Shown here: positions 1 through 64,000 of the stretch, one piece after another
Layout: each line of letters opens with the position of its first letter
Numbering within the stretch: the stretch's first letter is position 1
Assembly: GCA_905182425.1 (NCBI GenBank)
Contig: CAJJBP010000012.1
Location: 1 to 64,000, forward strand
From: an uncultured Planktomarina sp.
GTDB taxonomy: Bacteria; Pseudomonadota; Alphaproteobacteria; Rhodobacterales; Rhodobacteraceae
DNA: 64,000 nucleotides
Direction of reading: 5' to 3'
Program-made: the position numbers and the translations under genes
The notes under the pieces: generated by a model
What the model saw: only the letters and a program-made list of their open reading frames with translations
What the model was told of the DNA's origin: nothing
The model's database searches: none

Positions 1-325
1 CAAATTCTTTAGCTTCTTGCGAAGACCGTGTATCGTTCCACAATATACATGGCCGCAAAACTTGATCTTCACGGTCCAGCAAAGTTGCGCCATGCATCTG
101 TCCAGAAAGTCCAATCGCAAGTACGTGGCTTAGATCAAGTTGCTTAGCAAGTGATTGCATTACGGTATCAGCGGCATCGAGCCAATCTTGGGGGCATTGC
201 TCCGACCACCCGTCCTGTGGCCTATTAACATTCAAAGGAGCTGTTGTTTCAGCGAGGAGTTTTTGCGTTTCGTCAATAACAATGCCCTTCAGACCAGAAG
301 TCCCAAGATCAAGGCCAATAAACAA
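1..325 (-). CDS. xylB: Xylulokinase, N-terminal part (runs off the window edge)
   Basis: FGGY-family sugar kinase that phosphorylates D-xylulose to D-xylulose 5-phosphate in the cytoplasm. About 108 residues are inside the window. They open with the phosphate-binding motif IGLDLGTSGLKGIVID and continue through WSEQCPQDW, GLSGQMHGATLLD and RPCILWNDTRS, a typical xylulokinase N-terminal domain. The best start is a TTG at 325, three bases after the stop of the upstream ABC ATPase gene, which implies translational coupling; no separate strong ribosome binding site is visible. It is last in the visible xylF-xylH-xylG-xylB order, so the substrate is very probably xylose-derived. The C-terminal catalytic half is outside the window. 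Confidence 0.9.
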   Translation of the reverse strand, partial: MFIGLDLGTSGLKGIVIDETQKLLAETTAPLNVNRPQDGWSEQCPQDWLDAADTVMQSLAKQLDLSHVLAIGLSGQMHGATLLDREDQVLRPCILWNDTRSSQEAKEF

Positions 326-328
326 AAT

Positions 329-1087
329 TTAAGCAGCCACTTTTGGGTTTTTGCCCAAGATGATCATTGAAAGAATATCGTCCTCAGTCACATCTGAAAC
401 TCTTTCTGTTCCTACAAGCACCCCATTTTTCATAACACTCGCTCGGTCGCAAAGCTTCATGACATTATGGATATCATGCTCGATTAGAAAAATCCCAAGC
501 CCTTGATTCTTTAGTTCTTGGATTAATTCCGCAACCATTTCTGTTTCCTGCGGCCCAAGCGCTGCGGTCGGCTCATCCATAATTAGAATCTTGGCGTCAA
601 AATAGACTGCTCTCGCAATAGCTACTGACTGTCTCTGCCCACCTGAAAGTGCTGAAACGGGTACATCAAATTTTTGAAAATTGGGGTTTAAACGCGCCAT
701 AATACTGCGGGTTTCCGCTTCCATTTTGCTTTCATCAAGAAAGCCCGCCTTGCTGATCAGTTCCCGGCCAAGAAAAAGGTTAGACGCAGCATCCAAGTTA
801 TCTGCTAAAGCAAGCGTCTGATAAATAGTTTCAATATTCTGATCTCGAGCATCTCTTGGATTATTAATGACCACATTATTACCATTAATGAATACTTTTC
901 CAGATTCCGCTTTGTATGCTCCAGACAGACATTTAATTAAAGTTGACTTGCCAGCACCATTATGCCCGAGAAGCCCCACAACCTCTCCAGGGTAAAGATC
1001 GACGCTTACCCGATCCACAGCTTTGATACCTCCAAATGAGATTGAAATATCTTTTAACTCTACCAAAGGGGTCCCGGTATTAGCCAT
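329..1087 (-). CDS. xylG: D-xylose ABC transporter ATP-binding protein, single-domain type
   Basis: ATPase that powers sugar import. 252 residues with Walker [10 protein letters not shown] (41-49), Q-loop Gln90, signature LSGGQRQ (147-153), Walker B ILIMDEP (167-173) and H-loop His204. The E. coli XylG and RbsA proteins carry two fused ATPase domains (about 500 residues); this one has a single domain, like the FrcA type of alphaproteobacteria, and would work as a homodimer. The ATG at 1087 is preferred over longer frames because GTGAGGA lies 6 bases upstream and family similarity begins right after it. It sits 10 bases behind the permease gene and directly before xylB. The sugar is inferred from neighbours. 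Confidence 0.9.
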
Positions 1088-1097
1088 ATTATTGTCC

Positions 1098-2411
1098 TCA
1101 CTTAACGCGTTTATTGTAAAGAATATCGAGATATACAGCCATGACCAATACCATCCCAACAACAATACGCTGAATAGCACTGTCAAATCCGATCAAAACC
1201 ATACCTGATTGCAGGCTTTGCATCACTAGGGCTCCAAGAATAGCTCCGTAAATTTTACCGACACCACCGGACAAGGATGTGCCACCAATTACTGCGGCGG
1301 CAATAACGTATAGTTCATCCAAGGTGCCCAAAGCATTCGTAGCGGAATTCAAGCGAGCGGAAGCGATAACAGACGCTATAGCCGTAAGCGTACCCATCAG
1401 CGCGAAGACCTTCATCGTAACCCACTTGGTGTCAATGCCAGCTAATGAAGCCGCTTCCGGGTTGCCCCCAATAGCAAAGACATAACGTCCAAAACGCGTG
1501 CGGGTCATCAAAATAGTCATCGCAATGCCAACTGCAACAAGAATTAAAACCGGTATTGCGAATCCGTGGCTGATAAACGTACCTTCAAGGTCTTGCCCAA
1601 TCTTTGCACCGTACTGGCGAACAATACCCTTCGGCCAAGGGTAAGAATTAACTAAAAGTACTGACCCAGTTATCGTTGCACAACCAACAACACCCAGCAT
1701 CAAGTCAGCCCATTTTGGGCGGAGATGGAAGTTATGTTTAATTCGTGACTGCCGTCCAGAATAGATTATCCAGGCCACCCCAATGCAAGCTACTCCCCCA
1801 ATAACCCAACTGAGAGATGCGCCAACTGCGCCATAGGGCCCACCACCGAGCAATGCGAAAGTGCTATCCACTGGAGAAATTGTACGCCCACCCGCAGACA
1901 AAAACGCCATGCCTCGCCATACCATCAGGCCGCCTAACGTGACGATAAAAGCAGGTATCTCACGATATGCAATCAACCACCCATGGAGAGCCCCAATTAG
2001 TGTGCCAAAAATCAATCCCGCGGCTACCGCAACGATCCAAATTGCCCAGTGTCCAATACCGAATATTTGAGGCAGAATCTCAACCTGTAAAAGACCCATT
2101 GCCATAGCAATAACGCCGATCATCGAACCTACTGATAAATCAATATTACGAGTAACGATAACCAAAACCATTCCGGTCGCCATAATACCAATTGATGACG
2201 TTTGTACTGAAAGATTCCACAAGTTTCGCGGCGTCAAGAATGCACCGAAGTTATTAAAAATAACTCCATAAAAATGAAACCCAAACCAAATCAGCGCTAG
2301 GGCTCCAAGCATGCCAAGGAGGCGTGTATCAATTTCAGTAGCTTTTAAAAATTTTGAGATAGCATTTTTGCTACTTTCAGTCGCGGCATTAGATGAAGGC
2401 GTCTCGCTCAT
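1098..2411 (-). CDS. xylH: D-xylose ABC transporter permease
   Basis: Inner-membrane permease of the xylose/ribose (CUT2) class, 437 residues. The protein has many hydrophobic segments (for example around residues 33-50, 75-100 and 100-140) and the conserved permease stretch with [15 protein letters not shown] followed by [15 protein letters not shown] and [20 protein letters not shown]. The length (about 430 residues rather than 320) matches XylH better than RbsC. It follows xylF after a strong terminator-like hairpin and precedes xylG, so expression is probably lower than that of the binding protein. Confidence 0.9.
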
Positions 2412-2506
2412 TTTGATAAATCCAGCACGGTTATAGGAAATTTTTGAATAAAACTTTTAACATAAGGTGTTTGACGCTTGATAGTTTCAAGAGTGCATTA
2501 TTACCC

Positions 2507-2541
2507 AAAAAAAAGGCGCTGGCCTACAGGAGACCAACGCC
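2507..2541 (-). terminator. Intercistronic terminator between xylF and xylH
   Basis: Read on the minus strand, GGCGTTGG pairs with CCAGCGCC (one G-U pair) around an 11-base loop and is followed directly by a run of eight T. It lies 17 bases after the xylF stop and before xylH. A partly read-through terminator here would give much more periplasmic binding protein than membrane components, a common arrangement in sugar ABC operons. Confidence 0.8.
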
Positions 2542-2557
2542 TAGCGTGTTTTTTAAT

Positions 2558-3583
2558 TTAGCAGCCGTCTACGCCGGCAATTGCGCCTTCGCAAGCTTGA
2601 GCTTTGGTAATGTGACCACCGTCGATTGCAACACTAAGATTATCACGTGTTAATGGTGTTGGTTCCATTAGAATAGCATTAATTGCAATTCCTTTTTCGC
2701 CTCCATCAAACATTGAAGCACCCTCAATGTCAGACATAGCTGTACCACTCGCTAAAGCTGACGCAATTTCGCCTGCCGCTTTACCAAGATTACGAGCATC
2801 TTTCCAAACTGAAACTGTCTGAGAACCACGAGCAACGCGGTTAATCGCAGCTAAGTCGCCATCTTGACCACCAACTGGGATTACGAGGCCCTGTGCTGAA
2901 AGTGCCGCAACTACGCCACCCGCCATGCCGTCGTTTTCTGATAATACAGCGTCAACGTTATTGTCGTTTGCTGTAAGTATCTGCTCCATGTTTTTCTGGG
3001 CATTTTCAGGCTTCCAGCCATCAGAGAATGATTCACCAACAATTTTAATTGTTCCAGCGGCAACATCATCACCGATGACTTCCATCATACCTTGAAGCAA
3101 GAACATTGCGTTCGGATCGCCGGGATCGCCTTTGATGATAGCATAGTTACCTGTTGGCTGCACAGCCTTCACAGACTTAGCGATGATGCGGCCAACGCCG
3201 ACGTTATCAAAAGTTAAATAGAAGGTACGTGCATCTTCAATTAGGCGGTCATAGCCAACAACTGGAATACCTTCATTTGCAGCAGCTTCAATTGCTGGAA
3301 AAATTGCGTCTTTGTCCCAAGCATTAATGATCAGTGCGTCAACACCCTGAGTTATTAATGCCTCAATATCAGTGAGCTGCTTAGCTGATGAAGACTCTGC
3401 ATCTGCAGAAACGTAGGTATTTCCTGCAGCCTCAATAGCCGCGACCATTGCTGCTTCATCAATTTTCCAACGCTCTTCTTGGAAACTAGCCCAAGAAACA
3501 CCAATTGACATACCTTCTGCAAATACTGAAGAGCCGGCAAAGCCCGCAACCGCTACAGCTGCCGCCAAAACTAATTTATTCAT
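2558..3583 (-). CDS. xylF: D-xylose-binding periplasmic protein
   Basis: Solute-binding protein of the D-xylose ABC importer, 341 residues. A signal peptide spans about residues 1-22 (MNKLVLAAAVAVAGFAGSSVFA, cleaved before EGMS). The mature part follows XylF closely: SFQEERWKIDE, ITQGVDALIINAWD, GIPVVGYDRLIEDA, TFDNVGVG, SFSDGWKPENAQKNMEQILTANDNNVDAVLSENDG and GGQDGDLAAINRVARGSQTVSVWK. The start at 3583 has GGGAGGA eight bases upstream; the frame continues 10 codons further up without support. First gene of the transport operon, divergent from a ROK regulator. Confidence 0.95.
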   Translation of the reverse strand: MNKLVLAAAVAVAGFAGSSVFAEGMSIGVSWASFQEERWKIDEAAMVAAIEAAGNTYVSADAESSSAKQLTDIEALITQGVDALIINAWDKDAIFPAIEAAANEGIPVVGYDRLIEDARTFYLTFDNVGVGRIIAKSVKAVQPTGNYAIIKGDPGDPNAMFLLQGMMEVIGDDVAAGTIKIVGESFSDGWKPENAQKNMEQILTANDNNVDAVLSENDGMAGGVVAALSAQGLVIPVGGQDGDLAAINRVARGSQTVSVWKDARNLGKAAGEIASALASGTAMSDIEGASMFDGGEKGIAINAILMEPTPLTRDNLSVAIDGGHITKAQACEGAIAGVDGC

Positions 3584-3628
3584 TTCATTCCTCCCAAGGA
3601 TTTTAAAGCTCATGCGAGCTGTCGCTAT

Positions 3629-3672
3629 TTAAAGCCACCAACTCATACTGGTGTATTTAATTCACTTGTCAA
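3629..3672. promoter_or_regulatory. Candidate ROK-repressor operator over the xylF promoter
   Basis: The region between xylF and the ROK gene holds a split inverted repeat at 3629-3660: TTAAA-N2-CACCA-N8-TGGTG-N2-TTTAA. On the minus strand TTGACA at 3672-3667 is a good -35 box, and TATGAG at 3647-3642 is a weak -10 with a 19-base spacer that would lie inside the palindrome. A repressor bound here would block xylF transcription until xylose binds. The symmetry is seen; the assignment to the adjacent regulator is inference. Confidence 0.5.
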
Positions 3673-3800
3673 ACTATATTTTAAATGTCTCTATATTAAA
3701 AGTTACATAAATTGGTAAGGGTGGGATTTAAAGCTGAAATATATGGAAAAATTCAACTATTTCCTGAAAAATAAGGCTATATAATTCAAAGGGTGAACTA

Positions 3801-5081
3801 ATGTTAAAGGAAGTATTCAACAATAGAATCAATCCAATCACTACATTTGATTCTGGAGGATACGGCCCAGTATTACGCCCTGCCGAACGCGAGTTATCCT
3901 CTTTAAGGCAGCAAATTTTTGAACTAATCAGAGCAAGTGGCCGAATCCCACGTTCGTCAATTGCCCGAACACTTGATGTTAGTCCTGGATCAATTACTGC
4001 ATTAACAGCCGACTTGATCGCCGATGGGTATATAAAAGAAGTTGAAGGTGTAACCCGCGAAACGAGCCGCGGACGACCGCCTGTTGCACTCGAGCTAGTG
4101 TCGAACGCTCTTCACGTCGTGGGCGTAAAGTTATCTGACGAAAATCACACTGCGGTTTTAACTAACTTTAGCGGCAAAGTACTTGCGAGTACGGATTTGA
4201 AAGCCAAAGCTGAACGAAAGACAAAAAACCAACTGTTATCCGATACAGAATTACTGATTAAGCAACTATGTGATATCAGCAAAGTCTCACAAAATTCTAT
4301 TTCAGCCATAGGAATAGGTATCTCCGGAAAGGTAGATCATGAAACTGGTGTTGTTGTATGGTCTCCACTTTTAATCGATACTGAGATCCCATTGGGTAGT
4401 TTCTTCGCTTCCCATTTTGGGATACCAGTTTGTTTTGATAATGATGCCAACGTGCTAACTCTTGCCGAGCTTTGGTTCGGTGCAGGCCGCGCACTGAATA
4501 ACTTCGCCGTCATAACAGTAGAAAATGGCGTTGGAATGGGGTTTGTTAGTAATAACCAACTCTTCCGTGGTGACCATGGAATGGGCTTAGAGCTTGGTCA
4601 TACCAAAGTCCAAATAGATGGCGCTTTATGCAGGTGCGGCCAGCGCGGTTGCCTTGAAGCATATCTGGCCGACTATGCCTTAGCTCGTGAAGCATCCACA
4701 ATCCTTGGTATCTCTCCTGACGAGCCTCAAATTTTATCCGATGCTCTAAAAAAACTTTACACAAAAGCGGCTAGTGGTGACTCCGTCACACTCACAATTT
4801 TTGATCGTGCTGGACGTTACTTAGCGATCGCACTTTCTAACGTAATTCACCTTTTTGATCCAAAATTGATTATTTTGTCTGGCCAGGCACTTCGTTACGA
4901 TCATTTATATTCTGAAAAAATGCTTAATGAGATGCGGACATTGGCCCTTCACCACAGCCGTTACGAAACTCAGATTGAGATACAACCCTGGGACCAATTA
5001 GTATGGGCCCGAGGAGCAACCGCATTAGCTCACACTTTATTGACGAGAACAGTAATAGCCGAAGGGCGGCAAAAGCTTTGA
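3801..5081 (+). CDS. ROK-family transcriptional repressor, XylR type
   Basis: Sugar-responsive repressor, 426 residues. A winged helix-turn-helix spans about residues 34-82 (RIPRSSIARTLDVSPGSITALTADLI), followed by a glucokinase-like ROK domain with GIGISGKVD (171-179), FDNDAN (212-217), LGHTKV with His267, and the zinc-binding motif CRCGQRGC (277-284). It is divergent from xylF, so it most likely represses the xylose operon and is released by the sugar. The stop overlaps the start of the next gene (TTGA), so the FG-GAP gene behind it is translationally coupled even though its role looks unrelated. Confidence 0.88.
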   Translation: MLKEVFNNRINPITTFDSGGYGPVLRPAERELSSLRQQIFELIRASGRIPRSSIARTLDVSPGSITALTADLIADGYIKEVEGVTRETSRGRPPVALELVSNALHVVGVKLSDENHTAVLTNFSGKVLASTDLKAKAERKTKNQLLSDTELLIKQLCDISKVSQNSISAIGIGISGKVDHETGVVVWSPLLIDTEIPLGSFFASHFGIPVCFDNDANVLTLAELWFGAGRALNNFAVITVENGVGMGFVSNNQLFRGDHGMGLELGHTKVQIDGALCRCGQRGCLEAYLADYALAREASTILGISPDEPQILSDALKKLYTKAASGDSVTLTIFDRAGRYLAIALSNVIHLFDPKLIILSGQALRYDHLYSEKMLNEMRTLALHHSRYETQIEIQPWDQLVWARGATALAHTLLTRTVIAEGRQKL

Positions 5082-6544
5082 AAAAAATTCTTTTATCAGC
5101 GATAATATTCGCTTCACCAGTCAAGGCCACACCTTTATTTCAAGATCTTTCAAATAATTTACCACACCACACTTATGCTGGTGATTGGAACCATTTTGTT
5201 GGTGGGGGCGTTGCCATAATGGACTGCAACGGAGATTCTTTGCCCGATATCTTTGCTTCAGGCGGTGACGAACCGGCAATGCTTTTGTTAAACCAGGGGG
5301 ACTTTAAGTTTCAAGAATATGACCTTCCCAATATACTGGGATCCACTGGTGCATATCCAATAGACATAAATGGCGATGGTCATATGGATCTTTTTGTTCT
5401 TCGCCTTGGCAAAAATATTGTTTTAAAAGGTAGTGAAGATTGCAATTTCACAGATGCCACCAAAGAGTTTGGAATTCCTAACAAAGATCAATGGTCTACC
5501 GCGTTTAGCGCCTGGTGGCAGGACGAAAGACTGCCATATATGGCTATCGGGAACTATGTGGATTTGAATGATCCAGACGGCCCATTCTTCGCATGCGATA
5601 GCCATCAATTAATCACACCTGAAACTGGAACTTACAGAACGGTCGTATTAGAGCCTGGGTTTTGTTCACTCTCTATGCTTGCAGCCCGCGATGCTAGCGG
5701 AACAAAACGGTTGCGAATTTCTAACGACCGGCAATATTATGTGCGAAATGGCCACGAACAGATGTGGGATATTTCAGAAAATCGTTTTTTAAACGACGCT
5801 GACGGTTGGAAAAAATTCTCCATTTGGGGCATGGGGATTGCTAGCCGTGACATCACTGGTGATGGGCGCGATGAAGTCGTCTTGACATCAATGGGCGATC
5901 AGCTTTTGAGGATTGCCGGCGCAGATGGCACCTACAGCAATGCACCATTCTCCACCGGGACATATGCTCATCGTCCATATTTTGGGGATGATGGGCGACC
6001 TTCAACAGGTTGGCATGCTCAATTTGGGGACGTCGACAATGATGGTCATGCAGATCTTTTCATTTCCAAGGGCAACGTGGATCAGATGCCTTCGAATGCA
6101 ATTCGCGACCCAAACAATTTATTGATGCAACAATCTGACGGCACATTCTTGGAGACTGGCCAAACTGCGGGTGTCGCCAGTTTAGAAAGAGGTAGAGGTG
6201 CAGCCCTTGCTGACTTTGATCTTGATGGGCTGCTGGATATTCTTGTTTTAAATAGACGAGCGCCAATGGAAATTTACCGAAACATAACTGAAACACAAGG
6301 CCACTGGATTGGCATAACGTTACTGCAAGACGGTGGAAACGTTAACGCAGTCGGTTCTTTGGTCAAGGTTGGAAACGACAGCCAGCAATTGGTAATTGGA
6401 GGTGGGCATGCTGGTGGTCAAGCTGTGCCACTTCACTTCGGATTGGGAACTTCAACACAGGTTAATATTGCAGTCGAATGGCCCAATGGTTTAGTCACCC
6501 ATCACTCAGCTAAAGCTGACCAAATTATTACAATACAGCGTTAG
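5078..6544 (+). CDS. Secreted FG-GAP/VCBS repeat protein with C-terminal ASPIC/UnbV domain
   Basis: Extracytoplasmic protein of the CRTAC1-like class; the biochemical role of this class is not established. TTG at 5078 is chosen as start: AGGGCGG lies upstream, it overlaps the preceding stop, and it gives a clean signal peptide (residues 1-17, MKKILLSAIIFASPVKA). The 488-residue protein has several calcium-binding FG-GAP-type loops (DCNGDSLPDIF, DINGDGHMDLFV, DITGDGRDEVVL, DVDNDGHADLFI, DFDLDGLLDILVL), pointing to a beta-propeller. An ASPIC-type end follows (GGGHAGGQAVPLHFGLG). It converges with the cytochrome c peroxidase gene, with stop codons overlapping by 3 bases. Confidence 0.8.
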   Translation: MKKILLSAIIFASPVKATPLFQDLSNNLPHHTYAGDWNHFVGGGVAIMDCNGDSLPDIFASGGDEPAMLLLNQGDFKFQEYDLPNILGSTGAYPIDINGDGHMDLFVLRLGKNIVLKGSEDCNFTDATKEFGIPNKDQWSTAFSAWWQDERLPYMAIGNYVDLNDPDGPFFACDSHQLITPETGTYRTVVLEPGFCSLSMLAARDASGTKRLRISNDRQYYVRNGHEQMWDISENRFLNDADGWKKFSIWGMGIASRDITGDGRDEVVLTSMGDQLLRIAGADGTYSNAPFSTGTYAHRPYFGDDGRPSTGWHAQFGDVDNDGHADLFISKGNVDQMPSNAIRDPNNLLMQQSDGTFLETGQTAGVASLERGRGAALADFDLDGLLDILVLNRRAPMEIYRNITETQGHWIGITLLQDGGNVNAVGSLVKVGNDSQQLVIGGGHAGGQAVPLHFGLGTSTQVNIAVEWPNGLVTHHSAKADQIITIQR

Positions 6545-7872
6545 GGATTTGGTACTTTAAGGCCACTAGGCACTGATTTAGGTATACCAAGCCTACCACG
6601 TTGTGCAGTCGTGTCTGTCAAAGTTTCAAGAAAGGCAACAAGCGCATTTACATCATTGCGCGATAAACTTACGGCCTCCATTTTTATAGATTTTTGTATT
6701 GCAGAAATCTCTAACGGATCATCCATAATGGCCCAATCTAAAGTGTCAAAATCAGTCAAAACAGCACTAGAGCGATTGTAGTTTTTGATGGCTGAAAGAG
6801 GGTCTAAGTGCCCACTAACAAAATCAAATAAATTGCTGTATGCACCCGCGTGTCCCCATGGCCCTGTAAGTACCACATTGCGTAATGATGGAGTACGAAA
6901 AGCATATTTATCAGTATCAACGCCCGTAATGCGGAAACGACCTTCATCTCGTGAATTGTTTTGAAACCGTGCCGCCTTACCGGGGCCAAGCTGTGGCTGG
7001 CCCATAGCATGAAACTCCTGATCCGTGAAAAGGGCGCCACTGTGGCATCGAACACATTTGGCTTCACCATAAAATAGTTCCATTCCGTTTTCTGGTAAAC
7101 CTGAAAACGTAGTTTTTCCCCTTAAAAATTCATCGAATGGAGCAGTATCTGATCGCCACTCAAATTCCATAAATGCAGCAATAGCATTTGAAATATCCGT
7201 AAATTTTATGTCATTGGGATCATTTATATGTTTATAAATACGATAAAAATGATTTGAATATTCGTCTATGGAAGCCACTCGCTTAGCAATCAGAGCCCAA
7301 GCACCATTCTCACCCGTCAGTACTCCACGGCGGACCGCTTCAGAAATTTCATTCTCTGAATAATGTCCCGCCATTTCATCCGCTGACAGTACAGGAAACA
7401 TAGTTTGAGCAGAAATTATCGATGCAAAGCCACTCACCATTTCATCTTCTAAAGGCGTCCTCAAACCCGAGGGTCGAGACGTATCAACCTCAATGCGCCC
7501 ATCATGAAAAAGCGTTTTTATTTGTTTGGCCCCAAGATTAAACAGGGGTTGCGCATTACGCGGGACCCTCTGTTCTGGTAAATTATTTTGATCAACAACA
7601 CGCTTAACACCCAAGCCTTTACCACCATCACCAAGAGAAAGAGAAAGGCCATCTCCAGTTCCCAATTTTGGATGATGGCAGGTTGCGCATGCAACCTCTT
7701 TGTTACCCGATAGAATTGGATCATAAAACAGCAACTGGCCAAGCGCTGCTTCATCTACGTTAACGGGTCGAAAATCGTCCTCAGTTAATGCCGATGGCAG
7801 TTTTATTGATATCTCTGATGCAAAAGCATTCAAACCTACCGCAACAAAAATAATAGTTAAAACTTTTAGCAT
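6541..7872 (-). CDS. Di-heme cytochrome c peroxidase / MauG-family protein
   Basis: Periplasmic c-type cytochrome, 443 residues. Signal peptide about 1-18 (MLKVLTIIFVAVGLNAFA) and two heme-attachment motifs, CATCH (62-66) and CVRCH (273-277), with the MauG/CcpA-type surroundings LFYDPILSGN and RTPSLRNVVLTGPWGHAGAY. Likely peroxidase activity on hydrogen peroxide, or a MauG-like oxidation of a protein partner. ATG at 7872 is chosen for the AGGAAG site six bases upstream and the signal peptide. It converges with the FG-GAP/ASPIC gene, which suggests but does not prove a shared function. Confidence 0.85.
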   Translation of the reverse strand: MLKVLTIIFVAVGLNAFASEISIKLPSALTEDDFRPVNVDEAALGQLLFYDPILSGNKEVACATCHHPKLGTGDGLSLSLGDGGKGLGVKRVVDQNNLPEQRVPRNAQPLFNLGAKQIKTLFHDGRIEVDTSRPSGLRTPLEDEMVSGFASIISAQTMFPVLSADEMAGHYSENEISEAVRRGVLTGENGAWALIAKRVASIDEYSNHFYRIYKHINDPNDIKFTDISNAIAAFMEFEWRSDTAPFDEFLRGKTTFSGLPENGMELFYGEAKCVRCHSGALFTDQEFHAMGQPQLGPGKAARFQNNSRDEGRFRITGVDTDKYAFRTPSLRNVVLTGPWGHAGAYSNLFDFVSGHLDPLSAIKNYNRSSAVLTDFDTLDWAIMDDPLEISAIQKSIKMEAVSLSRNDVNALVAFLETLTDTTAQRGRLGIPKSVPSGLKVPNP

Positions 7873-8060
7873 AAAACTTCCTAGAACTTCACTGAAGTTG
7901 GAATAACACTTCAAAAATGAAAAGACTAATGTGAAAAATAATTTTCCTTAGTAACTACAGAACAAATAAATTCAATGCATTTGAAGCATATTCTTGCCTC
8001 CACTGCCGTGGTAACAAAACAACGCTTGGACCTTGAATATAAATAAGTCATTAAGCAGTC

Positions 8061-8867
8061 ATGACAGATACAACAGTAATTATTATTCCTGCCCGCTATG
8101 CCTCAACCCGCTACGAGGGCAAGCCACTCGCTGCTCTAAGCGGCGCGACTGGGGTATCAAAATCCCTAATCCAACGCAGCTGGGATACTGCATGTCAGGT
8201 GCCAAACATAGATAATATTTACGTCGCGACGGACGACCAGCGCATCGCACAAGAAGTTGAGCGCTTTGGTGGGCAGGTATTGATGACCTCCTCCTCCTGC
8301 AGAAATGGAACTGAGCGAGTCGCTGAGGCTTTGTTATCCCTCTCAACTACCCCAGATATTGTTATAAACCTACAAGGAGACGCTCCCCTTACGCCACATT
8401 GGTTCATTTCAGACATGATCGATGAGATGCGGCGCGACCAAAGCGTGCAAATGGCAACACCCGTGCTACGCTGTGACGGCAATACTTTAAATCTATTTCT
8501 TGAGGATCGCAAAATCGGGCGTGTGGGCGGCACAACTTCCGTTTTCGACAATAATAATGATGCGCTTTACTTTTCGAAGGAAGTCATTCCTTACCGCAAT
8601 GAGATTTATCAAGGCGGTGATGAAACACCCGTATTTCATCACGTAGGCGCCTATTCCTATCGCCCCAAGACACTCGCTCAATACACAGAGTGGCCAGAAG
8701 GGCGACTGGAAAAGCTTGAAGGTCTCGAGCAGCTCCGCTTTTTGGAGCAAGGCGTCAAAGTCAGATGCGTTGAGGTTGCGGGCAAAGGCCGAGTGTTTTG
8801 GGAACTCAACAATCCAGTAGATATTGAACGTATTGAAATTGTCTTAAGGGAAAATGGCTGGCCTTAA
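8061..8867 (+). CDS. kdsB: 3-deoxy-manno-octulosonate cytidylyltransferase
   Basis: Activates KDO with CTP to give CMP-KDO for lipopolysaccharide core or capsule, in the cytoplasm. 268 residues, a usual length. Landmarks are the nucleotide-binding N-terminus IIPARYASTRYEGKPLA, YVATDDQRIA, SCRNGTERVAEAL, INLQGDAPL and HHVGAYSYRP with EWPEGRLEKLEGLEQLRFLE. Its 3' end overlaps the convergent kdsD gene by 4 bases. It is clustered with kdsD and kdsA, giving three steps of KDO synthesis; the KDO-8-phosphate phosphatase gene is not in the window. Confidence 0.93.
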   Translation: MTDTTVIIIPARYASTRYEGKPLAALSGATGVSKSLIQRSWDTACQVPNIDNIYVATDDQRIAQEVERFGGQVLMTSSSCRNGTERVAEALLSLSTTPDIVINLQGDAPLTPHWFISDMIDEMRRDQSVQMATPVLRCDGNTLNLFLEDRKIGRVGGTTSVFDNNNDALYFSKEVIPYRNEIYQGGDETPVFHHVGAYSYRPKTLAQYTEWPEGRLEKLEGLEQLRFLEQGVKVRCVEVAGKGRVFWELNNPVDIERIEIVLRENGWP

Positions 8868-9871
8868 GCGACCCCAAGTTCAAGCAACTGCAACATTGTG
8901 ACCAGACCAATAGGCTTTTCATTTTCAACCACAAATGCAGCGGATACCTTGCGGTCCTGCAGAACATGTAGCGCGTGAGCACTAAGCTGATTTGTCTCAA
9001 AAGTGATAGAAACAGCAGACATTATCTCTGTTGCGGTAGCAGACCACATCACTGATTTCATTGAACCATTTGCATTTTTCTCAAGATAACGCCGAACATC
9101 ACCATCCGTAATGACACCAGTCAAATTTCCACTCTCATCCTGCAATCCAACAATTCCAAAACCCCTATTTGATATTTCAGCTATGACATCAAAAATTGGT
9201 ACTGTTTGTTGCAAAAGAGGTAATTGTTTACTTTCGTGCATAATATCAGAAATTGGCTGCAAAACTGCGCCAAGCTTTCCACCAGGGTGAAAATCACGAA
9301 AGCTCTCTTCTGAAAAACCACGCATACGCAGCAAAGTAATTGCCAGCGCATCACCCATGGCGACCTGCAGTAAAGTGGAAGTCGTTGGTGCAAGGTTATG
9401 GGGGCAGGCCTCTTTCGCTTGCGGTAAGACCAACGAATATTGCGCTTTTCGAGCCAAAGTACTTTCTGCCCCACCAGTAATCGCAATCATAGGTACGTCA
9501 AATCGAAGCCCATAGGAAATAATATCAGACAATTCACGGGTCTCGCCAGACCAAGACAACAATAGCAAAACATCACTACTTTGTATCATTCCAAGGTCAC
9601 CATGACTGGCCTCAGCGGCGTGCATGAAATAGGCTGGAGTGCCCGTAGAAGCAAATGTTGCTGCAAGTTTGCGGGCCATATGCCCACTTTTACCAACGCC
9701 AGTGAGGATCAAGCGACCCTTCATTTCAAAAATTAGTCCGCATGCTTGGGACACAATTTTTTGCATTTCTGGACTGACAAGCGCTGTCTCCATTTGCCCA
9801 AAGCCCGATGTGAAACATCGAATGACGTTTAGGACCGTGGCGGCAGGTTCTACTGCGAATTTTTGGGGCAT
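8864..9871 (-). CDS. kdsD: Arabinose-5-phosphate isomerase (SIS plus two CBS domains)
   Basis: Converts D-ribulose 5-phosphate to D-arabinose 5-phosphate, the first step of KDO synthesis. 335 residues: a SIS sugar isomerase domain (about 25-175) with GVGKSGHMARKLAATFASTG, EASHGDLGMI, LLLSWSGETREL and HNLAPTTSTLLQVAMGDALA, then two CBS domains (about 200-260 and 270-333). The ATG at 9871 follows AAAGGTAGG; an in-frame TTG two codons earlier is less likely. Divergent from kdsA and convergent with kdsB. Confidence 0.93.
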   Translation of the reverse strand: MPQKFAVEPAATVLNVIRCFTSGFGQMETALVSPEMQKIVSQACGLIFEMKGRLILTGVGKSGHMARKLAATFASTGTPAYFMHAAEASHGDLGMIQSSDVLLLLSWSGETRELSDIISYGLRFDVPMIAITGGAESTLARKAQYSLVLPQAKEACPHNLAPTTSTLLQVAMGDALAITLLRMRGFSEESFRDFHPGGKLGAVLQPISDIMHESKQLPLLQQTVPIFDVIAEISNRGFGIVGLQDESGNLTGVITDGDVRRYLEKNANGSMKSVMWSATATEIMSAVSITFETNQLSAHALHVLQDRKVSAAFVVENEKPIGLVTMLQLLELGVA

Positions 9872-10009
9872 ACACAAACCTACCTTTACTAGACTTAACC
9901 GATAATTTATAGGAAAAGACTAGAACTGCCAAGTTCAAAGGTACGGCGCGCAAAAAGTTCCTTTGAGTTAAATATATTATAAAAATCAATTTTTTAGAGG
10001 TATAATCAA

Positions 10010-10855
10010 ATGGCTAATGTCAAAGTCTCAAACCTCTCACTTGGCAATACCCAGCCCATGACCATTATTGGCGGAATGAACGTTATAGAAAGTAGAGATC
10101 TTGCGATGCGTGTCGCTGAGACTTTTGTACGTGCAACTCGCGAGCTAAGTATTCCTTATATCTTTAAAGCTTCCTTTGATAAAGCTAACCGTTCATCGAT
10201 ACATTCTTTCAGAGGGCCCGGCCTTGATGAGGGTCTGAAAATTCTCCAAGAAATTAAAACTACGTTTGATTTACCTGTTCTCACTGATGTGCATGAAATT
10301 TCCCAAGCGGCGCCAGTCTCAGAAGTCTGCGACATACTTCAAGTCCCAGCATTTTTGGCTCGGCAAACTGACCTTATTGCAGCTATCGCCGCAACAAATG
10401 CAGTAATAAATGTTAAAAAACCTCAATTTTTGAGCCCGCAGCAGATTCAAAACCTGGTTGAAAAAATTAACGAATGTGGAAACGAAAATATTTTACTCTG
10501 TGAACGCGGCACGTGCTTTGGCTATGATAATTTAGTTGTAGATATGCTCGGAATTCGAACAATGAAATCCTGTAGCAATGACGCGCCTATTATTTTCGAT
10601 GTGACCCACTCTCTTCAAATGCGCGACCCCTCTTCAAAAGTTTCAGGCGGACGCCGCGGTCAACTGGCCGAGCTTGGACGTGCAGGGCTGGCCATTGGAA
10701 TTGCAGGACTGTTTTTAGAAGCGCATCCAAACCCCAACGAAGCAAAATGCGATGGGCCCAGTGCTTTACCTTTGGACTTGGTTGAGCCGTTTCTTGCACA
10801 GATGAAAAGTGTGGATGATATGATTAAATCATTGCCCAAACTTGAAATTAGCTAA
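10010..10855 (+). CDS. kdsA: 3-deoxy-8-phosphooctulonate synthase
   Basis: Condenses phosphoenolpyruvate with arabinose 5-phosphate to KDO 8-phosphate. 281 residues, close to the E. coli enzyme through [71 protein letters not shown] and [19 protein letters not shown]. The N-terminal motif reads GGMNVIES, with Asn where metal-dependent enzymes have Cys (PCVIES), so it should belong to the metal-independent class. AGAGG lies upstream of the start. Divergent from kdsD. Confidence 0.94.
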
Positions 10856-10938
10856 GAAGTATTACTCAAAATTCTGTACAAGAAGCAAGATGCGTGTAGC
10901 TCTAAAATAAAGTTATCTGATTTTTAAAGGTGCTCGCA

Positions 10939-11376
10939 ATGACATATATTGTTTTCTTAAAGTTCTTCCATTTTATCGCTATATTTTTGGCAGGAGGCTT
11001 GGGCGTTGCAAACGGTATGCTGACCTCAGCACATCAAAAAGCGGGCACGCCACCAACCGAAATTGTTAAAAATACAATGTTAAGGTTGGCCCGTCTGGGT
11101 CTTGTTGCTATTTTAATCCTTTGGATCACAGGCATTGCACTGACAGCGAAGCTTTACGGTGGCTTTAATGTTGGGTGGGCATTCAACATTAAACTTTTTG
11201 GTGCAACAATTTTGTTGGCCGCAATTGTTTTCATCAACTGCTATCTGCCTGCTGTGGCAAAGAAAAATTCACCACCAAATCCGAAGATAATAAAAGCAAT
11301 ACCAATGATCACACGCTCGTCGCTGGTCTTAGTGCTACTCGGAATAGCTATCACAACGTCTCATGGAATGTCTTGA
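10939..11376 (+). CDS. Small integral membrane protein with four membrane segments
   Basis: Not assigned to a named family. 145 residues with four hydrophobic segments (about 6-24, 51-70, 80-103 and 121-140) and short polar ends. A conserved-looking HF motif near the N-terminus (VFLKFFHFIAIFLAGG) and a C-terminal TSHGMS resemble small heme-binding or CopD-like membrane proteins, but no firm call is possible. The ATG at 10939 has AAAGG eight bases upstream; a GTG three codons earlier overlaps that site and is less likely. It stands between kdsA and katG in the same direction. Confidence 0.6.
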   Translation: MTYIVFLKFFHFIAIFLAGGLGVANGMLTSAHQKAGTPPTEIVKNTMLRLARLGLVAILILWITGIALTAKLYGGFNVGWAFNIKLFGATILLAAIVFINCYLPAVAKKNSPPNPKIIKAIPMITRSSLVLVLLGIAITTSHGMS

Positions 11377-11479
11377 ACACACAAGTTTATGCATTAAGTA
11401 AATCACTAAATGTGGACAACGAGCTGGGCTACTGTCTTTCAAATAACGTAAACCAAGCCCGCGTTTTCCAAAAATATTG

Positions 11480-13759
<2,280 letters not shown>

Positions 13760-13791
13760 AAATTAACCAAAATAAGAAGTTTTTCCCGAAG

Positions 13792-13826
13792 TAGCCCATT
13801 CTTAGGAGTGGGCTATTTTCGTTTTT
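13792..13826 (+). terminator. Terminator after katG
   Basis: TAGCCCA (13792-13798) pairs with TGGGCTA (13809-13815) over a 10-base loop, followed by a T-rich stretch. It lies 32 bases after the katG stop. Confidence 0.85.
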
Positions 13827-14001
13827 ATAAGTTTATAGACTGCTTATTAGTTCTAACTACGGTCGCTTAAGAGGGATCAATTATCCTAAGTAGTTGTCCA
13901 TAATTTTAACATCAGTGATTAAACATGTTGTATTTAGCAGAAAATTCTTTGATAAATATCCATAATATAAAAACTATTTTTAGTATATTTGGGAGAGTAT
14001 C

Positions 14002-15108
14002 ATGAAAATCAACACACTCGCGGTTGTATGCCTATCATCTAGTGCATCTATTGCTACGGCAGGAGGCTTTGACGCACAGACGTTAAGCACTTCGTTCATG
14101 TATGAGGAAGGAAGTTCTGCGAGTATATCCTATGCTACTTTGGATGCCAATGTTGCCAGAGAATATACTGGACCAGTTGGCGCCGGAATTCCTGGCACTA
14201 TTAAAACGTTGAAAGACACAACATTTATGAGTGCTGGATTTAAAACTAATTTTAACGATTTCGATATTGGTATTAGTAATTATACGTCAGGTGTAATTCT
14301 ACTTAACACAGGTGCAGCCCCCGTTCCGAGTGCCGACGCAAAAATTTCTACGACCACGATTTTAGCAAAATATAACGTCGGCGAAAACCTTGCAATTTTA
14401 GGTGGAGCAAACATGAACAATTTAAGGGCGTCGGGCATTGTTAGCGTGGCCGGGGCATATGACATGGCGGCGAGCTCAGCCACAGGCATTGTTGCCGGAG
14501 TAGCATATTTAATTCCAGAAATCGCGCTTCGCGCCGAATTACTATATCAAGCAAAAAGTTCTTTTGGTACGGCCACAGATTTCACCGGAGCGGGGCCCCT
14601 GGCTGGTGTAAATTTAAGCAATTCAGAAACCGCAATTAGCCGACCCGAAACACTGACTTTGAATTTCCAAACCGGGATCGCAGAAGGTACACTCCTATTT
14701 GGGTCAGTTTATCAAGCAAAGTGGGCTGGCGCTCCAATAACTATTGATCTTGGCAACGATGCGTTTAACGCTGCTGACATCGATGAATCTTTTGATACAA
14801 CAACTAAATATACGATAGGTGTTGGCCGCAAACTCACAGATAGCCTTTCGGTTTTGGCATCTTATTCAACCGAGGCAGGAAGCTCAGACCCCATTACAAG
14901 TCTGTTCACAATGACAAATGGCTCAACAGCAATTAGTGTTGGTGCGAAGTATGCGGTATCGGACACAGCAGCTATTACCGTCGGTGTACAACAGACCACC
15001 TACGGTAATGTTGATGTCGACTGGAGCACAACAGGACCAGGCGTCGATGCTGCGTATCGAGGCAGTACAGCAACTACCGGGGTCATTAGCTTAGCGTATA
15101 GCTTTTAG
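14002..15108 (+). CDS. Outer membrane transport protein of the OmpP1/FadL family
   Basis: Predicted outer-membrane beta-barrel channel for hydrophobic substrates such as fatty acids. 368 residues with a signal peptide (about 1-20, ending IATAGG), alternating amphipathic strands, and a C-terminal Phe (SLAYSF), as expected for barrel assembly. The start of the mature chain (GGFDAQTLSTSFMYEEG) resembles alphaproteobacterial FadL-like porins. GGGAG lies upstream of the ATG. The neighbouring operons encode acyl-CoA catabolism, so fatty-acid uptake is a sensible role. A strong terminator follows. Confidence 0.75.
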   Translation: MKINTLAVVCLSSSASIATAGGFDAQTLSTSFMYEEGSSASISYATLDANVAREYTGPVGAGIPGTIKTLKDTTFMSAGFKTNFNDFDIGISNYTSGVILLNTGAAPVPSADAKISTTTILAKYNVGENLAILGGANMNNLRASGIVSVAGAYDMAASSATGIVAGVAYLIPEIALRAELLYQAKSSFGTATDFTGAGPLAGVNLSNSETAISRPETLTLNFQTGIAEGTLLFGSVYQAKWAGAPITIDLGNDAFNAADIDESFDTTTKYTIGVGRKLTDSLSVLASYSTEAGSSDPITSLFTMTNGSTAISVGAKYAVSDTAAITVGVQQTTYGNVDVDWSTTGPGVDAAYRGSTATTGVISLAYSF

Positions 15109-15117
15109 AACTATCAC

Positions 15118-15149
15118 AGCGGGGAGCTTAAAAACTCTCCGCTTTTTTT
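15118..15149 (+). terminator. Terminator after the FadL-like gene, shared with the facing operon
   Basis: AGCGGGGAG pairs with CTCTCCGCT around an 8-base loop and is followed by seven T on the plus strand. It overlaps the last bases of the convergent thioesterase gene. Confidence 0.88.
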
Positions 15150-15580
15150 GTCATCAAGCCAGTTAAGCAGTTCCTTAAACCCGAGCCAATATTTGTTGGG
15201 CGCCTTGATTTTTTATCGACATTGACGTGCACAAAGTGCCCCTCGGCTGCTGCATGCAGATTGTCTCCTTTGAACAGGCCAATATGATACGTAACCGAAG
15301 ACGTACCGAGTTTGCTAACCTTTATGCCAGCATGGATAATATCCGGAAACGCAAGCTCACTGAAATAGCGACACCCCGTCTCAACAACCAAAAACATGTT
15401 TGAGCCATGTCTGAAATCCAAGACATTTTTTTCAATCAGGTAACCATTCACAGCCGTATCAAATAATTGATAATGAACAGTATTATTCATATGGCCATAA
15501 ACATCATTATCAAACCAACGCGTTGGTATGTTCGAAAATACAACGTAGTCTTCGCGAGCGCTTGGGGATAGCTTTACCAT
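15128..15580 (-). CDS. Acyl-CoA thioesterase, 4HBT hot-dog fold
   Basis: Predicted to hydrolyse acyl-CoA thioesters. 150 residues with the YbgC/FadM-type active-site stretch TRWFDNDVYGHMNNTVHYQLFDTAVN (Asp near residue 25) and a single hot-dog domain. The start overlaps the end of the iron alcohol dehydrogenase gene by 7 bases. Last gene of the minus-strand operon: acyl-CoA dehydrogenase, MDR oxidoreductase, iron alcohol dehydrogenase, thioesterase. It could release CoA from dead-end intermediates. Confidence 0.8.
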   Translation of the reverse strand: MVKLSPSAREDYVVFSNIPTRWFDNDVYGHMNNTVHYQLFDTAVNGYLIEKNVLDFRHGSNMFLVVETGCRYFSELAFPDIIHAGIKVSKLGTSSVTYHIGLFKGDNLHAAAEGHFVHVNVDKKSRRPTNIGSGLRNCLTGLMTKKAESF

Positions 15581-16725
15581 GCCGCCTCATAAATTTGGAG
15601 CGCTGCTGCCTCGTTCACTTTTCGTGGATTATTTACCAGCAGGCGTGTTTGCTTCATTGCGTCACGCGCCAACATTGGCAATGCATCGTGCTCTATTCCA
15701 ACCTCGCGCAGCGTTTGAGGTAAACCACAATCCCTACTGAGCTTGGCCATCGCTTCCACGAATTTGATTGCGGCGTCTGCATCACTCTCTGCAGAAATAT
15801 TTGGAAAAGCATGTCGCAAGAGTTGTGCATAAGCTCGAGAAGCTACTTTAATATTAAACCTTAAAACATGTGGCAGAACTAACGAGTTAGAGAGGCCATG
15901 CGGTACTTTGTAGTGACCACCTATCGGATAGGCTAACGCATGCACCGCAGCTACTGGAGAATTTGCAAAGGCTTGTCCCGCAAGCATCGAGCCCAAAAGC
16001 ATATCACTTCGAGCATCAATATCATCTGGTACATGAACAGCCTGCCTCAGGACACCGCTCATTAATCGCAGAGCCTCAATAGCCAAAGTCCGGCTGATTG
16101 GATTATTATTGGCGTTTGTGCTTGAGTAGGCTTCAATCGCATGCACCATCGCGTCGATTCCAGTGGCAGCCGTCACGTGTGGCGGTAATCCCCGCGTCAG
16201 CTCGGGATCCAAGATGGCTATATCAGGCAAAAGTAAAGGGCTTACGACACCCATTTTTTCCGAGGTGCCCGTGGTCACAATGGAAATAGGTGTCACTTCA
16301 GACCCAGTTCCAGACGTTGTAGGAACAAGTACTAGAGGAAGGCGTGGGCCAATAGCATTGCCAACGCCGTAAGCATCGGCAAGTGGTTGGCCGGATGCCG
16401 CAAGAAGAGCCGCAAGCTTGGCCACATCCAAAGATGAGCCACCCCCAAAGCCTAAAACCCCACTCACACCACGCGCCATATCAGCAGCTAGCAAAATAAT
16501 GTCTTCAGGCGGGTCGGCCTTGACTGCATCGAAAACATCAACCAAAAGCCCGGCGCTGCGTAGATTTTCCACTGCGGTCTCAACCAGCCCAGTCGCAACC
16601 ATACCAGGGTCAGTGACAAACAGAATTCTATCTCCAAACAGAGGTTGAATTATACTTGCCAAATCTTTGGCCAAACCAGGCCCCATCCGAATGCTCGGTG
16701 TGCTATTAAATGCAAAAGGCTTCAA
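15574..16725 (-). CDS. Iron-containing alcohol dehydrogenase
   Basis: NAD(P)-dependent group III alcohol dehydrogenase, 383 residues. The nucleotide-binding domain has GFGGGSSLDVAK and PTTSGTGSEVT; the metal domain has HAIEAYSS, HALAYPIGGHYKVPHG and surrounding His residues. Candidate substrates are hydroxy acids such as 4-hydroxybutyrate, or medium-chain alcohols; the sequence does not decide. It lies between the MDR oxidoreductase (3 bases apart) and the thioesterase in a tight operon led by an ACAD10/11-type dehydrogenase. Confidence 0.85.
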   Translation of the reverse strand: MKPFAFNSTPSIRMGPGLAKDLASIIQPLFGDRILFVTDPGMVATGLVETAVENLRSAGLLVDVFDAVKADPPEDIILLAADMARGVSGVLGFGGGSSLDVAKLAALLAASGQPLADAYGVGNAIGPRLPLVLVPTTSGTGSEVTPISIVTTGTSEKMGVVSPLLLPDIAILDPELTRGLPPHVTAATGIDAMVHAIEAYSSTNANNNPISRTLAIEALRLMSGVLRQAVHVPDDIDARSDMLLGSMLAGQAFANSPVAAVHALAYPIGGHYKVPHGLSNSLVLPHVLRFNIKVASRAYAQLLRHAFPNISAESDADAAIKFVEAMAKLSRDCGLPQTLREVGIEHDALPMLARDAMKQTRLLVNNPRKVNEAAALQIYEAAW

Positions 16726-16728
16726 AAC

Positions 16729-17733
16729 TTAACCTCCAGAGATATCCAATACGACCTTACCGTCTTTGATTTTGGTAGCCGAAGCTAACTCGTTTACAGC
16801 CTTACTAAGCGAAACTATCTGCGCTACATCAGTTTTCCACAAGCCAGAAACAAAGCGAGTCTGTATTTTTTGAATTGCACTTGTCAATTCAGATTTGGAT
16901 GCATTTGAAATCCATTTCGACAACCAAAATCCTTCAATGCGCTTATCCATAAATATGAATTGTCCCATGTGAGTTAGACACGGAGATTGTGTCGAAAGCT
17001 TACCATAACTAACCCATCTCGCGCGACTTGGCATATAGGTAAATAACTTTTCACTGAATTGGTCACCAACAGCATCCAGCATAATGCGAGGTTTGAGTAA
17101 TAAAGTTTCAGAGCTTGCTTTTTCAACAAAGTCTGAGTTTCCTGTCATCAGGATGGACGTTGCCCCATAATCTTTAATTGCATTTGCAGCAGTAGCACCG
17201 CGCACAACCGCAATTGCTGGGATACCAGCATCACGTGCCAGTCCTAACATCAGTTTACCTAATTGAGAGTTGGCAGCTGTGATAATCACCGGCCCATCAA
17301 CCATTTGCATCATAGCAACAGCAGTCAGGGGGTTCACCATTTGGTTTGCTCCATCCGTTCGCGAAATACCATCATGCAGAGGCACGCACGCTGTAGCTTG
17401 AGTAACTGCATATTCTGCCCACGCACCAGATCCGTCCGGGGATACAAAAAACGCAACTCGCTGACCAATCAAGGCCTTTGGGCCCTGCTCAACAACGCCA
17501 CATCCCTCAAAACCAGCAACAGCTCCCAGTCGTCGTACTTGTCCGTACTCACCTTTTATAAAATGAAGGTCAGACGGGTTAACTGCAGCGGTTAAGACCC
17601 GGATCAAAACTTGACTGGCGTCAATCACAGGTTTGGGAACATCAGCATACTTCAGCCAATCTGACCCCGCTTTTATAGTCGGTCCCGTACTGACATGCGC
17701 GAATCCCTCATGCAACAAGGTCAGAGCTTTCAT
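16729..17733 (-). CDS. MDR-family zinc-free alcohol dehydrogenase / quinone oxidoreductase
   Basis: NADPH-dependent medium-chain reductase of the quinone oxidoreductase / enoyl reductase type, 334 residues. The GroES-like N-terminal domain contains RVLTAAVNPSDLHFIKGEYG and AGFEGCGVVEQG; the Rossmann domain starts near VIITAANSQLGKLMLGLARDAG. The zinc-ligand pattern of true alcohol dehydrogenases is not evident. Two bases separate it from the upstream acyl-CoA dehydrogenase gene. It may reduce an unsaturated intermediate of the pathway encoded around it. Confidence 0.8.
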   Translation of the reverse strand: MKALTLLHEGFAHVSTGPTIKAGSDWLKYADVPKPVIDASQVLIRVLTAAVNPSDLHFIKGEYGQVRRLGAVAGFEGCGVVEQGPKALIGQRVAFFVSPDGSGAWAEYAVTQATACVPLHDGISRTDGANQMVNPLTAVAMMQMVDGPVIITAANSQLGKLMLGLARDAGIPAIAVVRGATAANAIKDYGATSILMTGNSDFVEKASSETLLLKPRIMLDAVGDQFSEKLFTYMPSRARWVSYGKLSTQSPCLTHMGQFIFMDKRIEGFWLSKWISNASKSELTSAIQKIQTRFVSGLWKTDVAQIVSLSKAVNELASATKIKDGKVVLDISGG

Positions 17734-17735
17734 AT

Positions 17736-18971
17736 TTATATCTTTTCTTGCGTATGTTTACGCAATTCAGCACGCGCCACTTGCCTGCGGTGTACCGCAT
17801 CTGGACCATCAGCTAAACGTAGGGTCCGCAAGTTCATCCAATAAGCTGCAAGAGGAGTGTCTTGGCTAATACCACCGGCTCCATGCATCTGGACAGCTTC
17901 ATCTACAACCTTTAAGGCCGTCAAGGGCGCAACAACTTTAATCTTTGAAATCCAAGGTGCGGCTGCTCGAGGATCCCCCTGGTCCATCATCCATGCTGCT
18001 TTCAGACACAACAATCGCGCCATCTCAATTTCCATACGCGCATCAGCAATTATATCAAAATTCGCCCCTAACATCGCGATTGGCTTGCCAAAAGCTGTAC
18101 GGCTCAAACTCCGAGTACACATCATTTCCAGTGCCGCTTCCGCCTGTCCAATAGCGCGCATACAATGATGAATTCGCCCAGGGCCAAGCCGCCCTTGGGC
18201 AATTTCAAAACCACGCTCTTCACCTAAAAGCAGGTTTTCAACAGGGACACGTACGTCGGTAAAGCGAATATGAAAGTGCCCATGTGGTGCGTCGTCATGG
18301 CCATAGATTTCCATCGGCCGCAATTTTTCTATCCCCGGTGTGGCGGCATCTACCACAATCATCGAGTGGCGTTTATGCTTTGGTGCATCGTCGCCCCCAG
18401 TTTTTACCATGACGATATAGACGGCACAGCGCGGGTCCCCTGCGCCACTTGCCCACCATTTCTCACCATTTAAAACATAATCATCACCATCCCGTACACA
18501 AGATAGACTAAGGTTTGTAGGATCGGAGGATGCAACATCAGGCTCTGTCATTACATAAGCTGACCTGATTTTTCCTTCAAGCATCGGCACCAACCAGCGC
18601 TCTTTCATTTTATCCGTACCATAGCGTTCAAAAACTTCCATGTTTCCGGTATCTGGGGCTGAACAATTGAATACCTCCGCAGCCAAAGGAGATTTTCCAA
18701 GTTCCTCCGCCATATATGCATATTCCACGGTACTTAAACCAAAACCTTTTTCACTGCCGGTTAACCAGAAGTTCCACAGACCCTCAGCACGAACTTTTGC
18801 TTTTAGACCCTCCATGATTTCGACCTGACGATCAGTAAAGGTCCAGCGATCCCCTTTGGAAATCTCAGCGTGATATTCATGCTCTACTCGCATAATGTCG
18901 TCACGCACGATTTGCGCCACCCGATCACGTAAATTTGTGACCCGCTCTGAAAGTCCAAGATTCATTTCCAT
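17736..18971 (-). CDS. Acyl-CoA dehydrogenase, ACAD10/ACAD11-like
   Basis: FAD-dependent acyl-CoA dehydrogenase, 411 residues. The segments GLWNFWL, LAAEVFNCSAPDTGNMEVFERYG, SAYVMTEPDVASSDPTNLS, HGHFHIRFTDVRVPVENLLLG, LGPGRIHHCMRAIGQAE and EAVQMHGAGGISQDTPLA are characteristic of the dehydrogenase part of mammalian ACAD10/11 and of Pseudomonas LvaC-type enzymes. Those act on 4-phosphorylated hydroxyacyl-CoA made by a partner kinase. That kinase (19553-20587) lies in the divergent operon, so the two genes look like a split ACAD11. AAAGGA precedes the ATG. Confidence 0.9.
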   Translation of the reverse strand: MEMNLGLSERVTNLRDRVAQIVRDDIMRVEHEYHAEISKGDRWTFTDRQVEIMEGLKAKVRAEGLWNFWLTGSEKGFGLSTVEYAYMAEELGKSPLAAEVFNCSAPDTGNMEVFERYGTDKMKERWLVPMLEGKIRSAYVMTEPDVASSDPTNLSLSCVRDGDDYVLNGEKWWASGAGDPRCAVYIVMVKTGGDDAPKHKRHSMIVVDAATPGIEKLRPMEIYGHDDAPHGHFHIRFTDVRVPVENLLLGEERGFEIAQGRLGPGRIHHCMRAIGQAEAALEMMCTRSLSRTAFGKPIAMLGANFDIIADARMEIEMARLLCLKAAWMMDQGDPRAAAPWISKIKVVAPLTALKVVDEAVQMHGAGGISQDTPLAAYWMNLRTLRLADGPDAVHRRQVARAELRKHTQEKI

Positions 18972-19028
18972 GTAATATCCTTTGACATCTTCTTTATATT
19001 TTGCGCTTTACAGCAGTCCACTTCATGA

Positions 19029-19048
19029 AACATACTACACAGTATGTT
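19029..19048. promoter_or_regulatory. Perfect palindrome between the two acyl-CoA operons, probable TetR operator
   Basis: AACATACT-ACAC-AGTATGTT is a perfect 8-base inverted repeat with a 4-base centre, in the spacer between the divergent dehydrogenase gene and the MaoC gene. Size and symmetry fit a TetR-family site, and a TetR gene is third in the plus-strand operon. It would let one repressor control both directions. The long MaoC reading frame would run through this palindrome, which argues for the later start codon of that gene. Confidence 0.75.
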
Positions 19049-19066
19049 GTCAACGGAAACGAAACT

Positions 19067-19543
19067 ATGTCAGCTCTGGAAAAAACGCTAAGCTCTCAAT
19101 TACATTTGGTGGGAACGCAGGTCGGTCTGAGCCCGTGGGTTCATATTGACCAAAAGACCATAGATAGATTCGCTATACTCACCAAAGATATGCAGTTCAT
19201 TCACATCAATCCAAAAAGAGCAGCAGTTGAAACACCATTTGGCGGAACTGTGGCGCATGGCTTTTTAACTTTGTCGTTTGCCAGCCACTTCATCGTTGAA
19301 GCTATGGCTCCCCTGCCCTACGCAATCATGAATTTAAATTCAGGTTTTGATACAATACGGTTTTTAAATCCAGTTCTGAGCGGCAGTAACATTAGAGGGC
19401 TTTTCACACTTAAAGATGTAACTCAAAGGTCAGAGACCCAACTGAGGTTTGTGTTTCATATGACCATTGAGATTGAAGGCAAAGATCGTCCTGCACTCGT
19501 AGCAGATTGGATCAATACAGCTGTCTTCCCTGCGCTTGAATAG
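19067..19543 (+). CDS. MaoC-like enoyl-CoA hydratase
   Basis: Predicted (R)-specific enoyl-CoA hydratase with a single hot-dog domain. From the ATG at 19067 the protein has 158 residues, the normal length; the longer frame from 19001 would cross the operator palindrome. The hydratase motif is recognisable as FAILTKDMQFIHINPKRAA (catalytic Asp/His region) followed by FGGTVAHGFLTLSF. It stands 9 bases before the kinase gene and is first in the plus-strand operon. Hydration of the enoyl-CoA made by the ACAD11-like pair is the obvious role. Confidence 0.85.
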   Translation: MSALEKTLSSQLHLVGTQVGLSPWVHIDQKTIDRFAILTKDMQFIHINPKRAAVETPFGGTVAHGFLTLSFASHFIVEAMAPLPYAIMNLNSGFDTIRFLNPVLSGSNIRGLFTLKDVTQRSETQLRFVFHMTIEIEGKDRPALVADWINTAVFPALE

Positions 19544-19552
19544 GACATTCAG

Positions 19553-20587
19553 ATGGCCAAAACACTTCACTCATTCGACCCCTTAATATTATCGCGTTAC
19601 CTCGAAAAATACGTTCCAGGCTTTGCCGGTCTTAAAAAGATGACAAAATTCTCAGATGGCCAATCTAATCCAACGTACAAAGTCATTGACAACGCAGACG
19701 TTGCATTTGTTCTACGAGCAAAGCCACCTGGAACACTACTGAAATCCGCCCATGCCGTCGATCGTGAATTCAGGGTTATGTCGGCGTTAGCAAAAACGCA
19801 GGTTCCAGTTCCAAATATGCTGCACTTATCAGAAAGTGAAAGCCCATTGGGCGCACAGTTTTTCGTCATGGATTTCCTGCCTGGAACTGTCTTTTGGGAT
19901 CCTGCCTTGCCTGGAAGGTCAAATGGTTTTCGTAGTGAAATATATAGCTCGATGGTCAAAACACTTGCCAAACTTCATGATGTAAATCCATCAAAAGTTA
20001 ATTTAGATACCTTTGGAAAACCTGGCAATTACTTTGAGCGGCAAGTTAACAGATGGAGTACTCAATACCGCGCCTCTGAAACCCAACTTAATTCAGATAT
20101 GGATTGGACGATCGACTGGCTAAAGGCGAACCTTGTCGCAGATGATGGGCAGCTCTCAATCGTTCACGGTGACTATAGGCTTGATAATGTTATGTTTGGA
20201 AAAGAGACGGTCGAGATGATCGCGGTATTAGACTGGGAACTTTCCACCCTTGGGCATCCTTTTGCTGACCTAGCATTTCAATGTATGGGCCTCAGACTTC
20301 CACAAACCGCTCTGACAAAAGGGTTAGGGGACATTGATCGCGCTGCTATTGGAATTCCTAACGAAGCAGATTATGTATCCGAATACTGTGAATTGCGAGG
20401 TATTTCACTTCCAGAAAACTGGTCTTTTTATGTGGCGTTTTCCTTCTTTAGGTTAGCCGCAATTTTGCAGGGTGTCTTATACCGAACGCAATCTGGAAAT
20501 GCCTCAAATCCAGCAGGATTAGATATTATGAAATCTGCTGTGAAAGACCTTGCAGAAGCTGCCAAAACCGCAACGCGCGGGGACTGA
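19553..20587 (+). CDS. Aminoglycoside-phosphotransferase-fold kinase, ACAD10/11 type
   Basis: 344-residue kinase. The opening (SDGQSNPTYKV, FVLRAKPPGTLLKSAHAVDREFRVMSAL, VPVPNM, FFVMDFLPGTVFWDPALPG) is the hallmark of the kinase part of ACAD10/11 and LvaA-like proteins, and the catalytic loop HGDYRLDNVMF with VLDWELSTLGHPFADLAFQ is complete. Known members phosphorylate the 4-hydroxy group of 4-hydroxyacyl-CoA so that an ACAD partner can eliminate phosphate. The partner is encoded divergently at 17736-18971. The gene ends one base before the TetR start. Confidence 0.9.
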   Translation: MAKTLHSFDPLILSRYLEKYVPGFAGLKKMTKFSDGQSNPTYKVIDNADVAFVLRAKPPGTLLKSAHAVDREFRVMSALAKTQVPVPNMLHLSESESPLGAQFFVMDFLPGTVFWDPALPGRSNGFRSEIYSSMVKTLAKLHDVNPSKVNLDTFGKPGNYFERQVNRWSTQYRASETQLNSDMDWTIDWLKANLVADDGQLSIVHGDYRLDNVMFGKETVEMIAVLDWELSTLGHPFADLAFQCMGLRLPQTALTKGLGDIDRAAIGIPNEADYVSEYCELRGISLPENWSFYVAFSFFRLAAILQGVLYRTQSGNASNPAGLDIMKSAVKDLAEAAKTATRGD

Positions 20588-20588
20588 A

Positions 20589-21191
20589 ATGGCAACCTCA
20601 AACAAACCCAAAAAGTCAATAATTCTGGATGCAGCAGCGCTTGCATTTGCTTCAAACGGGGTTGATCAAACGTCAATTGATGACGTAGCGCGCGCTTTAG
20701 GCGCAACCAAAGGTAAAATATACCACCACTTTCGTTCAAAGGGAGAATTGGTCTGCGCAATCAGAAAATACTCAGTAGAACTGACATTGGATCGCGTGCG
20801 CCCACTGTTTAAAAGTTCCTCTGAACCATCTTTGAAATTCTACAAAATGGCGTTTGCACATGTTGAGGCAATGATGTCTGAGTTGTCATATCACAGGGTA
20901 GTTGTAGAGGAGATGCGGGGCTCAGAAACCGGCTCAACAACAGCTCATGAACGTGAAATTCTCAACGAGATTTCTGTCCTACAGACAGAATATGAGATGA
21001 TGTTTCGCACCGTTCTTGAGGCTGGAATCGCATCAGGCGTTTTTAGGAAACAAAATATCTCAGTCGCCCTCCGTAGTTTTCTCATGATGCTGCATGCTCC
21101 CATTTATTGGTATGAACCTCGCACTGACGAAAATGAAAAAGACATCGCTGATCAACTTGCACTAATGGCACTAAAAGCTGTTTGCGCTTAA
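20589..21191 (+). CDS. TetR-family transcriptional regulator
   Basis: 200 residues. The N-terminal helix-turn-helix is classic TetR: AALAFASNGVDQTSIDDVARALGATKGKIYHHFRSKGELV (about 13-52). The C-terminal ligand domain is poorly conserved, as usual. ATG at 20589 is chosen because it lies one base after the upstream stop and the family starts there; the frame extends 13 codons further into the kinase gene. Placement inside an acyl-CoA operon suggests control by an acyl-CoA ligand, and the palindrome at 19029-19048 is a good target. Confidence 0.9.
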   Translation: MATSNKPKKSIILDAAALAFASNGVDQTSIDDVARALGATKGKIYHHFRSKGELVCAIRKYSVELTLDRVRPLFKSSSEPSLKFYKMAFAHVEAMMSELSYHRVVVEEMRGSETGSTTAHEREILNEISVLQTEYEMMFRTVLEAGIASGVFRKQNISVALRSFLMMLHAPIYWYEPRTDENEKDIADQLALMALKAVCA

Positions 21192-21271
21192 CTCACTCGA
21201 CTTATTATGTTTTATTAAACTGACTTCGAACTCTAAGAAATGCTGAAGCATACCACCAAAAGGAAGACCAA

Positions 21272-23362
21272 ATGTTCGATCAAGTTACGCGCACAAATGA
21301 ACAAAATATTGCTGTTATTGAAATTAATAATCCTCCAGTTAATGCTTTGGGGTATGCAGTACGTAAAGGGATTTTGGACTGTTTAAAGGTGGCAGAAGCA
21401 GATGATGCTGTAACCGCAATAGTAATCATCGGTTCTGGTCGTACGTTCCCTGCTGGTGCTGATATCACAGAATTTGGAACTGTGATGAAAGAGCCCCATC
21501 TACCAGAAGTCATTGACCACATTGAGAGTTGCTCAAAGCCAGTAGTTGCGGCTTTGCATGGGACCGCTTTGGGAGGTGGTTTTGAAATAGCTTTGGGCAG
21601 TCATTACCGTATTGCCGACGCAAATGCCCGGGTAGGTTTGCCTGAAGTACATCTTGGTTTGCTGCCAGGAGCAGGTGGAACACAAAGATTACCGCGCTTG
21701 TGTGGTGCCGCTTTCGCGCTCGACGTTATGCTAAAAGGCACACCCATCAGTGCTAAAGCAGCTAAAGATGCCGGCCTCATCGACCGCATCACAAAAGGTG
21801 ATTTACGTCGAGCTGCGATCACCTTTGCGAATGAAGTACGTACTGTTCGGAAGACTTGTGATGAAACAAGTCAGCTTAAGGATCATGCAGCTTACCGTGC
21901 AGATCTAGCCGCAGCACATAAAATGATTACTACGAGAATGAAGGGGCAAATTGCACCATTAAAAATCATCGCGTGTGTAGAAGCAATTCTCGAAAAGCCC
22001 TTTCATGAGGGCCGACAGCTTGAGCGGCAATGTTTTATGGACTGCATGGCTTCAGACCAATCCAAAGGCATGATACACGCATTCTTTGCCGAACGCAGCA
22101 GCGCCAAAGTCCCAGAGGCCAGCAGGGCTGAGCCTCGCATACTTGAAACATTGGGTGTTGTTGGAGGCGGGACAATGGGTGCTGGCATTACTGTGGCTGC
22201 ATTGAACGGAGGCTTACCTGTCACAATGATCGAAAGGGATACCGAAAGCATCGCACGCGGCCGTGGCAACGTTGAAAAAGTATATGATCGGCTTGTTGCA
22301 AAAGGGCGAATGACTACGAATGAAAAGAATACATTAATGACACTGTACACTGGCTCCACTAATTATAATGACTTATCAAACGTGGATATGGTAATCGAAG
22401 CAGTTTTCGAACGTTTGGACGTAAAGCGCGCAGTGTTTGAGAAGCTCGACAAAGTCATCAAGCCTGGCGCCGTACTGGCATCAAACACCAGCTATCTCAA
22501 CATTGATAGTATATCCTCAGCGACAAAACGGCCAGATCAAGTGATCGGCCTACATTTCTTCAGTCCAGCAAATATTATGAAATTGCTGGAAATAGTCGTT
22601 CCAGAGCAAGCGGCTGATGACGTGGTGGCAACTGGTTTTTCTTTGGCAAAACGTTTGAGAAAAGTGCCAGTTAGAGCCGGCAATGCAACAGGCTTTATTG
22701 GCAATCGCATTCTTGGGAAATACGGCGTTTGTGCAGCTCACATGATGGAAGATGGTGCTACGCCTTATGAAATTGACAACGCACTTTTGGATTTTGGCTA
22801 CCCAATGGGAATCCATGCTATGTATGATCTCGCGGGACTGGACATAGGCTGGGACAATCGCAAAGCTGCGGCCCCGACACGTGACCCTGATACACGCTAT
22901 GTAACAATAGCAGATCGCATCTGTGAAAATGGCTGGTTTGGGCAAAAAACCGGTCGAGGGTTTTATATCTATAAAGACGGCGCTAGGCGCGGATCCCATG
23001 ACCCAGAGGTATTAAGTATTATTGCAGATATACGTTCGAAAAAGGGGATCACACCAAAATCATTTTCGGCGACTGAAATCATGGAGCGTTATCTAGCTGC
23101 AATGGTAAATGAAGGCTGCGAAGTACTACGGGAAGGCGTTGCTTTAAAACCATCAGATATAGATGTAACTTTTGTTTATGGATATGGTTTCCCGCGTTAT
23201 CGAGGTGGGCCTATGAAGTACGCTGACATGTATGGTGTCCAAAAAATGCTCACTAATATACAAAAATATGAAAAGGAAGATCCAGTTTTTTGGAAACCCT
23301 CGCAGCTGTTAGTAGATATGGTGGCTCAAGGAAAAGAATTCGAAGACCTCAACAAAGGGTAG
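21272..23362 (+). CDS. Bifunctional enoyl-CoA hydratase / 3-hydroxyacyl-CoA dehydrogenase
   Basis: FadB/FadJ-type multifunctional beta-oxidation enzyme, 696 residues. The crotonase domain (about 1-190) has GRTFPAGADITEFG, ALHGTALGGGFEIALG and GLPEVHLGLLPGAGGTQRLPRL. The dehydrogenase domain (about 290-470) has the NAD-binding loop GVVGGGTMGAGI, ASNTSYLNI and GLHFFSPANIMKLLEIV, and is followed by two C-terminal 3HCDH domains (GNATGFIGNRIL, GWFGQKTGRGFY, FVYGYGFPRYRGGPM). AAAGGAAG precedes the start. It performs hydration and NAD-dependent oxidation; no thiolase is encoded nearby. Confidence 0.93.
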   Translation: MFDQVTRTNEQNIAVIEINNPPVNALGYAVRKGILDCLKVAEADDAVTAIVIIGSGRTFPAGADITEFGTVMKEPHLPEVIDHIESCSKPVVAALHGTALGGGFEIALGSHYRIADANARVGLPEVHLGLLPGAGGTQRLPRLCGAAFALDVMLKGTPISAKAAKDAGLIDRITKGDLRRAAITFANEVRTVRKTCDETSQLKDHAAYRADLAAAHKMITTRMKGQIAPLKIIACVEAILEKPFHEGRQLERQCFMDCMASDQSKGMIHAFFAERSSAKVPEASRAEPRILETLGVVGGGTMGAGITVAALNGGLPVTMIERDTESIARGRGNVEKVYDRLVAKGRMTTNEKNTLMTLYTGSTNYNDLSNVDMVIEAVFERLDVKRAVFEKLDKVIKPGAVLASNTSYLNIDSISSATKRPDQVIGLHFFSPANIMKLLEIVVPEQAADDVVATGFSLAKRLRKVPVRAGNATGFIGNRILGKYGVCAAHMMEDGATPYEIDNALLDFGYPMGIHAMYDLAGLDIGWDNRKAAAPTRDPDTRYVTIADRICENGWFGQKTGRGFYIYKDGARRGSHDPEVLSIIADIRSKKGITPKSFSATEIMERYLAAMVNEGCEVLREGVALKPSDIDVTFVYGYGFPRYRGGPMKYADMYGVQKMLTNIQKYEKEDPVFWKPSQLLVDMVAQGKEFEDLNKG

Positions 23363-23366
23363 GCAG

Positions 23367-24563
23367 ATGAATTTAAACTTTACAGTTGCAGATCAGGCGT
23401 TTCGTAAAGAGGTTAAAAACTTTCTGAATGAAAATTTATCTCAGGACATCGCCACAAAAATGAAGGCTGACTTTGAGCTTTCGAAAGTAGAAATAGAATC
23501 CTGGCACGCAGTCCTTCATCAGCAAGGCTGGTTGACGTATTCATGGCCCAAAGAGTACGGCGGTACTGGTTGGAATTCTGTACAACAATTCATTTTTGAG
23601 GAAGAATCTGCCATGGCCGGCGCACCACGCATCTTGCCTTTTGGTCTCAAAATGCTTGCGCCCGTGTTGATGGAGTTCGGTTCTAAAGAACAAAAAGATT
23701 ATTGGCTACCTCGCATGTGTGACGGACACGATTGGTGGTGCCAAGGATATTCTGAGCCAGGTTCCGGCTCTGATCTTGCCAGCTTGAAAACAAGCGCTGT
23801 GCGCGATGGCAAGGATTACATTATAAACGGCCAAAAAACTTGGACGACCCTTGGCCAACACGCTAATATGATTTTTTGTTTGGTGCGAACCAATGCTACT
23901 GGCAAACCACAAGCAGGAATTTCGTTTATACTCGTAGATCTCGCAACACCTGGTATTGAAATGCGGCCCATCCAAACCTTCGACGGCGGTAAAGAAGTGA
24001 ATGAGGTGTTCTTTACAGATGTTCGTGTTCCTGCATCAAACCTAGTCGGTGAGGAAAACATGGGGTGGACCTATGCCAAATATTTACTCGCTCATGAACG
24101 CAACGGAATCGCCAATGTTGGAATTTCCAACCAAAAGTTAACACGCCTTAAACGCCTTGCGCTCAGTCAAAAGAGAGGGAGTAAACCTCTTGCTGAAGAT
24201 CCCCTTTTTGCAGCTCGATTGGCCCGGTTGGAAATAGAATTACGTAACCTAGAAACAACAAATCTTCGTGTTCTGGATGGTTTTGCGCATGGCGCAGGTC
24301 CTGGACCCGAAAGCTCAATGCTGAAAATAATCGGCTCCGAGTTAGAGCAAGATTTTGATGATTTGACACGCCGTGCACTGGGTCGTCACGCACAAGCACA
24401 CACGCCTGAGGTGTTTGAAAAAGGTTATAACGGCCCTCAGGTTGCCCCAAAAAATATGGCTAACCAATCAACTGCGTATTTCAACAAACGTAAAGTTTCG
24501 ATTTATGGCGGATCAAATGAAATTCAAAAAAATATCATCACAAAAATGATATTGGAACTTTAG
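23367..24563 (+). CDS. Acyl-CoA dehydrogenase, large type
   Basis: FAD-dependent acyl-CoA dehydrogenase, 398 residues, complete with QGYSEPGSGSDLASLKT, INGQKTWTTLGQHAN, VNEVFFTDVRVPASNLVGEENMGW and C-terminal IYGGSNEIQKNIITKMIL. It is 4 bases behind the FadB-like gene and 4 bases before a second, shorter dehydrogenase. Such side-by-side pairs often form alpha2beta2 enzymes for bulky or branched acyl-CoA (as in actinobacterial sterol side-chain degradation), which may apply here. Confidence 0.9.
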   Translation: MNLNFTVADQAFRKEVKNFLNENLSQDIATKMKADFELSKVEIESWHAVLHQQGWLTYSWPKEYGGTGWNSVQQFIFEEESAMAGAPRILPFGLKMLAPVLMEFGSKEQKDYWLPRMCDGHDWWCQGYSEPGSGSDLASLKTSAVRDGKDYIINGQKTWTTLGQHANMIFCLVRTNATGKPQAGISFILVDLATPGIEMRPIQTFDGGKEVNEVFFTDVRVPASNLVGEENMGWTYAKYLLAHERNGIANVGISNQKLTRLKRLALSQKRGSKPLAEDPLFAARLARLEIELRNLETTNLRVLDGFAHGAGPGPESSMLKIIGSELEQDFDDLTRRALGRHAQAHTPEVFEKGYNGPQVAPKNMANQSTAYFNKRKVSIYGGSNEIQKNIITKMILEL

Positions 24564-24567
24564 GATT

Positions 24568-25662
24568 ATGGATTTCCAACCTACCCAAGAGCACCTGATG
24601 CTATCAGATATGATCGGCAAGTTTATTGAAAATGACTATAATCTCAAAGATAGAATTTCTGCTGGAAATTCAGAACTTGGGTACAGTGAAAATACTTATA
24701 AGACTCTCGCGGAATTAGGGATTGTAGGAGCTTTATTTCCCGAAGGTGTTGGAGGGTTTGGTGGCACAGGCTACGATATTTCAACTGTTTTCGAAGCCTT
24801 GGGCAAAGGCCTTGTGAATGAGCCTTTGGTCGATAGTGCCTTGGCAAGCGGGTATATACTAGCCGCCACTGGTCAAGACGCATTGATTGAAAAATTAATA
24901 AGTGGGGAGCTCAGGGTCGCACTGGCGTTGATCGAAAATGGTGCTGATTATGATTGGGAATTACCATCTCAAATGGCCCAAAAAATAAATGGGATTTGGA
25001 CCATAAGTGGCAAAAAAACAATGGTGAAATACGCCTTAGGCACCGACGCAATAATTGTAAGTTCAACCACCTCATCCTCAGAAGGTATCAGCCTATTCTT
25101 GATAGAGACGGGCGCTGATGGTCTCAATCTACACAGCTTCCTAACCGTTGACGGTGGATCTGCTTCAGATATTGAATTCAACAATACACCAGCCATCCTA
25201 TTGGGTGGTGAAGGGCAGTCTTATGATCTTCTTGCGTCAGCAATTGCGCGCAATACCCTAGCCGTTTGCGCTGAAGCGCTCGGTATTATGGATAGTATTA
25301 AAAATATGACTATTAACTATCTTAGGACACGCCAACAATTTGGAACCGTGATTGGTAAATTTCAAGCCTTGCAACATCGTACCGCGCAAATGTTGCTTGA
25401 AATAGAGCAAGCTAAATCTGCTGTAACTAATGCAGCAAATGCGCTGGAGGCCTCAACAGACGAACGAAATCGCTCGATTGCAGCTGCAAAATATTCAATT
25501 GGTAGGATCGGCTGCTTTGTAGCCGAAGAGGCTATTCAAATGCATGGTGGGATTGGTATGACCTGGGAGTATGAGCTGGGACACTTTGCCAAAAGACTCG
25601 TAATGATTGATCATGAGTGGGGTGATCAAGACCATCACCTTATGCAGTTTACGACGTTTTAA
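24568..25662 (+). CDS. Acyl-CoA dehydrogenase, short partner subunit
   Basis: 364 residues with the acyl-CoA dehydrogenase fold but more divergent than its neighbour. The C-terminal part has RTRQQFGTVIGKFQALQHRTAQMLLEIEQAKS and AIQMHGGIGMTWEYELGHFAKR, while the middle substrate region is less typical. Together with 23367-24563 it probably forms a heteromeric dehydrogenase. It ends the plus-strand operon; a hairpin follows. Confidence 0.87.
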   Translation: MDFQPTQEHLMLSDMIGKFIENDYNLKDRISAGNSELGYSENTYKTLAELGIVGALFPEGVGGFGGTGYDISTVFEALGKGLVNEPLVDSALASGYILAATGQDALIEKLISGELRVALALIENGADYDWELPSQMAQKINGIWTISGKKTMVKYALGTDAIIVSSTTSSSEGISLFLIETGADGLNLHSFLTVDGGSASDIEFNNTPAILLGGEGQSYDLLASAIARNTLAVCAEALGIMDSIKNMTINYLRTRQQFGTVIGKFQALQHRTAQMLLEIEQAKSAVTNAANALEASTDERNRSIAAAKYSIGRIGCFVAEEAIQMHGGIGMTWEYELGHFAKRLVMIDHEWGDQDHHLMQFTTF

Positions 25663-25730
25663 GTTAATTTTCTTTAAAGGTATAACTAGCCATAAACTAA
25701 TTCTGCAAAATTTTTTAATTTAAAAGGATT

Positions 25731-25766
25731 AGGCTTTCCCAAATTAATTTTAGGAAAGCCTTTGTG
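25731..25766 (+). terminator. Terminator-like hairpin after the acyl-CoA operon
   Basis: AGGCTTTCC (25731-25739) pairs perfectly with GGAAAGCCT (25753-25761) over a 13-base AT-rich loop and is followed by TTGTGT, a weak T tract. Confidence 0.7.
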
Positions 25767-25810
25767 TCCCACACTCACCTATTTAAAAGCTTAAGACAGA
25801 CCGGTTAATG

Positions 25811-26206
25811 TCAGTCAGTTTTTGGATTGCGCATAGCTAAAAATACTCCTGCTATACCTAGAAATACTATATTTTGATATAGAAACGGATTGTCCGTCGT
25901 CATTGCGGAACCAGAAGCCAAAATATATAACCCGCCGATGCCAAAAATTCCCCATCCTACCGCATGATGTGTCATGAATGAGGATGTGTTCTCTTTTGTG
26001 ACATAGCCGCTAGTAGCGTTTATCCAATATGAAATTACCAACAGAGCCATGCCAGTTTGCTGCAACTGAGAGGTTAAAGCTGGAGTTACTAAGTCTTCTG
26101 GGAACATCATCATAGACATATAACTACCAGGAGCTAAGAAAAACCACAGGCCGTAAACAAGTCCCGCAATCACAGTAAACATCATCGTTTTTTGTTGGGT
26201 AGACAT
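25811..26206 (-). CDS. Membrane protein with four predicted membrane segments
   Basis: 131 residues, family not recognised. Hydrophobic segments lie at about 8-27, 48-66, 80-98 and 106-124, with polar loops containing QQTGMALLVISYWINA and FMTHHAVGWGIFGIGG. The ATG at 26206 has AAGGAGA seven bases upstream; the longer frame starts inside that region. Isolated between two plus-strand units. No function is proposed. Confidence 0.6.
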   Translation of the reverse strand: MSTQQKTMMFTVIAGLVYGLWFFLAPGSYMSMMMFPEDLVTPALTSQLQQTGMALLVISYWINATSGYVTKENTSSFMTHHAVGWGIFGIGGLYILASGSAMTTDNPFLYQNIVFLGIAGVFLAMRNPKTD

Positions 26207-26602
26207 TTCAAATCTCCTTGTACTGGCTAACATGTCAAGACACTGAACACGTAATTAAGCATTCAAACATTATTCTATCAGAATATTATCCAAATGATAA
26301 AAATCAACGTTTTATTACTATGAAGATGGATTTAGAATTTAAATATTGCGTACAAACTGATAACGTCTACCTGTATCTGCTGGAGGTAAATGGGGCTAAC
26401 TATATGATTTAACTGCCCATACAAAAGAAACAAACAACCTTTGGGATAATCCAAATACTATCTCGCCAAAAGCAGCGCTTTCGCTGCGCCGAATGAAACA
26501 ACTTGCAATGCAAATCAAGACAAGGGCCGGTCAGACCCGACTTGCATAGCCCCGAAAACAATACAATAATCTTTCTAATTGAAGCCACTTAGGAAATGAA
26601 AA
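26207..26602. other. Intergenic stretch without a supported gene
   Basis: About 400 bases between a membrane-protein gene and the orphan RAM domain. A 64-codon frame at 26218-26412 has no ribosome binding site and an unprotein-like composition. A short hairpin, GCAGCG-CTTT-CGCTGC, lies at 26472-26487. Promoters for both neighbours must be here, but none is clear. Confidence 0.5.
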
Positions 26603-26842
26603 ATGATGACCTGTGTTTTTATTCAGATTCGATGCAAACCCGGAACCACATATAAAGTTGCCAATGCAATAGTATTGCGCGAAATTCACTCTGAGATGTA
26701 CTCAATCAGTGGCGAATTTGATTTGCTATTAAAGCTATATATTCCAAGTGATGAAGATGTCGGTATGTTCATTAATGATAATCTGCTTGATATCGAATTC
26801 ATCGAACGCACTGTTACAACCCTTACTTTCAAAGCCTTTTAA
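26603..26842 (+). CDS. Stand-alone Lrp/AsnC ligand-binding (RAM) domain protein
   Basis: 79 residues that match only the C-terminal amino-acid-binding domain of Lrp/AsnC regulators: a beta-strand start (MTCVFIQIRCKPGTTYKVANAI), the central VSGxYD-like element as SISGEFDLLLKLYIPSDEDVGMFINDNL, and an end strand (IERTVTTLTFKAF). The DNA-binding helix-turn-helix is missing, and none is found upstream, so it is a natural stand-alone RAM protein. These assemble into rings and can act as modulators of full-length Lrp proteins. AGGAAA precedes the start. Role here unknown. Confidence 0.8.
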   Translation: MMTCVFIQIRCKPGTTYKVANAIVLREIHSEMYSISGEFDLLLKLYIPSDEDVGMFINDNLLDIEFIERTVTTLTFKAF

Positions 26843-26933
26843 AAGAACCCTGGATGAATTTTATTAGTAAACACTTCGCTTCCGATGGCATTATTCTCTC
26901 TAACCAGCAAATCCACACAACCTCCCAGGATGG

Positions 26934-26967
26934 GGTACGTTTAATTACATTGGATTCAAAACGTACC
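26934..26967. repeat. Inverted repeat before the D-lyxose isomerase gene
   Basis: GGTACGTTT (26934-26942) and AAACGTACC (26959-26967) form a perfect 9-base inverted repeat with a 16-base spacer, ending 28 bases before the strong ribosome binding site of the isomerase gene. It may be an operator or an mRNA stem. No T tract follows, so it is not a standard terminator. Confidence 0.5.
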
Positions 26968-26995
26968 GAAGTCCTCAGTCAAAAGGAGTGACCCG

Positions 26996-27661
26996 ATGCA
27001 TCGTTCTCAGGTCAATGAGATCCTCGTCTAATCCGAGACTTTCATTCGCAGCCACGGATATATTATGCCACCCTTCGCCTATTGGTCGCCAGAGCGGATG
27101 CGAGCCGAAGATGCAATCGACATCCGCGCTCGCGGGTTGGGTTGGGACATCACCGACTATGGTACTGGTCGATTTAACGAGATGGGACTATTTCTGTTCA
27201 CAGTCCGCAACGGGTCCATCAATGATCTGGTCGCGGGCAAAGGGATGCTCTATGCAGAAAAAATTATGATCTCGCAAAAAGATCAGCTATCGCCGATGCA
27301 TCGCCACTACCTGAAAGCTGAAGACATCATAAACCGAGGAGGTGGGGACTTAGTGATTAAACTCTTTGCACCAGATCACAATGGTGAGATCGACCGAACG
27401 TCTGATGTGTTTGTACCCACCGACGGCCTTACCCGCACTCTGCCTGCTGGCGGCAAGTTGGTGTTAAAACCCGGTGAAAGCGTGACTTTAATGCCAGGAA
27501 TTTGGCATGCTTTCTGGACTGAGGGTCGTGATTGCCTGATTGGCGAGGTTTCGACCGTGAACAACGACAAAACAGACAACCTCTTTGAAATGCCCATTGG
27601 CCGGTTCTCGAAAATCGATGAGGACGAAACACCGATTCACTTACTAGTGTCAGACTACTGA
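26996..27661 (+). pseudogene. D-lyxose isomerase with an in-frame stop at codon 12
   Basis: Cupin-type D-lyxose ketol-isomerase, interconverting D-lyxose and D-xylulose. The body (PPFAYWSPE, GLGWDITDYGTGRFNEMGLFLFTVRNG, SPMHRHYLKAEDIINRGGG with metal-binding His, LMPGIWHAFWTEGRDCLIGEVSTVNND) is intact. The natural start at 26996 has AAAAGGAG seven bases upstream and reads MHRSQVNEILV-stop-SETFIRSHGYIMPPFAYW: TAA at 27029-27031 replaces one codon of the conserved N-terminus. Re-initiation at the ATG at 27065 would give 198 residues lacking the first 23. It is either a young pseudogene, a functional shortened protein, or an assembly error. Confidence 0.85.
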
Positions 27662-27715
27662 CCAGGCACATCAATTGAAAAAGAGAGTAAAAATGCACCT
27701 CACCCTTATAAACTA

Positions 27716-28624
27716 ATGCGTACAAAAGATCGAACCGGCCTGGCCATTATCTTAAGTCTCGTTGCACTAGTTTTTTTTGATGCTATGGGACTAATAATAA
27801 AATACCTTGCAGACAATTATTCCGCAGCTCAACTAACTTCGTATAGGAATATGTTTGGCCTTATACCGGCAGTTATAGCTTTAGGCTCATCCCAAGCCTG
27901 GCGGAATACAGGAAAACGCCTAAGGCTCCGCCAATGGAGGCTGGCTTTTTTGCGAGGTGCAATCGTGACTTTTGCGCAGCTCTCATTTTATATGTCTTTG
28001 GGCCTCATGGATTTTGCGTCAGCTTCTACAATTACGTATGCTAGTGCTTTATTTACGACAGCGCTCGCAATACCAATTCTGGGTGAGCGGGTCGGCTGGG
28101 TACGTTGGAGCGCTGTTTTGATCGGCTTTGTCGGCGTTATCATGGTTGTACAACCCGGTGGTGCAGGGTTCACAGTTTATGCACTTTTACCTTTGGTGGC
28201 AGCAGCCTTTTATGCATTGGTTGGGGTTACCGCTCGCCTCTTCGATGATGACGTTCCCAGTCCATTAATAAACTTATATTCATCTATCACTGGAACTATA
28301 GGAGCTACTTTAATAGCGTATTTTTGGGGTGGGTTTGCTCCCATCGTCTCAGTTTTTGACTTAGCATGGATAATTTTAATGGGGACGTTTGGTGGCACGG
28401 CCGTCCTCTTTTTGGTGGTCAGTTATCGGATGACTGAACAAAGCAATTTGGCTCCTTTCAGCTATTTTGGCATTCCTCTGGCATTTATATTTGGGTGGCT
28501 GTTTTTTGATGAAGCACCATGGGCGACATTATTTCCAGGCGCCATATTAATTGCAGCTGGTGGGTTACTTATTGTTTGGCGGGAGCGTGCAACGTACAAA
28601 AAAAATCCTATAGATTTAATTTAG
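27716..28624 (+). CDS. DMT-superfamily (EamA) transporter
   Basis: Inner-membrane drug/metabolite-type permease, 302 residues with about ten hydrophobic segments and two EamA repeats (first ending near ILGERVGWVRWSAVLIGFVGVIMVVQPGG, second ending near IFGWLFFDEAPWATLFPGAILIAAGGLLIVW). Substrate not predictable from sequence. It begins 54 bases after the D-lyxose isomerase frame; no strong ribosome binding site is visible. Confidence 0.85.
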   Translation: MRTKDRTGLAIILSLVALVFFDAMGLIIKYLADNYSAAQLTSYRNMFGLIPAVIALGSSQAWRNTGKRLRLRQWRLAFLRGAIVTFAQLSFYMSLGLMDFASASTITYASALFTTALAIPILGERVGWVRWSAVLIGFVGVIMVVQPGGAGFTVYALLPLVAAAFYALVGVTARLFDDDVPSPLINLYSSITGTIGATLIAYFWGGFAPIVSVFDLAWIILMGTFGGTAVLFLVVSYRMTEQSNLAPFSYFGIPLAFIFGWLFFDEAPWATLFPGAILIAAGGLLIVWRERATYKKNPIDLI

Positions 28625-28754
28625 TTTTCCACTTTAAAACCGCCGTGAACTAACTCAGTTGGAGGGTTGCTTAAAAATTAGAAATCAGCAATCTTTTTAA
28701 GATTATAAAAAAACAAGAATATTAAACGCAACTTTTAAAGAGGGTTCGTAACGG

Positions 28755-30179
28755 ATGGATGCTACATTTTTAGCTGAACAAGTGGCCACCGGTATGGCTT
28801 CTCCCACTGAATTATTGGAAGATGCATTAGCTCGCGTCGCCAAGCTTAATCCAGAGATAAACGCCGTTGTGCTTGTTCAAGAATATACTGCGCGCAAGGC
28901 TATAAAAGCTGGTCTTCCTAACGGTCCCTTTAAGGGTGTTCCTTTTTTGATCAAAGATTTAGGTGCAGAAGCCATTGATTTCCCAACACATAGTGGTTCC
29001 AATCTTTTACGCGACACAACCTATAGCTTCGATAGTGAGATTTATCGGCGTATACGCAGAACTGGAATGGTGACTTTTGGGCGGACAACGTCCCCAGAAG
29101 GTGGAATAGGCCCTGTAACAGAATCTGCTGTCTATGATGGACCTACACGGAATCCGTGGGATACTTCTCGTACCGCAGGAGGATCTTCCGGAGGATCTGG
29201 TGCTGCGGTTGCAGCAGGTATCGTGCCGATGGCACACGGATCAGATGGGGGCGGTTCTGTGCGGATACCAGCCTCAAGTTGTGGACTTTTTGGCTTCAAG
29301 GCTACGCGCGCACGTTTCCCAGATGGTCCAGCTTCGGGCGAAGGTTGGGGCGGTATGGCCATCGATGGCTTTCTATCTAAGTCTGTTCGCGACAATGCGA
29401 GAATGATGGATGCCTGTACAGGACCAGACAAAGGCGCACCCTACGCTTCTCCCCCTATGCAGGTCAGCTTTTCTAAGGCTATCACACGGCCACCTCATCG
29501 ATTACGGGTTGCAGTCTGTGACACAACCTTTACTGGAGCGCCTATTGATCCCGAATGCAAAAAAGCAGTGGATAAAACTGCACAAATTTTGGAAGATATT
29601 GGGCATCATATCACGTTAGATTGTCCAAAGGCCGATCATGATGGAATGATGCGAGCTTGGACAAAGATTGTCGCATGCGGCACGGCATCTTGGATTCAGA
29701 AAGCAGCAAATTCAAAAGGACAGGATCTGGCACATGTAAACATTCAAGGCGTTGCCCGTGGTGCCGTCAAATATGCACAATCAATTTCAGGCGCAGACTA
29801 CTTAAATGCGATTAATACGATTCATGCTTACGGACGCGAAATGGAAAGAGTATTTGATAATTGTGATATCCTACTCTCAGCAACTTTATCAGAACCACCA
29901 GCAAAAGTGGGCCGTTTTAACCACGATCGTGAAGACTATGAAAATTATCGTATTGGGCCAGGTGGCGTTTTTGAATATTCACCTTTCTGTGCGACTTTTA
30001 ATGCTAGTGGGCAACCTGCTGCCACAGTTCCAATGCATTGGACTACAAATGGACTTCCAGTTGGGGTGCACTTTGCATCCGCCTTTGGAGAGGATGCAAC
30101 GTTAATAGCCCTCTGCGCAGAACTTGAGGAAGTTTCTCCATGGGCGCAAAAATACCAGCAATGTTCACTTAGAGCATGA
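28755..30179 (+). CDS. Amidase, amidase-signature family
   Basis: Serine hydrolase of amides, 474 residues. The catalytic Ser-Ser-Lys triad is complete: Lys67 in GVPFLIKDLG, cis-Ser144 in GGSSGGSGAAVAAG and nucleophile Ser168 in GSDGGGSVRIPAS, followed by CGLFGFKATRAR. No signal peptide, so cytoplasmic. Substrate unknown; GatA is unlikely because gatB and gatC are absent. It follows the DMT transporter in the same direction with 130 bases between, which might link uptake and hydrolysis. Confidence 0.92.
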   Translation: MDATFLAEQVATGMASPTELLEDALARVAKLNPEINAVVLVQEYTARKAIKAGLPNGPFKGVPFLIKDLGAEAIDFPTHSGSNLLRDTTYSFDSEIYRRIRRTGMVTFGRTTSPEGGIGPVTESAVYDGPTRNPWDTSRTAGGSSGGSGAAVAAGIVPMAHGSDGGGSVRIPASSCGLFGFKATRARFPDGPASGEGWGGMAIDGFLSKSVRDNARMMDACTGPDKGAPYASPPMQVSFSKAITRPPHRLRVAVCDTTFTGAPIDPECKKAVDKTAQILEDIGHHITLDCPKADHDGMMRAWTKIVACGTASWIQKAANSKGQDLAHVNIQGVARGAVKYAQSISGADYLNAINTIHAYGREMERVFDNCDILLSATLSEPPAKVGRFNHDREDYENYRIGPGGVFEYSPFCATFNASGQPAATVPMHWTTNGLPVGVHFASAFGEDATLIALCAELEEVSPWAQKYQQCSLRA

Positions 30180-30247
30180 AAATACAAGCAAAGGTTGCGA
30201 GCATACCGATTAAGGCTCTAATTCCTTTTTATCAAACCATCGTCAGT

Positions 30248-31183
30248 TTAAACATTTGTACTTTTGAATTTATTCATAAGATATGGACCTGAAATTATTG
30301 ATTTTTGACCATTTGTTCCAATAGGCGTGATTTCAGCATCCCAATTGGGTTGATGAAAAAAAGCCAAACTTTTACGCTCTGCTTGATTAGGCTTTGCAAC
30401 GACACGGTGCAAAGTTGAAACCCAACGACCAGACGTCCAAAGTTCCATTAAATCTCCTATATTGACAACAAAACAGTCCTTTTCTGCAGGTACATCGATC
30501 CAAGCTCCCTTTTGGTAAATTTGCAATCCAGCGGTGCCTGGTTGCGGAAGCAATATTGTAAGCGACCCATAGTCTGTGTGCGCTCCTGCACGCTGTTGAC
30601 CTTCTTCGGTTACGTCTAGCGTAGCCGGGTAATTTAGAGCTCTCAGAGCAGAAATAGGACTTTCAATAAACGCGTTAAAAAAAGAGGATTCTAATCCTAA
30701 CGCTTCCGCAAACGCAGTCATCACACGTTTTGCGAGTCTCTCCATTTCCAAATAATATATTCGCCATGCATCTTGGAAGCCATTCACTTCTGGCCAAATA
30801 GTGGGTTGATAACAGAAATCATATGCACGCTTGTCGCCAATACCAATCGGAACACTAAACGGGCCACCGTTAAAACTTTCCTTAAGATCAGGTGGAGTTT
30901 TTTTACCCTTTGAGGCCGCGAGTGCTTCTTTATTTGGGCCAATCCATCCATAGGGATAGCCGGGGTAAGGCACGGCAACTTCTTGTTTTTTTTCTTTTGG
31001 TAACGAAAAGAAGTCAGAGACCCGTCGCCATTGCGCATCAATAATTGCGTTTGAGACCCCATGGTTTTCCAGCAGAAGAAAGCCAGTCTCCCTGCAAATA
31101 CTATCTAATTCAGCAGCAAGTTCTTTTCGATGTGTGCCTTCTGATTTTTCAAATTTTTGAAGATTGAATTTTGGGAATTCCAT
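30248..31183 (-). CDS. 2-oxoglutarate/Fe(II) oxygenase, isopenicillin-N-synthase-like
   Basis: Non-heme iron oxygenase, 311 residues from the preferred ATG at 31183. The N-terminal DIOX_N part (ICRETGFLLLENHGV) and the iron site His202-x-Asp204 (AGAHTDYGSLTILLP) with His259 (STLHRVV) are complete, and the 2-oxoglutarate-binding Arg270-x-Ser272 (ERKSLAFFHQPN) is present. The overall layout matches the broad IPNS/flavonol synthase-like family found in bacteria. The start is uncertain: ATGs at 31195 and 31219 are in frame. Substrate unknown. Confidence 0.85.
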   Translation of the reverse strand: MEFPKFNLQKFEKSEGTHRKELAAELDSICRETGFLLLENHGVSNAIIDAQWRRVSDFFSLPKEKKQEVAVPYPGYPYGWIGPNKEALAASKGKKTPPDLKESFNGGPFSVPIGIGDKRAYDFCYQPTIWPEVNGFQDAWRIYYLEMERLAKRVMTAFAEALGLESSFFNAFIESPISALRALNYPATLDVTEEGQQRAGAHTDYGSLTILLPQPGTAGLQIYQKGAWIDVPAEKDCFVVNIGDLMELWTSGRWVSTLHRVVAKPNQAERKSLAFFHQPNWDAEITPIGTNGQKSIISGPYLMNKFKSTNV

Positions 31184-31445
31184 TTCAGCCACCATGAAAT
31201 TTATAATAATTTTAGTCATTCAGACGTTATTATTTATTAACCTAATCGATTTTGAAAAAATGCTGAACATTATTTTCAATATAGATAAACCTATTAGAGA
31301 CTACATCTCATTATCCAATGTCAGCATTTTAAAAATCAAGTTAATAACAACCTTAAGTTTAGATACTTTACGGTCAACGAGCGTGAAACAAAACTTATAG
31401 AATCCTTCACCATGGTCCCCTACTTAACGCAATTTATCTATAGGT

Positions 31446-32696
31446 TTATTTTTCATTTAGAGCCAATTTAGATTTCGCTAATGCTTTAACCGTTTTGGCT
31501 GCAGCTATATTGGCATTAGCTGCAAAATTCTCATGGTTTTTTGAAGCGTTTTTTAACTCATATGCATAATTCACCATAACCCCAAAAGACTGCTTTTGCC
31601 CCTGTGGTGAGGTATCTGCACTTGTGTGCACGGCATGCACCAAAGCGCCATTATTTAGATGAAACCGCGCTACAGGGTCAACAGGCATCCCATCTGGCCG
31701 TTTTGCATTTATCAGATATTTCGCAGCAAGTTTACGCAGATTTTCTTCTGATATTTGATCACCGTTATGACCCTCTTCTGAAGCCCATGATGCAAATTTT
31801 GGCATCGGCGAAAGTGTAACGAACGTTTTTATATTTGGAATTTCACGGGCAAGTTCGGCCGCAACATTCTTGATTAGTGCATTACCAAATGAAATGCCAG
31901 CTAGTCCCTTTTGACAATTAGATATCGAGTAAAACACTGCCGTTTTAGCGCTTTCAAAAGGAATAATATCTCTCGTTTCAGCCAAAACTGATTGAATCGA
32001 ATTAGGGATAACTTCCATCAATGCTACTTCCACAAAAATGAGGGGTTCATCAGGCATAGATGGATGAAAATATGCAAAACATCGTCGGTCACTCGGCTCC
32101 AACCTTCGACGGAGTTCTTCCCAAGTATCAATTGCATGCACAGCTTCATACGCAATAATTTTTTCTAGGATGTCAGCAGGGCTTGCCCAGCTAATTGGGC
32201 GAAGGACTAAAAACCCGTTATTGAACCACGATCGAAAGAGTTGCTGAAAATCTAAGTCCACAGTTTGAAGTTCTGGCTTTGATTTAGCCAAACGCATTAA
32301 ATCTTCACGCATTGCCACAAGGCGCCCAGTAGCACTTGCGTCTTGGTTTAATCTCCGAAATAATTCTCTGCGTTTTGTTTCTGAGGAGCTGAGGTATTTA
32401 GTTAAGTTATCCCTAGACCGATCTACATCATAGGCGGAAAGTCTTGCTTGAATTTCATCAATATTAATATCCATTTCGGTTACTAAAAAATTGAAAAAAG
32501 CAATCTTCTTGGGGTCACTCATTTGATCATAACTAGCCAGAATTTTACCAGCAATCGTAAGGCCTAAAATATTACCTTTTTGGCTCAGCAATTCGTGACA
32601 TAATTCCTCAATTGGGCCATCAGCTTTTTCTGAATACGCATAAGGAGTTAAACGCCGCTCAAAAAGGGTGGATAGAAGATCGCCAAGAATTGTCAT
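31446..32696 (-). CDS. Malonyl-CoA decarboxylase
   Basis: Converts malonyl-CoA to acetyl-CoA and CO2. 416 residues with the helical N-terminal domain (about 1-150) and the acetyltransferase-like catalytic domain containing CFAYFHPSMPDEPLIFVEVALME, VFYSISNCQKGLAGISFGNALIK, TFVTLSPMPKFASW and FHLNNGALVHAVHTSADTSPQG. In rhizobia the gene (matA) sits with malonyl-CoA synthetase and a dicarboxylate carrier; here it stands alone, so it may clear malonyl-CoA rather than serve malonate growth. Confidence 0.92.
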   Translation of the reverse strand: MTILGDLLSTLFERRLTPYAYSEKADGPIEELCHELLSQKGNILGLTIAGKILASYDQMSDPKKIAFFNFLVTEMDINIDEIQARLSAYDVDRSRDNLTKYLSSSETKRRELFRRLNQDASATGRLVAMREDLMRLAKSKPELQTVDLDFQQLFRSWFNNGFLVLRPISWASPADILEKIIAYEAVHAIDTWEELRRRLEPSDRRCFAYFHPSMPDEPLIFVEVALMEVIPNSIQSVLAETRDIIPFESAKTAVFYSISNCQKGLAGISFGNALIKNVAAELAREIPNIKTFVTLSPMPKFASWASEEGHNGDQISEENLRKLAAKYLINAKRPDGMPVDPVARFHLNNGALVHAVHTSADTSPQGQKQSFGVMVNYAYELKNASKNHENFAANANIAAAKTVKALAKSKLALNEK

Positions 32697-32922
32697 ATTC
32701 TACACCTTAGAGGGATGGTTAATTGCTAGTGCCTGACATAAAGGCAACTTTCAAATGTAGCTTAAGGTAACGTTGGGTAAATCGTACCCATCGACTACGC
32801 AACTCTCAATGATATTCGATATAGATCATACGCAATTAATGTTGGCCCGGGCTTACTACCATTAGGCATTTAGGGCCCACTATTTACAAACGCTTGCTGG
32901 GTTGATGTGTTTATTGGGGCTA

Positions 32923-33510
32923 TCAATTACCCTGACCGAACATGCCACCCCAAACCTTACGATCGGTCAAGCCACCAGCTTGGATTTCTTTGGCATTCAC
33001 ATCTCTTTCCATAAAATAAACGGTCTCAGCCATTTCTTTTGGCGTTCCTTTAGGTAACGGAATTTCCTGAAAACCAACTTTTTCATAAAGATGCCGAGCG
33101 TGTGTCAGAAAGCGCGCTGAATTAAATTGCGTCCGCTCATATCCGTCATTTTTCATAAACTCAAACATTTCAGTCAAAAGTAAGCGACCAACTCCATGCC
33201 CACGGGCACTTTCCCTGACAAATAGTCGCTTTATTTCAGCAGTTTTAGGTATTAATTCATGATACATTACACAGCCAACATATTTTTTATTTAAGGTAGC
33301 TAATAGAATTGCCCCCTTTGGCCGAGCATGTATCATCGATAAATTCTTGAGCGTATTTGCATATTCTACGGGCTCAAAGACGTTTAATATTATATCTTTT
33401 TTTTCAGGAAAAACTTTTACTTGCCACTTTACCCAATCACGACAGAGATCGCGCGCTGCTTCAAAGTCGACTTCAGATGCTGCAATAATTATTGATACTT
33501 TAAATGACAT
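32923..33510 (-). CDS. GNAT-family N-acetyltransferase
   Basis: 195 residues with the GNAT core: acetyl-CoA loop KRLFVRESARGHGVGRLLLTEMFEF (about 91-115), preceded by GAILLATLNKKYVGCVMYHE and followed by RTQFNSARFLTHARHLYEKVGFQEI. Substrate not predictable. The gene is isolated on the minus strand. The C-terminal tail (about 170-195) is not part of the core fold. Confidence 0.82.
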   Translation of the reverse strand: MSFKVSIIIAASEVDFEAARDLCRDWVKWQVKVFPEKKDIILNVFEPVEYANTLKNLSMIHARPKGAILLATLNKKYVGCVMYHELIPKTAEIKRLFVRESARGHGVGRLLLTEMFEFMKNDGYERTQFNSARFLTHARHLYEKVGFQEIPLPKGTPKEMAETVYFMERDVNAKEIQAGGLTDRKVWGGMFGQGN

Positions 33511-33823
33511 TTTTTTTGTTTTCCGTTATGGGTTTCCTGAATAAAGTTAAACTGCAACCAAACTTAACTGCATGTAAAAAACAATACATAAATGAAAATT
33601 AGTTACTATTTAGCAATCATTAACTGCATGGCTTTAAATAATTTCGAACAGGGTTTGTTCCCCCAACTTTAAAACAAGAACAAACTGGTCTTTCAAATTA
33701 GATCACAGAACTGCCTAGGTTTTTAACAATACGCGTTACGCCAAGATCCAATCTTAATTCTGAACTAGAGTTTATTTGAAATCGCGTACATTATAATCCT
33801 CTAAACTGAAAAAGGATAAAAAA
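33511..33823. other. Intergenic stretch
   Basis: 313 bases of AT-rich sequence between divergent genes (GNAT on minus, tandem-barrel protein on plus). Nothing coding is visible. AAAGGAT at 33810-33816 is the ribosome binding site of the plus-strand gene. Confidence 0.5.
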
Positions 33824-34441
33824 ATGTCATATGTTTCCATAAGAGAAGTTACTCCTCATGCTGGCAAAGAGGGTGTACTTAAAGAACGGATGAAATCACT
33901 ATCTGGCATAATGAGCAAGCATGGCGCTAAATCCGCATTATACAAAGTTGTAGCGGGAGAGGGTGCCGGCCGATATGATTTACAGAACTGGTACAGCAGT
34001 CTTGAAGAGGGGGCGAAGTCATTTCAATCTTATGGCGCAGACGCAGCCTATCAAAAAATCATGCAAATGCGCGAAGATGATCCGGCAGGCGATGTAGTAG
34101 GTCCTTGGATTGGTCGAATGGTGTTTGGTGCTCCTAAAGGCGTTAAACCAGTAGTGGTTCACCGCGATTATTTTGCGCCTCGAAACGCTGTCGGAAAAGC
34201 TCTGGAGCTTGCGCCAAAACTTCAAAAACTTATGGATGAGATAGACGTTGAAGTAGGTATAGGTGTCCCAATGCTGAAAGACGATCATGAGATGCTTCGG
34301 GTGGTGTATCGTTTTGAATCAATGGTACATTGGGGAAGCTCAGTCGATAAAATGGTCACTGATGACCGTTTCTTAGCACTCGTCAACGAAGCACACCAAT
34401 CAACGACATTAAAATGTTCTAGAATGCTTGTTTTGCAATAA
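33824..34441 (+). CDS. Unknown protein, possibly two ferredoxin-like (dimeric alpha-beta barrel) repeats
   Basis: 205 residues, family not recognised. The N-terminal half (YVSIREVTPHAGKEGVLKERMKSLSGIMSKHGAKSALYKVV) has the strand-helix-strand pattern of antibiotic-biosynthesis-monooxygenase-like or NIPSNAP-like domains. A second strand-helix-strand block seems to start near VVVHRDYFAPRNAVGKALELAPKLQKLMDE and ends in a MVHWGSS stretch. No cofactor motif or signal peptide. AAAGGAT lies seven bases before the ATG. Gene structure is solid, function open. Confidence 0.7.
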   Translation: MSYVSIREVTPHAGKEGVLKERMKSLSGIMSKHGAKSALYKVVAGEGAGRYDLQNWYSSLEEGAKSFQSYGADAAYQKIMQMREDDPAGDVVGPWIGRMVFGAPKGVKPVVVHRDYFAPRNAVGKALELAPKLQKLMDEIDVEVGIGVPMLKDDHEMLRVVYRFESMVHWGSSVDKMVTDDRFLALVNEAHQSTTLKCSRMLVLQ

Positions 34442-34531
34442 ACCTTTAAAGTAAACGCTATTTCCAACGCGACTAGGACGACAATACCCGTCTGCCCTGA
34501 CTAAATTCTAAATCGTTAAAAAGCAGCTAAG

Positions 34532-34562
34532 GAAAAATTGGTCGGACTCTAAAGTCCGACCA
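34532..34562 (-). terminator. Terminator of htpG
   Basis: A near-perfect 10-base stem, TGGTCGGACT-CTAA-AGTCCGACCA (34539-34562). On the minus strand it is followed by ATTTTTCC, fitting termination of htpG transcription 65 bases after its stop. Confidence 0.85.
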
Positions 34563-34627
34563 TGGAATTTCACACGTTAAATAAATGCTTACAAAAACGT
34601 ATTAAAGCCTACAAAACAACTAACTGA

Positions 34628-36466
34628 TCACAAATTTAGGCTTATATGCATAAGGTCTTGAGTGAACTGATGGACATCTGCAGGCATTTCACCGTCCAGT
34701 ATCCGAGCTTGTTCAAAAAGGATCCTGCACACTACTTTTTGAAGTTCATTAGACAAAGTAGGCAGTTTTTTGATTAATTCATGGTCTAAATTTACCTCCA
34801 TAACCTTTTTGCCTCCCTCAAACTCAGGGTTTTGAGCCTTTAAAATGCGCTCAAGGTTGAAATCCATCCCTCCCTCACCTGCAACTAGGCGAACAGGACT
34901 ATCGACTAAGCTCTTTGATTGGATCACATCTTCTACAACATCAGAGAGGCATTCCTTTATTAGTAGAGAAACTTCATCAACCGGTTGATCATCAGCTTCC
35001 TTAACGTCCTCAGCTCCCAGCCCAGAAAGATCATATTTGTCTCTTGATATTGAAACAAAGGACTTCTCCTTGAATAATGCCATCTGTGTCATCCAAAAAG
35101 CATCAATTGGATCAGTCATTAAAAGTACATCGATACCCTTTGCTTTAAAGCCTTCAAGGTGTGGGCTAGACTTAGCTTGCTTAAGGGTGTCTGCAGTTAA
35201 ATAAAATATGGTTTCTTGACTGTCTATGAAGCCATCTAAATAATCCTGAAGTGATATAAGCTTATCGTGTCTAAAGGAATAAACACGAATAACATCTGCA
35301 ATTTTTTCTCGGTTTTCTGTGTCTTCGTACAAACCCTCTTTAAGGACCTTGCCAAACTGAGACCAAAACTCTTCATATGCAGCACTATCTTTTTTCTGTT
35401 TTTTCTTTAACTCTGACAAAATTCGTTTCGTCAGATATTTTGAAATCTTTTTGACTACTGGACTACTTTGAACCAGTTCTCGACTGACATTCAGGTCCAA
35501 GCTCGTTGTATCTAGAATACCCTGAACAAATCGCAGCCAAACGGGAATAATACCATCCACATCATTGCTTATGAAAACTCGATTTATATACAGGTTTATT
35601 TTTGTTTTGCGCTCTGGCTCAAAAAGGTCAAATGGGGCGCTCTTCGGGATAAATAACAGGTTTGTGAAATCGATGGATCCCTCGGTTTTATTATGGATCG
35701 TAATAAAAGGATCTTCAAATGCACCAAAGTTTGATTTGTAAAAACCAGTGTAATCTTCAGTTTTGATTTCAGATGGCGCGCGTGTCCAAAGCGCTTGCGC
35801 ACTATTTGCTTGCTCATTTTCACCATCAATGGATTTAAGTTTAATGGGAACAAGGATGTGGTCTGAATATTTTTTAACCAAGGTGCGAAGCGTGTTTGAA
35901 TCTGAATACTCTTTAGCATCTTTCCTTAAATAAAGCTTTACTGAAGTACCTTCTTCAACGTTTGCATCATTCAATGAAATTGAGTACCCACTTTGCCCAT
36001 CACTCTCCCAAATGTGACTTATGTCCGCACCTGCCTTTCTGGTCGTAACAACAACACGGTCAGCGACCATGAACGCAGAGTAAAAGCCAACACCAAATTT
36101 ACCAATCAAGGTTTTAGCGGCGTCTTTTGAATTCTCAGCCGTCTGAAGGTCATCCATAAATGCGGAAGTCCCAGAGCGCGCTATAGTGCCAAATGTTTCT
36201 GAGAGTTCAGTTTCACTCAGTCCGATTCCAGTATCAATTATTTCAATTATTTTTTTCTTTGGGTCAGCAATAATTTGTATCTCATCATCTGACGCATTCA
36301 GAATTTCTGGTGTGGTTTGCCCAATAAACCTTCTTTTATGAATTGCATCTGAAGCATTCGATAAAAGTTCTCTCAAAAAGATATCTCGATCTGAATAAAG
36401 TGAGTTAATCACAATATTTAGAATTTTCCCTGTATCTGCTTCAAAACTGTGTGTGAAATCACTCAT
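34628..36466 (-). CDS. htpG: Molecular chaperone HtpG (Hsp90)
   Basis: ATP-dependent chaperone, 612 residues. The GHKL ATPase domain shows FLRELLSNASDAIHKRRF, IIDTGIGLSETELSETFGTIARSGT and LIGKFGVGFYSAFMVADRV. The middle domain has NLYINRVFISNDVDGIIPVWLRFVQGILDTTSLDLNVSRELVQSSPVVKKI, and the dimerisation domain ends the protein. Start supported by AGGAGAG eight bases upstream and by a heat-shock-type promoter just before it. Single-gene unit. Confidence 0.96.
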   Translation of the reverse strand: MSDFTHSFEADTGKILNIVINSLYSDRDIFLRELLSNASDAIHKRRFIGQTTPEILNASDDEIQIIADPKKKIIEIIDTGIGLSETELSETFGTIARSGTSAFMDDLQTAENSKDAAKTLIGKFGVGFYSAFMVADRVVVTTRKAGADISHIWESDGQSGYSISLNDANVEEGTSVKLYLRKDAKEYSDSNTLRTLVKKYSDHILVPIKLKSIDGENEQANSAQALWTRAPSEIKTEDYTGFYKSNFGAFEDPFITIHNKTEGSIDFTNLLFIPKSAPFDLFEPERKTKINLYINRVFISNDVDGIIPVWLRFVQGILDTTSLDLNVSRELVQSSPVVKKISKYLTKRILSELKKKQKKDSAAYEEFWSQFGKVLKEGLYEDTENREKIADVIRVYSFRHDKLISLQDYLDGFIDSQETIFYLTADTLKQAKSSPHLEGFKAKGIDVLLMTDPIDAFWMTQMALFKEKSFVSISRDKYDLSGLGAEDVKEADDQPVDEVSLLIKECLSDVVEDVIQSKSLVDSPVRLVAGEGGMDFNLERILKAQNPEFEGGKKVMEVNLDHELIKKLPTLSNELQKVVCRILFEQARILDGEMPADVHQFTQDLMHISLNL

Positions 36467-36491
36467 GCCGCTCTCCTGTTGCTACTGATGC

Positions 36492-36519
36492 AAATAAGAA
36501 GATTTTAACTTAGTTCAAG
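36492..36519 (-). promoter_or_regulatory. Candidate RpoH (heat-shock sigma) promoter of htpG
   Basis: On the minus strand CTTGAA (36519-36514), a 15-base spacer and CTTATTT (36498-36492) match the alphaproteobacterial RpoH pattern CTTGAA with CYTATNT. It would start transcription about 20 bases before the htpG ATG. A second CTTGAA occurs at 36573-36568 but lacks a good -10. The match is by eye. Confidence 0.6.
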
Positions 36520-36824
36520 TTATCTACAAAAATCACTGCAATTGAGCCCATATAACTTTTCCACTTGTTCAAGGACTACTTGATCATCAAGCAGAACGAA
36601 ATAAACCATCCGAGACGTGTCCAGTACTTTTATCTGCTGGACTAATAAATGTACGCAACAGATTTTAAACAGCATTTAAACATCCGTTGCTTATGGAGGC
36701 AAAGCCAGTTTAACAGCCAAATTAGCCTTTATTAAAAATTGATACTCCACACCCTATTTGCTTTTAATTTGCCAAAAATTTCTGCAGCACTAGCTGCAAC
36801 TTATGTAGATTATCGGAGAATGCT
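36520..36824. other. Intergenic stretch upstream of the htpG promoter
   Basis: About 300 bases between divergent genes. Apart from the second CTTGAA noted under the htpG promoter, and the promoter presumed for the Tat-exported protein, nothing is visible. Confidence 0.4.
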
Positions 36825-37469
36825 ATGACTCTCTCAACCAGCTTTACTCGCCGCCAATGGCTCGCCACTGCATTTGGTGCTTTGGTCTCTACAATAGGAA
36901 GCCCACTTTTTGCCCAAACAAAAGTTCGCCGAATTCAAACGCAATATATTGCCGCACTTGCTTCCGAAGGTGCAACTTCAGGTTCCGGTGCAGAGACTTG
37001 GGGTATTTGGAAGGTTGATCCAGGGCCAATTGGTGTTTGGTTACGGTTTTACCAAGCTTTACAAAAGGCTGGGAATATTGCACCTGCTGGTTGGAGATTT
37101 GATATTGATGATTGGTGGCTTGACGAGAACGGCCTGATCATGAAAGCGCCAGAATTTCCAATACCAGCAGGACAGTATTACGTAACCAATGGCGAAGAAC
37201 ATGTTTCGTTACTGACTGTCGAAAGCCCAGACTCAAAGGGCAAGCAAGCCTGGTCTTTGTCAGATGGAAAAACTATTTCAAATGTCACCCATGGCCCCTG
37301 TAGATCAGCGCGCTACACGCCAACAGGGGTCTCGGAAACTTGTTCCCCAAAATATGTTGATCTTTCTGCGTTCCCCTTGAAGCCTGGTGAAGCACCTCCT
37401 CAGGTAAACGGGTGCGATAGGAAAAGTTACTCCGTTTTGATCGTTTTTGGCATCCCAGCAGAAATTTAG
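36825..37469 (+). CDS. Tat-exported protein of unknown function
   Basis: 214 residues. The N-terminus FTRRQWLATAFGALVSTIGSPLFAQ is a twin-arginine signal with cleavage near residue 31, so the protein is folded before export to the periplasm. The mature part is Trp- and Gly-rich (ETWGIWKVDPGPIGVWLRFY, GWRFDIDDWWLDENGL) and has three Cys (GPCRSARYTP, SETCSPKY, NGCDRKS). I do not recognise the family. GGAG lies upstream of the start. It stands alone between htpG and the Liv-type operon. Confidence 0.75.
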   Translation: MTLSTSFTRRQWLATAFGALVSTIGSPLFAQTKVRRIQTQYIAALASEGATSGSGAETWGIWKVDPGPIGVWLRFYQALQKAGNIAPAGWRFDIDDWWLDENGLIMKAPEFPIPAGQYYVTNGEEHVSLLTVESPDSKGKQAWSLSDGKTISNVTHGPCRSARYTPTGVSETCSPKYVDLSAFPLKPGEAPPQVNGCDRKSYSVLIVFGIPAEI

Positions 37470-37890
37470 TCCATAACTTTAAATAAACCAAATTATCAGA
37501 AATCTCTGAATTAAGTGTTGGGTTCCCAAATTAATAAAAAAAATCAAATTGAAGGCCTGGGCATAATTCTATTCAAAAATTGGCTCTGATTGGAAAGAGT
37601 TCCTGCGTCTTAAACAACGTCCATCGCACATTTTAAAGTTGCTGTTTATCCGTTTCAGTAACTTTAGACTGACCCTACTGGTTTGATTTTTTTCTATGAA
37701 TTTCAGTGGAGCCTCACAATAAAGGCCTTTGGCTTCAAAGCTCCTCCTCCGTCAGCGTTCACCTAAATCATAGTGCTTTACCAGACCGCGTAGGTTCCGT
37801 TATGCTAATTCAATAACTGGGGGGCGCAACGCTCTGGACAGACCGCTTAAAGCGGCGCCATAACAGACAATCGAAAGGAACCGGTCAGCC
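37470..37890. other. Intergenic stretch with a palindrome before livG
   Basis: 421 bases without a supported gene. CCGCTT-A-AAGCGG at 37843-37855 is a perfect 6-base palindrome 35 bases upstream of livG and could be an operator. GAAAGGA at 37873-37879 is the livG ribosome binding site. Confidence 0.5.
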
Positions 37891-38652
37891 ATGCTGAGCG
37901 TATCCGATTTACATTTATCCTTCGGCGGAATTAAAGCGCTGCGAGGGGTCAACTTTGAGGCAAAAAAGGGCGAAATCACAGGTGTGATTGGTCCAAACGG
38001 CGCAGGTAAGACCTCACTTTTCAACGCGATTTCAGGCTTTTATACGCCCCACAAAGGCAGAATTCATTTTAACAATGCCGACATTACAGGCATTTCTCCT
38101 GATAAACGCGCATCACTTGGAATGGCACGTACATTTCAGAACATCGCATTGTTTCGTGGAATGACGGTACTCGATAACATCAAGCTCGGTGGCCATACTC
38201 GTTTGAACACAGGTCTCTTTTCAGCATTAAAATATTTTGGAAGCGCACGCAAAGAAGAACTAGAGCTACGCCGCGACATTGAAGAGCGCGTGATCGACTT
38301 CCTTGAAATCGATCACATCCGCAAATACCCAATCACCATGCTCTCTTACGGGTTACAAAAACGTGTCGAACTGGCACGCGCTCTTGCGATGCGCCCCAGC
38401 GTTTTACTTTTAGATGAACCAGTTGCTGGAATGAACCGCGAAGAGACTGCTGATATGGCGCGCTTTATTCTGGACGTACAAGAACAATATGGAACAACAA
38501 TTTTATTAGTGGAACATGACATGCACATGGTAATGGATATTTGTTCTCATATCGTTGTTTTAAACTTTGGCCAGCAAATTGCCTCTGGGACACCTACTGA
38601 GGTTGCCAAAAACCCTGCAGTGATCGAAGCCTACTTAGGCGTAGCAGCGTAG
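37891..38652 (+). CDS. livG: Liv-type ABC transporter ATP-binding protein
   Basis: 253-residue ATPase of a branched-chain-amino-acid-type (HAAT) importer. Walker A GPNGAGKTS (33-41), QN switch AMARTFQNIALF, signature MLSYGLQKRVELARALA, Walker B LLLDEPVAGM and H-loop VEHDMHMV. The Ser-Tyr-Gly form of the signature motif is usual for LivG. First gene of a five-gene importer operon ending in an acyl-CoA synthetase, so the true substrate is probably a carboxylic acid rather than leucine. Confidence 0.92.
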   Translation: MLSVSDLHLSFGGIKALRGVNFEAKKGEITGVIGPNGAGKTSLFNAISGFYTPHKGRIHFNNADITGISPDKRASLGMARTFQNIALFRGMTVLDNIKLGGHTRLNTGLFSALKYFGSARKEELELRRDIEERVIDFLEIDHIRKYPITMLSYGLQKRVELARALAMRPSVLLLDEPVAGMNREETADMARFILDVQEQYGTTILLVEHDMHMVMDICSHIVVLNFGQQIASGTPTEVAKNPAVIEAYLGVAA

Positions 38653-38660
38653 GGGGCATC

Positions 38661-39665
38661 ATGGGACAGTTTACTCAGTTTGCAATTAACGGCCTGATGA
38701 GCGGCGCCATCTACGCACTGATCGCCGTCGGTATCGTGTCCGTGTATAAAGCGACTAAAGTTGTTAACTTTGCGCATGGGTATCTGATCATGTTTGGTGC
38801 TTACTTTTATTTTACATTTGCCGTCATTATTCCAGGGCAAGAATGGGCGCCTGAGTGGCTTGCCTCATGGAAGCCTTCTTGGATGCTTGAAATGCGCAAA
38901 GGTTTAGGCATGTTCTCACCCCTTGGTGCGGTCTTGGATTGGATGGCAAATATACCGCGTATCCTACTGGGACTTGTCGGCGCAGTGTCGTGCAATGCGA
39001 TTCTTGGTCGTGTGGTAGAACGTACTTTGATGCGCCCGCTCATGGGCCAATCAGTTTTTGCAATGATAATGGTGACAGTTGGGTTGATTTCAATCTTGTC
39101 TGGCTCAGCATCACTGATCTGGACTGCAGACGCAGCTTTTGTTCCCCATATTGCACCAAACACACCTATCCGTTTTGAACTGTTTGGCACTATGATTTTC
39201 CTCTTTGGAGCAGATATTGTTAACATGTTGATTGCTCTGCTTATCTTCGGTGGTATTGTTACAATGGTGAAATTTACCAAAGCTGGCATTGCAATCCGCG
39301 CAACCGCTGAAGATCAATCAACAGCGTATTCCATGGGTATTTCTGTCCCTAAAGTTTTTTCCAACGCATGGGTTCTGGCCAGTACTACGGGCGCAGTCGC
39401 TGGTGCGATATTGGCAACACGTAACGGTATTTCGCCCTCACTTGGACTATTTGGTTTCTCAGTTTTAGCCATAGTTTTGATGGGTGGACTTGATAGCTAT
39501 GTTGGATGCTTCATAGCCGCCATGTCGGTTGGTGTTTTAGAAGCCATGACACAATGGAAGATGGGCGGCGAATGGGCGGCGATTGTCCCCTACGTTGCCG
39601 TATTAGTTGTCATTATTTTTCGTCCCCACGGCCTTATGGGTCAAAAAGAAGTTGAACGAATATGA
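38661..39665 (+). CDS. livH: Liv-type ABC transporter permease 1
   Basis: 334-residue inner-membrane permease with about eight hydrophobic segments. The start is typical for LivH (FAINGLMSGAIYALIAVGIVSVYKATKVVNFAHG), with RATAEDQSTAYSMGI and ILMGGLDSYVGCFIAA later on. It has an extra loop at about residues 55-90 compared with E. coli LivH. GGGGG upstream of the start; the stop overlaps livM by 4 bases (ATGA). Confidence 0.9.
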   Translation: MGQFTQFAINGLMSGAIYALIAVGIVSVYKATKVVNFAHGYLIMFGAYFYFTFAVIIPGQEWAPEWLASWKPSWMLEMRKGLGMFSPLGAVLDWMANIPRILLGLVGAVSCNAILGRVVERTLMRPLMGQSVFAMIMVTVGLISILSGSASLIWTADAAFVPHIAPNTPIRFELFGTMIFLFGADIVNMLIALLIFGGIVTMVKFTKAGIAIRATAEDQSTAYSMGISVPKVFSNAWVLASTTGAVAGAILATRNGISPSLGLFGFSVLAIVLMGGLDSYVGCFIAAMSVGVLEAMTQWKMGGEWAAIVPYVAVLVVIIFRPHGLMGQKEVERI

Positions 39666-40729
39666 TCAACGGTAACCTCAAAGCAGACTACAGCGCTGAC
39701 GAGCGGATTCTGAATAATCGCAACAAACAATTTTTTGTTTATGGCAGTATGTTTTTTCTGACACTATTTCCTGTATTTGCAGATGACTATGCGGTCCTAA
39801 TGGCCTGCAAAATGGGTATCCTCCTGATAGCGGTGATCGGCGTGAACGTTTTAACAGGCTACACGGGCCTAATTTCTTTGGGGCACGGCGCATTTATTGC
39901 AATTGGGGCATATTCAACGGTTATCTTCAGCAATCTCTTCGACGGCCTGCCCACTGGTATTTTGCCCTTTGTCGTTGTGCCATTGGCTATCTCTGTTTCA
40001 GCAATCATAGGCATCATCGTTGGATTGCCATCCCTACGCGTTAAGGGTCTGTACCTCGCTGTGGCCACTCTTGCGGCAAGCTTTATTGTTAAATTCCTGA
40101 TAGAACAGGACCTATTTTCACCCTGGACAGGGGGTATTGTTGGTATCGATACACCTGTACCGAACATTTTGGGGTGGGAGCTTGATACCAAACGCGAGAT
40201 GTATGTATTGATCACAGTGCTAGCCATTTGCACAATGCTTGCAGCACAGAACCTATTTCGAACCCGCGTTGGCCGTGCCTTCATTGCAATTAGAGACCGT
40301 GATTATTCAGCAGAAATTCTTGGCATTTCATTACTTCGCTATAAGCTAATGAGCTTTGCAATTTCTGCAGGCTATTGCGGGCTATCGGGTGCTCTTGGCG
40401 CATATTTCTACGCACGGATTTTGCCCGATCAGTTCGGCTTGAACCTTTCATTGGAATTAGTCGCAGCCTTGATCGTCGGCGGTATGGGGCGCACATTGGG
40501 CCCATTTTTTGGTGTTATAATCATCATGCTTGTACCTGAGTTAATCAAGATTAGTATGAGTTCAGCTACAGGCGGATCACTTGATTGGGCACGATATACA
40601 GCGCCAGTCCAAGAAATCGTTTTCGGTCTTCTACTCGTTTTCTTCTTACTAAAAGAGCCACTTGGCATCAATCAAATTACTGACCGTATGCTTCGCGCTA
40701 TAAACCGTTGGCCGTTTGCGCGTGGATAA
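39662..40729 (+). CDS. livM: Liv-type ABC transporter permease 2
   Basis: 355-residue partner permease with about ten hydrophobic segments and the LivM hallmark NVLTGYTGLISLGHGAFIAIGAYS, then LPSLRVKGLYLAVATLAAS, RDRDYSAEILGI and VGGMGRTLGPFFGV. Overlaps livH by 4 bases, which implies coupled translation. Confidence 0.9.
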   Translation: MINGNLKADYSADERILNNRNKQFFVYGSMFFLTLFPVFADDYAVLMACKMGILLIAVIGVNVLTGYTGLISLGHGAFIAIGAYSTVIFSNLFDGLPTGILPFVVVPLAISVSAIIGIIVGLPSLRVKGLYLAVATLAASFIVKFLIEQDLFSPWTGGIVGIDTPVPNILGWELDTKREMYVLITVLAICTMLAAQNLFRTRVGRAFIAIRDRDYSAEILGISLLRYKLMSFAISAGYCGLSGALGAYFYARILPDQFGLNLSLELVAALIVGGMGRTLGPFFGVIIIMLVPELIKISMSSATGGSLDWARYTAPVQEIVFGLLLVFFLLKEPLGINQITDRMLRAINRWPFARG

Positions 40730-40764
40730 AAATCAAAAGGCCACCACATTGGGAGATGATAATA

Positions 40765-41973
40765 ATGACATTTAATAGACGTGAATTCCTTGCCACAGGT
40801 GCAGCAGCTACAGCCGCAATAGGCACACCGATGATCTTAAAAGCGCAGGCTAAAGAATATGTATTAGGCGCTTCTTTGCCCCTGACAGGGCCATTTGCAA
40901 CTGCAGGGCAGCTAGTTGCACCGGCCTTCTCACTGGCACAAAAGCTATTTAATGACGAAGGCGGTATCGCGGGTATTCCAATCCGTTTTGTCACAGAGGA
41001 CTCCGGTTATGTTCCACAGAATACATTGGCTAACTACCAGCGTGTACTGGCAACTGAGGGAAATTCATTAGTTGCATATTTTTCTGACTCTACCGGTGCG
41101 ATGAAGCTAATAGCCCCCGAGCTGAAAGGAGACAACGCACGTCTTATGGGCTCAACTTCTTTTGCATCTGAATTAGCTGATCCAGCAACACACCCCTACC
41201 AATATTTGTCTGGTCCAACCTATCAAGACCAGTTTGATATTTTGATGCAAAACATCAAACTGGCTGGCGGCTCCAAAATTGCGATCATCTATTCAAACAC
41301 AGAATTTGGTCGTGACCCACTAGAGCATGGTCGAGCGAAAGCTGCTGAACTAGGTCTAGAAATCGTACTAGAGGAAACCACCAAACCACAAGGTGCTGAC
41401 ATTCCAACGCATGTTACAAAACTAGCACAATCCGGTGCAGAGCACTGCATCTTGCATGGCTATGTAACTGGCGTTTGGCCGCAACTGATCGGCGGTGCGC
41501 GCCAATTCGGTTTGCCCGTCCAATTTCACGGAACGTTCTGGGGTATGGAAAAGTTGATCGCGGATCGCATCACTGCAGAAGCAGGGCCCTTCCTTGCAGG
41601 CTATCAGGGCGTCATGCCGTACCGTTACTTCTACGATCGCGACGACGCACCGCGCTATCAACAGTACGCAGCACTATCTAAAGCCATGTTCGCTGGTACA
41701 CCACTCGAAAACTACATGTCGACTTGGGCTCTTCAGGCAATGTGTGGTTTAGAACTGGCCATGAAGGCTCTGCGCGCCACAGCCGAGGCTGGAAATGAAC
41801 TGACAGCAGACAATGTGGCAGAAAACCTATCAGGGATTTCTGATTGGGACAGTGGCGGTTTCTTTGGTGGACCTGTGTCCATGACCAACAATAAAATAGG
41901 AACAGGCCGAGTCTATGAATACTCACCTGAGACTAAGCTATTTACACCATCATCTGATTGGTTGAGCACTTAA
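40765..41973 (+). CDS. Liv-type periplasmic substrate-binding protein with Tat-like signal
   Basis: 402 residues from the ATG at 40765 (GGGAG nine bases upstream). The signal reads NRREFLATGAAATAAIGTPMILKAQA, with Arg-Arg as in Tat signals. The mature part is a type I periplasmic binding fold: LPLTGPFATAGQLVAPAFSLAQKLFNDEGGIAGIPI, YFSDSTGAMKLIAPEL and IIYSNTEFGRDPLEHGRAKAAELG. Belongs to the LivK-like group seen with aromatic or short-chain carboxylate importers. It determines the specificity of the operon, which cannot be read from sequence alone. Confidence 0.88.
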   Translation: MTFNRREFLATGAAATAAIGTPMILKAQAKEYVLGASLPLTGPFATAGQLVAPAFSLAQKLFNDEGGIAGIPIRFVTEDSGYVPQNTLANYQRVLATEGNSLVAYFSDSTGAMKLIAPELKGDNARLMGSTSFASELADPATHPYQYLSGPTYQDQFDILMQNIKLAGGSKIAIIYSNTEFGRDPLEHGRAKAAELGLEIVLEETTKPQGADIPTHVTKLAQSGAEHCILHGYVTGVWPQLIGGARQFGLPVQFHGTFWGMEKLIADRITAEAGPFLAGYQGVMPYRYFYDRDDAPRYQQYAALSKAMFAGTPLENYMSTWALQAMCGLELAMKALRATAEAGNELTADNVAENLSGISDWDSGGFFGGPVSMTNNKIGTGRVYEYSPETKLFTPSSDWLST

Positions 41974-42072
41974 ACGAGAATTGGATGGCTTTCGGGCCAT
42001 CCAACCGTCCTGACAGCCGTTTCTGACAAAACCAAGATATTTTAGACTTAAGAAGATGACAGGTAGGCACAG

Positions 42073-42870
42073 ATGCTAACGATTGAGAATATCGAGGTGA
42101 GCTATTATCATACTGTACAGGCCTTGCGAGGGCTCTCGCTTGAGGTGCCTCAAGGAAAGATTGTGACATTACTCGGAACTAATGGTGCGGGCAAAACGAC
42201 TACTCTTAAAGCGGCCTCTAATTTGTTGAAGCTAGAAAACGGTGAAGTCGGTGAAGGTCATATTCATTTTGATGGTCAGAATATAAAGAATATTGCCCCA
42301 GACGTTTTGGTAAAAAACGGGCTTTTCCATGTTCGAGAAGGGCGGCGTATTTTTTCAGAAATGACTGTAGAGGATAACTTAATTGCTGCGTCTTATGCCT
42401 TAGATGGACGAGGAATTAAGGTTGATTTCGACAAGGTCTACGCGTTTTTTCCAAGACTACAGGAGCGGCGAAAACAAATCGCAGGTTACCTATCAGGTGG
42501 CGAGCAGCAAATGCTGGCATTTGGCCGCGCCATGATCGCGCGTCCCAAATTAATTCTAATGGATGAGCCATCACTTGGATTGGCTCCAAAGTTTGTCAAA
42601 GAAATTTTCGATACAATTAAACGCTTAAACACGGAGGATGGGACATCGATCCTAGTTGTTGAACAGAACGCAGGTGTTGCCTTCTCCGTGGCTGATTTCG
42701 GCTATATTATGGAAAACGGGCAAATAGTTCTCGAGGGAGATGTCGAAGCCCTTAAAAATGATAAAGACATCCAAAGTTTCTATCTTGGTATCCCTGAAGA
42801 TGGCTCGGAAGGCCGCCAATCTTTTCGTGATGTTAAACATTACAAACGCCGCAAGCGCTGGTTGAGTTAA
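42073..42870 (+). CDS. livF: Liv-type ABC transporter second ATP-binding protein
   Basis: 265 residues with Walker A GTNGAGKTTT (34-43), signature LSGGEQQMLAFGRAM, Walker B LILMDEPSLGLAP and the switch His replaced by Gln-Asn (VVEQNAGVAFSVADF), as is usual in LivF. A basic C-terminal tail (FRDVKHYKRRKRWLS) extends beyond the standard length of about 237. Ten bases before the synthetase gene. Confidence 0.9.
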   Translation: MLTIENIEVSYYHTVQALRGLSLEVPQGKIVTLLGTNGAGKTTTLKAASNLLKLENGEVGEGHIHFDGQNIKNIAPDVLVKNGLFHVREGRRIFSEMTVEDNLIAASYALDGRGIKVDFDKVYAFFPRLQERRKQIAGYLSGGEQQMLAFGRAMIARPKLILMDEPSLGLAPKFVKEIFDTIKRLNTEDGTSILVVEQNAGVAFSVADFGYIMENGQIVLEGDVEALKNDKDIQSFYLGIPEDGSEGRQSFRDVKHYKRRKRWLS

Positions 42871-42879
42871 GGGTTTGCT

Positions 42880-44682
42880 ATGACTAATTTCCGCTCCAAC
42901 GTTTCTATAGTTTCGGCTCACGCCACCAGTGACCCAACCTTAGTCGCCATGCGCCAAAAGGATTTTGGTATTTGGCAAGAAATCACTTGGTCTGACTTTG
43001 AAGAAATCATGCATGCAATTGCAGCGGGTTTGATCGAATTAGGTATGGAGGACGGTGAACACATCGGCATCCTATCAGAGAACCGACGTGAATGGGTCTT
43101 GGCACAATTTGGGATCAATGCAGCTGGCGGTGTTGTAACGGGGATGTACCCCACATCGCCAGCTTCAGAAATCGGACACCTAGCGGGATCCTCTGATACA
43201 ACGATGCTGTTTATAGAGGACCAGGAGCAACTGGACAAAATTATTGATTTGCGCGGGAAACTACCCAAATTGCGCCAATTGATCATTTTTAATCCCAAAG
43301 GGGTAATTGACGAAACTGAGCTAAACCTGAAGTCGTTTGATGCGGTTCTTGAGATGGGTCGAACCGCAATCAAAGAAGGAACAGACAAAACCGTCGAGGC
43401 ACGCAAAGCCGCAATTACCCCTGAACGCACAGCCATGATGGTCTTTACATCTGGATCAACAGGCCCGCCGAAAGCTGCTGAAATCAGTCACCAAAATCTA
43501 TCTGTGGCCGTTACCTTGACCAAAGAAATATTTGGTACTTACCCGCCAGGCACTAATGTTCTCAGTTATTTACCCCTTTGCCACATTGCGGAACAGAACG
43601 TTACAGTAACCAACGCCCTAGCAGGTAAAATGGTTATGAACTTTGGCGAAAGCTTACGTACTATCATAATTGATCTACGCGAAGTCGCCCCACAAATCTT
43701 TTTTGGTGTGCCGCGGATTTGGGAAAAGATGCGCTCCGATCTAATGGTTCAGGCTATCACCTCTGGTAAAATCAAATCTTCTTTAACACTGTATGCGCTA
43801 AAGCAAGCCGAACGACGCGGCGCGATCCGACGAGATAAATGGTCTTTGGCTAACAGGATCTCAAACGCCTTCTGGGACTTGGCGGTCTATCGCCATATCA
43901 GATCCTACCTGGGACTTGGGCGTGTGAGATTTGCAATCTCTGCGGCCGCTCCAATTTCCGAGGATCTGCTCGCATTCATGCGCGGTATCGGCATTAACAT
44001 TCGTGAGGCCTGGGGCATGTCAGAAACAACAGGGGCAGCAACGATACAACCTGATTGGGGTTGCTCCACAGGCCGCGTAGGTCACTTTGTTGATGGAGTC
44101 GACTTCAAGATTGCCGAAGATGGTGAACTGCTGGTCAAAGGTGGTATTGTCTTCAAAGGATATTACAATCGTCCCGACGCTACCGCTGAAACCATTCAGG
44201 ATGGCTGGTTGCACACAGGTGATGTAGCTGAGGCCTTTAAAGATGGATCCATTAGCCTGATTGATCGCAAGAAAGATATTATGATCAATGCTGCAGGTAA
44301 GAACTTGTCGCCGTCCTTAATCGAAAATATTATTAAGGGCTCACCCTATATCAAAGAATGCATTGTGATTGCAGATCGCCGTGCATATGTATCGGCACTT
44401 GTACAAATTGACATGGATACAGTGCGCCTTTGGGCTGAACTTGGGGGCATTGCATATACAACATTCCGTTCCTTGGCCGAGCATCCTGATGTAATCGCGC
44501 TGATCGAAAGAGAAGTTGCCCAGCAGAACACCAATCTTGCACGTGTTGAACAGATTAAGAAGGTTCATTTACTCCCAAAAGAGCTGGACCACGACGATGG
44601 CGAAGTCACCGCGACCATGAAGGTGCGACGCTCAAAAGTGCAAGACATCTATGCGGCCCAAATCGAGGCCCTTTACGAGTAA
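42880..44682 (+). CDS. AMP-forming acyl-CoA synthetase, long-chain type
   Basis: 600-residue adenylate-forming enzyme that activates a carboxylic acid with ATP and CoA. Motifs: P-loop MVFTSGSTGPPKAAEISHQNL (about 185-205), YLPLCHIAEQ, ISAAAPISEDLLAF, EAWGMSETTGA, WLHTGDVAEAFKDGSISLIDRKKDIMINAAGKNLSP. Resembles FAA1/FadD15-type long-chain synthetases more than short-chain ones. Ten bases after livF and in the same operon, so it probably activates the acid imported by the transporter. Confidence 0.92.
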   Translation: MTNFRSNVSIVSAHATSDPTLVAMRQKDFGIWQEITWSDFEEIMHAIAAGLIELGMEDGEHIGILSENRREWVLAQFGINAAGGVVTGMYPTSPASEIGHLAGSSDTTMLFIEDQEQLDKIIDLRGKLPKLRQLIIFNPKGVIDETELNLKSFDAVLEMGRTAIKEGTDKTVEARKAAITPERTAMMVFTSGSTGPPKAAEISHQNLSVAVTLTKEIFGTYPPGTNVLSYLPLCHIAEQNVTVTNALAGKMVMNFGESLRTIIIDLREVAPQIFFGVPRIWEKMRSDLMVQAITSGKIKSSLTLYALKQAERRGAIRRDKWSLANRISNAFWDLAVYRHIRSYLGLGRVRFAISAAAPISEDLLAFMRGIGINIREAWGMSETTGAATIQPDWGCSTGRVGHFVDGVDFKIAEDGELLVKGGIVFKGYYNRPDATAETIQDGWLHTGDVAEAFKDGSISLIDRKKDIMINAAGKNLSPSLIENIIKGSPYIKECIVIADRRAYVSALVQIDMDTVRLWAELGGIAYTTFRSLAEHPDVIALIEREVAQQNTNLARVEQIKKVHLLPKELDHDDGEVTATMKVRRSKVQDIYAAQIEALYE

Positions 44683-44822
44683 TTTTCTGGAACAACTTTC
44701 TTGGAAAATTTTCAAAATCTATTGAACGTTTGGACTAATTCATCCCTGTTCAATTATTTTTAAAAGAAATATCTTTCCACTTACGACAGGCTTTTTACGG
44801 TATTGGGGTTAGCATCACCACT

Positions 44823-45617
44823 TTATACGGAAGAACGAAAACCCTTAAACACGCTCGTTGCCAGAAAAGTGAACGCTGCGACACAGACAATTGAAGGTCC
44901 CGCCGGCGTGTCAAATACATATGCTGCACGCAGACCAATTACAGCTGAAAGCGCTCCAATTATGCCAGCCACAAATGCCATACCCTCAGGGGTTTTCGAT
45001 AGGGGCCGCGCGGCTGCAGCTGGTATGATAAGCATTGCCGCGATAAGTAAAACGCCAACCACCTTGATCGCAAAGGCAACCGTAATGGCAAGTGCCAAAG
45101 TTAGAACCAATTGTTCGCGTTTGGGGTCGATCCCGCTTGCATGGGCCAAATCCTCGTTCATGGTTGAGGTTAACAAGGCTGACCAGCGCCAACTGATTAA
45201 CGCAACGACAAGTGCGGCTCCGCCCCAAATCACCACAAGATCTACGCGAGAGACTGCAAGAATGTCGCCAAAAAGGTAAGCCATTAGATCAATCCGCACA
45301 CCTGAAATGAATGAAACGGCGACAAGTCCAAATGCCAGCGCAGAATGAGCCAAAACACCAAGCAATGTGTCCATTGCATAGCCCCTTCCAGATAACACAC
45401 TAACTGTTAACGCCATCAGCAAAGCGACTACCATTGTACCAATAAAGATTGACATTGAGAATGCGAGTGACAAAGCGACCCCAAGGATAGCTGCGTGCGC
45501 GGTCGCATCTCCAAAGTAAGCCATGCGTCGCCAGACTACGAAACATCCAAGAGGGGCAGCGGCCACTGCTACGCCAATCCCTGCCAACCCAGCACGTATC
45601 ATAAAATCATCCAGCAT
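44823..45617 (-). CDS. znuB: Zinc ABC transporter permease
   Basis: 264-residue inner-membrane permease of the ABC-3 family with about eight hydrophobic segments: PLGCFVVWRRMAYFGDATAHAAILGVAL, LGVLAHSALAFGLVAVS, DLAHASGIDPKREQLVLTLALAITVAFAIKVVGVLLIAAMLIIPAAAARPLS. Overlaps znuC by one base; part of zur-znuC-znuB. Confidence 0.93.
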   Translation of the reverse strand: MLDDFMIRAGLAGIGVAVAAAPLGCFVVWRRMAYFGDATAHAAILGVALSLAFSMSIFIGTMVVALLMALTVSVLSGRGYAMDTLLGVLAHSALAFGLVAVSFISGVRIDLMAYLFGDILAVSRVDLVVIWGGAALVVALISWRWSALLTSTMNEDLAHASGIDPKREQLVLTLALAITVAFAIKVVGVLLIAAMLIIPAAAARPLSKTPEGMAFVAGIIGALSAVIGLRAAYVFDTPAGPSIVCVAAFTFLATSVFKGFRSSV

Positions 45618-46366
45618 TAGTTAGCAATCTCATTGTGGTCATGCGCATGATCACCGTGTTGATGACTATGATCATGTTCATGCCGGTAAAGTGCTAGAGC
45701 ACCGCCAGTTCCTGTGCCGAACAGCTCCCTATATTCTGGCGCAGATGCAACCACCGCCGGTGTCCCTTCGCAGCATACATGACCATTAAGGCAGATAACG
45801 CGGTCAGATGCGCTCATCACGACATGCAATTCGTGACTGATCATAAGAACTGCACAGCCTGTGTCCTGCCGCACAGTTTCGATCCGTTGATAAAAAGACG
45901 CAGAACCGCGTTGATCAAGCCCCTGTGTGGCTTCATCTAAAAGCAGCAAATCAGGTTTTGCTATCAGTGCACGGGCAAGTAAAACTCGTTGGAATTGACC
46001 GCCTGAAAGCTGTGAGAGTTGCGCTTTTTCCAATTCGGGCACACCTGCCTGTGTCAACGCATAATTGATATCTGCAGCTATGATGCCGCCTGTCAATTTT
46101 AAGAACCTTGAAACTGTGATGGGTAAGGTTTCATCAATGTGGAGCTTTTGTGGGACATATCCGATTTTAAGGCTACTCGCCTGCACAACACGGCCTTGGA
46201 ACGGCTTGATCGCACCGATAATTGCCCTGAGCAGGCTGGTTTTGCCTGATCCGTTCGGGCCAACAATTGTTACAATCTCACTGGGTTCGATACTCAAAGA
46301 CACACGCGACAGTGCCGTCCTCGCACCATAGCGAACGCTGATGTCCTCAACCTGAACAAGGCTCAT
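45617..46366 (-). CDS. znuC: Zinc ABC transporter ATP-binding protein
   Basis: 249 residues with Walker A GPNGSGKTSLL (36-46), signature LSGGQFQRVLLARALI, Walker B LLLLDEATQGLD and H-loop SHELHVV. The C-terminus carries a His-rich tail (HEHDHSHQHGDHAHDHNE, about 229-246) typical of zinc systems. Its start overlaps the zur stop by 4 bases and its end overlaps znuB by 1 base. Confidence 0.95.
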   Translation of the reverse strand: MSLVQVEDISVRYGARTALSRVSLSIEPSEIVTIVGPNGSGKTSLLRAIIGAIKPFQGRVVQASSLKIGYVPQKLHIDETLPITVSRFLKLTGGIIAADINYALTQAGVPELEKAQLSQLSGGQFQRVLLARALIAKPDLLLLDEATQGLDQRGSASFYQRIETVRQDTGCAVLMISHELHVVMSASDRVICLNGHVCCEGTPAVVASAPEYRELFGTGTGGALALYRHEHDHSHQHGDHAHDHNEIAN

Positions 46367-46878
46367 GCGTCGACCTTATCTAAACAAGACGGGCAGATAC
46401 CTTCGGCCTCAACGACAGTTCGCTCTATCCTAAAACCGGTGACGCGAGCCGCGTCGCACAACGCACTCCGCGCTGTGGAAGATAGTGCTTCGGCCACCAC
46501 ATCGCACAAACGGCAGATCATAAATGCTGGTGTGTGGGAATGATTGGTGTGGGCACAGGCAATGAAGGCATTCAATCGTTCGATCTTATGGGCCAAACCA
46601 TTTGCAACAAGAAAATCTAACGCGCGATACGCTACCGGAGGTTGCGACCCAAATCCATCTTCGCGTAACCTATCCAAGATCGTATATGCGCCAAGCGCGC
46701 GATGATCTTGTAGTAAGATCTCCAGCACCTTGCGCCGCACAGGCGTAAAACGAAGGCCGTCCGCCGCACAACGGGCGTCGGCTGCGGTCAGCGCATCGCT
46801 CATACATGTACCATGATCGTGCTGCGCAAATCCTAAAGAGCCGTTTTCCACATTTAATTTTTTTGATTCACTTGTCAT
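46363..46878 (-). CDS. zur: Zinc uptake regulator of the Fur family
   Basis: 171-residue metal-responsive repressor: winged helix (about 35-95; RFTPVRRKVLEILLQDHRALGAYTILDRL, VAYRALDFLVANGLAHKIERLNAFIAC) and a dimerisation domain with AHTNHSHTPAFMICRLCDVVAE and a C-terminal CPSCLDKVDA. The CxxC pairs are the structural zinc site; MICRLC plus the CPSC end match Zur rather than Fur. First gene of zur-znuC-znuB, divergent from znuA across Zur-box-like sequences. Confidence 0.93.
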   Translation of the reverse strand: MTSESKKLNVENGSLGFAQHDHGTCMSDALTAADARCAADGLRFTPVRRKVLEILLQDHRALGAYTILDRLREDGFGSQPPVAYRALDFLVANGLAHKIERLNAFIACAHTNHSHTPAFMICRLCDVVAEALSSTARSALCDAARVTGFRIERTVVEAEGICPSCLDKVDA

Positions 46879-46902
46879 GTTATTACATTTCGTCTATGTG
46901 AG

Positions 46903-46922
46903 TTGTAATGTTATACAATCAC
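46903..46922. promoter_or_regulatory. Candidate Zur box between zur and znuA
   Basis: TTGTAATGTTATACAATCAC, with TTGTA/TACAA symmetry, lies 12 bases before the znuA ATG. Its first 12 bases (TTGTAATGTTAT) recur on the opposite strand before the CobW-type gene at 49679-49690. A related half-palindrome, ATGTTATTACAT, covers the zur start at 46877-46888. Zinc-loaded Zur bound here would silence both directions. Confidence 0.7.
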
Positions 46923-46934
46923 ATGGAGACTTCA

Positions 46935-48075
46935 ATGTCCAGAAAGCTTTTCGCCCTATCGTTAACTGCCACTTTAATGGGGGGTGCTGCCTACGCGGAC
47001 ACGCCGCGGAGTCGCTGTGGATATCGCCCCCGTCCATTCCTTAGTAGCGCGGGTTATGGATGGTATCAGCGAACCTGATTTGATTATTCAGCCCGGTGCA
47101 AGCCCACACGAATATAGTCTGCGCCCATCTGAGGCCTCGGCGTTACAGGCCGCCAATCTTGTGTTTTGGATTGGACCCGATTTAACGCCTTGGCTGACAG
47201 ATACGATTGAAACACTGGCATCGGATGCCGTTGCAACTAAATTGATGGAAGCAGATGGCACGATCGAACTAGAGTTCAGGGAAGGTGCGTTGTTTGAAGC
47301 CCATGACCACGGTGATGATCATGGCCACCATGACCACGATGATCATGGTGATGACGACGATCATGACGATCATGGTGATGACGACGATCATGACGATCAT
47401 GGTGATGACGACGATCATGACGATCATGGTGATGACGACGATCATGACGATCATGGTGATGACGACGATCATGACGATCATGGTGATGACGACGATCATG
47501 ACGATCATGGTGATGACGACGATCATGACGAAGCTGAGAATGAGCATGAAGGCCATGATCACGGCGCGCATGACCCACACGCATGGTTGTCACCAAAAAA
47601 TGCAATGAACTGGCTGAACGTGATCGCAGGTCGGCTTTCCGCCGTTGACCCTGACAACGCAGGTGCTTATTTTGCGAATGCCGCAGCAGGCCGCACAGAG
47701 ATCGAAACCTTGATTGGTGAGGTCACAGCGACTCTTGATCCTGTTCGTGGTGGTCAATTCATCGTATTCCATGATGCGTATCAGTATTTCGAAATGGATT
47801 TTGATTTCCCAGCATCAGGCGCAATCTCCATCGGCGATGCGTCTGATCCAAGCCCAGCGCGGATAGCGAAAATCCAAGCTCGGATCGCTGAGCAAGGCAT
47901 TGATTGCGTTCTGGCTGAACCTCAGTTTAATCCGGGTCTTGTTGCGACAGTTCTCGATGGAACCGATGCGCAGACGGGTATTCTTGATCCGCTTGGTTCT
48001 GATCTGGAGCCAGGTCCAGCATTTTACCCTCAACTGATCCGAAACCTGTCAACCGCTCTTGCAGGCTGCTTTTAA
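46935..48075 (+). CDS. znuA: Zinc ABC transporter substrate-binding protein with an apparent frameshift after the signal peptide
   Basis: Periplasmic zinc-binding protein. Translation from the ATG at 46935 gives a clean signal peptide (MSRKLFALSLTATLMGGAAYA) and then DTPR, but an extra A at 47010 shifts the frame; the mature protein continues one frame later as VAVDIAPVHSLVARVM. Zinc-site and family motifs are present downstream: GASPHEYSLRPSEA, the His/Asp-rich loop, HDPHAWLSPKNAMNWLN, FHDAYQYFE, AEPQFNPG and LDPLGSDLEPG. Without repair, only a product from an internal GTG (46984) without export signal is possible. Either a sequence error, phase variation or an inactivated gene. Confidence 0.88.
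47347..47529 (+). repeat. Tandem 27-bp repeat coding the His/Asp-rich loop of ZnuA
   Basis: Seven successive units of 27 bases start at 47347 and every 27 bases to 47509; the first six are identical and the last diverges after 21 bases. Each codes a 9-residue Asp/His/Gly unit (GDDDDHDDH). This is the zinc-sensing loop of ZnuA, expanded in frame by repeat copying. The repeat leaves all three forward frames open. Confidence 0.95.
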
Positions 48076-48127
48076 GTACCGCCACCCTGTAAAGACATGG
48101 ATAAAAAATGGAGCACAAGTACACCCT

Positions 48128-48775
48128 ATGTCCCATAAATTTTGGGGTTTTATAATTGTTATGATGTGCCTTGGTGAACCTGCCAAGGCACATCCACATG
48201 TCTTCGTTGATGCGCGCACCGGCTTTATTTTTGGAACTGACGGGCTTTTAGAAGCACTGCACATTTCATGGACATACGATGAATTTACAACGCTTATTCT
48301 GTTTGAATCCCTGAATTTGGATCCGGATGGAGACGGTCAGCTTAATGATGCTGACCGCGCCGCAATCATAGATGGTGAAACCAAATGGAGCCACACATAT
48401 AAAGGTGATGTCTACCTTGAGTTTGCAGGTCAGGACTATCCATTGGGACGCCCCGAAGCCGCTGCTGTTAGGCTTAACGGCAACCAGGTAGAAGTCTCAT
48501 TTGACCTGCCATTGTTGCAACCTGTAAGGATTGACAATGCGCCGGTATTCCTGCGTCTGTATGATCCGTTTTATTACTACGCCTACTCCATTGTGCCCCC
48601 GATAGCCCACGCCAATCTGCCTGAGGATTGTCAGGTGCAGATTTTATCGTTTGAGCCAAGCGCGGCAGAAAGCACCTTGCAAGAAAAGCTGGCAGCACTG
48701 GGGCGTGAAGATATACCTGCGCTAGAAAATATCGGACGTCTCTTCTCTGATGAGGTACAGCTGACATGTGGCTAA
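48128..48775 (+). CDS. DUF1007-family periplasmic protein of a metal transport pair
   Basis: 215 residues with a signal peptide (about 1-21, ending PAKA) directly followed by the family motif HPHVFVDART, whose His residues probably bind metal at the mature N-terminus. FIFGTDGLLEALHISWTYDEFTTL and the EF-hand-like DPDGDGQLNDAD are also typical. The DUF1007 gene overlaps the next gene by 10 bases, and the pair occurs widely together as a putative metal transporter. The place behind znuA suggests zinc, though nickel or cobalt cannot be excluded. Start at 48128 gives the signal peptide; the longer frame does not. Confidence 0.85.
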   Translation: MSHKFWGFIIVMMCLGEPAKAHPHVFVDARTGFIFGTDGLLEALHISWTYDEFTTLILFESLNLDPDGDGQLNDADRAAIIDGETKWSHTYKGDVYLEFAGQDYPLGRPEAAAVRLNGNQVEVSFDLPLLQPVRIDNAPVFLRLYDPFYYYAYSIVPPIAHANLPEDCQVQILSFEPSAAESTLQEKLAALGREDIPALENIGRLFSDEVQLTCG

Positions 48776-49647
48776 GGATAGGGGCAATTGTTCTGTGTGT
48801 TTTGGTTATCGGTATCGCTGCCTGGGAAATTATGCCCTGGTTTGAAATCCGACGATGGGCCGCTGTTGAACAACGTATGTTTCAGAATATGATGGCTGGT
48901 GCGCTCAGAGGTATTCAAGCCAACGATCCAGGTGCCATTTGGACATTGTGTAGTGCGACGGCTGCATATGGGTTCTTCCACGCCCTTGGACCGGGACATG
49001 GAAAAGTGCTTATCGGAGGGGCCGCCCTAGCCAGTGACGCCACCCTAAAACAGTTGAGCATACTGACGGTTCTATCCAGTTTGGCACAGGCCGCGACGGC
49101 CATCTTTTTGGTCGGTGCTCTCTACTTTCTTCTGCAAATAGGGTCCGCTGATTTGGCCAACATCACAGAGACTTGGCTCGCCCCCGCAAGTTATGCAGCA
49201 ATTGCCGCGATCGGGGCTGTTTTAATATTTCGTGGCGTACGCAGTTGGTATTCAATGTCACAGGCCAAGCAGATCACAGACGCCTGCTTTGGCCACACGC
49301 ATGGCCCAAGTGTCAATGACGTGGCGACACTTACATCTACACACGACGCTGTCGCTTTGATCGTCAGTATTGCGCTGAGACCCTGTACTGGCGCTCTATT
49401 TGTACTGGTGATCGCTGCTCGGTTTGATGCTTTTGCAGTTGGATGCCTTGCCGTGATCACGATGGGCCTTGGGACTGCTGCTTTTAACCTTATAATTGCC
49501 ACCTCCAGCGTCGTCGCTCGGCAGTTGGCTGGTCTCAGTGCGCGGGATTATCAAGGCTTGCAGGTCATCTCGGCAACGCTGCATTTGACTGGCGGGATCC
49601 TGATCGTCACCATCAGCATCGGTATGTTGTTACCCTACTTGGCTTAA
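48766..49647 (+). CDS. NicO/RcnA-type metal transporter, inner membrane
   Basis: 293-residue membrane protein with about six hydrophobic segments and the two family motifs GFFHALGPGHGKVLIGG and SIALRPCTGALFVLVIA; a His-containing loop (CFGHTHGPSVND) lies between. Related proteins move nickel or cobalt (HoxN/RcnA). With the DUF1007 partner, within a zinc gene block, it is a candidate accessory zinc transporter. Direction of transport cannot be read from the sequence. Confidence 0.85.
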   Translation: MWLRIGAIVLCVLVIGIAAWEIMPWFEIRRWAAVEQRMFQNMMAGALRGIQANDPGAIWTLCSATAAYGFFHALGPGHGKVLIGGAALASDATLKQLSILTVLSSLAQAATAIFLVGALYFLLQIGSADLANITETWLAPASYAAIAAIGAVLIFRGVRSWYSMSQAKQITDACFGHTHGPSVNDVATLTSTHDAVALIVSIALRPCTGALFVLVIAARFDAFAVGCLAVITMGLGTAAFNLIIATSSVVARQLAGLSARDYQGLQVISATLHLTGGILIVTISIGMLLPYLA

Positions 49648-49670
49648 GAAATCTTGACTACGTATATATT

Positions 49671-49690
49671 GATATGTCATAACATTACAA
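49671..49690. promoter_or_regulatory. Candidate Zur box before the CobW-type GTPase gene
   Basis: On the minus strand it reads TTGTAATGTTATGACATATC, sharing the first 12 bases with the site between zur and znuA. It is placed 19 bases before the GTPase start. Confidence 0.65.
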
Positions 49691-49708
49691 AATAAAAATC
49701 AGAGTAAA

Positions 49709-50803
49709 ATGAGCAATACCACAGCCACAAATGTTACCCGCTTACCAGTTACCCTGCTGACAGGTTTTCTTGGTGCGGGAAAAACAACACTTCTGAATGC
49801 AATAATAGCCCAGCCAAACGGACCAAGGATCGCTGTCATTGTAAATGAATTTGGCGAGGCGGGTCTTGACCATGATCTGATCGAGACCGTGGACGAAGAA
49901 GTTGTCTTGATGAAGTCTGGCTGCCTGTGCTGTTCCATCCGTGGTGACCTGTCACACACCCTGCAAGATTTAGCTGCCGGCAGACAAGAAGGTCGCTTGA
50001 CCTTTGAACGTGTTGTGATCGAGACAACGGGCCTCGCAGACCCTGCCCCTATTCTACATACGTTCTTGGTTGATCCTTATTTGGCACAGAATTTCCGCAT
50101 AGATGGGGTTGTCACGGTGGTGGATGCAGCAACAGGTCCCAGCACACTCGATTGTCAATTCGAAGCTGTTTCGCAAGTCGCTATGGCCGATTTGCTTGTC
50201 CTGAGTAAGACCGATCTGGTGTCCGAGAGCAGATCAGGGATATTCAATACACGGCTGCGCTCACTTAACCCAACAGCAGATATTTTGCGGGCGGATCGTG
50301 GTGTAGTGCCAACCGCTGCCCTCTGGGATTTAAGTGGCATGCGCCCTCAAGAGACAGCAGATCAGGCCATAGCATGGCTGATGCCACCCGTACCCAGTTC
50401 TTCATTTGGTCCCAGTGATCCATTTGACAACCTCTCAGGCCTCGCCCCATCCGCTGCTAATACAGCCCCCCAGCCCAAACATGATTCACGAATTGGATCA
50501 GCATCCATTGTCCTGCACGACCCCATTTCTCCTGATGCGTTTGATCATTGGCTAGACACACTCATCAGGCTGCGTGGGCCCGACATCCTACGCGTGAAAG
50601 GTATCGTACATCTGATTGGCATTGAGATGCCATTCGTGTTTCACGGTGTGCAACATCTTTTTGATCCACCGGTGCCTCTGCATGACTGGCAGGGCAAAAC
50701 CTGTGAATCGCGCATCGTTGTCATTGCCCGCGATATGACACGTGAAGAACTAGCCTACAGCCTGGATATGCTACGCAACCATCAACCTGCCAAAACTGGT
50801 TAA
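49709..50803 (+). CDS. COG0523 (CobW-family) GTPase, probable zinc metallochaperone
   Basis: 364 residues. G1 loop GFLGAGKTTLLN (about 16-27), metal motif SGCLCCSIRGDL (CxCC, about 71-82), ETTGLADPAPIL, LSKTDLV (G4) and a C-terminal CobW_C domain (DILRVKGIVHLIGIE, FHGVQHLFDPP). An internal linker (about 220-260) is poorly conserved. COG0523 proteins under Zur control deliver zinc to essential enzymes in zinc shortage; the upstream box and neighbours fit that better than a cobalamin role. Confidence 0.9.
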   Translation: MSNTTATNVTRLPVTLLTGFLGAGKTTLLNAIIAQPNGPRIAVIVNEFGEAGLDHDLIETVDEEVVLMKSGCLCCSIRGDLSHTLQDLAAGRQEGRLTFERVVIETTGLADPAPILHTFLVDPYLAQNFRIDGVVTVVDAATGPSTLDCQFEAVSQVAMADLLVLSKTDLVSESRSGIFNTRLRSLNPTADILRADRGVVPTAALWDLSGMRPQETADQAIAWLMPPVPSSSFGPSDPFDNLSGLAPSAANTAPQPKHDSRIGSASIVLHDPISPDAFDHWLDTLIRLRGPDILRVKGIVHLIGIEMPFVFHGVQHLFDPPVPLHDWQGKTCESRIVVIARDMTREELAYSLDMLRNHQPAKTG

Positions 50804-50816
50804 GGAAACGCCTTCA

Positions 50817-50933
50817 ATGGTACCAAACCTCAATGTCAATGCCCGGCACCTATCGCCCCTTATTGAACGGTCAAACGAAACGTGGCCTCTTTTAGCTCTG
50901 TATCCAATCGTTGATTTCAAGAAAGAAACATGA
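50817..50933 (+). CDS. Small open frame of 38 codons coupled to the next gene
   Basis: MVPNLNVNARHLSPLIERSN followed by 18 more residues. AAGGAAA lies about eight bases before the ATG, and the TGA stop overlaps the next start (ATGATG at 50930), as in coupled operons. It may be a short real protein, a leader peptide or the remainder of a longer gene. Family not recognised. Confidence 0.4.
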   Translation: MVPNLNVNARHLSPLIERSNETWPLLALYPIVDFKKET

Positions 50934-51187
50934 TGGGCAATCTTGGATCGACGACACTTAAAAAACGACGCCGGGCTGCAGATCCTATGATGGCATACGA
51001 TGTGTTACCTCAACCACTTCGAAGCTGGCTCGCAGAGGCAGCGCTTCCATGGTCACCAAAATCGTGCAAACGCATTTGGGACAAGGCCCAGAGCAATGGC
51101 CTCAGCGTGAATCATACAATCGTGCTACTGACTGAAGCGGAACGAAAAACCCTGTCCCAGGACAAGCATTACGTTTTTTTGGATTGA
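50930..51187 (+). CDS. Short conserved protein, DUF6525-like
   Basis: 85 residues: MGNLGSTTLKKRRRAADPMM, then YDVLPQPLRSWLAEAALPWS and a short helical tail. The arrangement (basic start, DPMxxYDxLPxxLRxWLxxAALPWSPxS) matches a small uncharacterised protein family of Rhodobacterales that I recall as DUF6525. ATGs at 50930 and 50933 are both possible. Follows the CobW-type gene in the same direction, so it may share zinc control; function unknown. Confidence 0.65.
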   Translation: MMGNLGSTTLKKRRRAADPMMAYDVLPQPLRSWLAEAALPWSPKSCKRIWDKAQSNGLSVNHTIVLLTEAERKTLSQDKHYVFLD

Positions 51188-51277
51188 GGCCGCAGATCCG
51201 GTTTTGACCTTAAAGCAAAACCTTGAGGTTTTGTGGGCCATAGCCCATGAATTTGAGCTTAAAGCCTGTGCCGTGGG

Positions 51278-52264
51278 TCATTTCCTTTCATTGCGTGCAG
51301 ATCGTCTTGCTAACTTCTGGGCTAAATCAATGCCGACACCAGGTCGTGACCAAGGGCACTCCACAATACAAATTGCACAGCCAGAGTTTTCGGCAAAATA
51401 TGGAATACATTTGTCAAAATCAACATACCAGCGCTCATCACCCCGGACGGTTTTCTTATCTGGCTCTATAGCAATGGGTGGACACGCATCCTCACAAATT
51501 CGGCATTTAGAGCAAAATTCATCAATTCCAAAATCCCGCTTTTTAGTACTGGCGAATGGAGCGTTTGTTAGAACTGCTGATAATCTAAAAGAGGATCCAA
51601 ATTCTGGGTTAATCAATGAACCATGTTTTCCTAATTCGCCGAAACCACACTCTAAAGCCGGAGGTATCATGACTAACTTCCCCGCCATTGGTCCTGTGAC
51701 TGCTTCAGCATCCCAGCCTTGATCCATAAGCCAGGCAGTAATTTTTTTGGCAGCAGCTGCTGCCCGCCCATACTGACGCACCACCTCAATCCCAGCACGA
51801 AACTCTGGAGCATGTTTTAATTCTTCGTAATCATGATGCACTCCCACCATTATTACGGTCTTGAATGTAGTCTCTTGACCTTCAAAGACCCATTCTTGCT
51901 TCATCTCTGTAGCTCCAACCATCTCACAGTCTCCAGCGTCAACAAACTGATCAAGTGAAGACGTCCAAGCACTTGGGGATTGCTCTAAAGCTAATGGGTT
52001 CAAGTCCGGCAAAGCCGCGTCGAGAACAACCTGCCGCTTAGCCCGCTCAGTTGCCATCTCCGGGCTGTCTGGCTGACACATATAAAACCATTTTTGCACT
52101 TCACCAAAAGCAATATCATCTGGATTAGGCGCCCAAAATACAAGTTTTGGCCGGCGCTGCTCAGTCTCTCCCAACCCGTTTATAGTATTGCCAGTCACAG
52201 TCGGGAGGCGCACAACCATTTCTGAGTTAGGTATGAAAGGGCGGTATGGATTTAATTTAGCCAT
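51278..52264 (-). CDS. Reductive-dehalogenase-like iron-sulfur protein, cytoplasmic
   Basis: 328 residues from the ATG at 52264. The C-terminal part has two ferredoxin-type clusters: CSKCRICEDACPP, and CIPYFAENSGCAICIVECPW. The preceding stretch MVMIPPALECGFGELGKHGSLINPEFGSSFRLSAVLT (broken here for length: LECGFGELGKHG and NPEFGSSFRLSAVLT) is typical of corrinoid RdhA/QueG-type proteins. No Tat signal and no membrane anchor gene nearby, unlike respiratory dehalogenases. Could be a catabolic dehalogenase or a related corrinoid enzyme. A TTG at 52282 is an alternative start; no clear ribosome binding site. Confidence 0.75.
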   Translation of the reverse strand: MAKLNPYRPFIPNSEMVVRLPTVTGNTINGLGETEQRRPKLVFWAPNPDDIAFGEVQKWFYMCQPDSPEMATERAKRQVVLDAALPDLNPLALEQSPSAWTSSLDQFVDAGDCEMVGATEMKQEWVFEGQETTFKTVIMVGVHHDYEELKHAPEFRAGIEVVRQYGRAAAAAKKITAWLMDQGWDAEAVTGPMAGKLVMIPPALECGFGELGKHGSLINPEFGSSFRLSAVLTNAPFASTKKRDFGIDEFCSKCRICEDACPPIAIEPDKKTVRGDERWYVDFDKCIPYFAENSGCAICIVECPWSRPGVGIDLAQKLARRSARNERK

Positions 52265-52638
52265 GATGTGAAAATCATACAAATGTTACTATCTCAATAC
52301 AACTTACTCTTAAATAATCTATTCCATTGCCCCCAAAAAGCTCACCAGCCAGGGCAAAAAAGGTCAATTCTACATTACCAAACCAGAACATCTCGAGCGA
52401 CCCTAAAGCTCTAAAAAGACGAGACTGAAACCCATCTTCTGTTGTGGCAATATATTTTACAACAAAGAAACTATCTCCGTTTACTTCTGTATTGGATACT
52501 GGCCATCCCTACGCTATGTTGCATGGATGCAGGCGCAGAGATTTAAGTTATGAAGGTAGGCGGTTTTGGTGACAAAAATAAGCTGCGGCTTGCGGTTTAT
52601 CACCTTTGTTTCCATCCAAATCAAATTGAGACATCCAA
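52265..52638. other. Intergenic stretch between divergent genes
   Basis: About 370 bases between the dehalogenase-like gene and pdxA2-like gene. No supported reading frame or strong hairpin was seen; it should hold two divergent promoters. Confidence 0.4.
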
Positions 52639-53643
52639 ATGACAAAAGACGCAACACCGATAGCAATAACAATGGGTGATCCCTCCGGGATAGGGCCAGA
52701 AATTGCGATCATAGCCCTCACCGAAAATAGTGTTGCAAATAGAAGTGTCGTGTTCGGTTGCCCAAACGTGATGGAACGCGCAGCACATATGGTGGGATCC
52801 CAAAAGAAAATTCGTGCACTAAAAAGCATTAGTGATGCTCGCTTTGCTGATGGCACGATTGAGGTGCTCCGTACCAGTGACTTAGATACTCTGCCACCTA
52901 TTGGAGAAGTAAATGCCGACAGCGGACAGGCCGCTTTTGATGCCATCAAGAAAAGTATTGAATGCGCTTTGGCTGGAAAAGTTCTAGCCATTGTAACCGC
53001 ACCCATACATAAGGAAGCTCTCTCAGTTGCGGGTATAAACTATTCTGGCCACACGGAAATGCTTGCGGACTTTAGTGGCGCAGAAAAAGTTGCCATGCTT
53101 CTCGGCAATGATGAAATCCGAACTGTCCTTGTGACGATCCACTGCTCGCTTAGAGATGCAATTAAGGGTGCTGACTATGAAGCTCAAATGGACGCTATTC
53201 GACTAGCGCACCAAGGAGCTATCGCACTTGGGTTTGAGTCCCCTCGCGTCGCTGTAGCGGGTCTTAACCCTCATGCTGGCGAAGGCGGCTTGTTTGGTCA
53301 GGAAGAAATTGAAATTATCGCACCAGCGATAAAGGCCGCACAGGCTGAAGGCATCAAAGCGTCAGGTCCATGGCCAGGTGATACAGTTTTCATGCAGGCT
53401 CGCAAAGGTCACTTCGATATTGTCGTCGCACAATACCATGATCAGGGTTTGATCCCTGTGAAATTCATGGGACTTGAAAAAGGGGTTAACATTACCTTGG
53501 GGTTACCTTTTGTGCGAACCAGCCCAGACCATGGAACCGCTTTTAATATCGCTGGGACAGGGAAAGCTGATGCCTCCAGCCTAGTTACTGCCATAAAATA
53601 TGCTGACCGTTTGGTGGCAGCAAAACAAAAAGGGAAATATTGA
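52639..53643 (+). CDS. PdxA-family 4-phospho-hydroxyacid dehydrogenase
   Basis: NAD-dependent, metal-using dehydrogenase of the PdxA family, 334 residues: AITMGDPSGIGPEI, TAPIHKEAL, SGHTEMLADF (metal His), GLNPHAGEGGLFGQEE, YHDQGLIPVKFMG (metal His) and NITLGLPFVRTSPDHGTAFNIAG. Pyridoxine synthesis (4-phospho-hydroxythreonine) is one role, but the coupled downstream sugar-type gene fits the catabolic PdxA2 group that oxidises 4-phospho-D-threonate or erythronate. Its stop overlaps the next start. Confidence 0.88.
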   Translation: MTKDATPIAITMGDPSGIGPEIAIIALTENSVANRSVVFGCPNVMERAAHMVGSQKKIRALKSISDARFADGTIEVLRTSDLDTLPPIGEVNADSGQAAFDAIKKSIECALAGKVLAIVTAPIHKEALSVAGINYSGHTEMLADFSGAEKVAMLLGNDEIRTVLVTIHCSLRDAIKGADYEAQMDAIRLAHQGAIALGFESPRVAVAGLNPHAGEGGLFGQEEIEIIAPAIKAAQAEGIKASGPWPGDTVFMQARKGHFDIVVAQYHDQGLIPVKFMGLEKGVNITLGLPFVRTSPDHGTAFNIAGTGKADASSLVTAIKYADRLVAAKQKGKY

Positions 53644-54698
53644 TGGGACTTCGTTTCATTTTTATGCTCACCCGCAATGACAAAACCGTCAAAGATGCTG
53701 AGCAGCACTTAGTTACGGCTCTTGCTGCAGGTGTGCATCACATTGGATTTAAGGATGTGGGCCTACCATTTGAGCAACTTAATGACCTCAACGCAGCGAT
53801 TAAAGCTGGCGGAGCAACAAGCTACCTTGAGGTTGTTTCACTTGATAAGGAAAGTGAGGTTGCTTCAGCAAAAGCAGCCGTGGATATCGGTGTAGATATC
53901 CTCTTGGGCGGTACTAACGTCGACGAAGTTCTACCAATTCTTATGGGCACAAGCATTCAATACTACCCGTTTCCGGGTCGTATAGAAGGGCATCCCAGTA
54001 CGCTGTTCGGTTCAATTGATGAAATTGTAGAGATAGCTCAGGCACTTTCAGCCCGCGAAGGTGTTCACGGGCTCGATTTGCTGGCATATCGTTCAAATGA
54101 AAACGTAACAGGTCTCATGGCAGCAGTTTGTGCGGCGGTGGACAAACCTGTAATCATGGCAGGCTCAATTGGCAGCCGGGAACGTATCGAGATTGTTCAC
54201 CGCTCTGGTGCCGCAGGCTTTACCATCGGTACGGCGGCGCTGGATGGAGACTACCCTGCAGACAGCCCAGAACTTGAAACCCAACTACGTTCAATTCAGC
54301 GCGACGTTGCAGACGTAAACAAGCATCTCTCATCGCACAGACCCAAAAACTTAAATGCATCTTTCTCCAAATTCACGGAAACCTGGAGCCCTAAAATTGC
54401 TGGTCAGGTCAACAACATGATAATCAAATTAGCAAAGTTTGAAGGTGAGTTTATCTGGTACCATCACGAAATGGAGGATGAGTTTTTTATGGTACACAAG
54501 GGCAAGTTGATGATGAAGTTTCGCGACCGTGACGAGATCATCCACGAAGGCGAATTCATTATCGTTCCGCATGGTGTAGAGCACTGTCCAGTTGCTCTCA
54601 ATGGTACTTGCGAAGTGCTGCTGATGCAGCCAGCTAAGAAAGAGGGCAAAGGTGGTGCCGAAGTTCGCCACACGGTCGCCAACCTTGCGCAAGCGTAA
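53640..54698 (+). CDS. Fusion of a TIM-barrel domain and a cupin domain
   Basis: 352 residues, two parts. Residues 1 to about 225 look like a phosphate-binding TIM barrel: LRFIFMLTRNDKTVKDAEQHL, AGVHHIGFKDVG, GVDILLGGTNVDEVL, GLDLLAYRS, KPVIMAGSIGSRERIEIVH and GAAGFTIGTAALDG, with the glycine-rich phosphate loops near the end. Residues about 240-352 are a separate cupin (FTETWSPKIAGQVN, EFIWYHHEMEDEFFMVHKGKL, EGEFIIVPHGVEHCPV) that is normally a free-standing protein. The gene overlaps the PdxA-type gene by 4 bases. Function unknown; probably an aldolase- or isomerase-like step on the product of the PdxA enzyme. Confidence 0.8.
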   Translation: MMGLRFIFMLTRNDKTVKDAEQHLVTALAAGVHHIGFKDVGLPFEQLNDLNAAIKAGGATSYLEVVSLDKESEVASAKAAVDIGVDILLGGTNVDEVLPILMGTSIQYYPFPGRIEGHPSTLFGSIDEIVEIAQALSAREGVHGLDLLAYRSNENVTGLMAAVCAAVDKPVIMAGSIGSRERIEIVHRSGAAGFTIGTAALDGDYPADSPELETQLRSIQRDVADVNKHLSSHRPKNLNASFSKFTETWSPKIAGQVNNMIIKLAKFEGEFIWYHHEMEDEFFMVHKGKLMMKFRDRDEIIHEGEFIIVPHGVEHCPVALNGTCEVLLMQPAKKEGKGGAEVRHTVANLAQA

Positions 54699-54995
54699 AT
54701 CGAGGGGGTCGCTCATGTGTGATACTCGTATAATCAATTGTATAAAAGCAGCAAACCTATCGAGCTCTAAGCCTAAGCCTACGCAACCATGGCATTTTGA
54801 TTCACTTGGTATATGAGCTATGCCCAGTATAAGGGAAAAGACTTTACAATATATATTACATTAGTAGAGCATGCCTTAAAACAGCAGTTCGTGAGATAAA
54901 TACACTTTAAAAGTCATTACCCCACGCATCGCTGTATCTGTCAGCAAACGCGCCCAGACTACTTAGGCCAATCCACAGACCTTGAAGGAAGTTTC

Positions 54996-55955
54996 ATGGA
55001 AAGAATTTCAAAGGCTGCTTTTCAACTAACGCTCAGCGATTTTAAAAAATCTGCCAGTCGAATCTCAAGTGACATTATTAAAACTCCATTATTGCCGTTT
55101 CAGTATTCTGACCGAACATTAATGCTCAAGGCAGAGTGCTTACAAGAACTTGGTTCTTTTAAGATAAGGGCTGGTGCAAATGCGATTGCATCAGCTAATA
55201 GAAGCGATCTGCGGAACGGTGTTGTAACCGCCAGTGCTGGGAACTTTGGCCAAGGGGTCGCTAAAGCTGCCCAGAACAGAGGTTTACCTGTTCATGTTAT
55301 AGTCCCAGATACTGCCGCCAAAGTGAAAGTTGAAGCGCTTTTAGATCTTGGAGCGCAAGTCACCACAGTTCCATTTTCGGACTGGTGGAGCGTGATGACC
55401 ACAAGATCAACGGGTTTAGATGGTTTTTTTATTCATCCAGTTGCTGAACTGGAAGTAATAAGTGGTAATGGTGGAATTGGGCTCGAAATTTTCTCTCAAT
55501 GGCCAGAAGTGGATGTTATTGTTGTACCGTTTGGTGGTGGTGGCATGATTTCTGGAATAGCTTTAGCAATGAAAGCACTTGGGAAAAACCCACAAATAAT
55601 TGCATGTGAAATAGAAAGTTCAACTCCATTAAAATCTGCCAAAAGTAGTGGAAAGCCGGTACAGGTTGCACGAGGGGAAAGCTGGATCGATGGCATTGGC
55701 TCAACTAGTGTTTTACCTGAGATGTGGCCACTACTTGATGAGTTGGTTGATGACGTTATAGTAGTATCTCATTTGGAAGCAGAGGAGGCACTCAGGTTGT
55801 TGTCCTCAAAAGCCCACTTGGTTTCTGAGGGTGCTGGAGCTGTAGCTTTAGCTGCTGCTATGAAGCCGCAGTTTTCTGGCAAGAATATTGTAGCCGTGAT
55901 TTCGGGCGGAAACATTGATCCTAAGACCTACGGTGAAATCTTAAGTAGGTGCTAG
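54996..55955 (+). CDS. Threonine/serine dehydratase-like PLP enzyme
   Basis: 319-residue fold-type II PLP enzyme. PLP-binding Lys in ELGSFKIRAGANAI (about residue 54), substrate Asn in TASAGNFGQGVAKAA, phosphate loop PFGGGGMISG and C-terminal SGGNIDPKTYGEIL. No ACT regulatory domain, so catabolic type. Could act on threonine, serine or a hydroxyamino acid such as hydroxy-aspartate. GAAGGAAG lies before the start. About 300 bases separate it from the TIM/cupin gene; no gene is seen in that gap. Confidence 0.88.
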   Translation: MERISKAAFQLTLSDFKKSASRISSDIIKTPLLPFQYSDRTLMLKAECLQELGSFKIRAGANAIASANRSDLRNGVVTASAGNFGQGVAKAAQNRGLPVHVIVPDTAAKVKVEALLDLGAQVTTVPFSDWWSVMTTRSTGLDGFFIHPVAELEVISGNGGIGLEIFSQWPEVDVIVVPFGGGGMISGIALAMKALGKNPQIIACEIESSTPLKSAKSSGKPVQVARGESWIDGIGSTSVLPEMWPLLDELVDDVIVVSHLEAEEALRLLSSKAHLVSEGAGAVALAAAMKPQFSGKNIVAVISGGNIDPKTYGEILSRC

Positions 55956-55957
55956 TC

Positions 55958-56140
55958 TTAGTCCAATTTAGCGGCCAAAAGAAATGAACTATTAATGAAT
56001 GAGCCAAAGAATACTTTAAAACAATTCGTCTTTTTATAATTCACTTGTTCAACAGCATCAGAGAGCGCCGCCACCAATGCACATGCGTCAGGCGTTAGCT
56101 CCAACACACTAGGCTGGAGTTCAAAAATTTCAGCATCCAT
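55958..56140 (-). CDS. Short open frame of unknown status after the fuconate dehydratase gene
   Basis: 60 codons starting 25 bases after the dehydratase stop, with AAGGGGAC ten bases upstream of the ATG. The first 35 residues (MDAEIFELQPSVLELTPDAC, ALVAALSDAVEQVNY) look protein-like; the rest (KKTNCFKVFFGSFINSSFLL) looks like out-of-frame or degraded sequence. Possibly the start of a gene truncated by a frameshift. No family recognised. Confidence 0.4.
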   Translation of the reverse strand: MDAEIFELQPSVLELTPDACALVAALSDAVEQVNYKKTNCFKVFFGSFINSSFLLAAKLD

Positions 56141-56165
56141 TTGTTTAATAGTCCCCTTGGCAGGA

Positions 56166-57464
56166 CTAAGTCCAAACCCGACCGTCAGGAAACTGATGAT
56201 CGTCCAACGATTGTGGCTTCATCTCGATGCTATATCCTGGGGCTTGCGGCGGCATGTAACGACCGTTTTTCATGACGACGGGTTGTTGAAAATGCTCATG
56301 TAAGTGATCAACGTATTCTACCACACGGTCCGTCATTGTTCCCGAGATGCAGATGTAATCGATCATGGCCAAATGCTGCACATATTCGCACAGACCTACA
56401 CCACCCGCGTGGGGGCATACTTTGACATTGAACTTTGCGGCCATCAGCAACACCGCAAGCACATCTCCGACACCCGCCATACGGCAACTATCCACCTGAC
56501 AAAACTCGATTGCGTTGGCCTGCATGAACTGCTTGAACATCACCCTATTCTGACAGGCTTCGCCAGTCGCAACACCAATCGGTGCCACGGCACGCGCAAT
56601 TTTGGCGTGCCCTAAAATGTCATCTGGATTTGTTGGCTCCTCAATCCACCACGGGTCGACTTCGGCCAATTTTGCCATATTGGTAATTGCTTCGTTTACG
56701 TCCCAAACCTGATTTGCATCCAGCATCATTTTTAAATCTGGCCCAATTTCTTGGCGTATTAGACGACAACGACGCAGATCACCATCGGGATCACCACCGA
56801 CTTTGACCTTCATATGGGTATAGCCTTGTGCCAAGGCTTCGCGACAAAGACGGCGAAGTTTATCATCATCATAGCCCATCCAACCCACAGAAGTTGTATA
56901 GGCTGGGTAACCTCGATCTTCTAACTTTGCGATCCTGTCGAATTTTGTAGCTTCAAGGTTTTTTAGAATTTCCAGGGCCTGGTCCGGCGTGATCGCGTCG
57001 GTTATGTGTTGAAAATTCACACAGCGTACCACTTCCATGGGGGTCATATCAGCGACAAGTTTCCAAAGCGGCTTATTTTCGACCTTGGCCCAAGCATCCC
57101 AAACGGCGTTGGTAACCGCACCGGCAGCCATATGAATTACCCCTTTTTCAGGACCCACCCATTGCAGCTGGCTATCCCCACCAATTTGCCGGGTAAACGC
57201 CCCCATGTTTTCGGTGATATCTTCCAGAGTCCTACCAATTATCAGGTGCCGCAAACATTTTATGCCTTCGACGCAAAGGTCATTTCCCCGTCCAAGTGTA
57301 AATGTAAGGCCGTGACCCTCTAGACCACTGGGATGATCGGTATGAAGAACCAGATAGGCCGCCGAATAATCTGGGTCAGGCGTTTTGGCATCCGAACCCG
57401 CATTGGTTCGTGATGTTGGGAAACGGATATCTCGGACTGTCATGTTCGTAATTGTAATTACCAT
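56166..57464 (-). CDS. L-fuconate dehydratase, enolase superfamily
   Basis: Dehydrates L-fuconate to 2-keto-3-deoxy-L-fuconate. 432 residues with the FucD pattern: HGLTFTLGRGNDLCVEGIKCLRHLIIG, WVGPEKGVIHMAAGAVTNAVWD, the KxK base pair in GYTHMKVKVGGDPDGD, metal ligands in MMLDANQVWDV, WWIEEPTNPDD and GEACQNR, and HAGGVGLCEYVQHLAMIDY. The closest described relatives are the Xanthomonas-type fuconate dehydratases. ATG at 57464 is chosen over a TTG two codons earlier. It is part of a minus-strand set with FAH and UxaA-type genes. Confidence 0.93.
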   Translation of the reverse strand: MVITITNMTVRDIRFPTSRTNAGSDAKTPDPDYSAAYLVLHTDHPSGLEGHGLTFTLGRGNDLCVEGIKCLRHLIIGRTLEDITENMGAFTRQIGGDSQLQWVGPEKGVIHMAAGAVTNAVWDAWAKVENKPLWKLVADMTPMEVVRCVNFQHITDAITPDQALEILKNLEATKFDRIAKLEDRGYPAYTTSVGWMGYDDDKLRRLCREALAQGYTHMKVKVGGDPDGDLRRCRLIRQEIGPDLKMMLDANQVWDVNEAITNMAKLAEVDPWWIEEPTNPDDILGHAKIARAVAPIGVATGEACQNRVMFKQFMQANAIEFCQVDSCRMAGVGDVLAVLLMAAKFNVKVCPHAGGVGLCEYVQHLAMIDYICISGTMTDRVVEYVDHLHEHFQQPVVMKNGRYMPPQAPGYSIEMKPQSLDDHQFPDGRVWT

Positions 57465-57538
57465 TTTCAAATCTCAGGTTGTTGTGAGGTTTTTAGATCG
57501 ATATATGCTAGATGGATTAGTCCAGAAGTCGCTGGATT

Positions 57539-57766
57539 TTATCTATCCAAAAAGATGTTCTTTGCAGTATTGGCGCCGATCACGGCTAATTCGTCCTGCA
57601 TCAGTTGCCCAAAAATTTCAGCCGTGACGCTCAGCCAATCGGGTAATCGTTGTGTTTGGGCAAGCGTGAAGGATCTGTTGGCCAACGGTGCAATGCCGTC
57701 GGTCCCGCTGTAGCCTGCAGCATCTGGGTATATAAGATGTTGATGTGTGTCGATCAAACGTGTCAT
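57539..57766 (-). pseudogene. Amidohydrolase (fuconolactonase-type) with a large internal deletion
   Basis: 75 codons. The start MTRLIDTHQHLIYPDAAGYS, GTDGIAPLANRSFTL is the N-terminus of an amidohydrolase_2 lactonase, and the end RLPDWLSVTAEIFGQLMQDE, LAVIGANTAKNIFLDR matches its last about 40 residues. Around 200 internal residues, including most metal ligands, are absent, and the frame is kept across the junction. GGAAG precedes the start. The role is probably taken over by the complete amidohydrolase at 63050-63883. Confidence 0.82.
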
Positions 57767-57777
57767 CTTGCTTCCTT

Positions 57778-58626
57778 TCATTCAGGGTCAGCGATAACGT
57801 CTTGCCGCTGTTGCCCGAGGCCTGTGATTCCAAGCTCGACCACGTCACCTGGGCGTAGATATTGTTGGGGGTTTTTCCCCATGCCGACGCCGGGAGGCGT
57901 ACCAGTGGAAATGACGTCACCAGGTTGTAAGCTCATAAATTGGCTCAAATAACTTACGATATGGGCTACACCGTAAACCATCGTTTTAGTCGATCCGTTT
58001 TGCATGGTCTTGCCGTTGACGGTCAGCCACATCGTCATGTTTTGTGGGTCTTTGATTTCATCACGGGTCACAAGCCACGGCCCGATTTGACCGTAATTGT
58101 CGCAACTTTTCCCTTTGGTCCATTGGCCAAGGCGTTCTAGCTGGAAAGCGCGTTCAGACACATCATTTGTCACGGCGTAGCCTGCAACATAATCCATTGC
58201 ATCAGCTTCAGTTACATATTTCGCTCGCTTTCCAATAATGACCGCTAGCTCTACTTCCCAATCAGTTTTCTCTGATCCACGAGGGATGATAATGGGATCA
58301 TTAGGGCCACAAATTGCGCTTGTAGCTTTCATGAAAATCACAGGCTCTGTCGGGACATCCATTCCACTTTCGGCAGCGTGATCTGCGTAGTTCAAACCGA
58401 TACAAATAAATTTACCGGTGCCCACCACGCATGGTCCAAGCCGCGTGTCAGCAGAGACAATTGGCAATGTTGTAATGTCAGCATCACGGATCGCCTGCAT
58501 ACCTTCATCTGACAAAACTGCTCCTGAAATATCGGGGACAATTCCGCTCAGATCGCGAACCCTGCCGTCCGCGTCCACGATCCCCGGTTTCTCTTCACCG
58601 TTGAACCCAAATCGCAATAATTTCAT
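57778..58626 (-). CDS. Fumarylacetoacetate-hydrolase-family protein, probable 2,4-diketo-3-deoxy-L-fuconate hydrolase
   Basis: 282 residues with the FAH metal site: ICIGLNYADHAAESG, EPVIFMKATSAICGPNDPI, DWEVELAVIIGKRAKY, YVAGYAVTNDVSERAFQ, and GDVISTGTPPGVGMG. In the non-phosphorylated L-fucose route this enzyme cleaves the diketo acid to pyruvate and lactate. Context (fuconate dehydratase, lactonase remnant) supports it. AAAGGAG lies eight bases before the ATG. Confidence 0.88.
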   Translation of the reverse strand: MKLLRFGFNGEEKPGIVDADGRVRDLSGIVPDISGAVLSDEGMQAIRDADITTLPIVSADTRLGPCVVGTGKFICIGLNYADHAAESGMDVPTEPVIFMKATSAICGPNDPIIIPRGSEKTDWEVELAVIIGKRAKYVTEADAMDYVAGYAVTNDVSERAFQLERLGQWTKGKSCDNYGQIGPWLVTRDEIKDPQNMTMWLTVNGKTMQNGSTKTMVYGVAHIVSYLSQFMSLQPGDVISTGTPPGVGMGKNPQQYLRPGDVVELGITGLGQQRQDVIADPE

Positions 58627-58674
58627 ATTCGTGCTCCTTTAAGAGTTGGCCTAACCCCCATCGATATTCCTTCG

Positions 58675-59865
58675 TCAAACCGGTAAACAAGCCGGACCAA
58701 TTGGTTCAAAGCTTTTGTAAGTCAGAATGAATTCACGGTGACCAAGATCTTCAGATTTCGTTTGTGTGCCACCAGCGACAGCAACAACCTGTTCGTATAT
58801 CTCTGTTCCTATTTCGTCGAGCGTTGCAGTGCCTTCCATAATTCGGCCTGCGTTCACGTCCATATCTTCGTGTAATCGACCGTACATTTCAGGATTTGCC
58901 GCAATCTTGATCACTGGTGCCAATGCCGAACCCACGACAGAGCCGCGCCCAGTCACAAACAATGTCATATGCGCACCAGATGCCATCATCTCTACAATTT
59001 CGGCATTATCTGAAATATTGGGAAAACCAAATCTTACCGGACCGTCCGGAACGACATCCATAAGATAAAGCCCCCCCGTCGGTGGGATATCCCCGGGCTT
59101 AATAAGCCCCAATATCGGCGAAGTCCCTGATTTTGCGTAGGCGCCCATCGATTTTTCCTCTATCGTAGACAGTCCGCCATCTGCGTTGCCAGCTGCAAAG
59201 CTTCCAAACCCCAGTGTCGCATAATATTGTGCGGCTTTCTCAACTGATGCCCGCAGCTCCTCTGCCAGTTCTGGCGTCGCTGCACGCGCAGCCATAATAT
59301 CTTCACAGCCAATAAGTTCGCCGGTTTCTTCAAAAATACACGCGGCCCCCTCTGATACCAATCGATCAAAGGCTCGACCCGCTGCAGGATTTCCCGAAAT
59401 TCCACTTGTCCCGTCAGAACCGCCACAAACAGTACCGATGACAAGATCTGAGACCGCCATTGGAACGGTTTTTGCTTTGGACAGTGCCTCCACAGCACGT
59501 TCAACGAAAGCCTGCCCACGGGCAATCGCACTTCTTGTGCCGCCTGTCTTTTGGATCACCAGCGTTTCAACCTGACGGCCACTGTCACGAACAAATTGTT
59601 CCAATTGGAAGCGATTGAAACTTTCACAACCCAAGGACACTATCATCACCGCGCCAACGTTTGGATGAGTACAGAGCCGTTCCATCATTGACTGGGCGTA
59701 TTCATTTGGGAAACACCCAGGAAAACCAATAACATGTGCATGTTCGCGCTGTGGAAGCGCTATTTCACGCGCTACATGATGGGCGCACTCCACGAGATAT
59801 GCCACTGCCACAAGATTGCGGATGCCCTTTCGACCGTCCTGTCGAAGATACCCTTTCATCGTCAT
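58675..59865 (-). CDS. UxaA/GarD-type dehydratase, large subunit
   Basis: 396 residues with the altronate/galactarate dehydratase core: GYLRQDGRKGIRNLVAVAYLVEC, IGFPGCFPNEYAQ, VSLGCESFNRFQ, VIQKTGGTRSAIARG, VIGTVCGGSDGTSGISGNPAAG and FEETGELIGCEDIMAARA. Conserved Cys and Asp/Ser residues suggest an iron-dependent dehydratase. Its start overlaps the small SAF subunit stop by 4 bases. Substrate is either a hexonate/deoxyaldonate or, as in SuyAB, sulfolactate; the sugar-acid neighbours favour the first. Confidence 0.87.
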   Translation of the reverse strand: MTMKGYLRQDGRKGIRNLVAVAYLVECAHHVAREIALPQREHAHVIGFPGCFPNEYAQSMMERLCTHPNVGAVMIVSLGCESFNRFQLEQFVRDSGRQVETLVIQKTGGTRSAIARGQAFVERAVEALSKAKTVPMAVSDLVIGTVCGGSDGTSGISGNPAAGRAFDRLVSEGAACIFEETGELIGCEDIMAARAATPELAEELRASVEKAAQYYATLGFGSFAAGNADGGLSTIEEKSMGAYAKSGTSPILGLIKPGDIPPTGGLYLMDVVPDGPVRFGFPNISDNAEIVEMMASGAHMTLFVTGRGSVVGSALAPVIKIAANPEMYGRLHEDMDVNAGRIMEGTATLDEIGTEIYEQVVAVAGGTQTKSEDLGHREFILTYKSFEPIGPACLPV

Positions 59866-60170
59866 TTCTCAAACTCGGTTTGGGCACCCTCGAGCGCATA
59901 CGTCGGCGTGTAGTCACTCTTCATATTGTGCAGGTGAACATGTTCGCCAACCAAAATATCAGACGTTGCAGAACCAATCGGTGCCCCGTATTTCAAGATA
60001 GCATCGCCCTTTCCAACCGATCTCAACGCCAATTTGTGCCCCATGCTTACAGCGACACCCAAAATGATTTCATCATCCCCAATGATCAATGTTTCGCCCT
60101 TGGAGATCCCACACCGCACGACAACAACACTGTCTTGGGGCGCGAGGATAATCAGTCGGTCGTCTGTCAT
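59862..60170 (-). CDS. UxaA-type dehydratase, small SAF-domain subunit
   Basis: 102 residues: MTDDRLIILAPQDSVVVVRC, GISKGETLIIGDDEIILG, MGHKLALRSVGKGDAILKYG and IGSATSDILVGEHVHLHNM, the complete SAF domain of split UxaA/SuyA proteins. The ATG at 60170 has GGAGGTG 5 bases upstream. It is coupled to the large subunit. Its ribosome binding site lies inside the end of the enolase fragment. Confidence 0.88.
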   Translation of the reverse strand: MTDDRLIILAPQDSVVVVRCGISKGETLIIGDDEIILGVAVSMGHKLALRSVGKGDAILKYGAPIGSATSDILVGEHVHLHNMKSDYTPTYALEGAQTEFEK

Positions 60171-60172
60171 TT

Positions 60173-60295
60173 TTACACCTCCGCCATTGTACAATTTACA
60201 ATAAGGTCCCAATCCAACTCCATCCCGAGCCCAGTTGTTTCAGGCATCCTAGCATAGCTATTTTCAATCGGTAACATGCCCGATAAAGCAAAATC
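60173..60295 (-). pseudogene. C-terminal fragment of an enolase-superfamily protein
   Basis: About 40 codons ending at TAA 60175-60173. LSGMLPIENSYARMPETTGL followed by GMELDWDLI resembles the end of mandelate-racemase/MLE-type enzymes and aligns with the end of the enolase pseudogene at 60593-61730 (DIENGIARPSHSPDLGIKWD). The rest of the gene is missing: upstream sequence changes to an IS3 transposase remnant. It was probably the gene before the SAF subunit in an ancestral operon. Confidence 0.6.
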
Positions 60296-60442
60296 AAACT
60301 TCTTACGCCAAGAATAATAACTCTTGTGTGAAATCTAAGCTTTGCGACACGCACTTACAACATCCAAACCATCGTGCACGTGAAAATCAACCTCACACAA
60401 TAACTTTAATACTTGCTCATCAGAATATCGCTTCCGAGCCAT
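60296..60442 (-). mobile_element. Remnant of an IS3-family transposase OrfA
   Basis: The minus strand from ATG 60442 (GGGAGGA nine bases upstream) reads MARKRYSDEQVLKLLCEVDF then HVHDGLDVVSACRKA, a TAG stop at 60337-60335, and in the same frame ISHKSYYSWRKKF. This is the N-terminal helix-turn-helix of IS3 OrfA proteins, interrupted by a stop where Gly is expected and cut off after about 48 codons. No OrfB or inverted terminal repeats were identified. It marks a past insertion that coincides with the truncated enolase gene. Confidence 0.8.
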
Positions 60443-60592
60443 CTATATGTCCTCCCATAACAATTATACAATGGCTCAAGTTTAGGGGGCTAAAACACTC
60501 TAGCGATCATTACCGATCTTCTCAGTATGCTCGAAAGCAGTTAGGCTTTCACACTAGGGCTAGATACAAACGTTTTTTGTGGGATAATAAGA

Positions 60593-61730
60593 ATGGCAAG
60601 GATAACACGCGTTGAAATTATGATGGTTAACCTGTCGCCTAAAGTAAAACGAGTGGATGCAATTCAGTCGTTTGATGCTCAGGAAACTCCAATAGTAAGA
60701 ATTCATGATAGTGATGGCGTAATTGGTACGGGCTACACTTATACTATTGGTACAGGCGGCCCATCGGTTATCGCATTGCTATAAAAGACGTTAGCCCATG
60801 CTCTGATAGGCAAAGAAGCAAATCGAATTGATGCGATCTGGAGGAAATTACTCTTTTTAACATATGCCACGTCTGTGGTTGCCATTACTTCTTTGGCTTT
60901 GGCTGCCGTTGATACAGCGCTTTGGGATCTAAAATGTTTAAAAGCAGGGCTACCACTTCATATAGCAACGGGCGGAACTCGCGATCAAATTCCACTTTAC
61001 ACGACCGAGGGTGGGTGGCTTCATCTAGAGCCCTCAGCACTGGTTTAAGACGCAATTTATGCTAAAGAAAAAGGGTTTCAACGAGCTATGCTGTCAATTG
61101 GTCGCCCCAGTTTATTTGAAGATAATAAAAGGTTGCGCGCGGTGCGAAGCGGTGGGCGAAGCGGTGGGCGAAGCGGTGGGCGATGACTTTGAAATTATGA
61201 CTGATGGAAATCAAAGCTTTTCCATTTCGGAAGCAATTCGGCGGGCACGCATGTTGGAGGACTATGATATTGCATGGTCCGAAGAACCACTTCCCGCGGA
61301 TGACGTGCTTCAGCATTTCCGGCTTGCCAATGGGACAAGTGTTCCGATCGCAATTGGAGAGAATATTTACAGTCTTATTCAGTTTAAGGATTATTTGGTC
61401 GCGGGTGCCTGCTCAATCATTCAAGTGGATGTTGTGCGTATTGGAGGTATTTCCCCATGGTTGAAAGTTGCCCATTTGGCCGGAGCATTCAATGTTACTG
61501 TTTGCCCCCACTTTTTGATGGAACTTCATCTGCCACTTGTTTGCACTATTGCCAATGCAAAATGGCTTGACTATATCCCACAGCTCAATCTGATTACAGA
61601 AGCAAGCATCGATATAGAAAATGGTATCGCGCGACCGTCTCATTCGCCAGACTTAGGCATTAAATGGGATTGGGACGCTATTTCTTCTAACGTAGAAAAC
61701 GGCAGCAGTTACAATATAACTGAGGCATAA
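60593..61730 (+). pseudogene. Decayed enolase-superfamily (mandelate racemase type) dehydratase gene
   Basis: Frames can be joined into one enolase-superfamily protein: MARITRVEIMMVNLSPKVKR at the start, LALAAVDTALWDLKCLKAGLP, IMTDGNQSFSISEAIRRARM, IAWSEEPLPADD, IAIGENIY and CPHFLMELHLPL. Breaks are TAA at 60782-60784, TAA at 61046-61048, and a 1-base loss near 61145 directly before a 12-base triplication. The expected KxK catalytic motif appears as MLSIG, so the lysines are gone. The last 670 bases form one open frame and might still be translated. Confidence 0.88.
61145..61180 (+). repeat. Three tandem copies of a 12-base unit in the enolase pseudogene
   Basis: CGAAGCGGTGGG occurs three times in a row (61145-61156, 61157-61168, 61169-61180). 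A single copy would read REAVGDD, as expected in the family; the extra two insert GEAV twice. Confidence 0.93.
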
Positions 61731-61739
61731 AGGAGGTTT

Positions 61740-62072
61740 ATGGTGAAACGCATGGGTATGGTTATTCGGCTAAAGGCTGATAAAATCCAAGAGTATAAAA
61801 AATTGCATGCGATTGTGTGGCCAGATGTTTTGGAAACTATAGCAAAGGCAAACATAAAAAATTATACGATATTTTTACGCGAGCCTGAGAATTTGCTCTT
61901 TGGGTATTGGGAATATTATGGAGTTGATTTTGAAGCGGATTCCGCAAAAATAGCTGCTGATCCAAGAACGCAGGAATGGTGGAAAATAACAGACCCACTT
62001 CAAATACGAATGGAAAGCAGTAGCTCTAATGAGCAATGGTCGATTATGGAAGAGGTTTTCCACACAGACTAA
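61740..62072 (+). CDS. L-rhamnose mutarotase family (RhaM/FucM-like)
   Basis: Small dimeric alpha-beta barrel that interconverts sugar anomers, 110 residues: MGMVIRLKADKIQEYKKLHA, IVWPDVLETIAKANIKNYTIF, FGYWEYYGVDFEADSAKIA and EWWKITDPLQ. The HxxxWP motif carries the catalytic His. AGGAGG lies close to the ATG at 61740; ATG 61752 or GTG 61743 are alternatives. It follows the enolase pseudogene by 9 bases and may be its operon partner for rhamnose or fucose. Confidence 0.85.
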   Translation: MVKRMGMVIRLKADKIQEYKKLHAIVWPDVLETIAKANIKNYTIFLREPENLLFGYWEYYGVDFEADSAKIAADPRTQEWWKITDPLQIRMESSSSNEQWSIMEEVFHTD

Positions 62073-62150
62073 TGTTTGGGTGAAGAATGCGTCATCACTG
62101 CTAAAAATAACACATAGCTTCGGCATCCTCACCGGAAATCAGCCGCTATT

Positions 62151-62855
62151 TCATTCACCAAAACTACTTTCATTCAATGGCATACGTTCAATAGACGCCC
62201 ATATTTCAGTCAAGTGCCTCGCCATTTCTTTTGCCGCAATATCTGGATAGCCATTTTTTACTGCTTCCAAAATGATGGAATGTTGATGAAACATCAAAGC
62301 TGCATGCCCAGGCTGCGGCAGGCCAATGAAGCGCATTCGGTCGAGTTGACCCTTTACCGCCTGGATAACGCGCCATGCACGTGGAAGTGCTACCCCTTGG
62401 CAGAGCAAGTGATGAAATTCTTCATCCAATTCCATAAACTCAGTGAAATCTGTATGTTTCAAAGATTTTTCTTGATTGGTTAAATTCGCTTCTAAAAGCC
62501 TTAATGACTTTGTTCCAATACTGTCTGCGGCGCGCCGTACAATTGCCGTTTCCAAAATTTCACGCAGAAATTGAGCTTCTTTAATTTCGTCCATTCTGAT
62601 CGGCGCAACAATCGTTCCCCGTTGTGGAAATATATCTACAAGACCTTCTTCTGACAGCCGGATAAACGCTTCCCGGACCGGCGTGCGGCTAACTCCCAGT
62701 TGAAGCGACAACTCTTTCTCACTTAAAGCTTTTCCCGGTTTGAGATTTAGTTTTAATATTTGTTGCCGTAGATAATTGTGCACCTGCATTGCAACTGATA
62801 AATTTTTATCGATGGCTATATCTTGGTTTCTTGGTTTGAGGTTAGACGAAGCCAA
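62151..62855 (-). CDS. GntR-family regulator, FadR/FCD subgroup
   Basis: 234 residues. Winged helix at about 20-85 (QVHNYLRQQILKLNLKPGKA, LSEKELSLQLGVSRTPVREAFIRLSEEGLV) and the all-helical FCD ligand domain (about 90-225) with Asp/His metal ligands (MELDEEFHHLLCQG, HQHSIILEAVKNGYPDIA). TTG at 62855 (AGGA seven bases upstream) is the best start; ATG 62789 would cut the first helix short. Divergent from the amidohydrolase and flanking the sugar-acid island, so a likely local repressor responding to a sugar acid. Confidence 0.88.
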   Translation of the reverse strand: MASSNLKPRNQDIAIDKNLSVAMQVHNYLRQQILKLNLKPGKALSEKELSLQLGVSRTPVREAFIRLSEEGLVDIFPQRGTIVAPIRMDEIKEAQFLREILETAIVRRAADSIGTKSLRLLEANLTNQEKSLKHTDFTEFMELDEEFHHLLCQGVALPRAWRVIQAVKGQLDRMRFIGLPQPGHAALMFHQHSIILEAVKNGYPDIAAKEMARHLTEIWASIERMPLNESSFGE

Positions 62856-62891
62856 AAATGGATCCTAACGTTTTTTGTTTACTTTAACAGC

Positions 62892-62905
62892 TACCATGGT
62901 ACCAT
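62892..62905. promoter_or_regulatory. Candidate GntR operator
   Basis: TACCATGGTACCAT contains two interlocked perfect palindromes, TACCATGGTA and ATGGTACCAT, 37 bases upstream of the GntR start. TGGT/ACCA halves are usual in sites of FadR-subgroup regulators. Seen symmetry; assignment inferred. Confidence 0.45.
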
Positions 62906-63049
62906 ATTTCAAACAGATCTTAACCATAAGCTAATAAACCATGCAAGACGTAAATTTACTATAGTAGATACTCGGATTTTTTCCAAAAATTAGGGTATTC
63001 AGGATCTTAATTTCTAAAAAAACTAACTCTGAATAAATTATGGTGCCCC

Positions 63050-63883
63050 ATGAAAATTGACGCCCACCAACATTTTTGGAACTTTTCAGAAAACGCTTCT
63101 GACTTCACTTGGATGACAAATGAATTAAAGGCGTTGAAGCGAAATTTTTCGCCCGATGATTTGGCTCCTCTTTTGTCTGAAACGGGACGCGATGGTTCCA
63201 TAGCAGTGCAAGCAAGAGAGGTTGTATCAGAAACTGATTTCCTTTTGCAGTTGGCGCAAACGCATGTTTCAATCAAAGGTGTCGTTGGCTGGATAGATTT
63301 ATGCGCGGATGATGTTGAGGCAGTGCTAGAAAACTACTATGGCACTCCAAAACTTAAAGGTTTTCGTATGCTTATCCATGACAGAACTGATATGGATTTT
63401 GCAGATAGTACGGCTCACTTAAACGGAGTCTCATTGTTAGGTAAATATAACTTCACCTATGATTTATTGCTGCGCACAATACACTTGCCATCAGCGATTA
63501 GACTTGTCCAAAACCTGCCAAATCAGCCCTTTGTTGTGGACCATATTGCGAAACCGGCAATGGATGGAAGCGATATGGAAGCATGGAAACATGGTATAAA
63601 TGAAATTTCCACATATCCCAATGTAATGTGCAAACTTTCAGGCTTGGTGACTGAAGCCGATTGGATAAATTGGAATGCGTCAGACTTTATTCCTTATCTT
63701 GATTTTGTTTATGAAGCCTTTGGTGCAGATCGTTTAATGGTTGGATCTGATTGGCCTGTGTGCACTGTCGCCGCAGATTATAATACCACTATTAGTATTG
63801 TTGACGATTGGGTTTCAAAACTGTCAACCGAAGAGCAATCTTTGATATTGGGTGAAACCTGCGCAAAATTTTATTCAGTTTAA
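63050..63883 (+). CDS. Amidohydrolase, probable L-fuconolactonase
   Basis: 277-residue metal-dependent lactonase of the amidohydrolase_2 family: IDAHQHFWNFSENASDFTWM (HxH metal motif), DGSIAVQAREVVSETDFLL, VVGWIDLCADDV, GFRMLIHDR, FVVDHIAKP (metal His), NVMCKLSGLVTEADW and MVGSDWPVCTVAADY (catalytic Asp). It hydrolyses L-fucono-1,4-lactone or a related sugar lactone, giving substrate for the fuconate dehydratase. Complete, and a likely replacement for the deleted copy at 57539-57766. Divergent from the GntR gene. Confidence 0.88.
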   Translation: MKIDAHQHFWNFSENASDFTWMTNELKALKRNFSPDDLAPLLSETGRDGSIAVQAREVVSETDFLLQLAQTHVSIKGVVGWIDLCADDVEAVLENYYGTPKLKGFRMLIHDRTDMDFADSTAHLNGVSLLGKYNFTYDLLLRTIHLPSAIRLVQNLPNQPFVVDHIAKPAMDGSDMEAWKHGINEISTYPNVMCKLSGLVTEADWINWNASDFIPYLDFVYEAFGADRLMVGSDWPVCTVAADYNTTISIVDDWVSKLSTEEQSLILGETCAKFYSV

Positions 63884-64000
63884 CACAATGCCCAAAATTG
63901 GGTGTTGAAATTTCTTTTTTAAAAAATGTTAATTCGAACGATTAAATGCGAACTATGTCGCAGTTGTGTGATGATTGTACGTAACGCTGCAAAACTACAT
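63884..64000. other. Non-coding end of the window
   Basis: After the amidohydrolase stop an imperfect stem with CCC-AAAATT-GGG and flanking AACA/TGTT (63882-63907), then TTTCTTTTTT, may act as a weak terminator. Nothing else is visible. Confidence 0.4.

Follow-up and report, generated by a model that had tools for sequence, protein, structure and literature searches.

The window analysed here (64,000 nucleotides from an uncultured Planktomarina sp.) carries two divergently transcribed operons in which the gaps between genes are no larger than 80 bp. The minus-strand operon begins with an ACAD10/11 (LvaC)-type acyl-CoA dehydrogenase, hereafter ACAD11 (17736-18971; 2wbi, 1.3e-115; motif R..R..H..R plus D, and tree position). 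It continues with an MDR-family reductase (16729-17733; nearest PDB entry 3pi7, then the mitochondrial enoyl-thioester reductase MECR), an iron-containing alcohol dehydrogenase (Fe-ADH, 15574-16725; Pfam Fe-ADH, 7.8e-42) and a 4HBT/YbgC-FadM-like acyl-CoA thioesterase (15128-15580; Pfam 4HBT_2, 7.5e-12). The plus-strand operon encodes a MaoC-like enoyl-CoA hydratase (19067-19543; PF01575, 1.3e-21), whose start is probably the ATG at 19067 and was moved there from the TTG at 19001, an ACAD10/11 (LvaA)-type kinase of the APH fold (19553-20587; 3dxp, 2.6e-92), a DarR-like regulator of the TetR family (20589-21191), a FadB/FadJ-like enoyl-CoA hydratase/3-hydroxyacyl-CoA dehydrogenase assigned by profile matches (21272-23362), and the PimC-like large (23367-24563) and PimD-like small (24568-25662) subunits of a paired acyl-CoA dehydrogenase. 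An inverted repeat 3' of pimD (25732-25760) is, judged from sequence only, a possible terminator of this operon. Next to the thioesterase gene, a plus-strand gene encodes an outer-membrane beta-barrel (14002-15108) that appears to be a divergent FadL/TodX relative. The genes and coordinates of the initial annotation agree with the sequence.

The spacer shared by both operons contains the palindrome AACATACT-N4-AGTATGTT (19029-19048; AACATACT-ACAC-AGTATGTT in the window), a predicted operator that includes ATACT-N4-AGTAT. This palindrome is present in 9/9 Planktomarina-type loci, in seven of them exactly and in two with small changes, and AACATACT-N3-6-AGTATGTT occurs once per genome in eight of the nine Planktomarina-type genomes. 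At up to three mismatches the window holds one match against 0.20 expected by shuffling; alone, this comparison is weak evidence, and the weight comes from conservation and from a wider search. When 394 genomes of the family were searched, matches were found in 14, against 1 for the reversed control; 12 genomes lay outside the genus Planktomarina, and 11 of these 12 sites have a TetR homologue beside them, together with relatives of the cluster genes. A random match was set aside on account of the conservation across loci and this wider search. No second operator was detected 5' of the FadB-like gene in a palindrome scan of the window, and FadB-pimC-pimD is therefore assigned either to the MaoC operon or to an unseen promoter.

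The occurrence of the operator tracks that of the regulator. Among 50 retrieved loci chosen for holding both kinase and ACAD11, an operator with at most two mismatches accompanies 13 of the 14 ACAD11 loci with a TetR gene nearby, as opposed to 1/36 without one; the single miss, L060, is scored as such because its spacer comprises five bases. Nine of the 14 TetR loci are of the Planktomarina type, and three others (L215, L219 and L220) were found via the operator itself; with Planktomarina counted once and these three dropped, the association stands at 3/3 against 1/36 (hypergeometric, about 4e-4). The shared-spacer palindrome, its conservation and this association support, at the level of sequence, the proposal that the divergent operons belong to one regulon. 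The TetR gene and the spacer palindrome had not been mentioned in the initial annotation.

The nearest relative of the cluster TetR protein in the PDB is DarR (8sua, 6.2e-33), whose operators carry the core ATACT-N4-AGTAT (PMC10636190). The Lys-Gly of the DarR recognition helix is present in the cluster protein within GATKG, and GATKG or GASKG is found in 19 of the 20 loci examined, the twentieth (L224) being without a TetR match. We predict that this protein is the repressor of both operons. The reported effector of DarR is c-di-AMP (PMC10636190). A search for diadenylate cyclase (PF02457) found none in 8/8 genomes, with the control matching 11/14 known genomes; c-di-AMP therefore probably does not carry over, and the Planktomarina regulator is likely to respond to another effector. 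These enzymes do not always come with the regulator: L187-L190 combine kinase, ACAD11, MaoC and MDR in the absence of TetR gene and operator.

Both enzymes of the core pair carry the signatures that had been attributed to them. The residues named as characteristic of ACAD10/11-type dehydrogenases (R626, R631, H634, R637 and the catalytic D753 in mouse numbering; PMC12440821) are all present in an alignment of the window protein with mouse ACAD11 (R261, R266, H269, R272 and D388, respectively), and PimC and PimD are without this five-residue set. In a tree of 63 sequences sampled from 115 collected ones, the window protein groups with mammalian ACAD11 and apart from ordinary acyl-CoA dehydrogenases; the 49 sequences carrying the motif form one side of a branch with a support of 99/89. 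The kinase matches the kinase domain of ACAD11 (8v3v, E 1.3e-70), and its D207, N212 and R163 align with the catalytic residues D220 and N225 and the CoA-site residue R176 of the mouse protein. Since 112 of 113 collected locus kinases retain all three equivalents, these residues do not separate subgroups; for such counts, aligned pieces with a stop, less than 60% coverage or less than 60 bits were dropped and identical ones merged. A further CoA-site residue is named as R86 beside the alpha-C glutamate (PMC12440821); the window kinase keeps an arginine beside that glutamate (R71), which may be its equivalent by description, although it counts as mouse residue 84 in our alignment and so differs in number. 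In the kinase tree (52 of 118 rows), the window protein lies across a 97/92 branch from the Pseudomonas-like/9o56 kinases, and the ACAD11 kinase and 9fsg sit on long branches; the bootstrap of this tree had not converged. From these family relationships, the kinase would phosphorylate 4-hydroxyacyl-CoA and the ACAD11-like protein would eliminate phosphate from the resulting 4-phosphoacyl-CoA.

Within the genus, the expected co-conservation of the two operons was found: the block is kept in 9/9 Planktomarina-type loci, and in each of them ACAD11 heads the minus operon at the operator, with the kinase gene in second place on the plus side. Kinase identity across these loci is 67-69%, except for 94% in L059. 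Among the seven loci that contain the respective flank, thioesterase and Fe-ADH are each present in all (7/7) and the barrel in five, the window included (tblastn; not found in 2/7), and MDR occurs in only two; in other loci MDR adjoins ACAD11 (L187-L190 and L219) or lies about 2 kb away (L191). Kinase and ACAD11 also recur near FadB-PimC-PimD in other lineages. The relative L197 combines ACAD11, TetR, operator, MaoC, kinase, FadB, pimC and pimD, and MDR, Fe-ADH and thioesterase have no match in its locus. Outside the genus, kinase and PimC are at most 10 kb apart in five of 84 same-genome pairs (expected 0.42), and Fe-ADH and kinase in only one of 24 (P 0.12). Chance co-location of the genes was ruled out by the genus-wide conservation and the operator tests.

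The paired dehydrogenase and the barrel are more distant members of their families. With 470 bits against TIGR03204 (cut-off 623.85; nearest PDB entry 4x28) and 243 bits against TIGR03203 (cut-off 652.7), PimC and PimD score below the NCBIfam equivalog thresholds. The 14002-15108 barrel, annotated initially as a FadL-like porin, has no direct FadL call (PF03349) by Pfam or NCBIfam; it has a full-length homologue (E 7e-20) in another genus, L223:11600-12661, which scores 61.5 bits as PF03349 FadL/TodX (cut-off 29.7) and adjoins Fe-ADH and thioesterase genes. The barrel may serve as an uptake pore.

Collectively, we consider it probable that the DarR-type-repressed divergent operons form a module for 4-hydroxyacyl-CoAs in which the kinase and ACAD11 act with MaoC/FadB and PimCD. 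In this module, the repressor would bind the spacer palindrome and silence both operons until it is released by an inducer, probably an acyl-CoA or a pathway lipid. A substrate imported by the FadL-type pore would be phosphorylated as its CoA ester at the 4-hydroxyl and, after elimination of the phosphate, yield a 2-enoyl-CoA that MaoC/FadB would hydrate and oxidise, with further rounds of beta-oxidation assigned to the PimC-PimD pair. For Fe-ADH, the most likely role is the interconversion of an alcohol with a keto or aldehyde compound, a step that belongs to LvaD in the lva pathway and perhaps to short-chain dehydrogenases (SDRs) in relatives; MDR, where present, may reduce a conjugated double bond, and the thioesterase may release CoA when intermediates stall. 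Genes outside the cluster would provide CoA ligation and thiolysis. The initial annotation had proposed a full marine route for hydroxylated fatty acids or lactones. Its core pair and divergent operons stand, but a Pfam/NCBIfam profile search found no CoA ligase, thiolase or lactonase among the cluster genes (12 AMP-binding genes exceed the Pfam cut-off in the genome, one of them at 42.9 kb in the window), and because ligase and thiolase are missing from the cluster, a full route and its substrate are inferred.

It is unlikely, in our view, that PimC, PimD and FadB are instead the main enzymes of a route for medium-chain dicarboxylic or otherwise modified acids, with kinase and ACAD11 clearing occasional 4-hydroxy by-products. 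For a PimCD homologue pair of a Ralstonia strain, strong fitness defects are described on dicarboxylic acids of lengths C8, C9, C10 and C12, and homologues in three other beta-proteobacteria have a similar fitness profile (PMC12543098). Moreover, L223 has an operator with Fe-ADH, thioesterase, FadL, MaoC, TetR, pimC and pimD, and no kinase in the 19.5 kb examined. However, the invariant position of ACAD11 and kinase at the Planktomarina operator argues against a subsidiary function, as do the operator-linked loci L215, L219 and L220, which have kinase and ACAD11 and no pimC/pimD call within the stretch examined.

Slightly less probable still is a pathway for levulinic-type short 4-keto acids as in lva, with Fe-ADH in place of LvaD. 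The core pair is the same, and a short-chain dehydrogenase occurs in seven of eight relatives of the same layout; this SDRa sits between operator and MaoC in L197, L215 and L219 and between ACAD11 and MaoC in L187-L190, its relatives being 63-69% identical to that of L197. In a homology comparison it is absent from the Planktomarina cluster, which has Fe-ADH; that Fe-ADH does the job of the SDR is read from gene content only. The cluster also lacks a ligase, an LvaB-like small gene and a sigma-54 regulator, and the presence of a FadL pore, FadB and PimCD suggests substrates with longer chains. The least probable reading is that the cluster serves to detoxify 4-hydroxyalkenals from lipid peroxidation or from algae and not to support growth; the resemblance of MDR to enoyl-thioester reductases and the presence of KatG beside the cluster (7/7 Planktomarina-type loci with that flank) are countered by the absence of MDR from 5/7 loci, of an aldehyde dehydrogenase among the cluster genes (profile search) and of an operator copy at KatG, the window having a single one.

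More tentatively, and with somewhat less than even confidence, we propose a Rhodobacteraceae DarR-type regulon that is devoted to 4-hydroxyacyl-CoA catabolism and readable from the operator ATACT-N4-RGTAT alone; it would join the ACAD11-type kinase/eliminase to the heteromeric PimCD, with Fe-ADH having displaced the SDRs of the keto/hydroxy step in Planktomarina. With this compact, apparently switch-controlled gene set, both a 4-hydroxy fatty acid route and its control become open to testing in marine bacteria; it places a bacterial counterpart of the mammalian ACAD10/11 reaction in an ocean lineage, under a switch that is predictable from sequence. With the operator as a handle, further members could be located, perhaps the missing ligase among them, and the linkage to PimCD and Fe-ADH suggests substrates to test. 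Work on mycobacterial DarR has addressed it as a sensor of a second messenger; a relative that seemingly controls lipid breakdown in genomes with no c-di-AMP synthase found raises the question of what this regulator family senses.

Like DarR of mycobacteria, the regulator belongs to the TetR family and shares the Lys-Gly of the recognition helix and, by prediction, the operator ATACT-N4-AGTAT (PMC10636190), but its target genes are different. The paired dehydrogenase also has a counterpart elsewhere. In PimFCD of Rhodopseudomonas palustris, a FadB-like gene precedes those for a large and a small acyl-CoA dehydrogenase. The Planktomarina genes share this order with PimFCD and with PimCD-like pairs (PMC12543098), and differ in their link to kinase and ACAD11 and in scoring under the equivalog cut-offs. 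With mammalian ACAD10 and ACAD11, which break down 4-hydroxy fatty acids and whose reaction was assigned in 2024 and 2025 (PMC11342911, PMC12440821), the system shares homology of both domains, the five dehydrogenase residues and the D220/N225/R176 equivalents; unlike them, it consists of separate proteins in divergent operons with bacterial operon partners, and the HAD domain of ACAD10 is absent. A split of kinase and dehydrogenase over two genes is already known from the lva operon of Pseudomonas putida and P. citronellolis, whose pair belongs to the same two families (PMC6692424). A gene and profile search found none of LvaB, the SDR LvaD, the ligase LvaE or the sigma-54 regulator LvaR beside kinase and dehydrogenase in the cluster, and related clusters (L140, L173-L178) from searches of the phylum and of a Pseudomonas-like genus included none identifiable as lva. 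The Planktomarina cluster instead has TetR, Fe-ADH, FadB, PimC/PimD and a FadL relative, and the initial remark that Fe-ADH and the paired dehydrogenases lie outside the described lva operon agrees with the account in PMC6692424. For the core pair, the chemistry was already known from LvaA/LvaC and ACAD10/11; what is new is the regulator, the link to PimCD and the dehydrogenase swap.

The cluster (15128-25662) comprises ten genes in two tightly packed divergent operons. The minus-strand unit encodes the ACAD11-like dehydrogenase (17736-18971), an MDR protein, an Fe-ADH and a thioesterase; the plus-strand unit encodes MaoC, the kinase (19553-20587), a TetR regulator (20589-21191) and FadB-, PimC- and PimD-like proteins. 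Genes within each operon are 1-9 bases apart or overlap slightly, except for 80 bases ahead of fadB. A barrel protein gene begins at 14002, ahead of the operons, and an inverted repeat (25732-25760) lies downstream of pimD. Planktomarina is a genus of the Roseobacter group; the draft genome containing the window (2.43 Mb, 84% complete) has Planktomarina sp. ANT-104 as its closest named relative at the locus (kinase identity 94%) and so probably belongs to that genus. Nearby are the catalase-peroxidase gene katG (11498-13759), upstream of the barrel gene and adjoining the cluster in all seven Planktomarina-type loci with that flank, and a free-standing 79-residue protein (26603-26842) that seems to correspond to an Lrp/AsnC regulator's ligand-binding half. 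Branched-chain-type ABC transporter genes at 37891-44682 accompany an AMP-binding enzyme of 600 amino acids, an unproven candidate for the missing CoA ligase.

The initial annotation had read ACAD10/11 signatures in both the dehydrogenase and the kinase, and both assignments held at the residue level. The dehydrogenase matched human ACAD11 (2wbi) at 1.3e-115 and scored no better than 8.6e-41 against 1ukw, an enzyme of the medium-chain type. For mouse ACAD11, binding of the 4-phosphate by R626, H634 and R637 in simulation is reported, with a general role for R631 and D753 as the base (PMC12440821). Equivalents of all five residues are present in the window protein; by residue alignment, the set is complete in neither PimC nor PimD of the window. 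The RRHR set occurs in 89 of 108 collected locus sequences, 84 with the aspartate and five with a gap there. In a tree of 63 of the 115 rows, where several other rows form long branches, the motif-bearing sequences fall on one side of a branch at 99/89, with human and mouse ACAD11 among them. The window's genome holds 11 ACAD matches, only the protein's own exceeding 34% identity.

The kinase, with a single match in that genome, aligned with the ACAD11 kinase domain at 1.3e-70, keeping equivalents of D220, N225 and R176, and with 3dxp at 2.6e-92. It retains the arginine next to the alpha-C glutamate, which by our count is not residue 86 of PMC12440821. In a tree of 52 of 118 rows with an unconverged bootstrap, Pseudomonas-like and 9o56 kinases separate at 97/92, the ACAD11 kinase itself sitting on a long branch. 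Several lineages (fetched homologous loci L050, L055, L058, L083, L220 and others) have a histidine phosphatase gene next to the kinase, an arrangement also reported in P. citronellolis (PMC6692424); the window cluster contains no such gene. Pseudomonas-like genomes (L123-L131, genus inferred) encode ACAD11-type dehydrogenases at 55-57%, with the motif in all five represented in the tree, and gave no kinase match within the fetched stretches; within the genus to which one of them belongs, the kinase search matched 78 of 79 genomes, almost always at 30-34% identity.

Joint conservation of the two operons, on which the earlier proposal depended, was borne out within the genus. ACAD11, MaoC, kinase, TetR, FadB, pimC and pimD keep an identical order in 9/9 Planktomarina-type loci (the window, L039 and L059-L065, some titled without the name Planktomarina). 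In the seven loci that include the left flank, Fe-ADH and thioesterase are present throughout, MDR lies beside ACAD11 in two and the barrel was found in five. In the wider family, the kinase was found in 85/149 genomes at 1e-40. Outside the genus, it lies within 10 kb of PimC in 5/84 same-genome pairs (0.42 expected; P 8e-5 if placement is uniform and, for the most part, a genome size of 4 Mb is taken). These five (L055, L179-L182) and L197 carry FadB-pimC-pimD near the kinase; L133 and L134, from another family of the phylum, have pimC-pimD there with the FadB homologues split. ACAD11 is present in all these stretches except L181. No general Fe-ADH-kinase link was detected outside the genus (1/24 pairs within 10 kb; P 0.12).

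The divergent spacer contains AACATACT-ACAC-AGTATGTT at 19029-19048, the predicted binding site of the cluster's TetR. This palindrome is kept at the equivalent place in 9/9 Planktomarina-type loci with a variable centre, exactly so in seven; L060 has a centre of five bases and L064 one arm change. Allowing a 3-6-base centre, it occurs once in eight of the nine genomes and is absent from that of L064. DarR proteins are the nearest PDB relatives of the TetR (6.2e-33). Their operators reportedly share ATACT-N4-AGTAT and are read through Lys44 and Gly45 (PMC10636190), residues that align with the KG of GATKG in the window protein. The c-di-AMP synthase family was not found in any of eight genomes examined, and the ligand is therefore probably not c-di-AMP.

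Searching 394 family genomes for AACATACT-N5-GTATGTTGTCAA with at most two mismatches returned 14, and a reversed control pattern one. Two of these are the window's own genome and a genus-mate; among the other 12, 11 sites adjoin a homologous TetR gene and relatives of cluster genes, namely ACAD11 and kinase (L197, L215, L219, L220; L197 was first met through ACAD11, before the operator search), MDR (L216-L218, L222, L225), a related ACAD pair 34% identical to PimC (L221), or Fe-ADH, thioesterase, MaoC, pimC and pimD (L223). The twelfth, L224, has neither nearby, and its genome lacks a kinase match; the other 11 genomes have one, outside the fetched stretch for L216-L218, L221-L223 and L225. 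The MDR-TetR loci, which lie near ABC transporter ATPases and AMP-binding matches, may represent another branch of this TetR regulator's family. In 50 loci chosen for holding both genes, the operator (at most two mismatches, no more than 1.5 kb from where ACAD11 starts) was present in 13/14 with a TetR gene within 3.5 kb versus 1/36 without. Nine of those 14 are Planktomarina-type, and L215, L219 and L220 had been located by means of the operator; leaving out these three and counting Planktomarina once gives 3/3 versus 1/36. Operator conservation, the genome search and this association make the proposed single regulon well supported at the sequence level.

ACAD11 is divergent from MaoC-kinase in eight fetched loci outside Planktomarina (L187-L191, L197, L215, L219). 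In all but L191, a short-chain dehydrogenase gene, sharing 63-69% identity with the one in L197, precedes MaoC, and L197, L215 and L219 have a second downstream of the kinase. The Planktomarina-type clusters have none (0/9; a 29-30% match in L061 lies well outside), nor do the fetched stretches of simpler divergent ACAD11/kinase pairs without MaoC (L040-L042, L044-L046, L048, L199), so this enzyme is not universal among divergent loci. The Fe-ADH/thioesterase unit recurs at L223 under the same operator, with FadL and ETF genes. Since LvaD, the SDR of the Pseudomonas levulinic acid (lva) operon, is reported to reduce levulinyl-CoA to 4-hydroxyvaleryl-CoA (PMC6692424), the simplest reading of the gene content is that the Fe-ADH took over a keto/hydroxy step.

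The bacterial pathway is already known in split form from LvaA/LvaC, and tested orthologues from one Burkholderia species are reported to be able to replace ACAD10 domains (PMC11342911). Among the literature matches listed, we recognised no description tying Planktomarina, Roseobacter or DarR to this pathway. As far as these searches go, three features are new relative to these systems: the predicted control by a DarR-type regulator, the linkage with PimCD and the proposed exchange of dehydrogenases.
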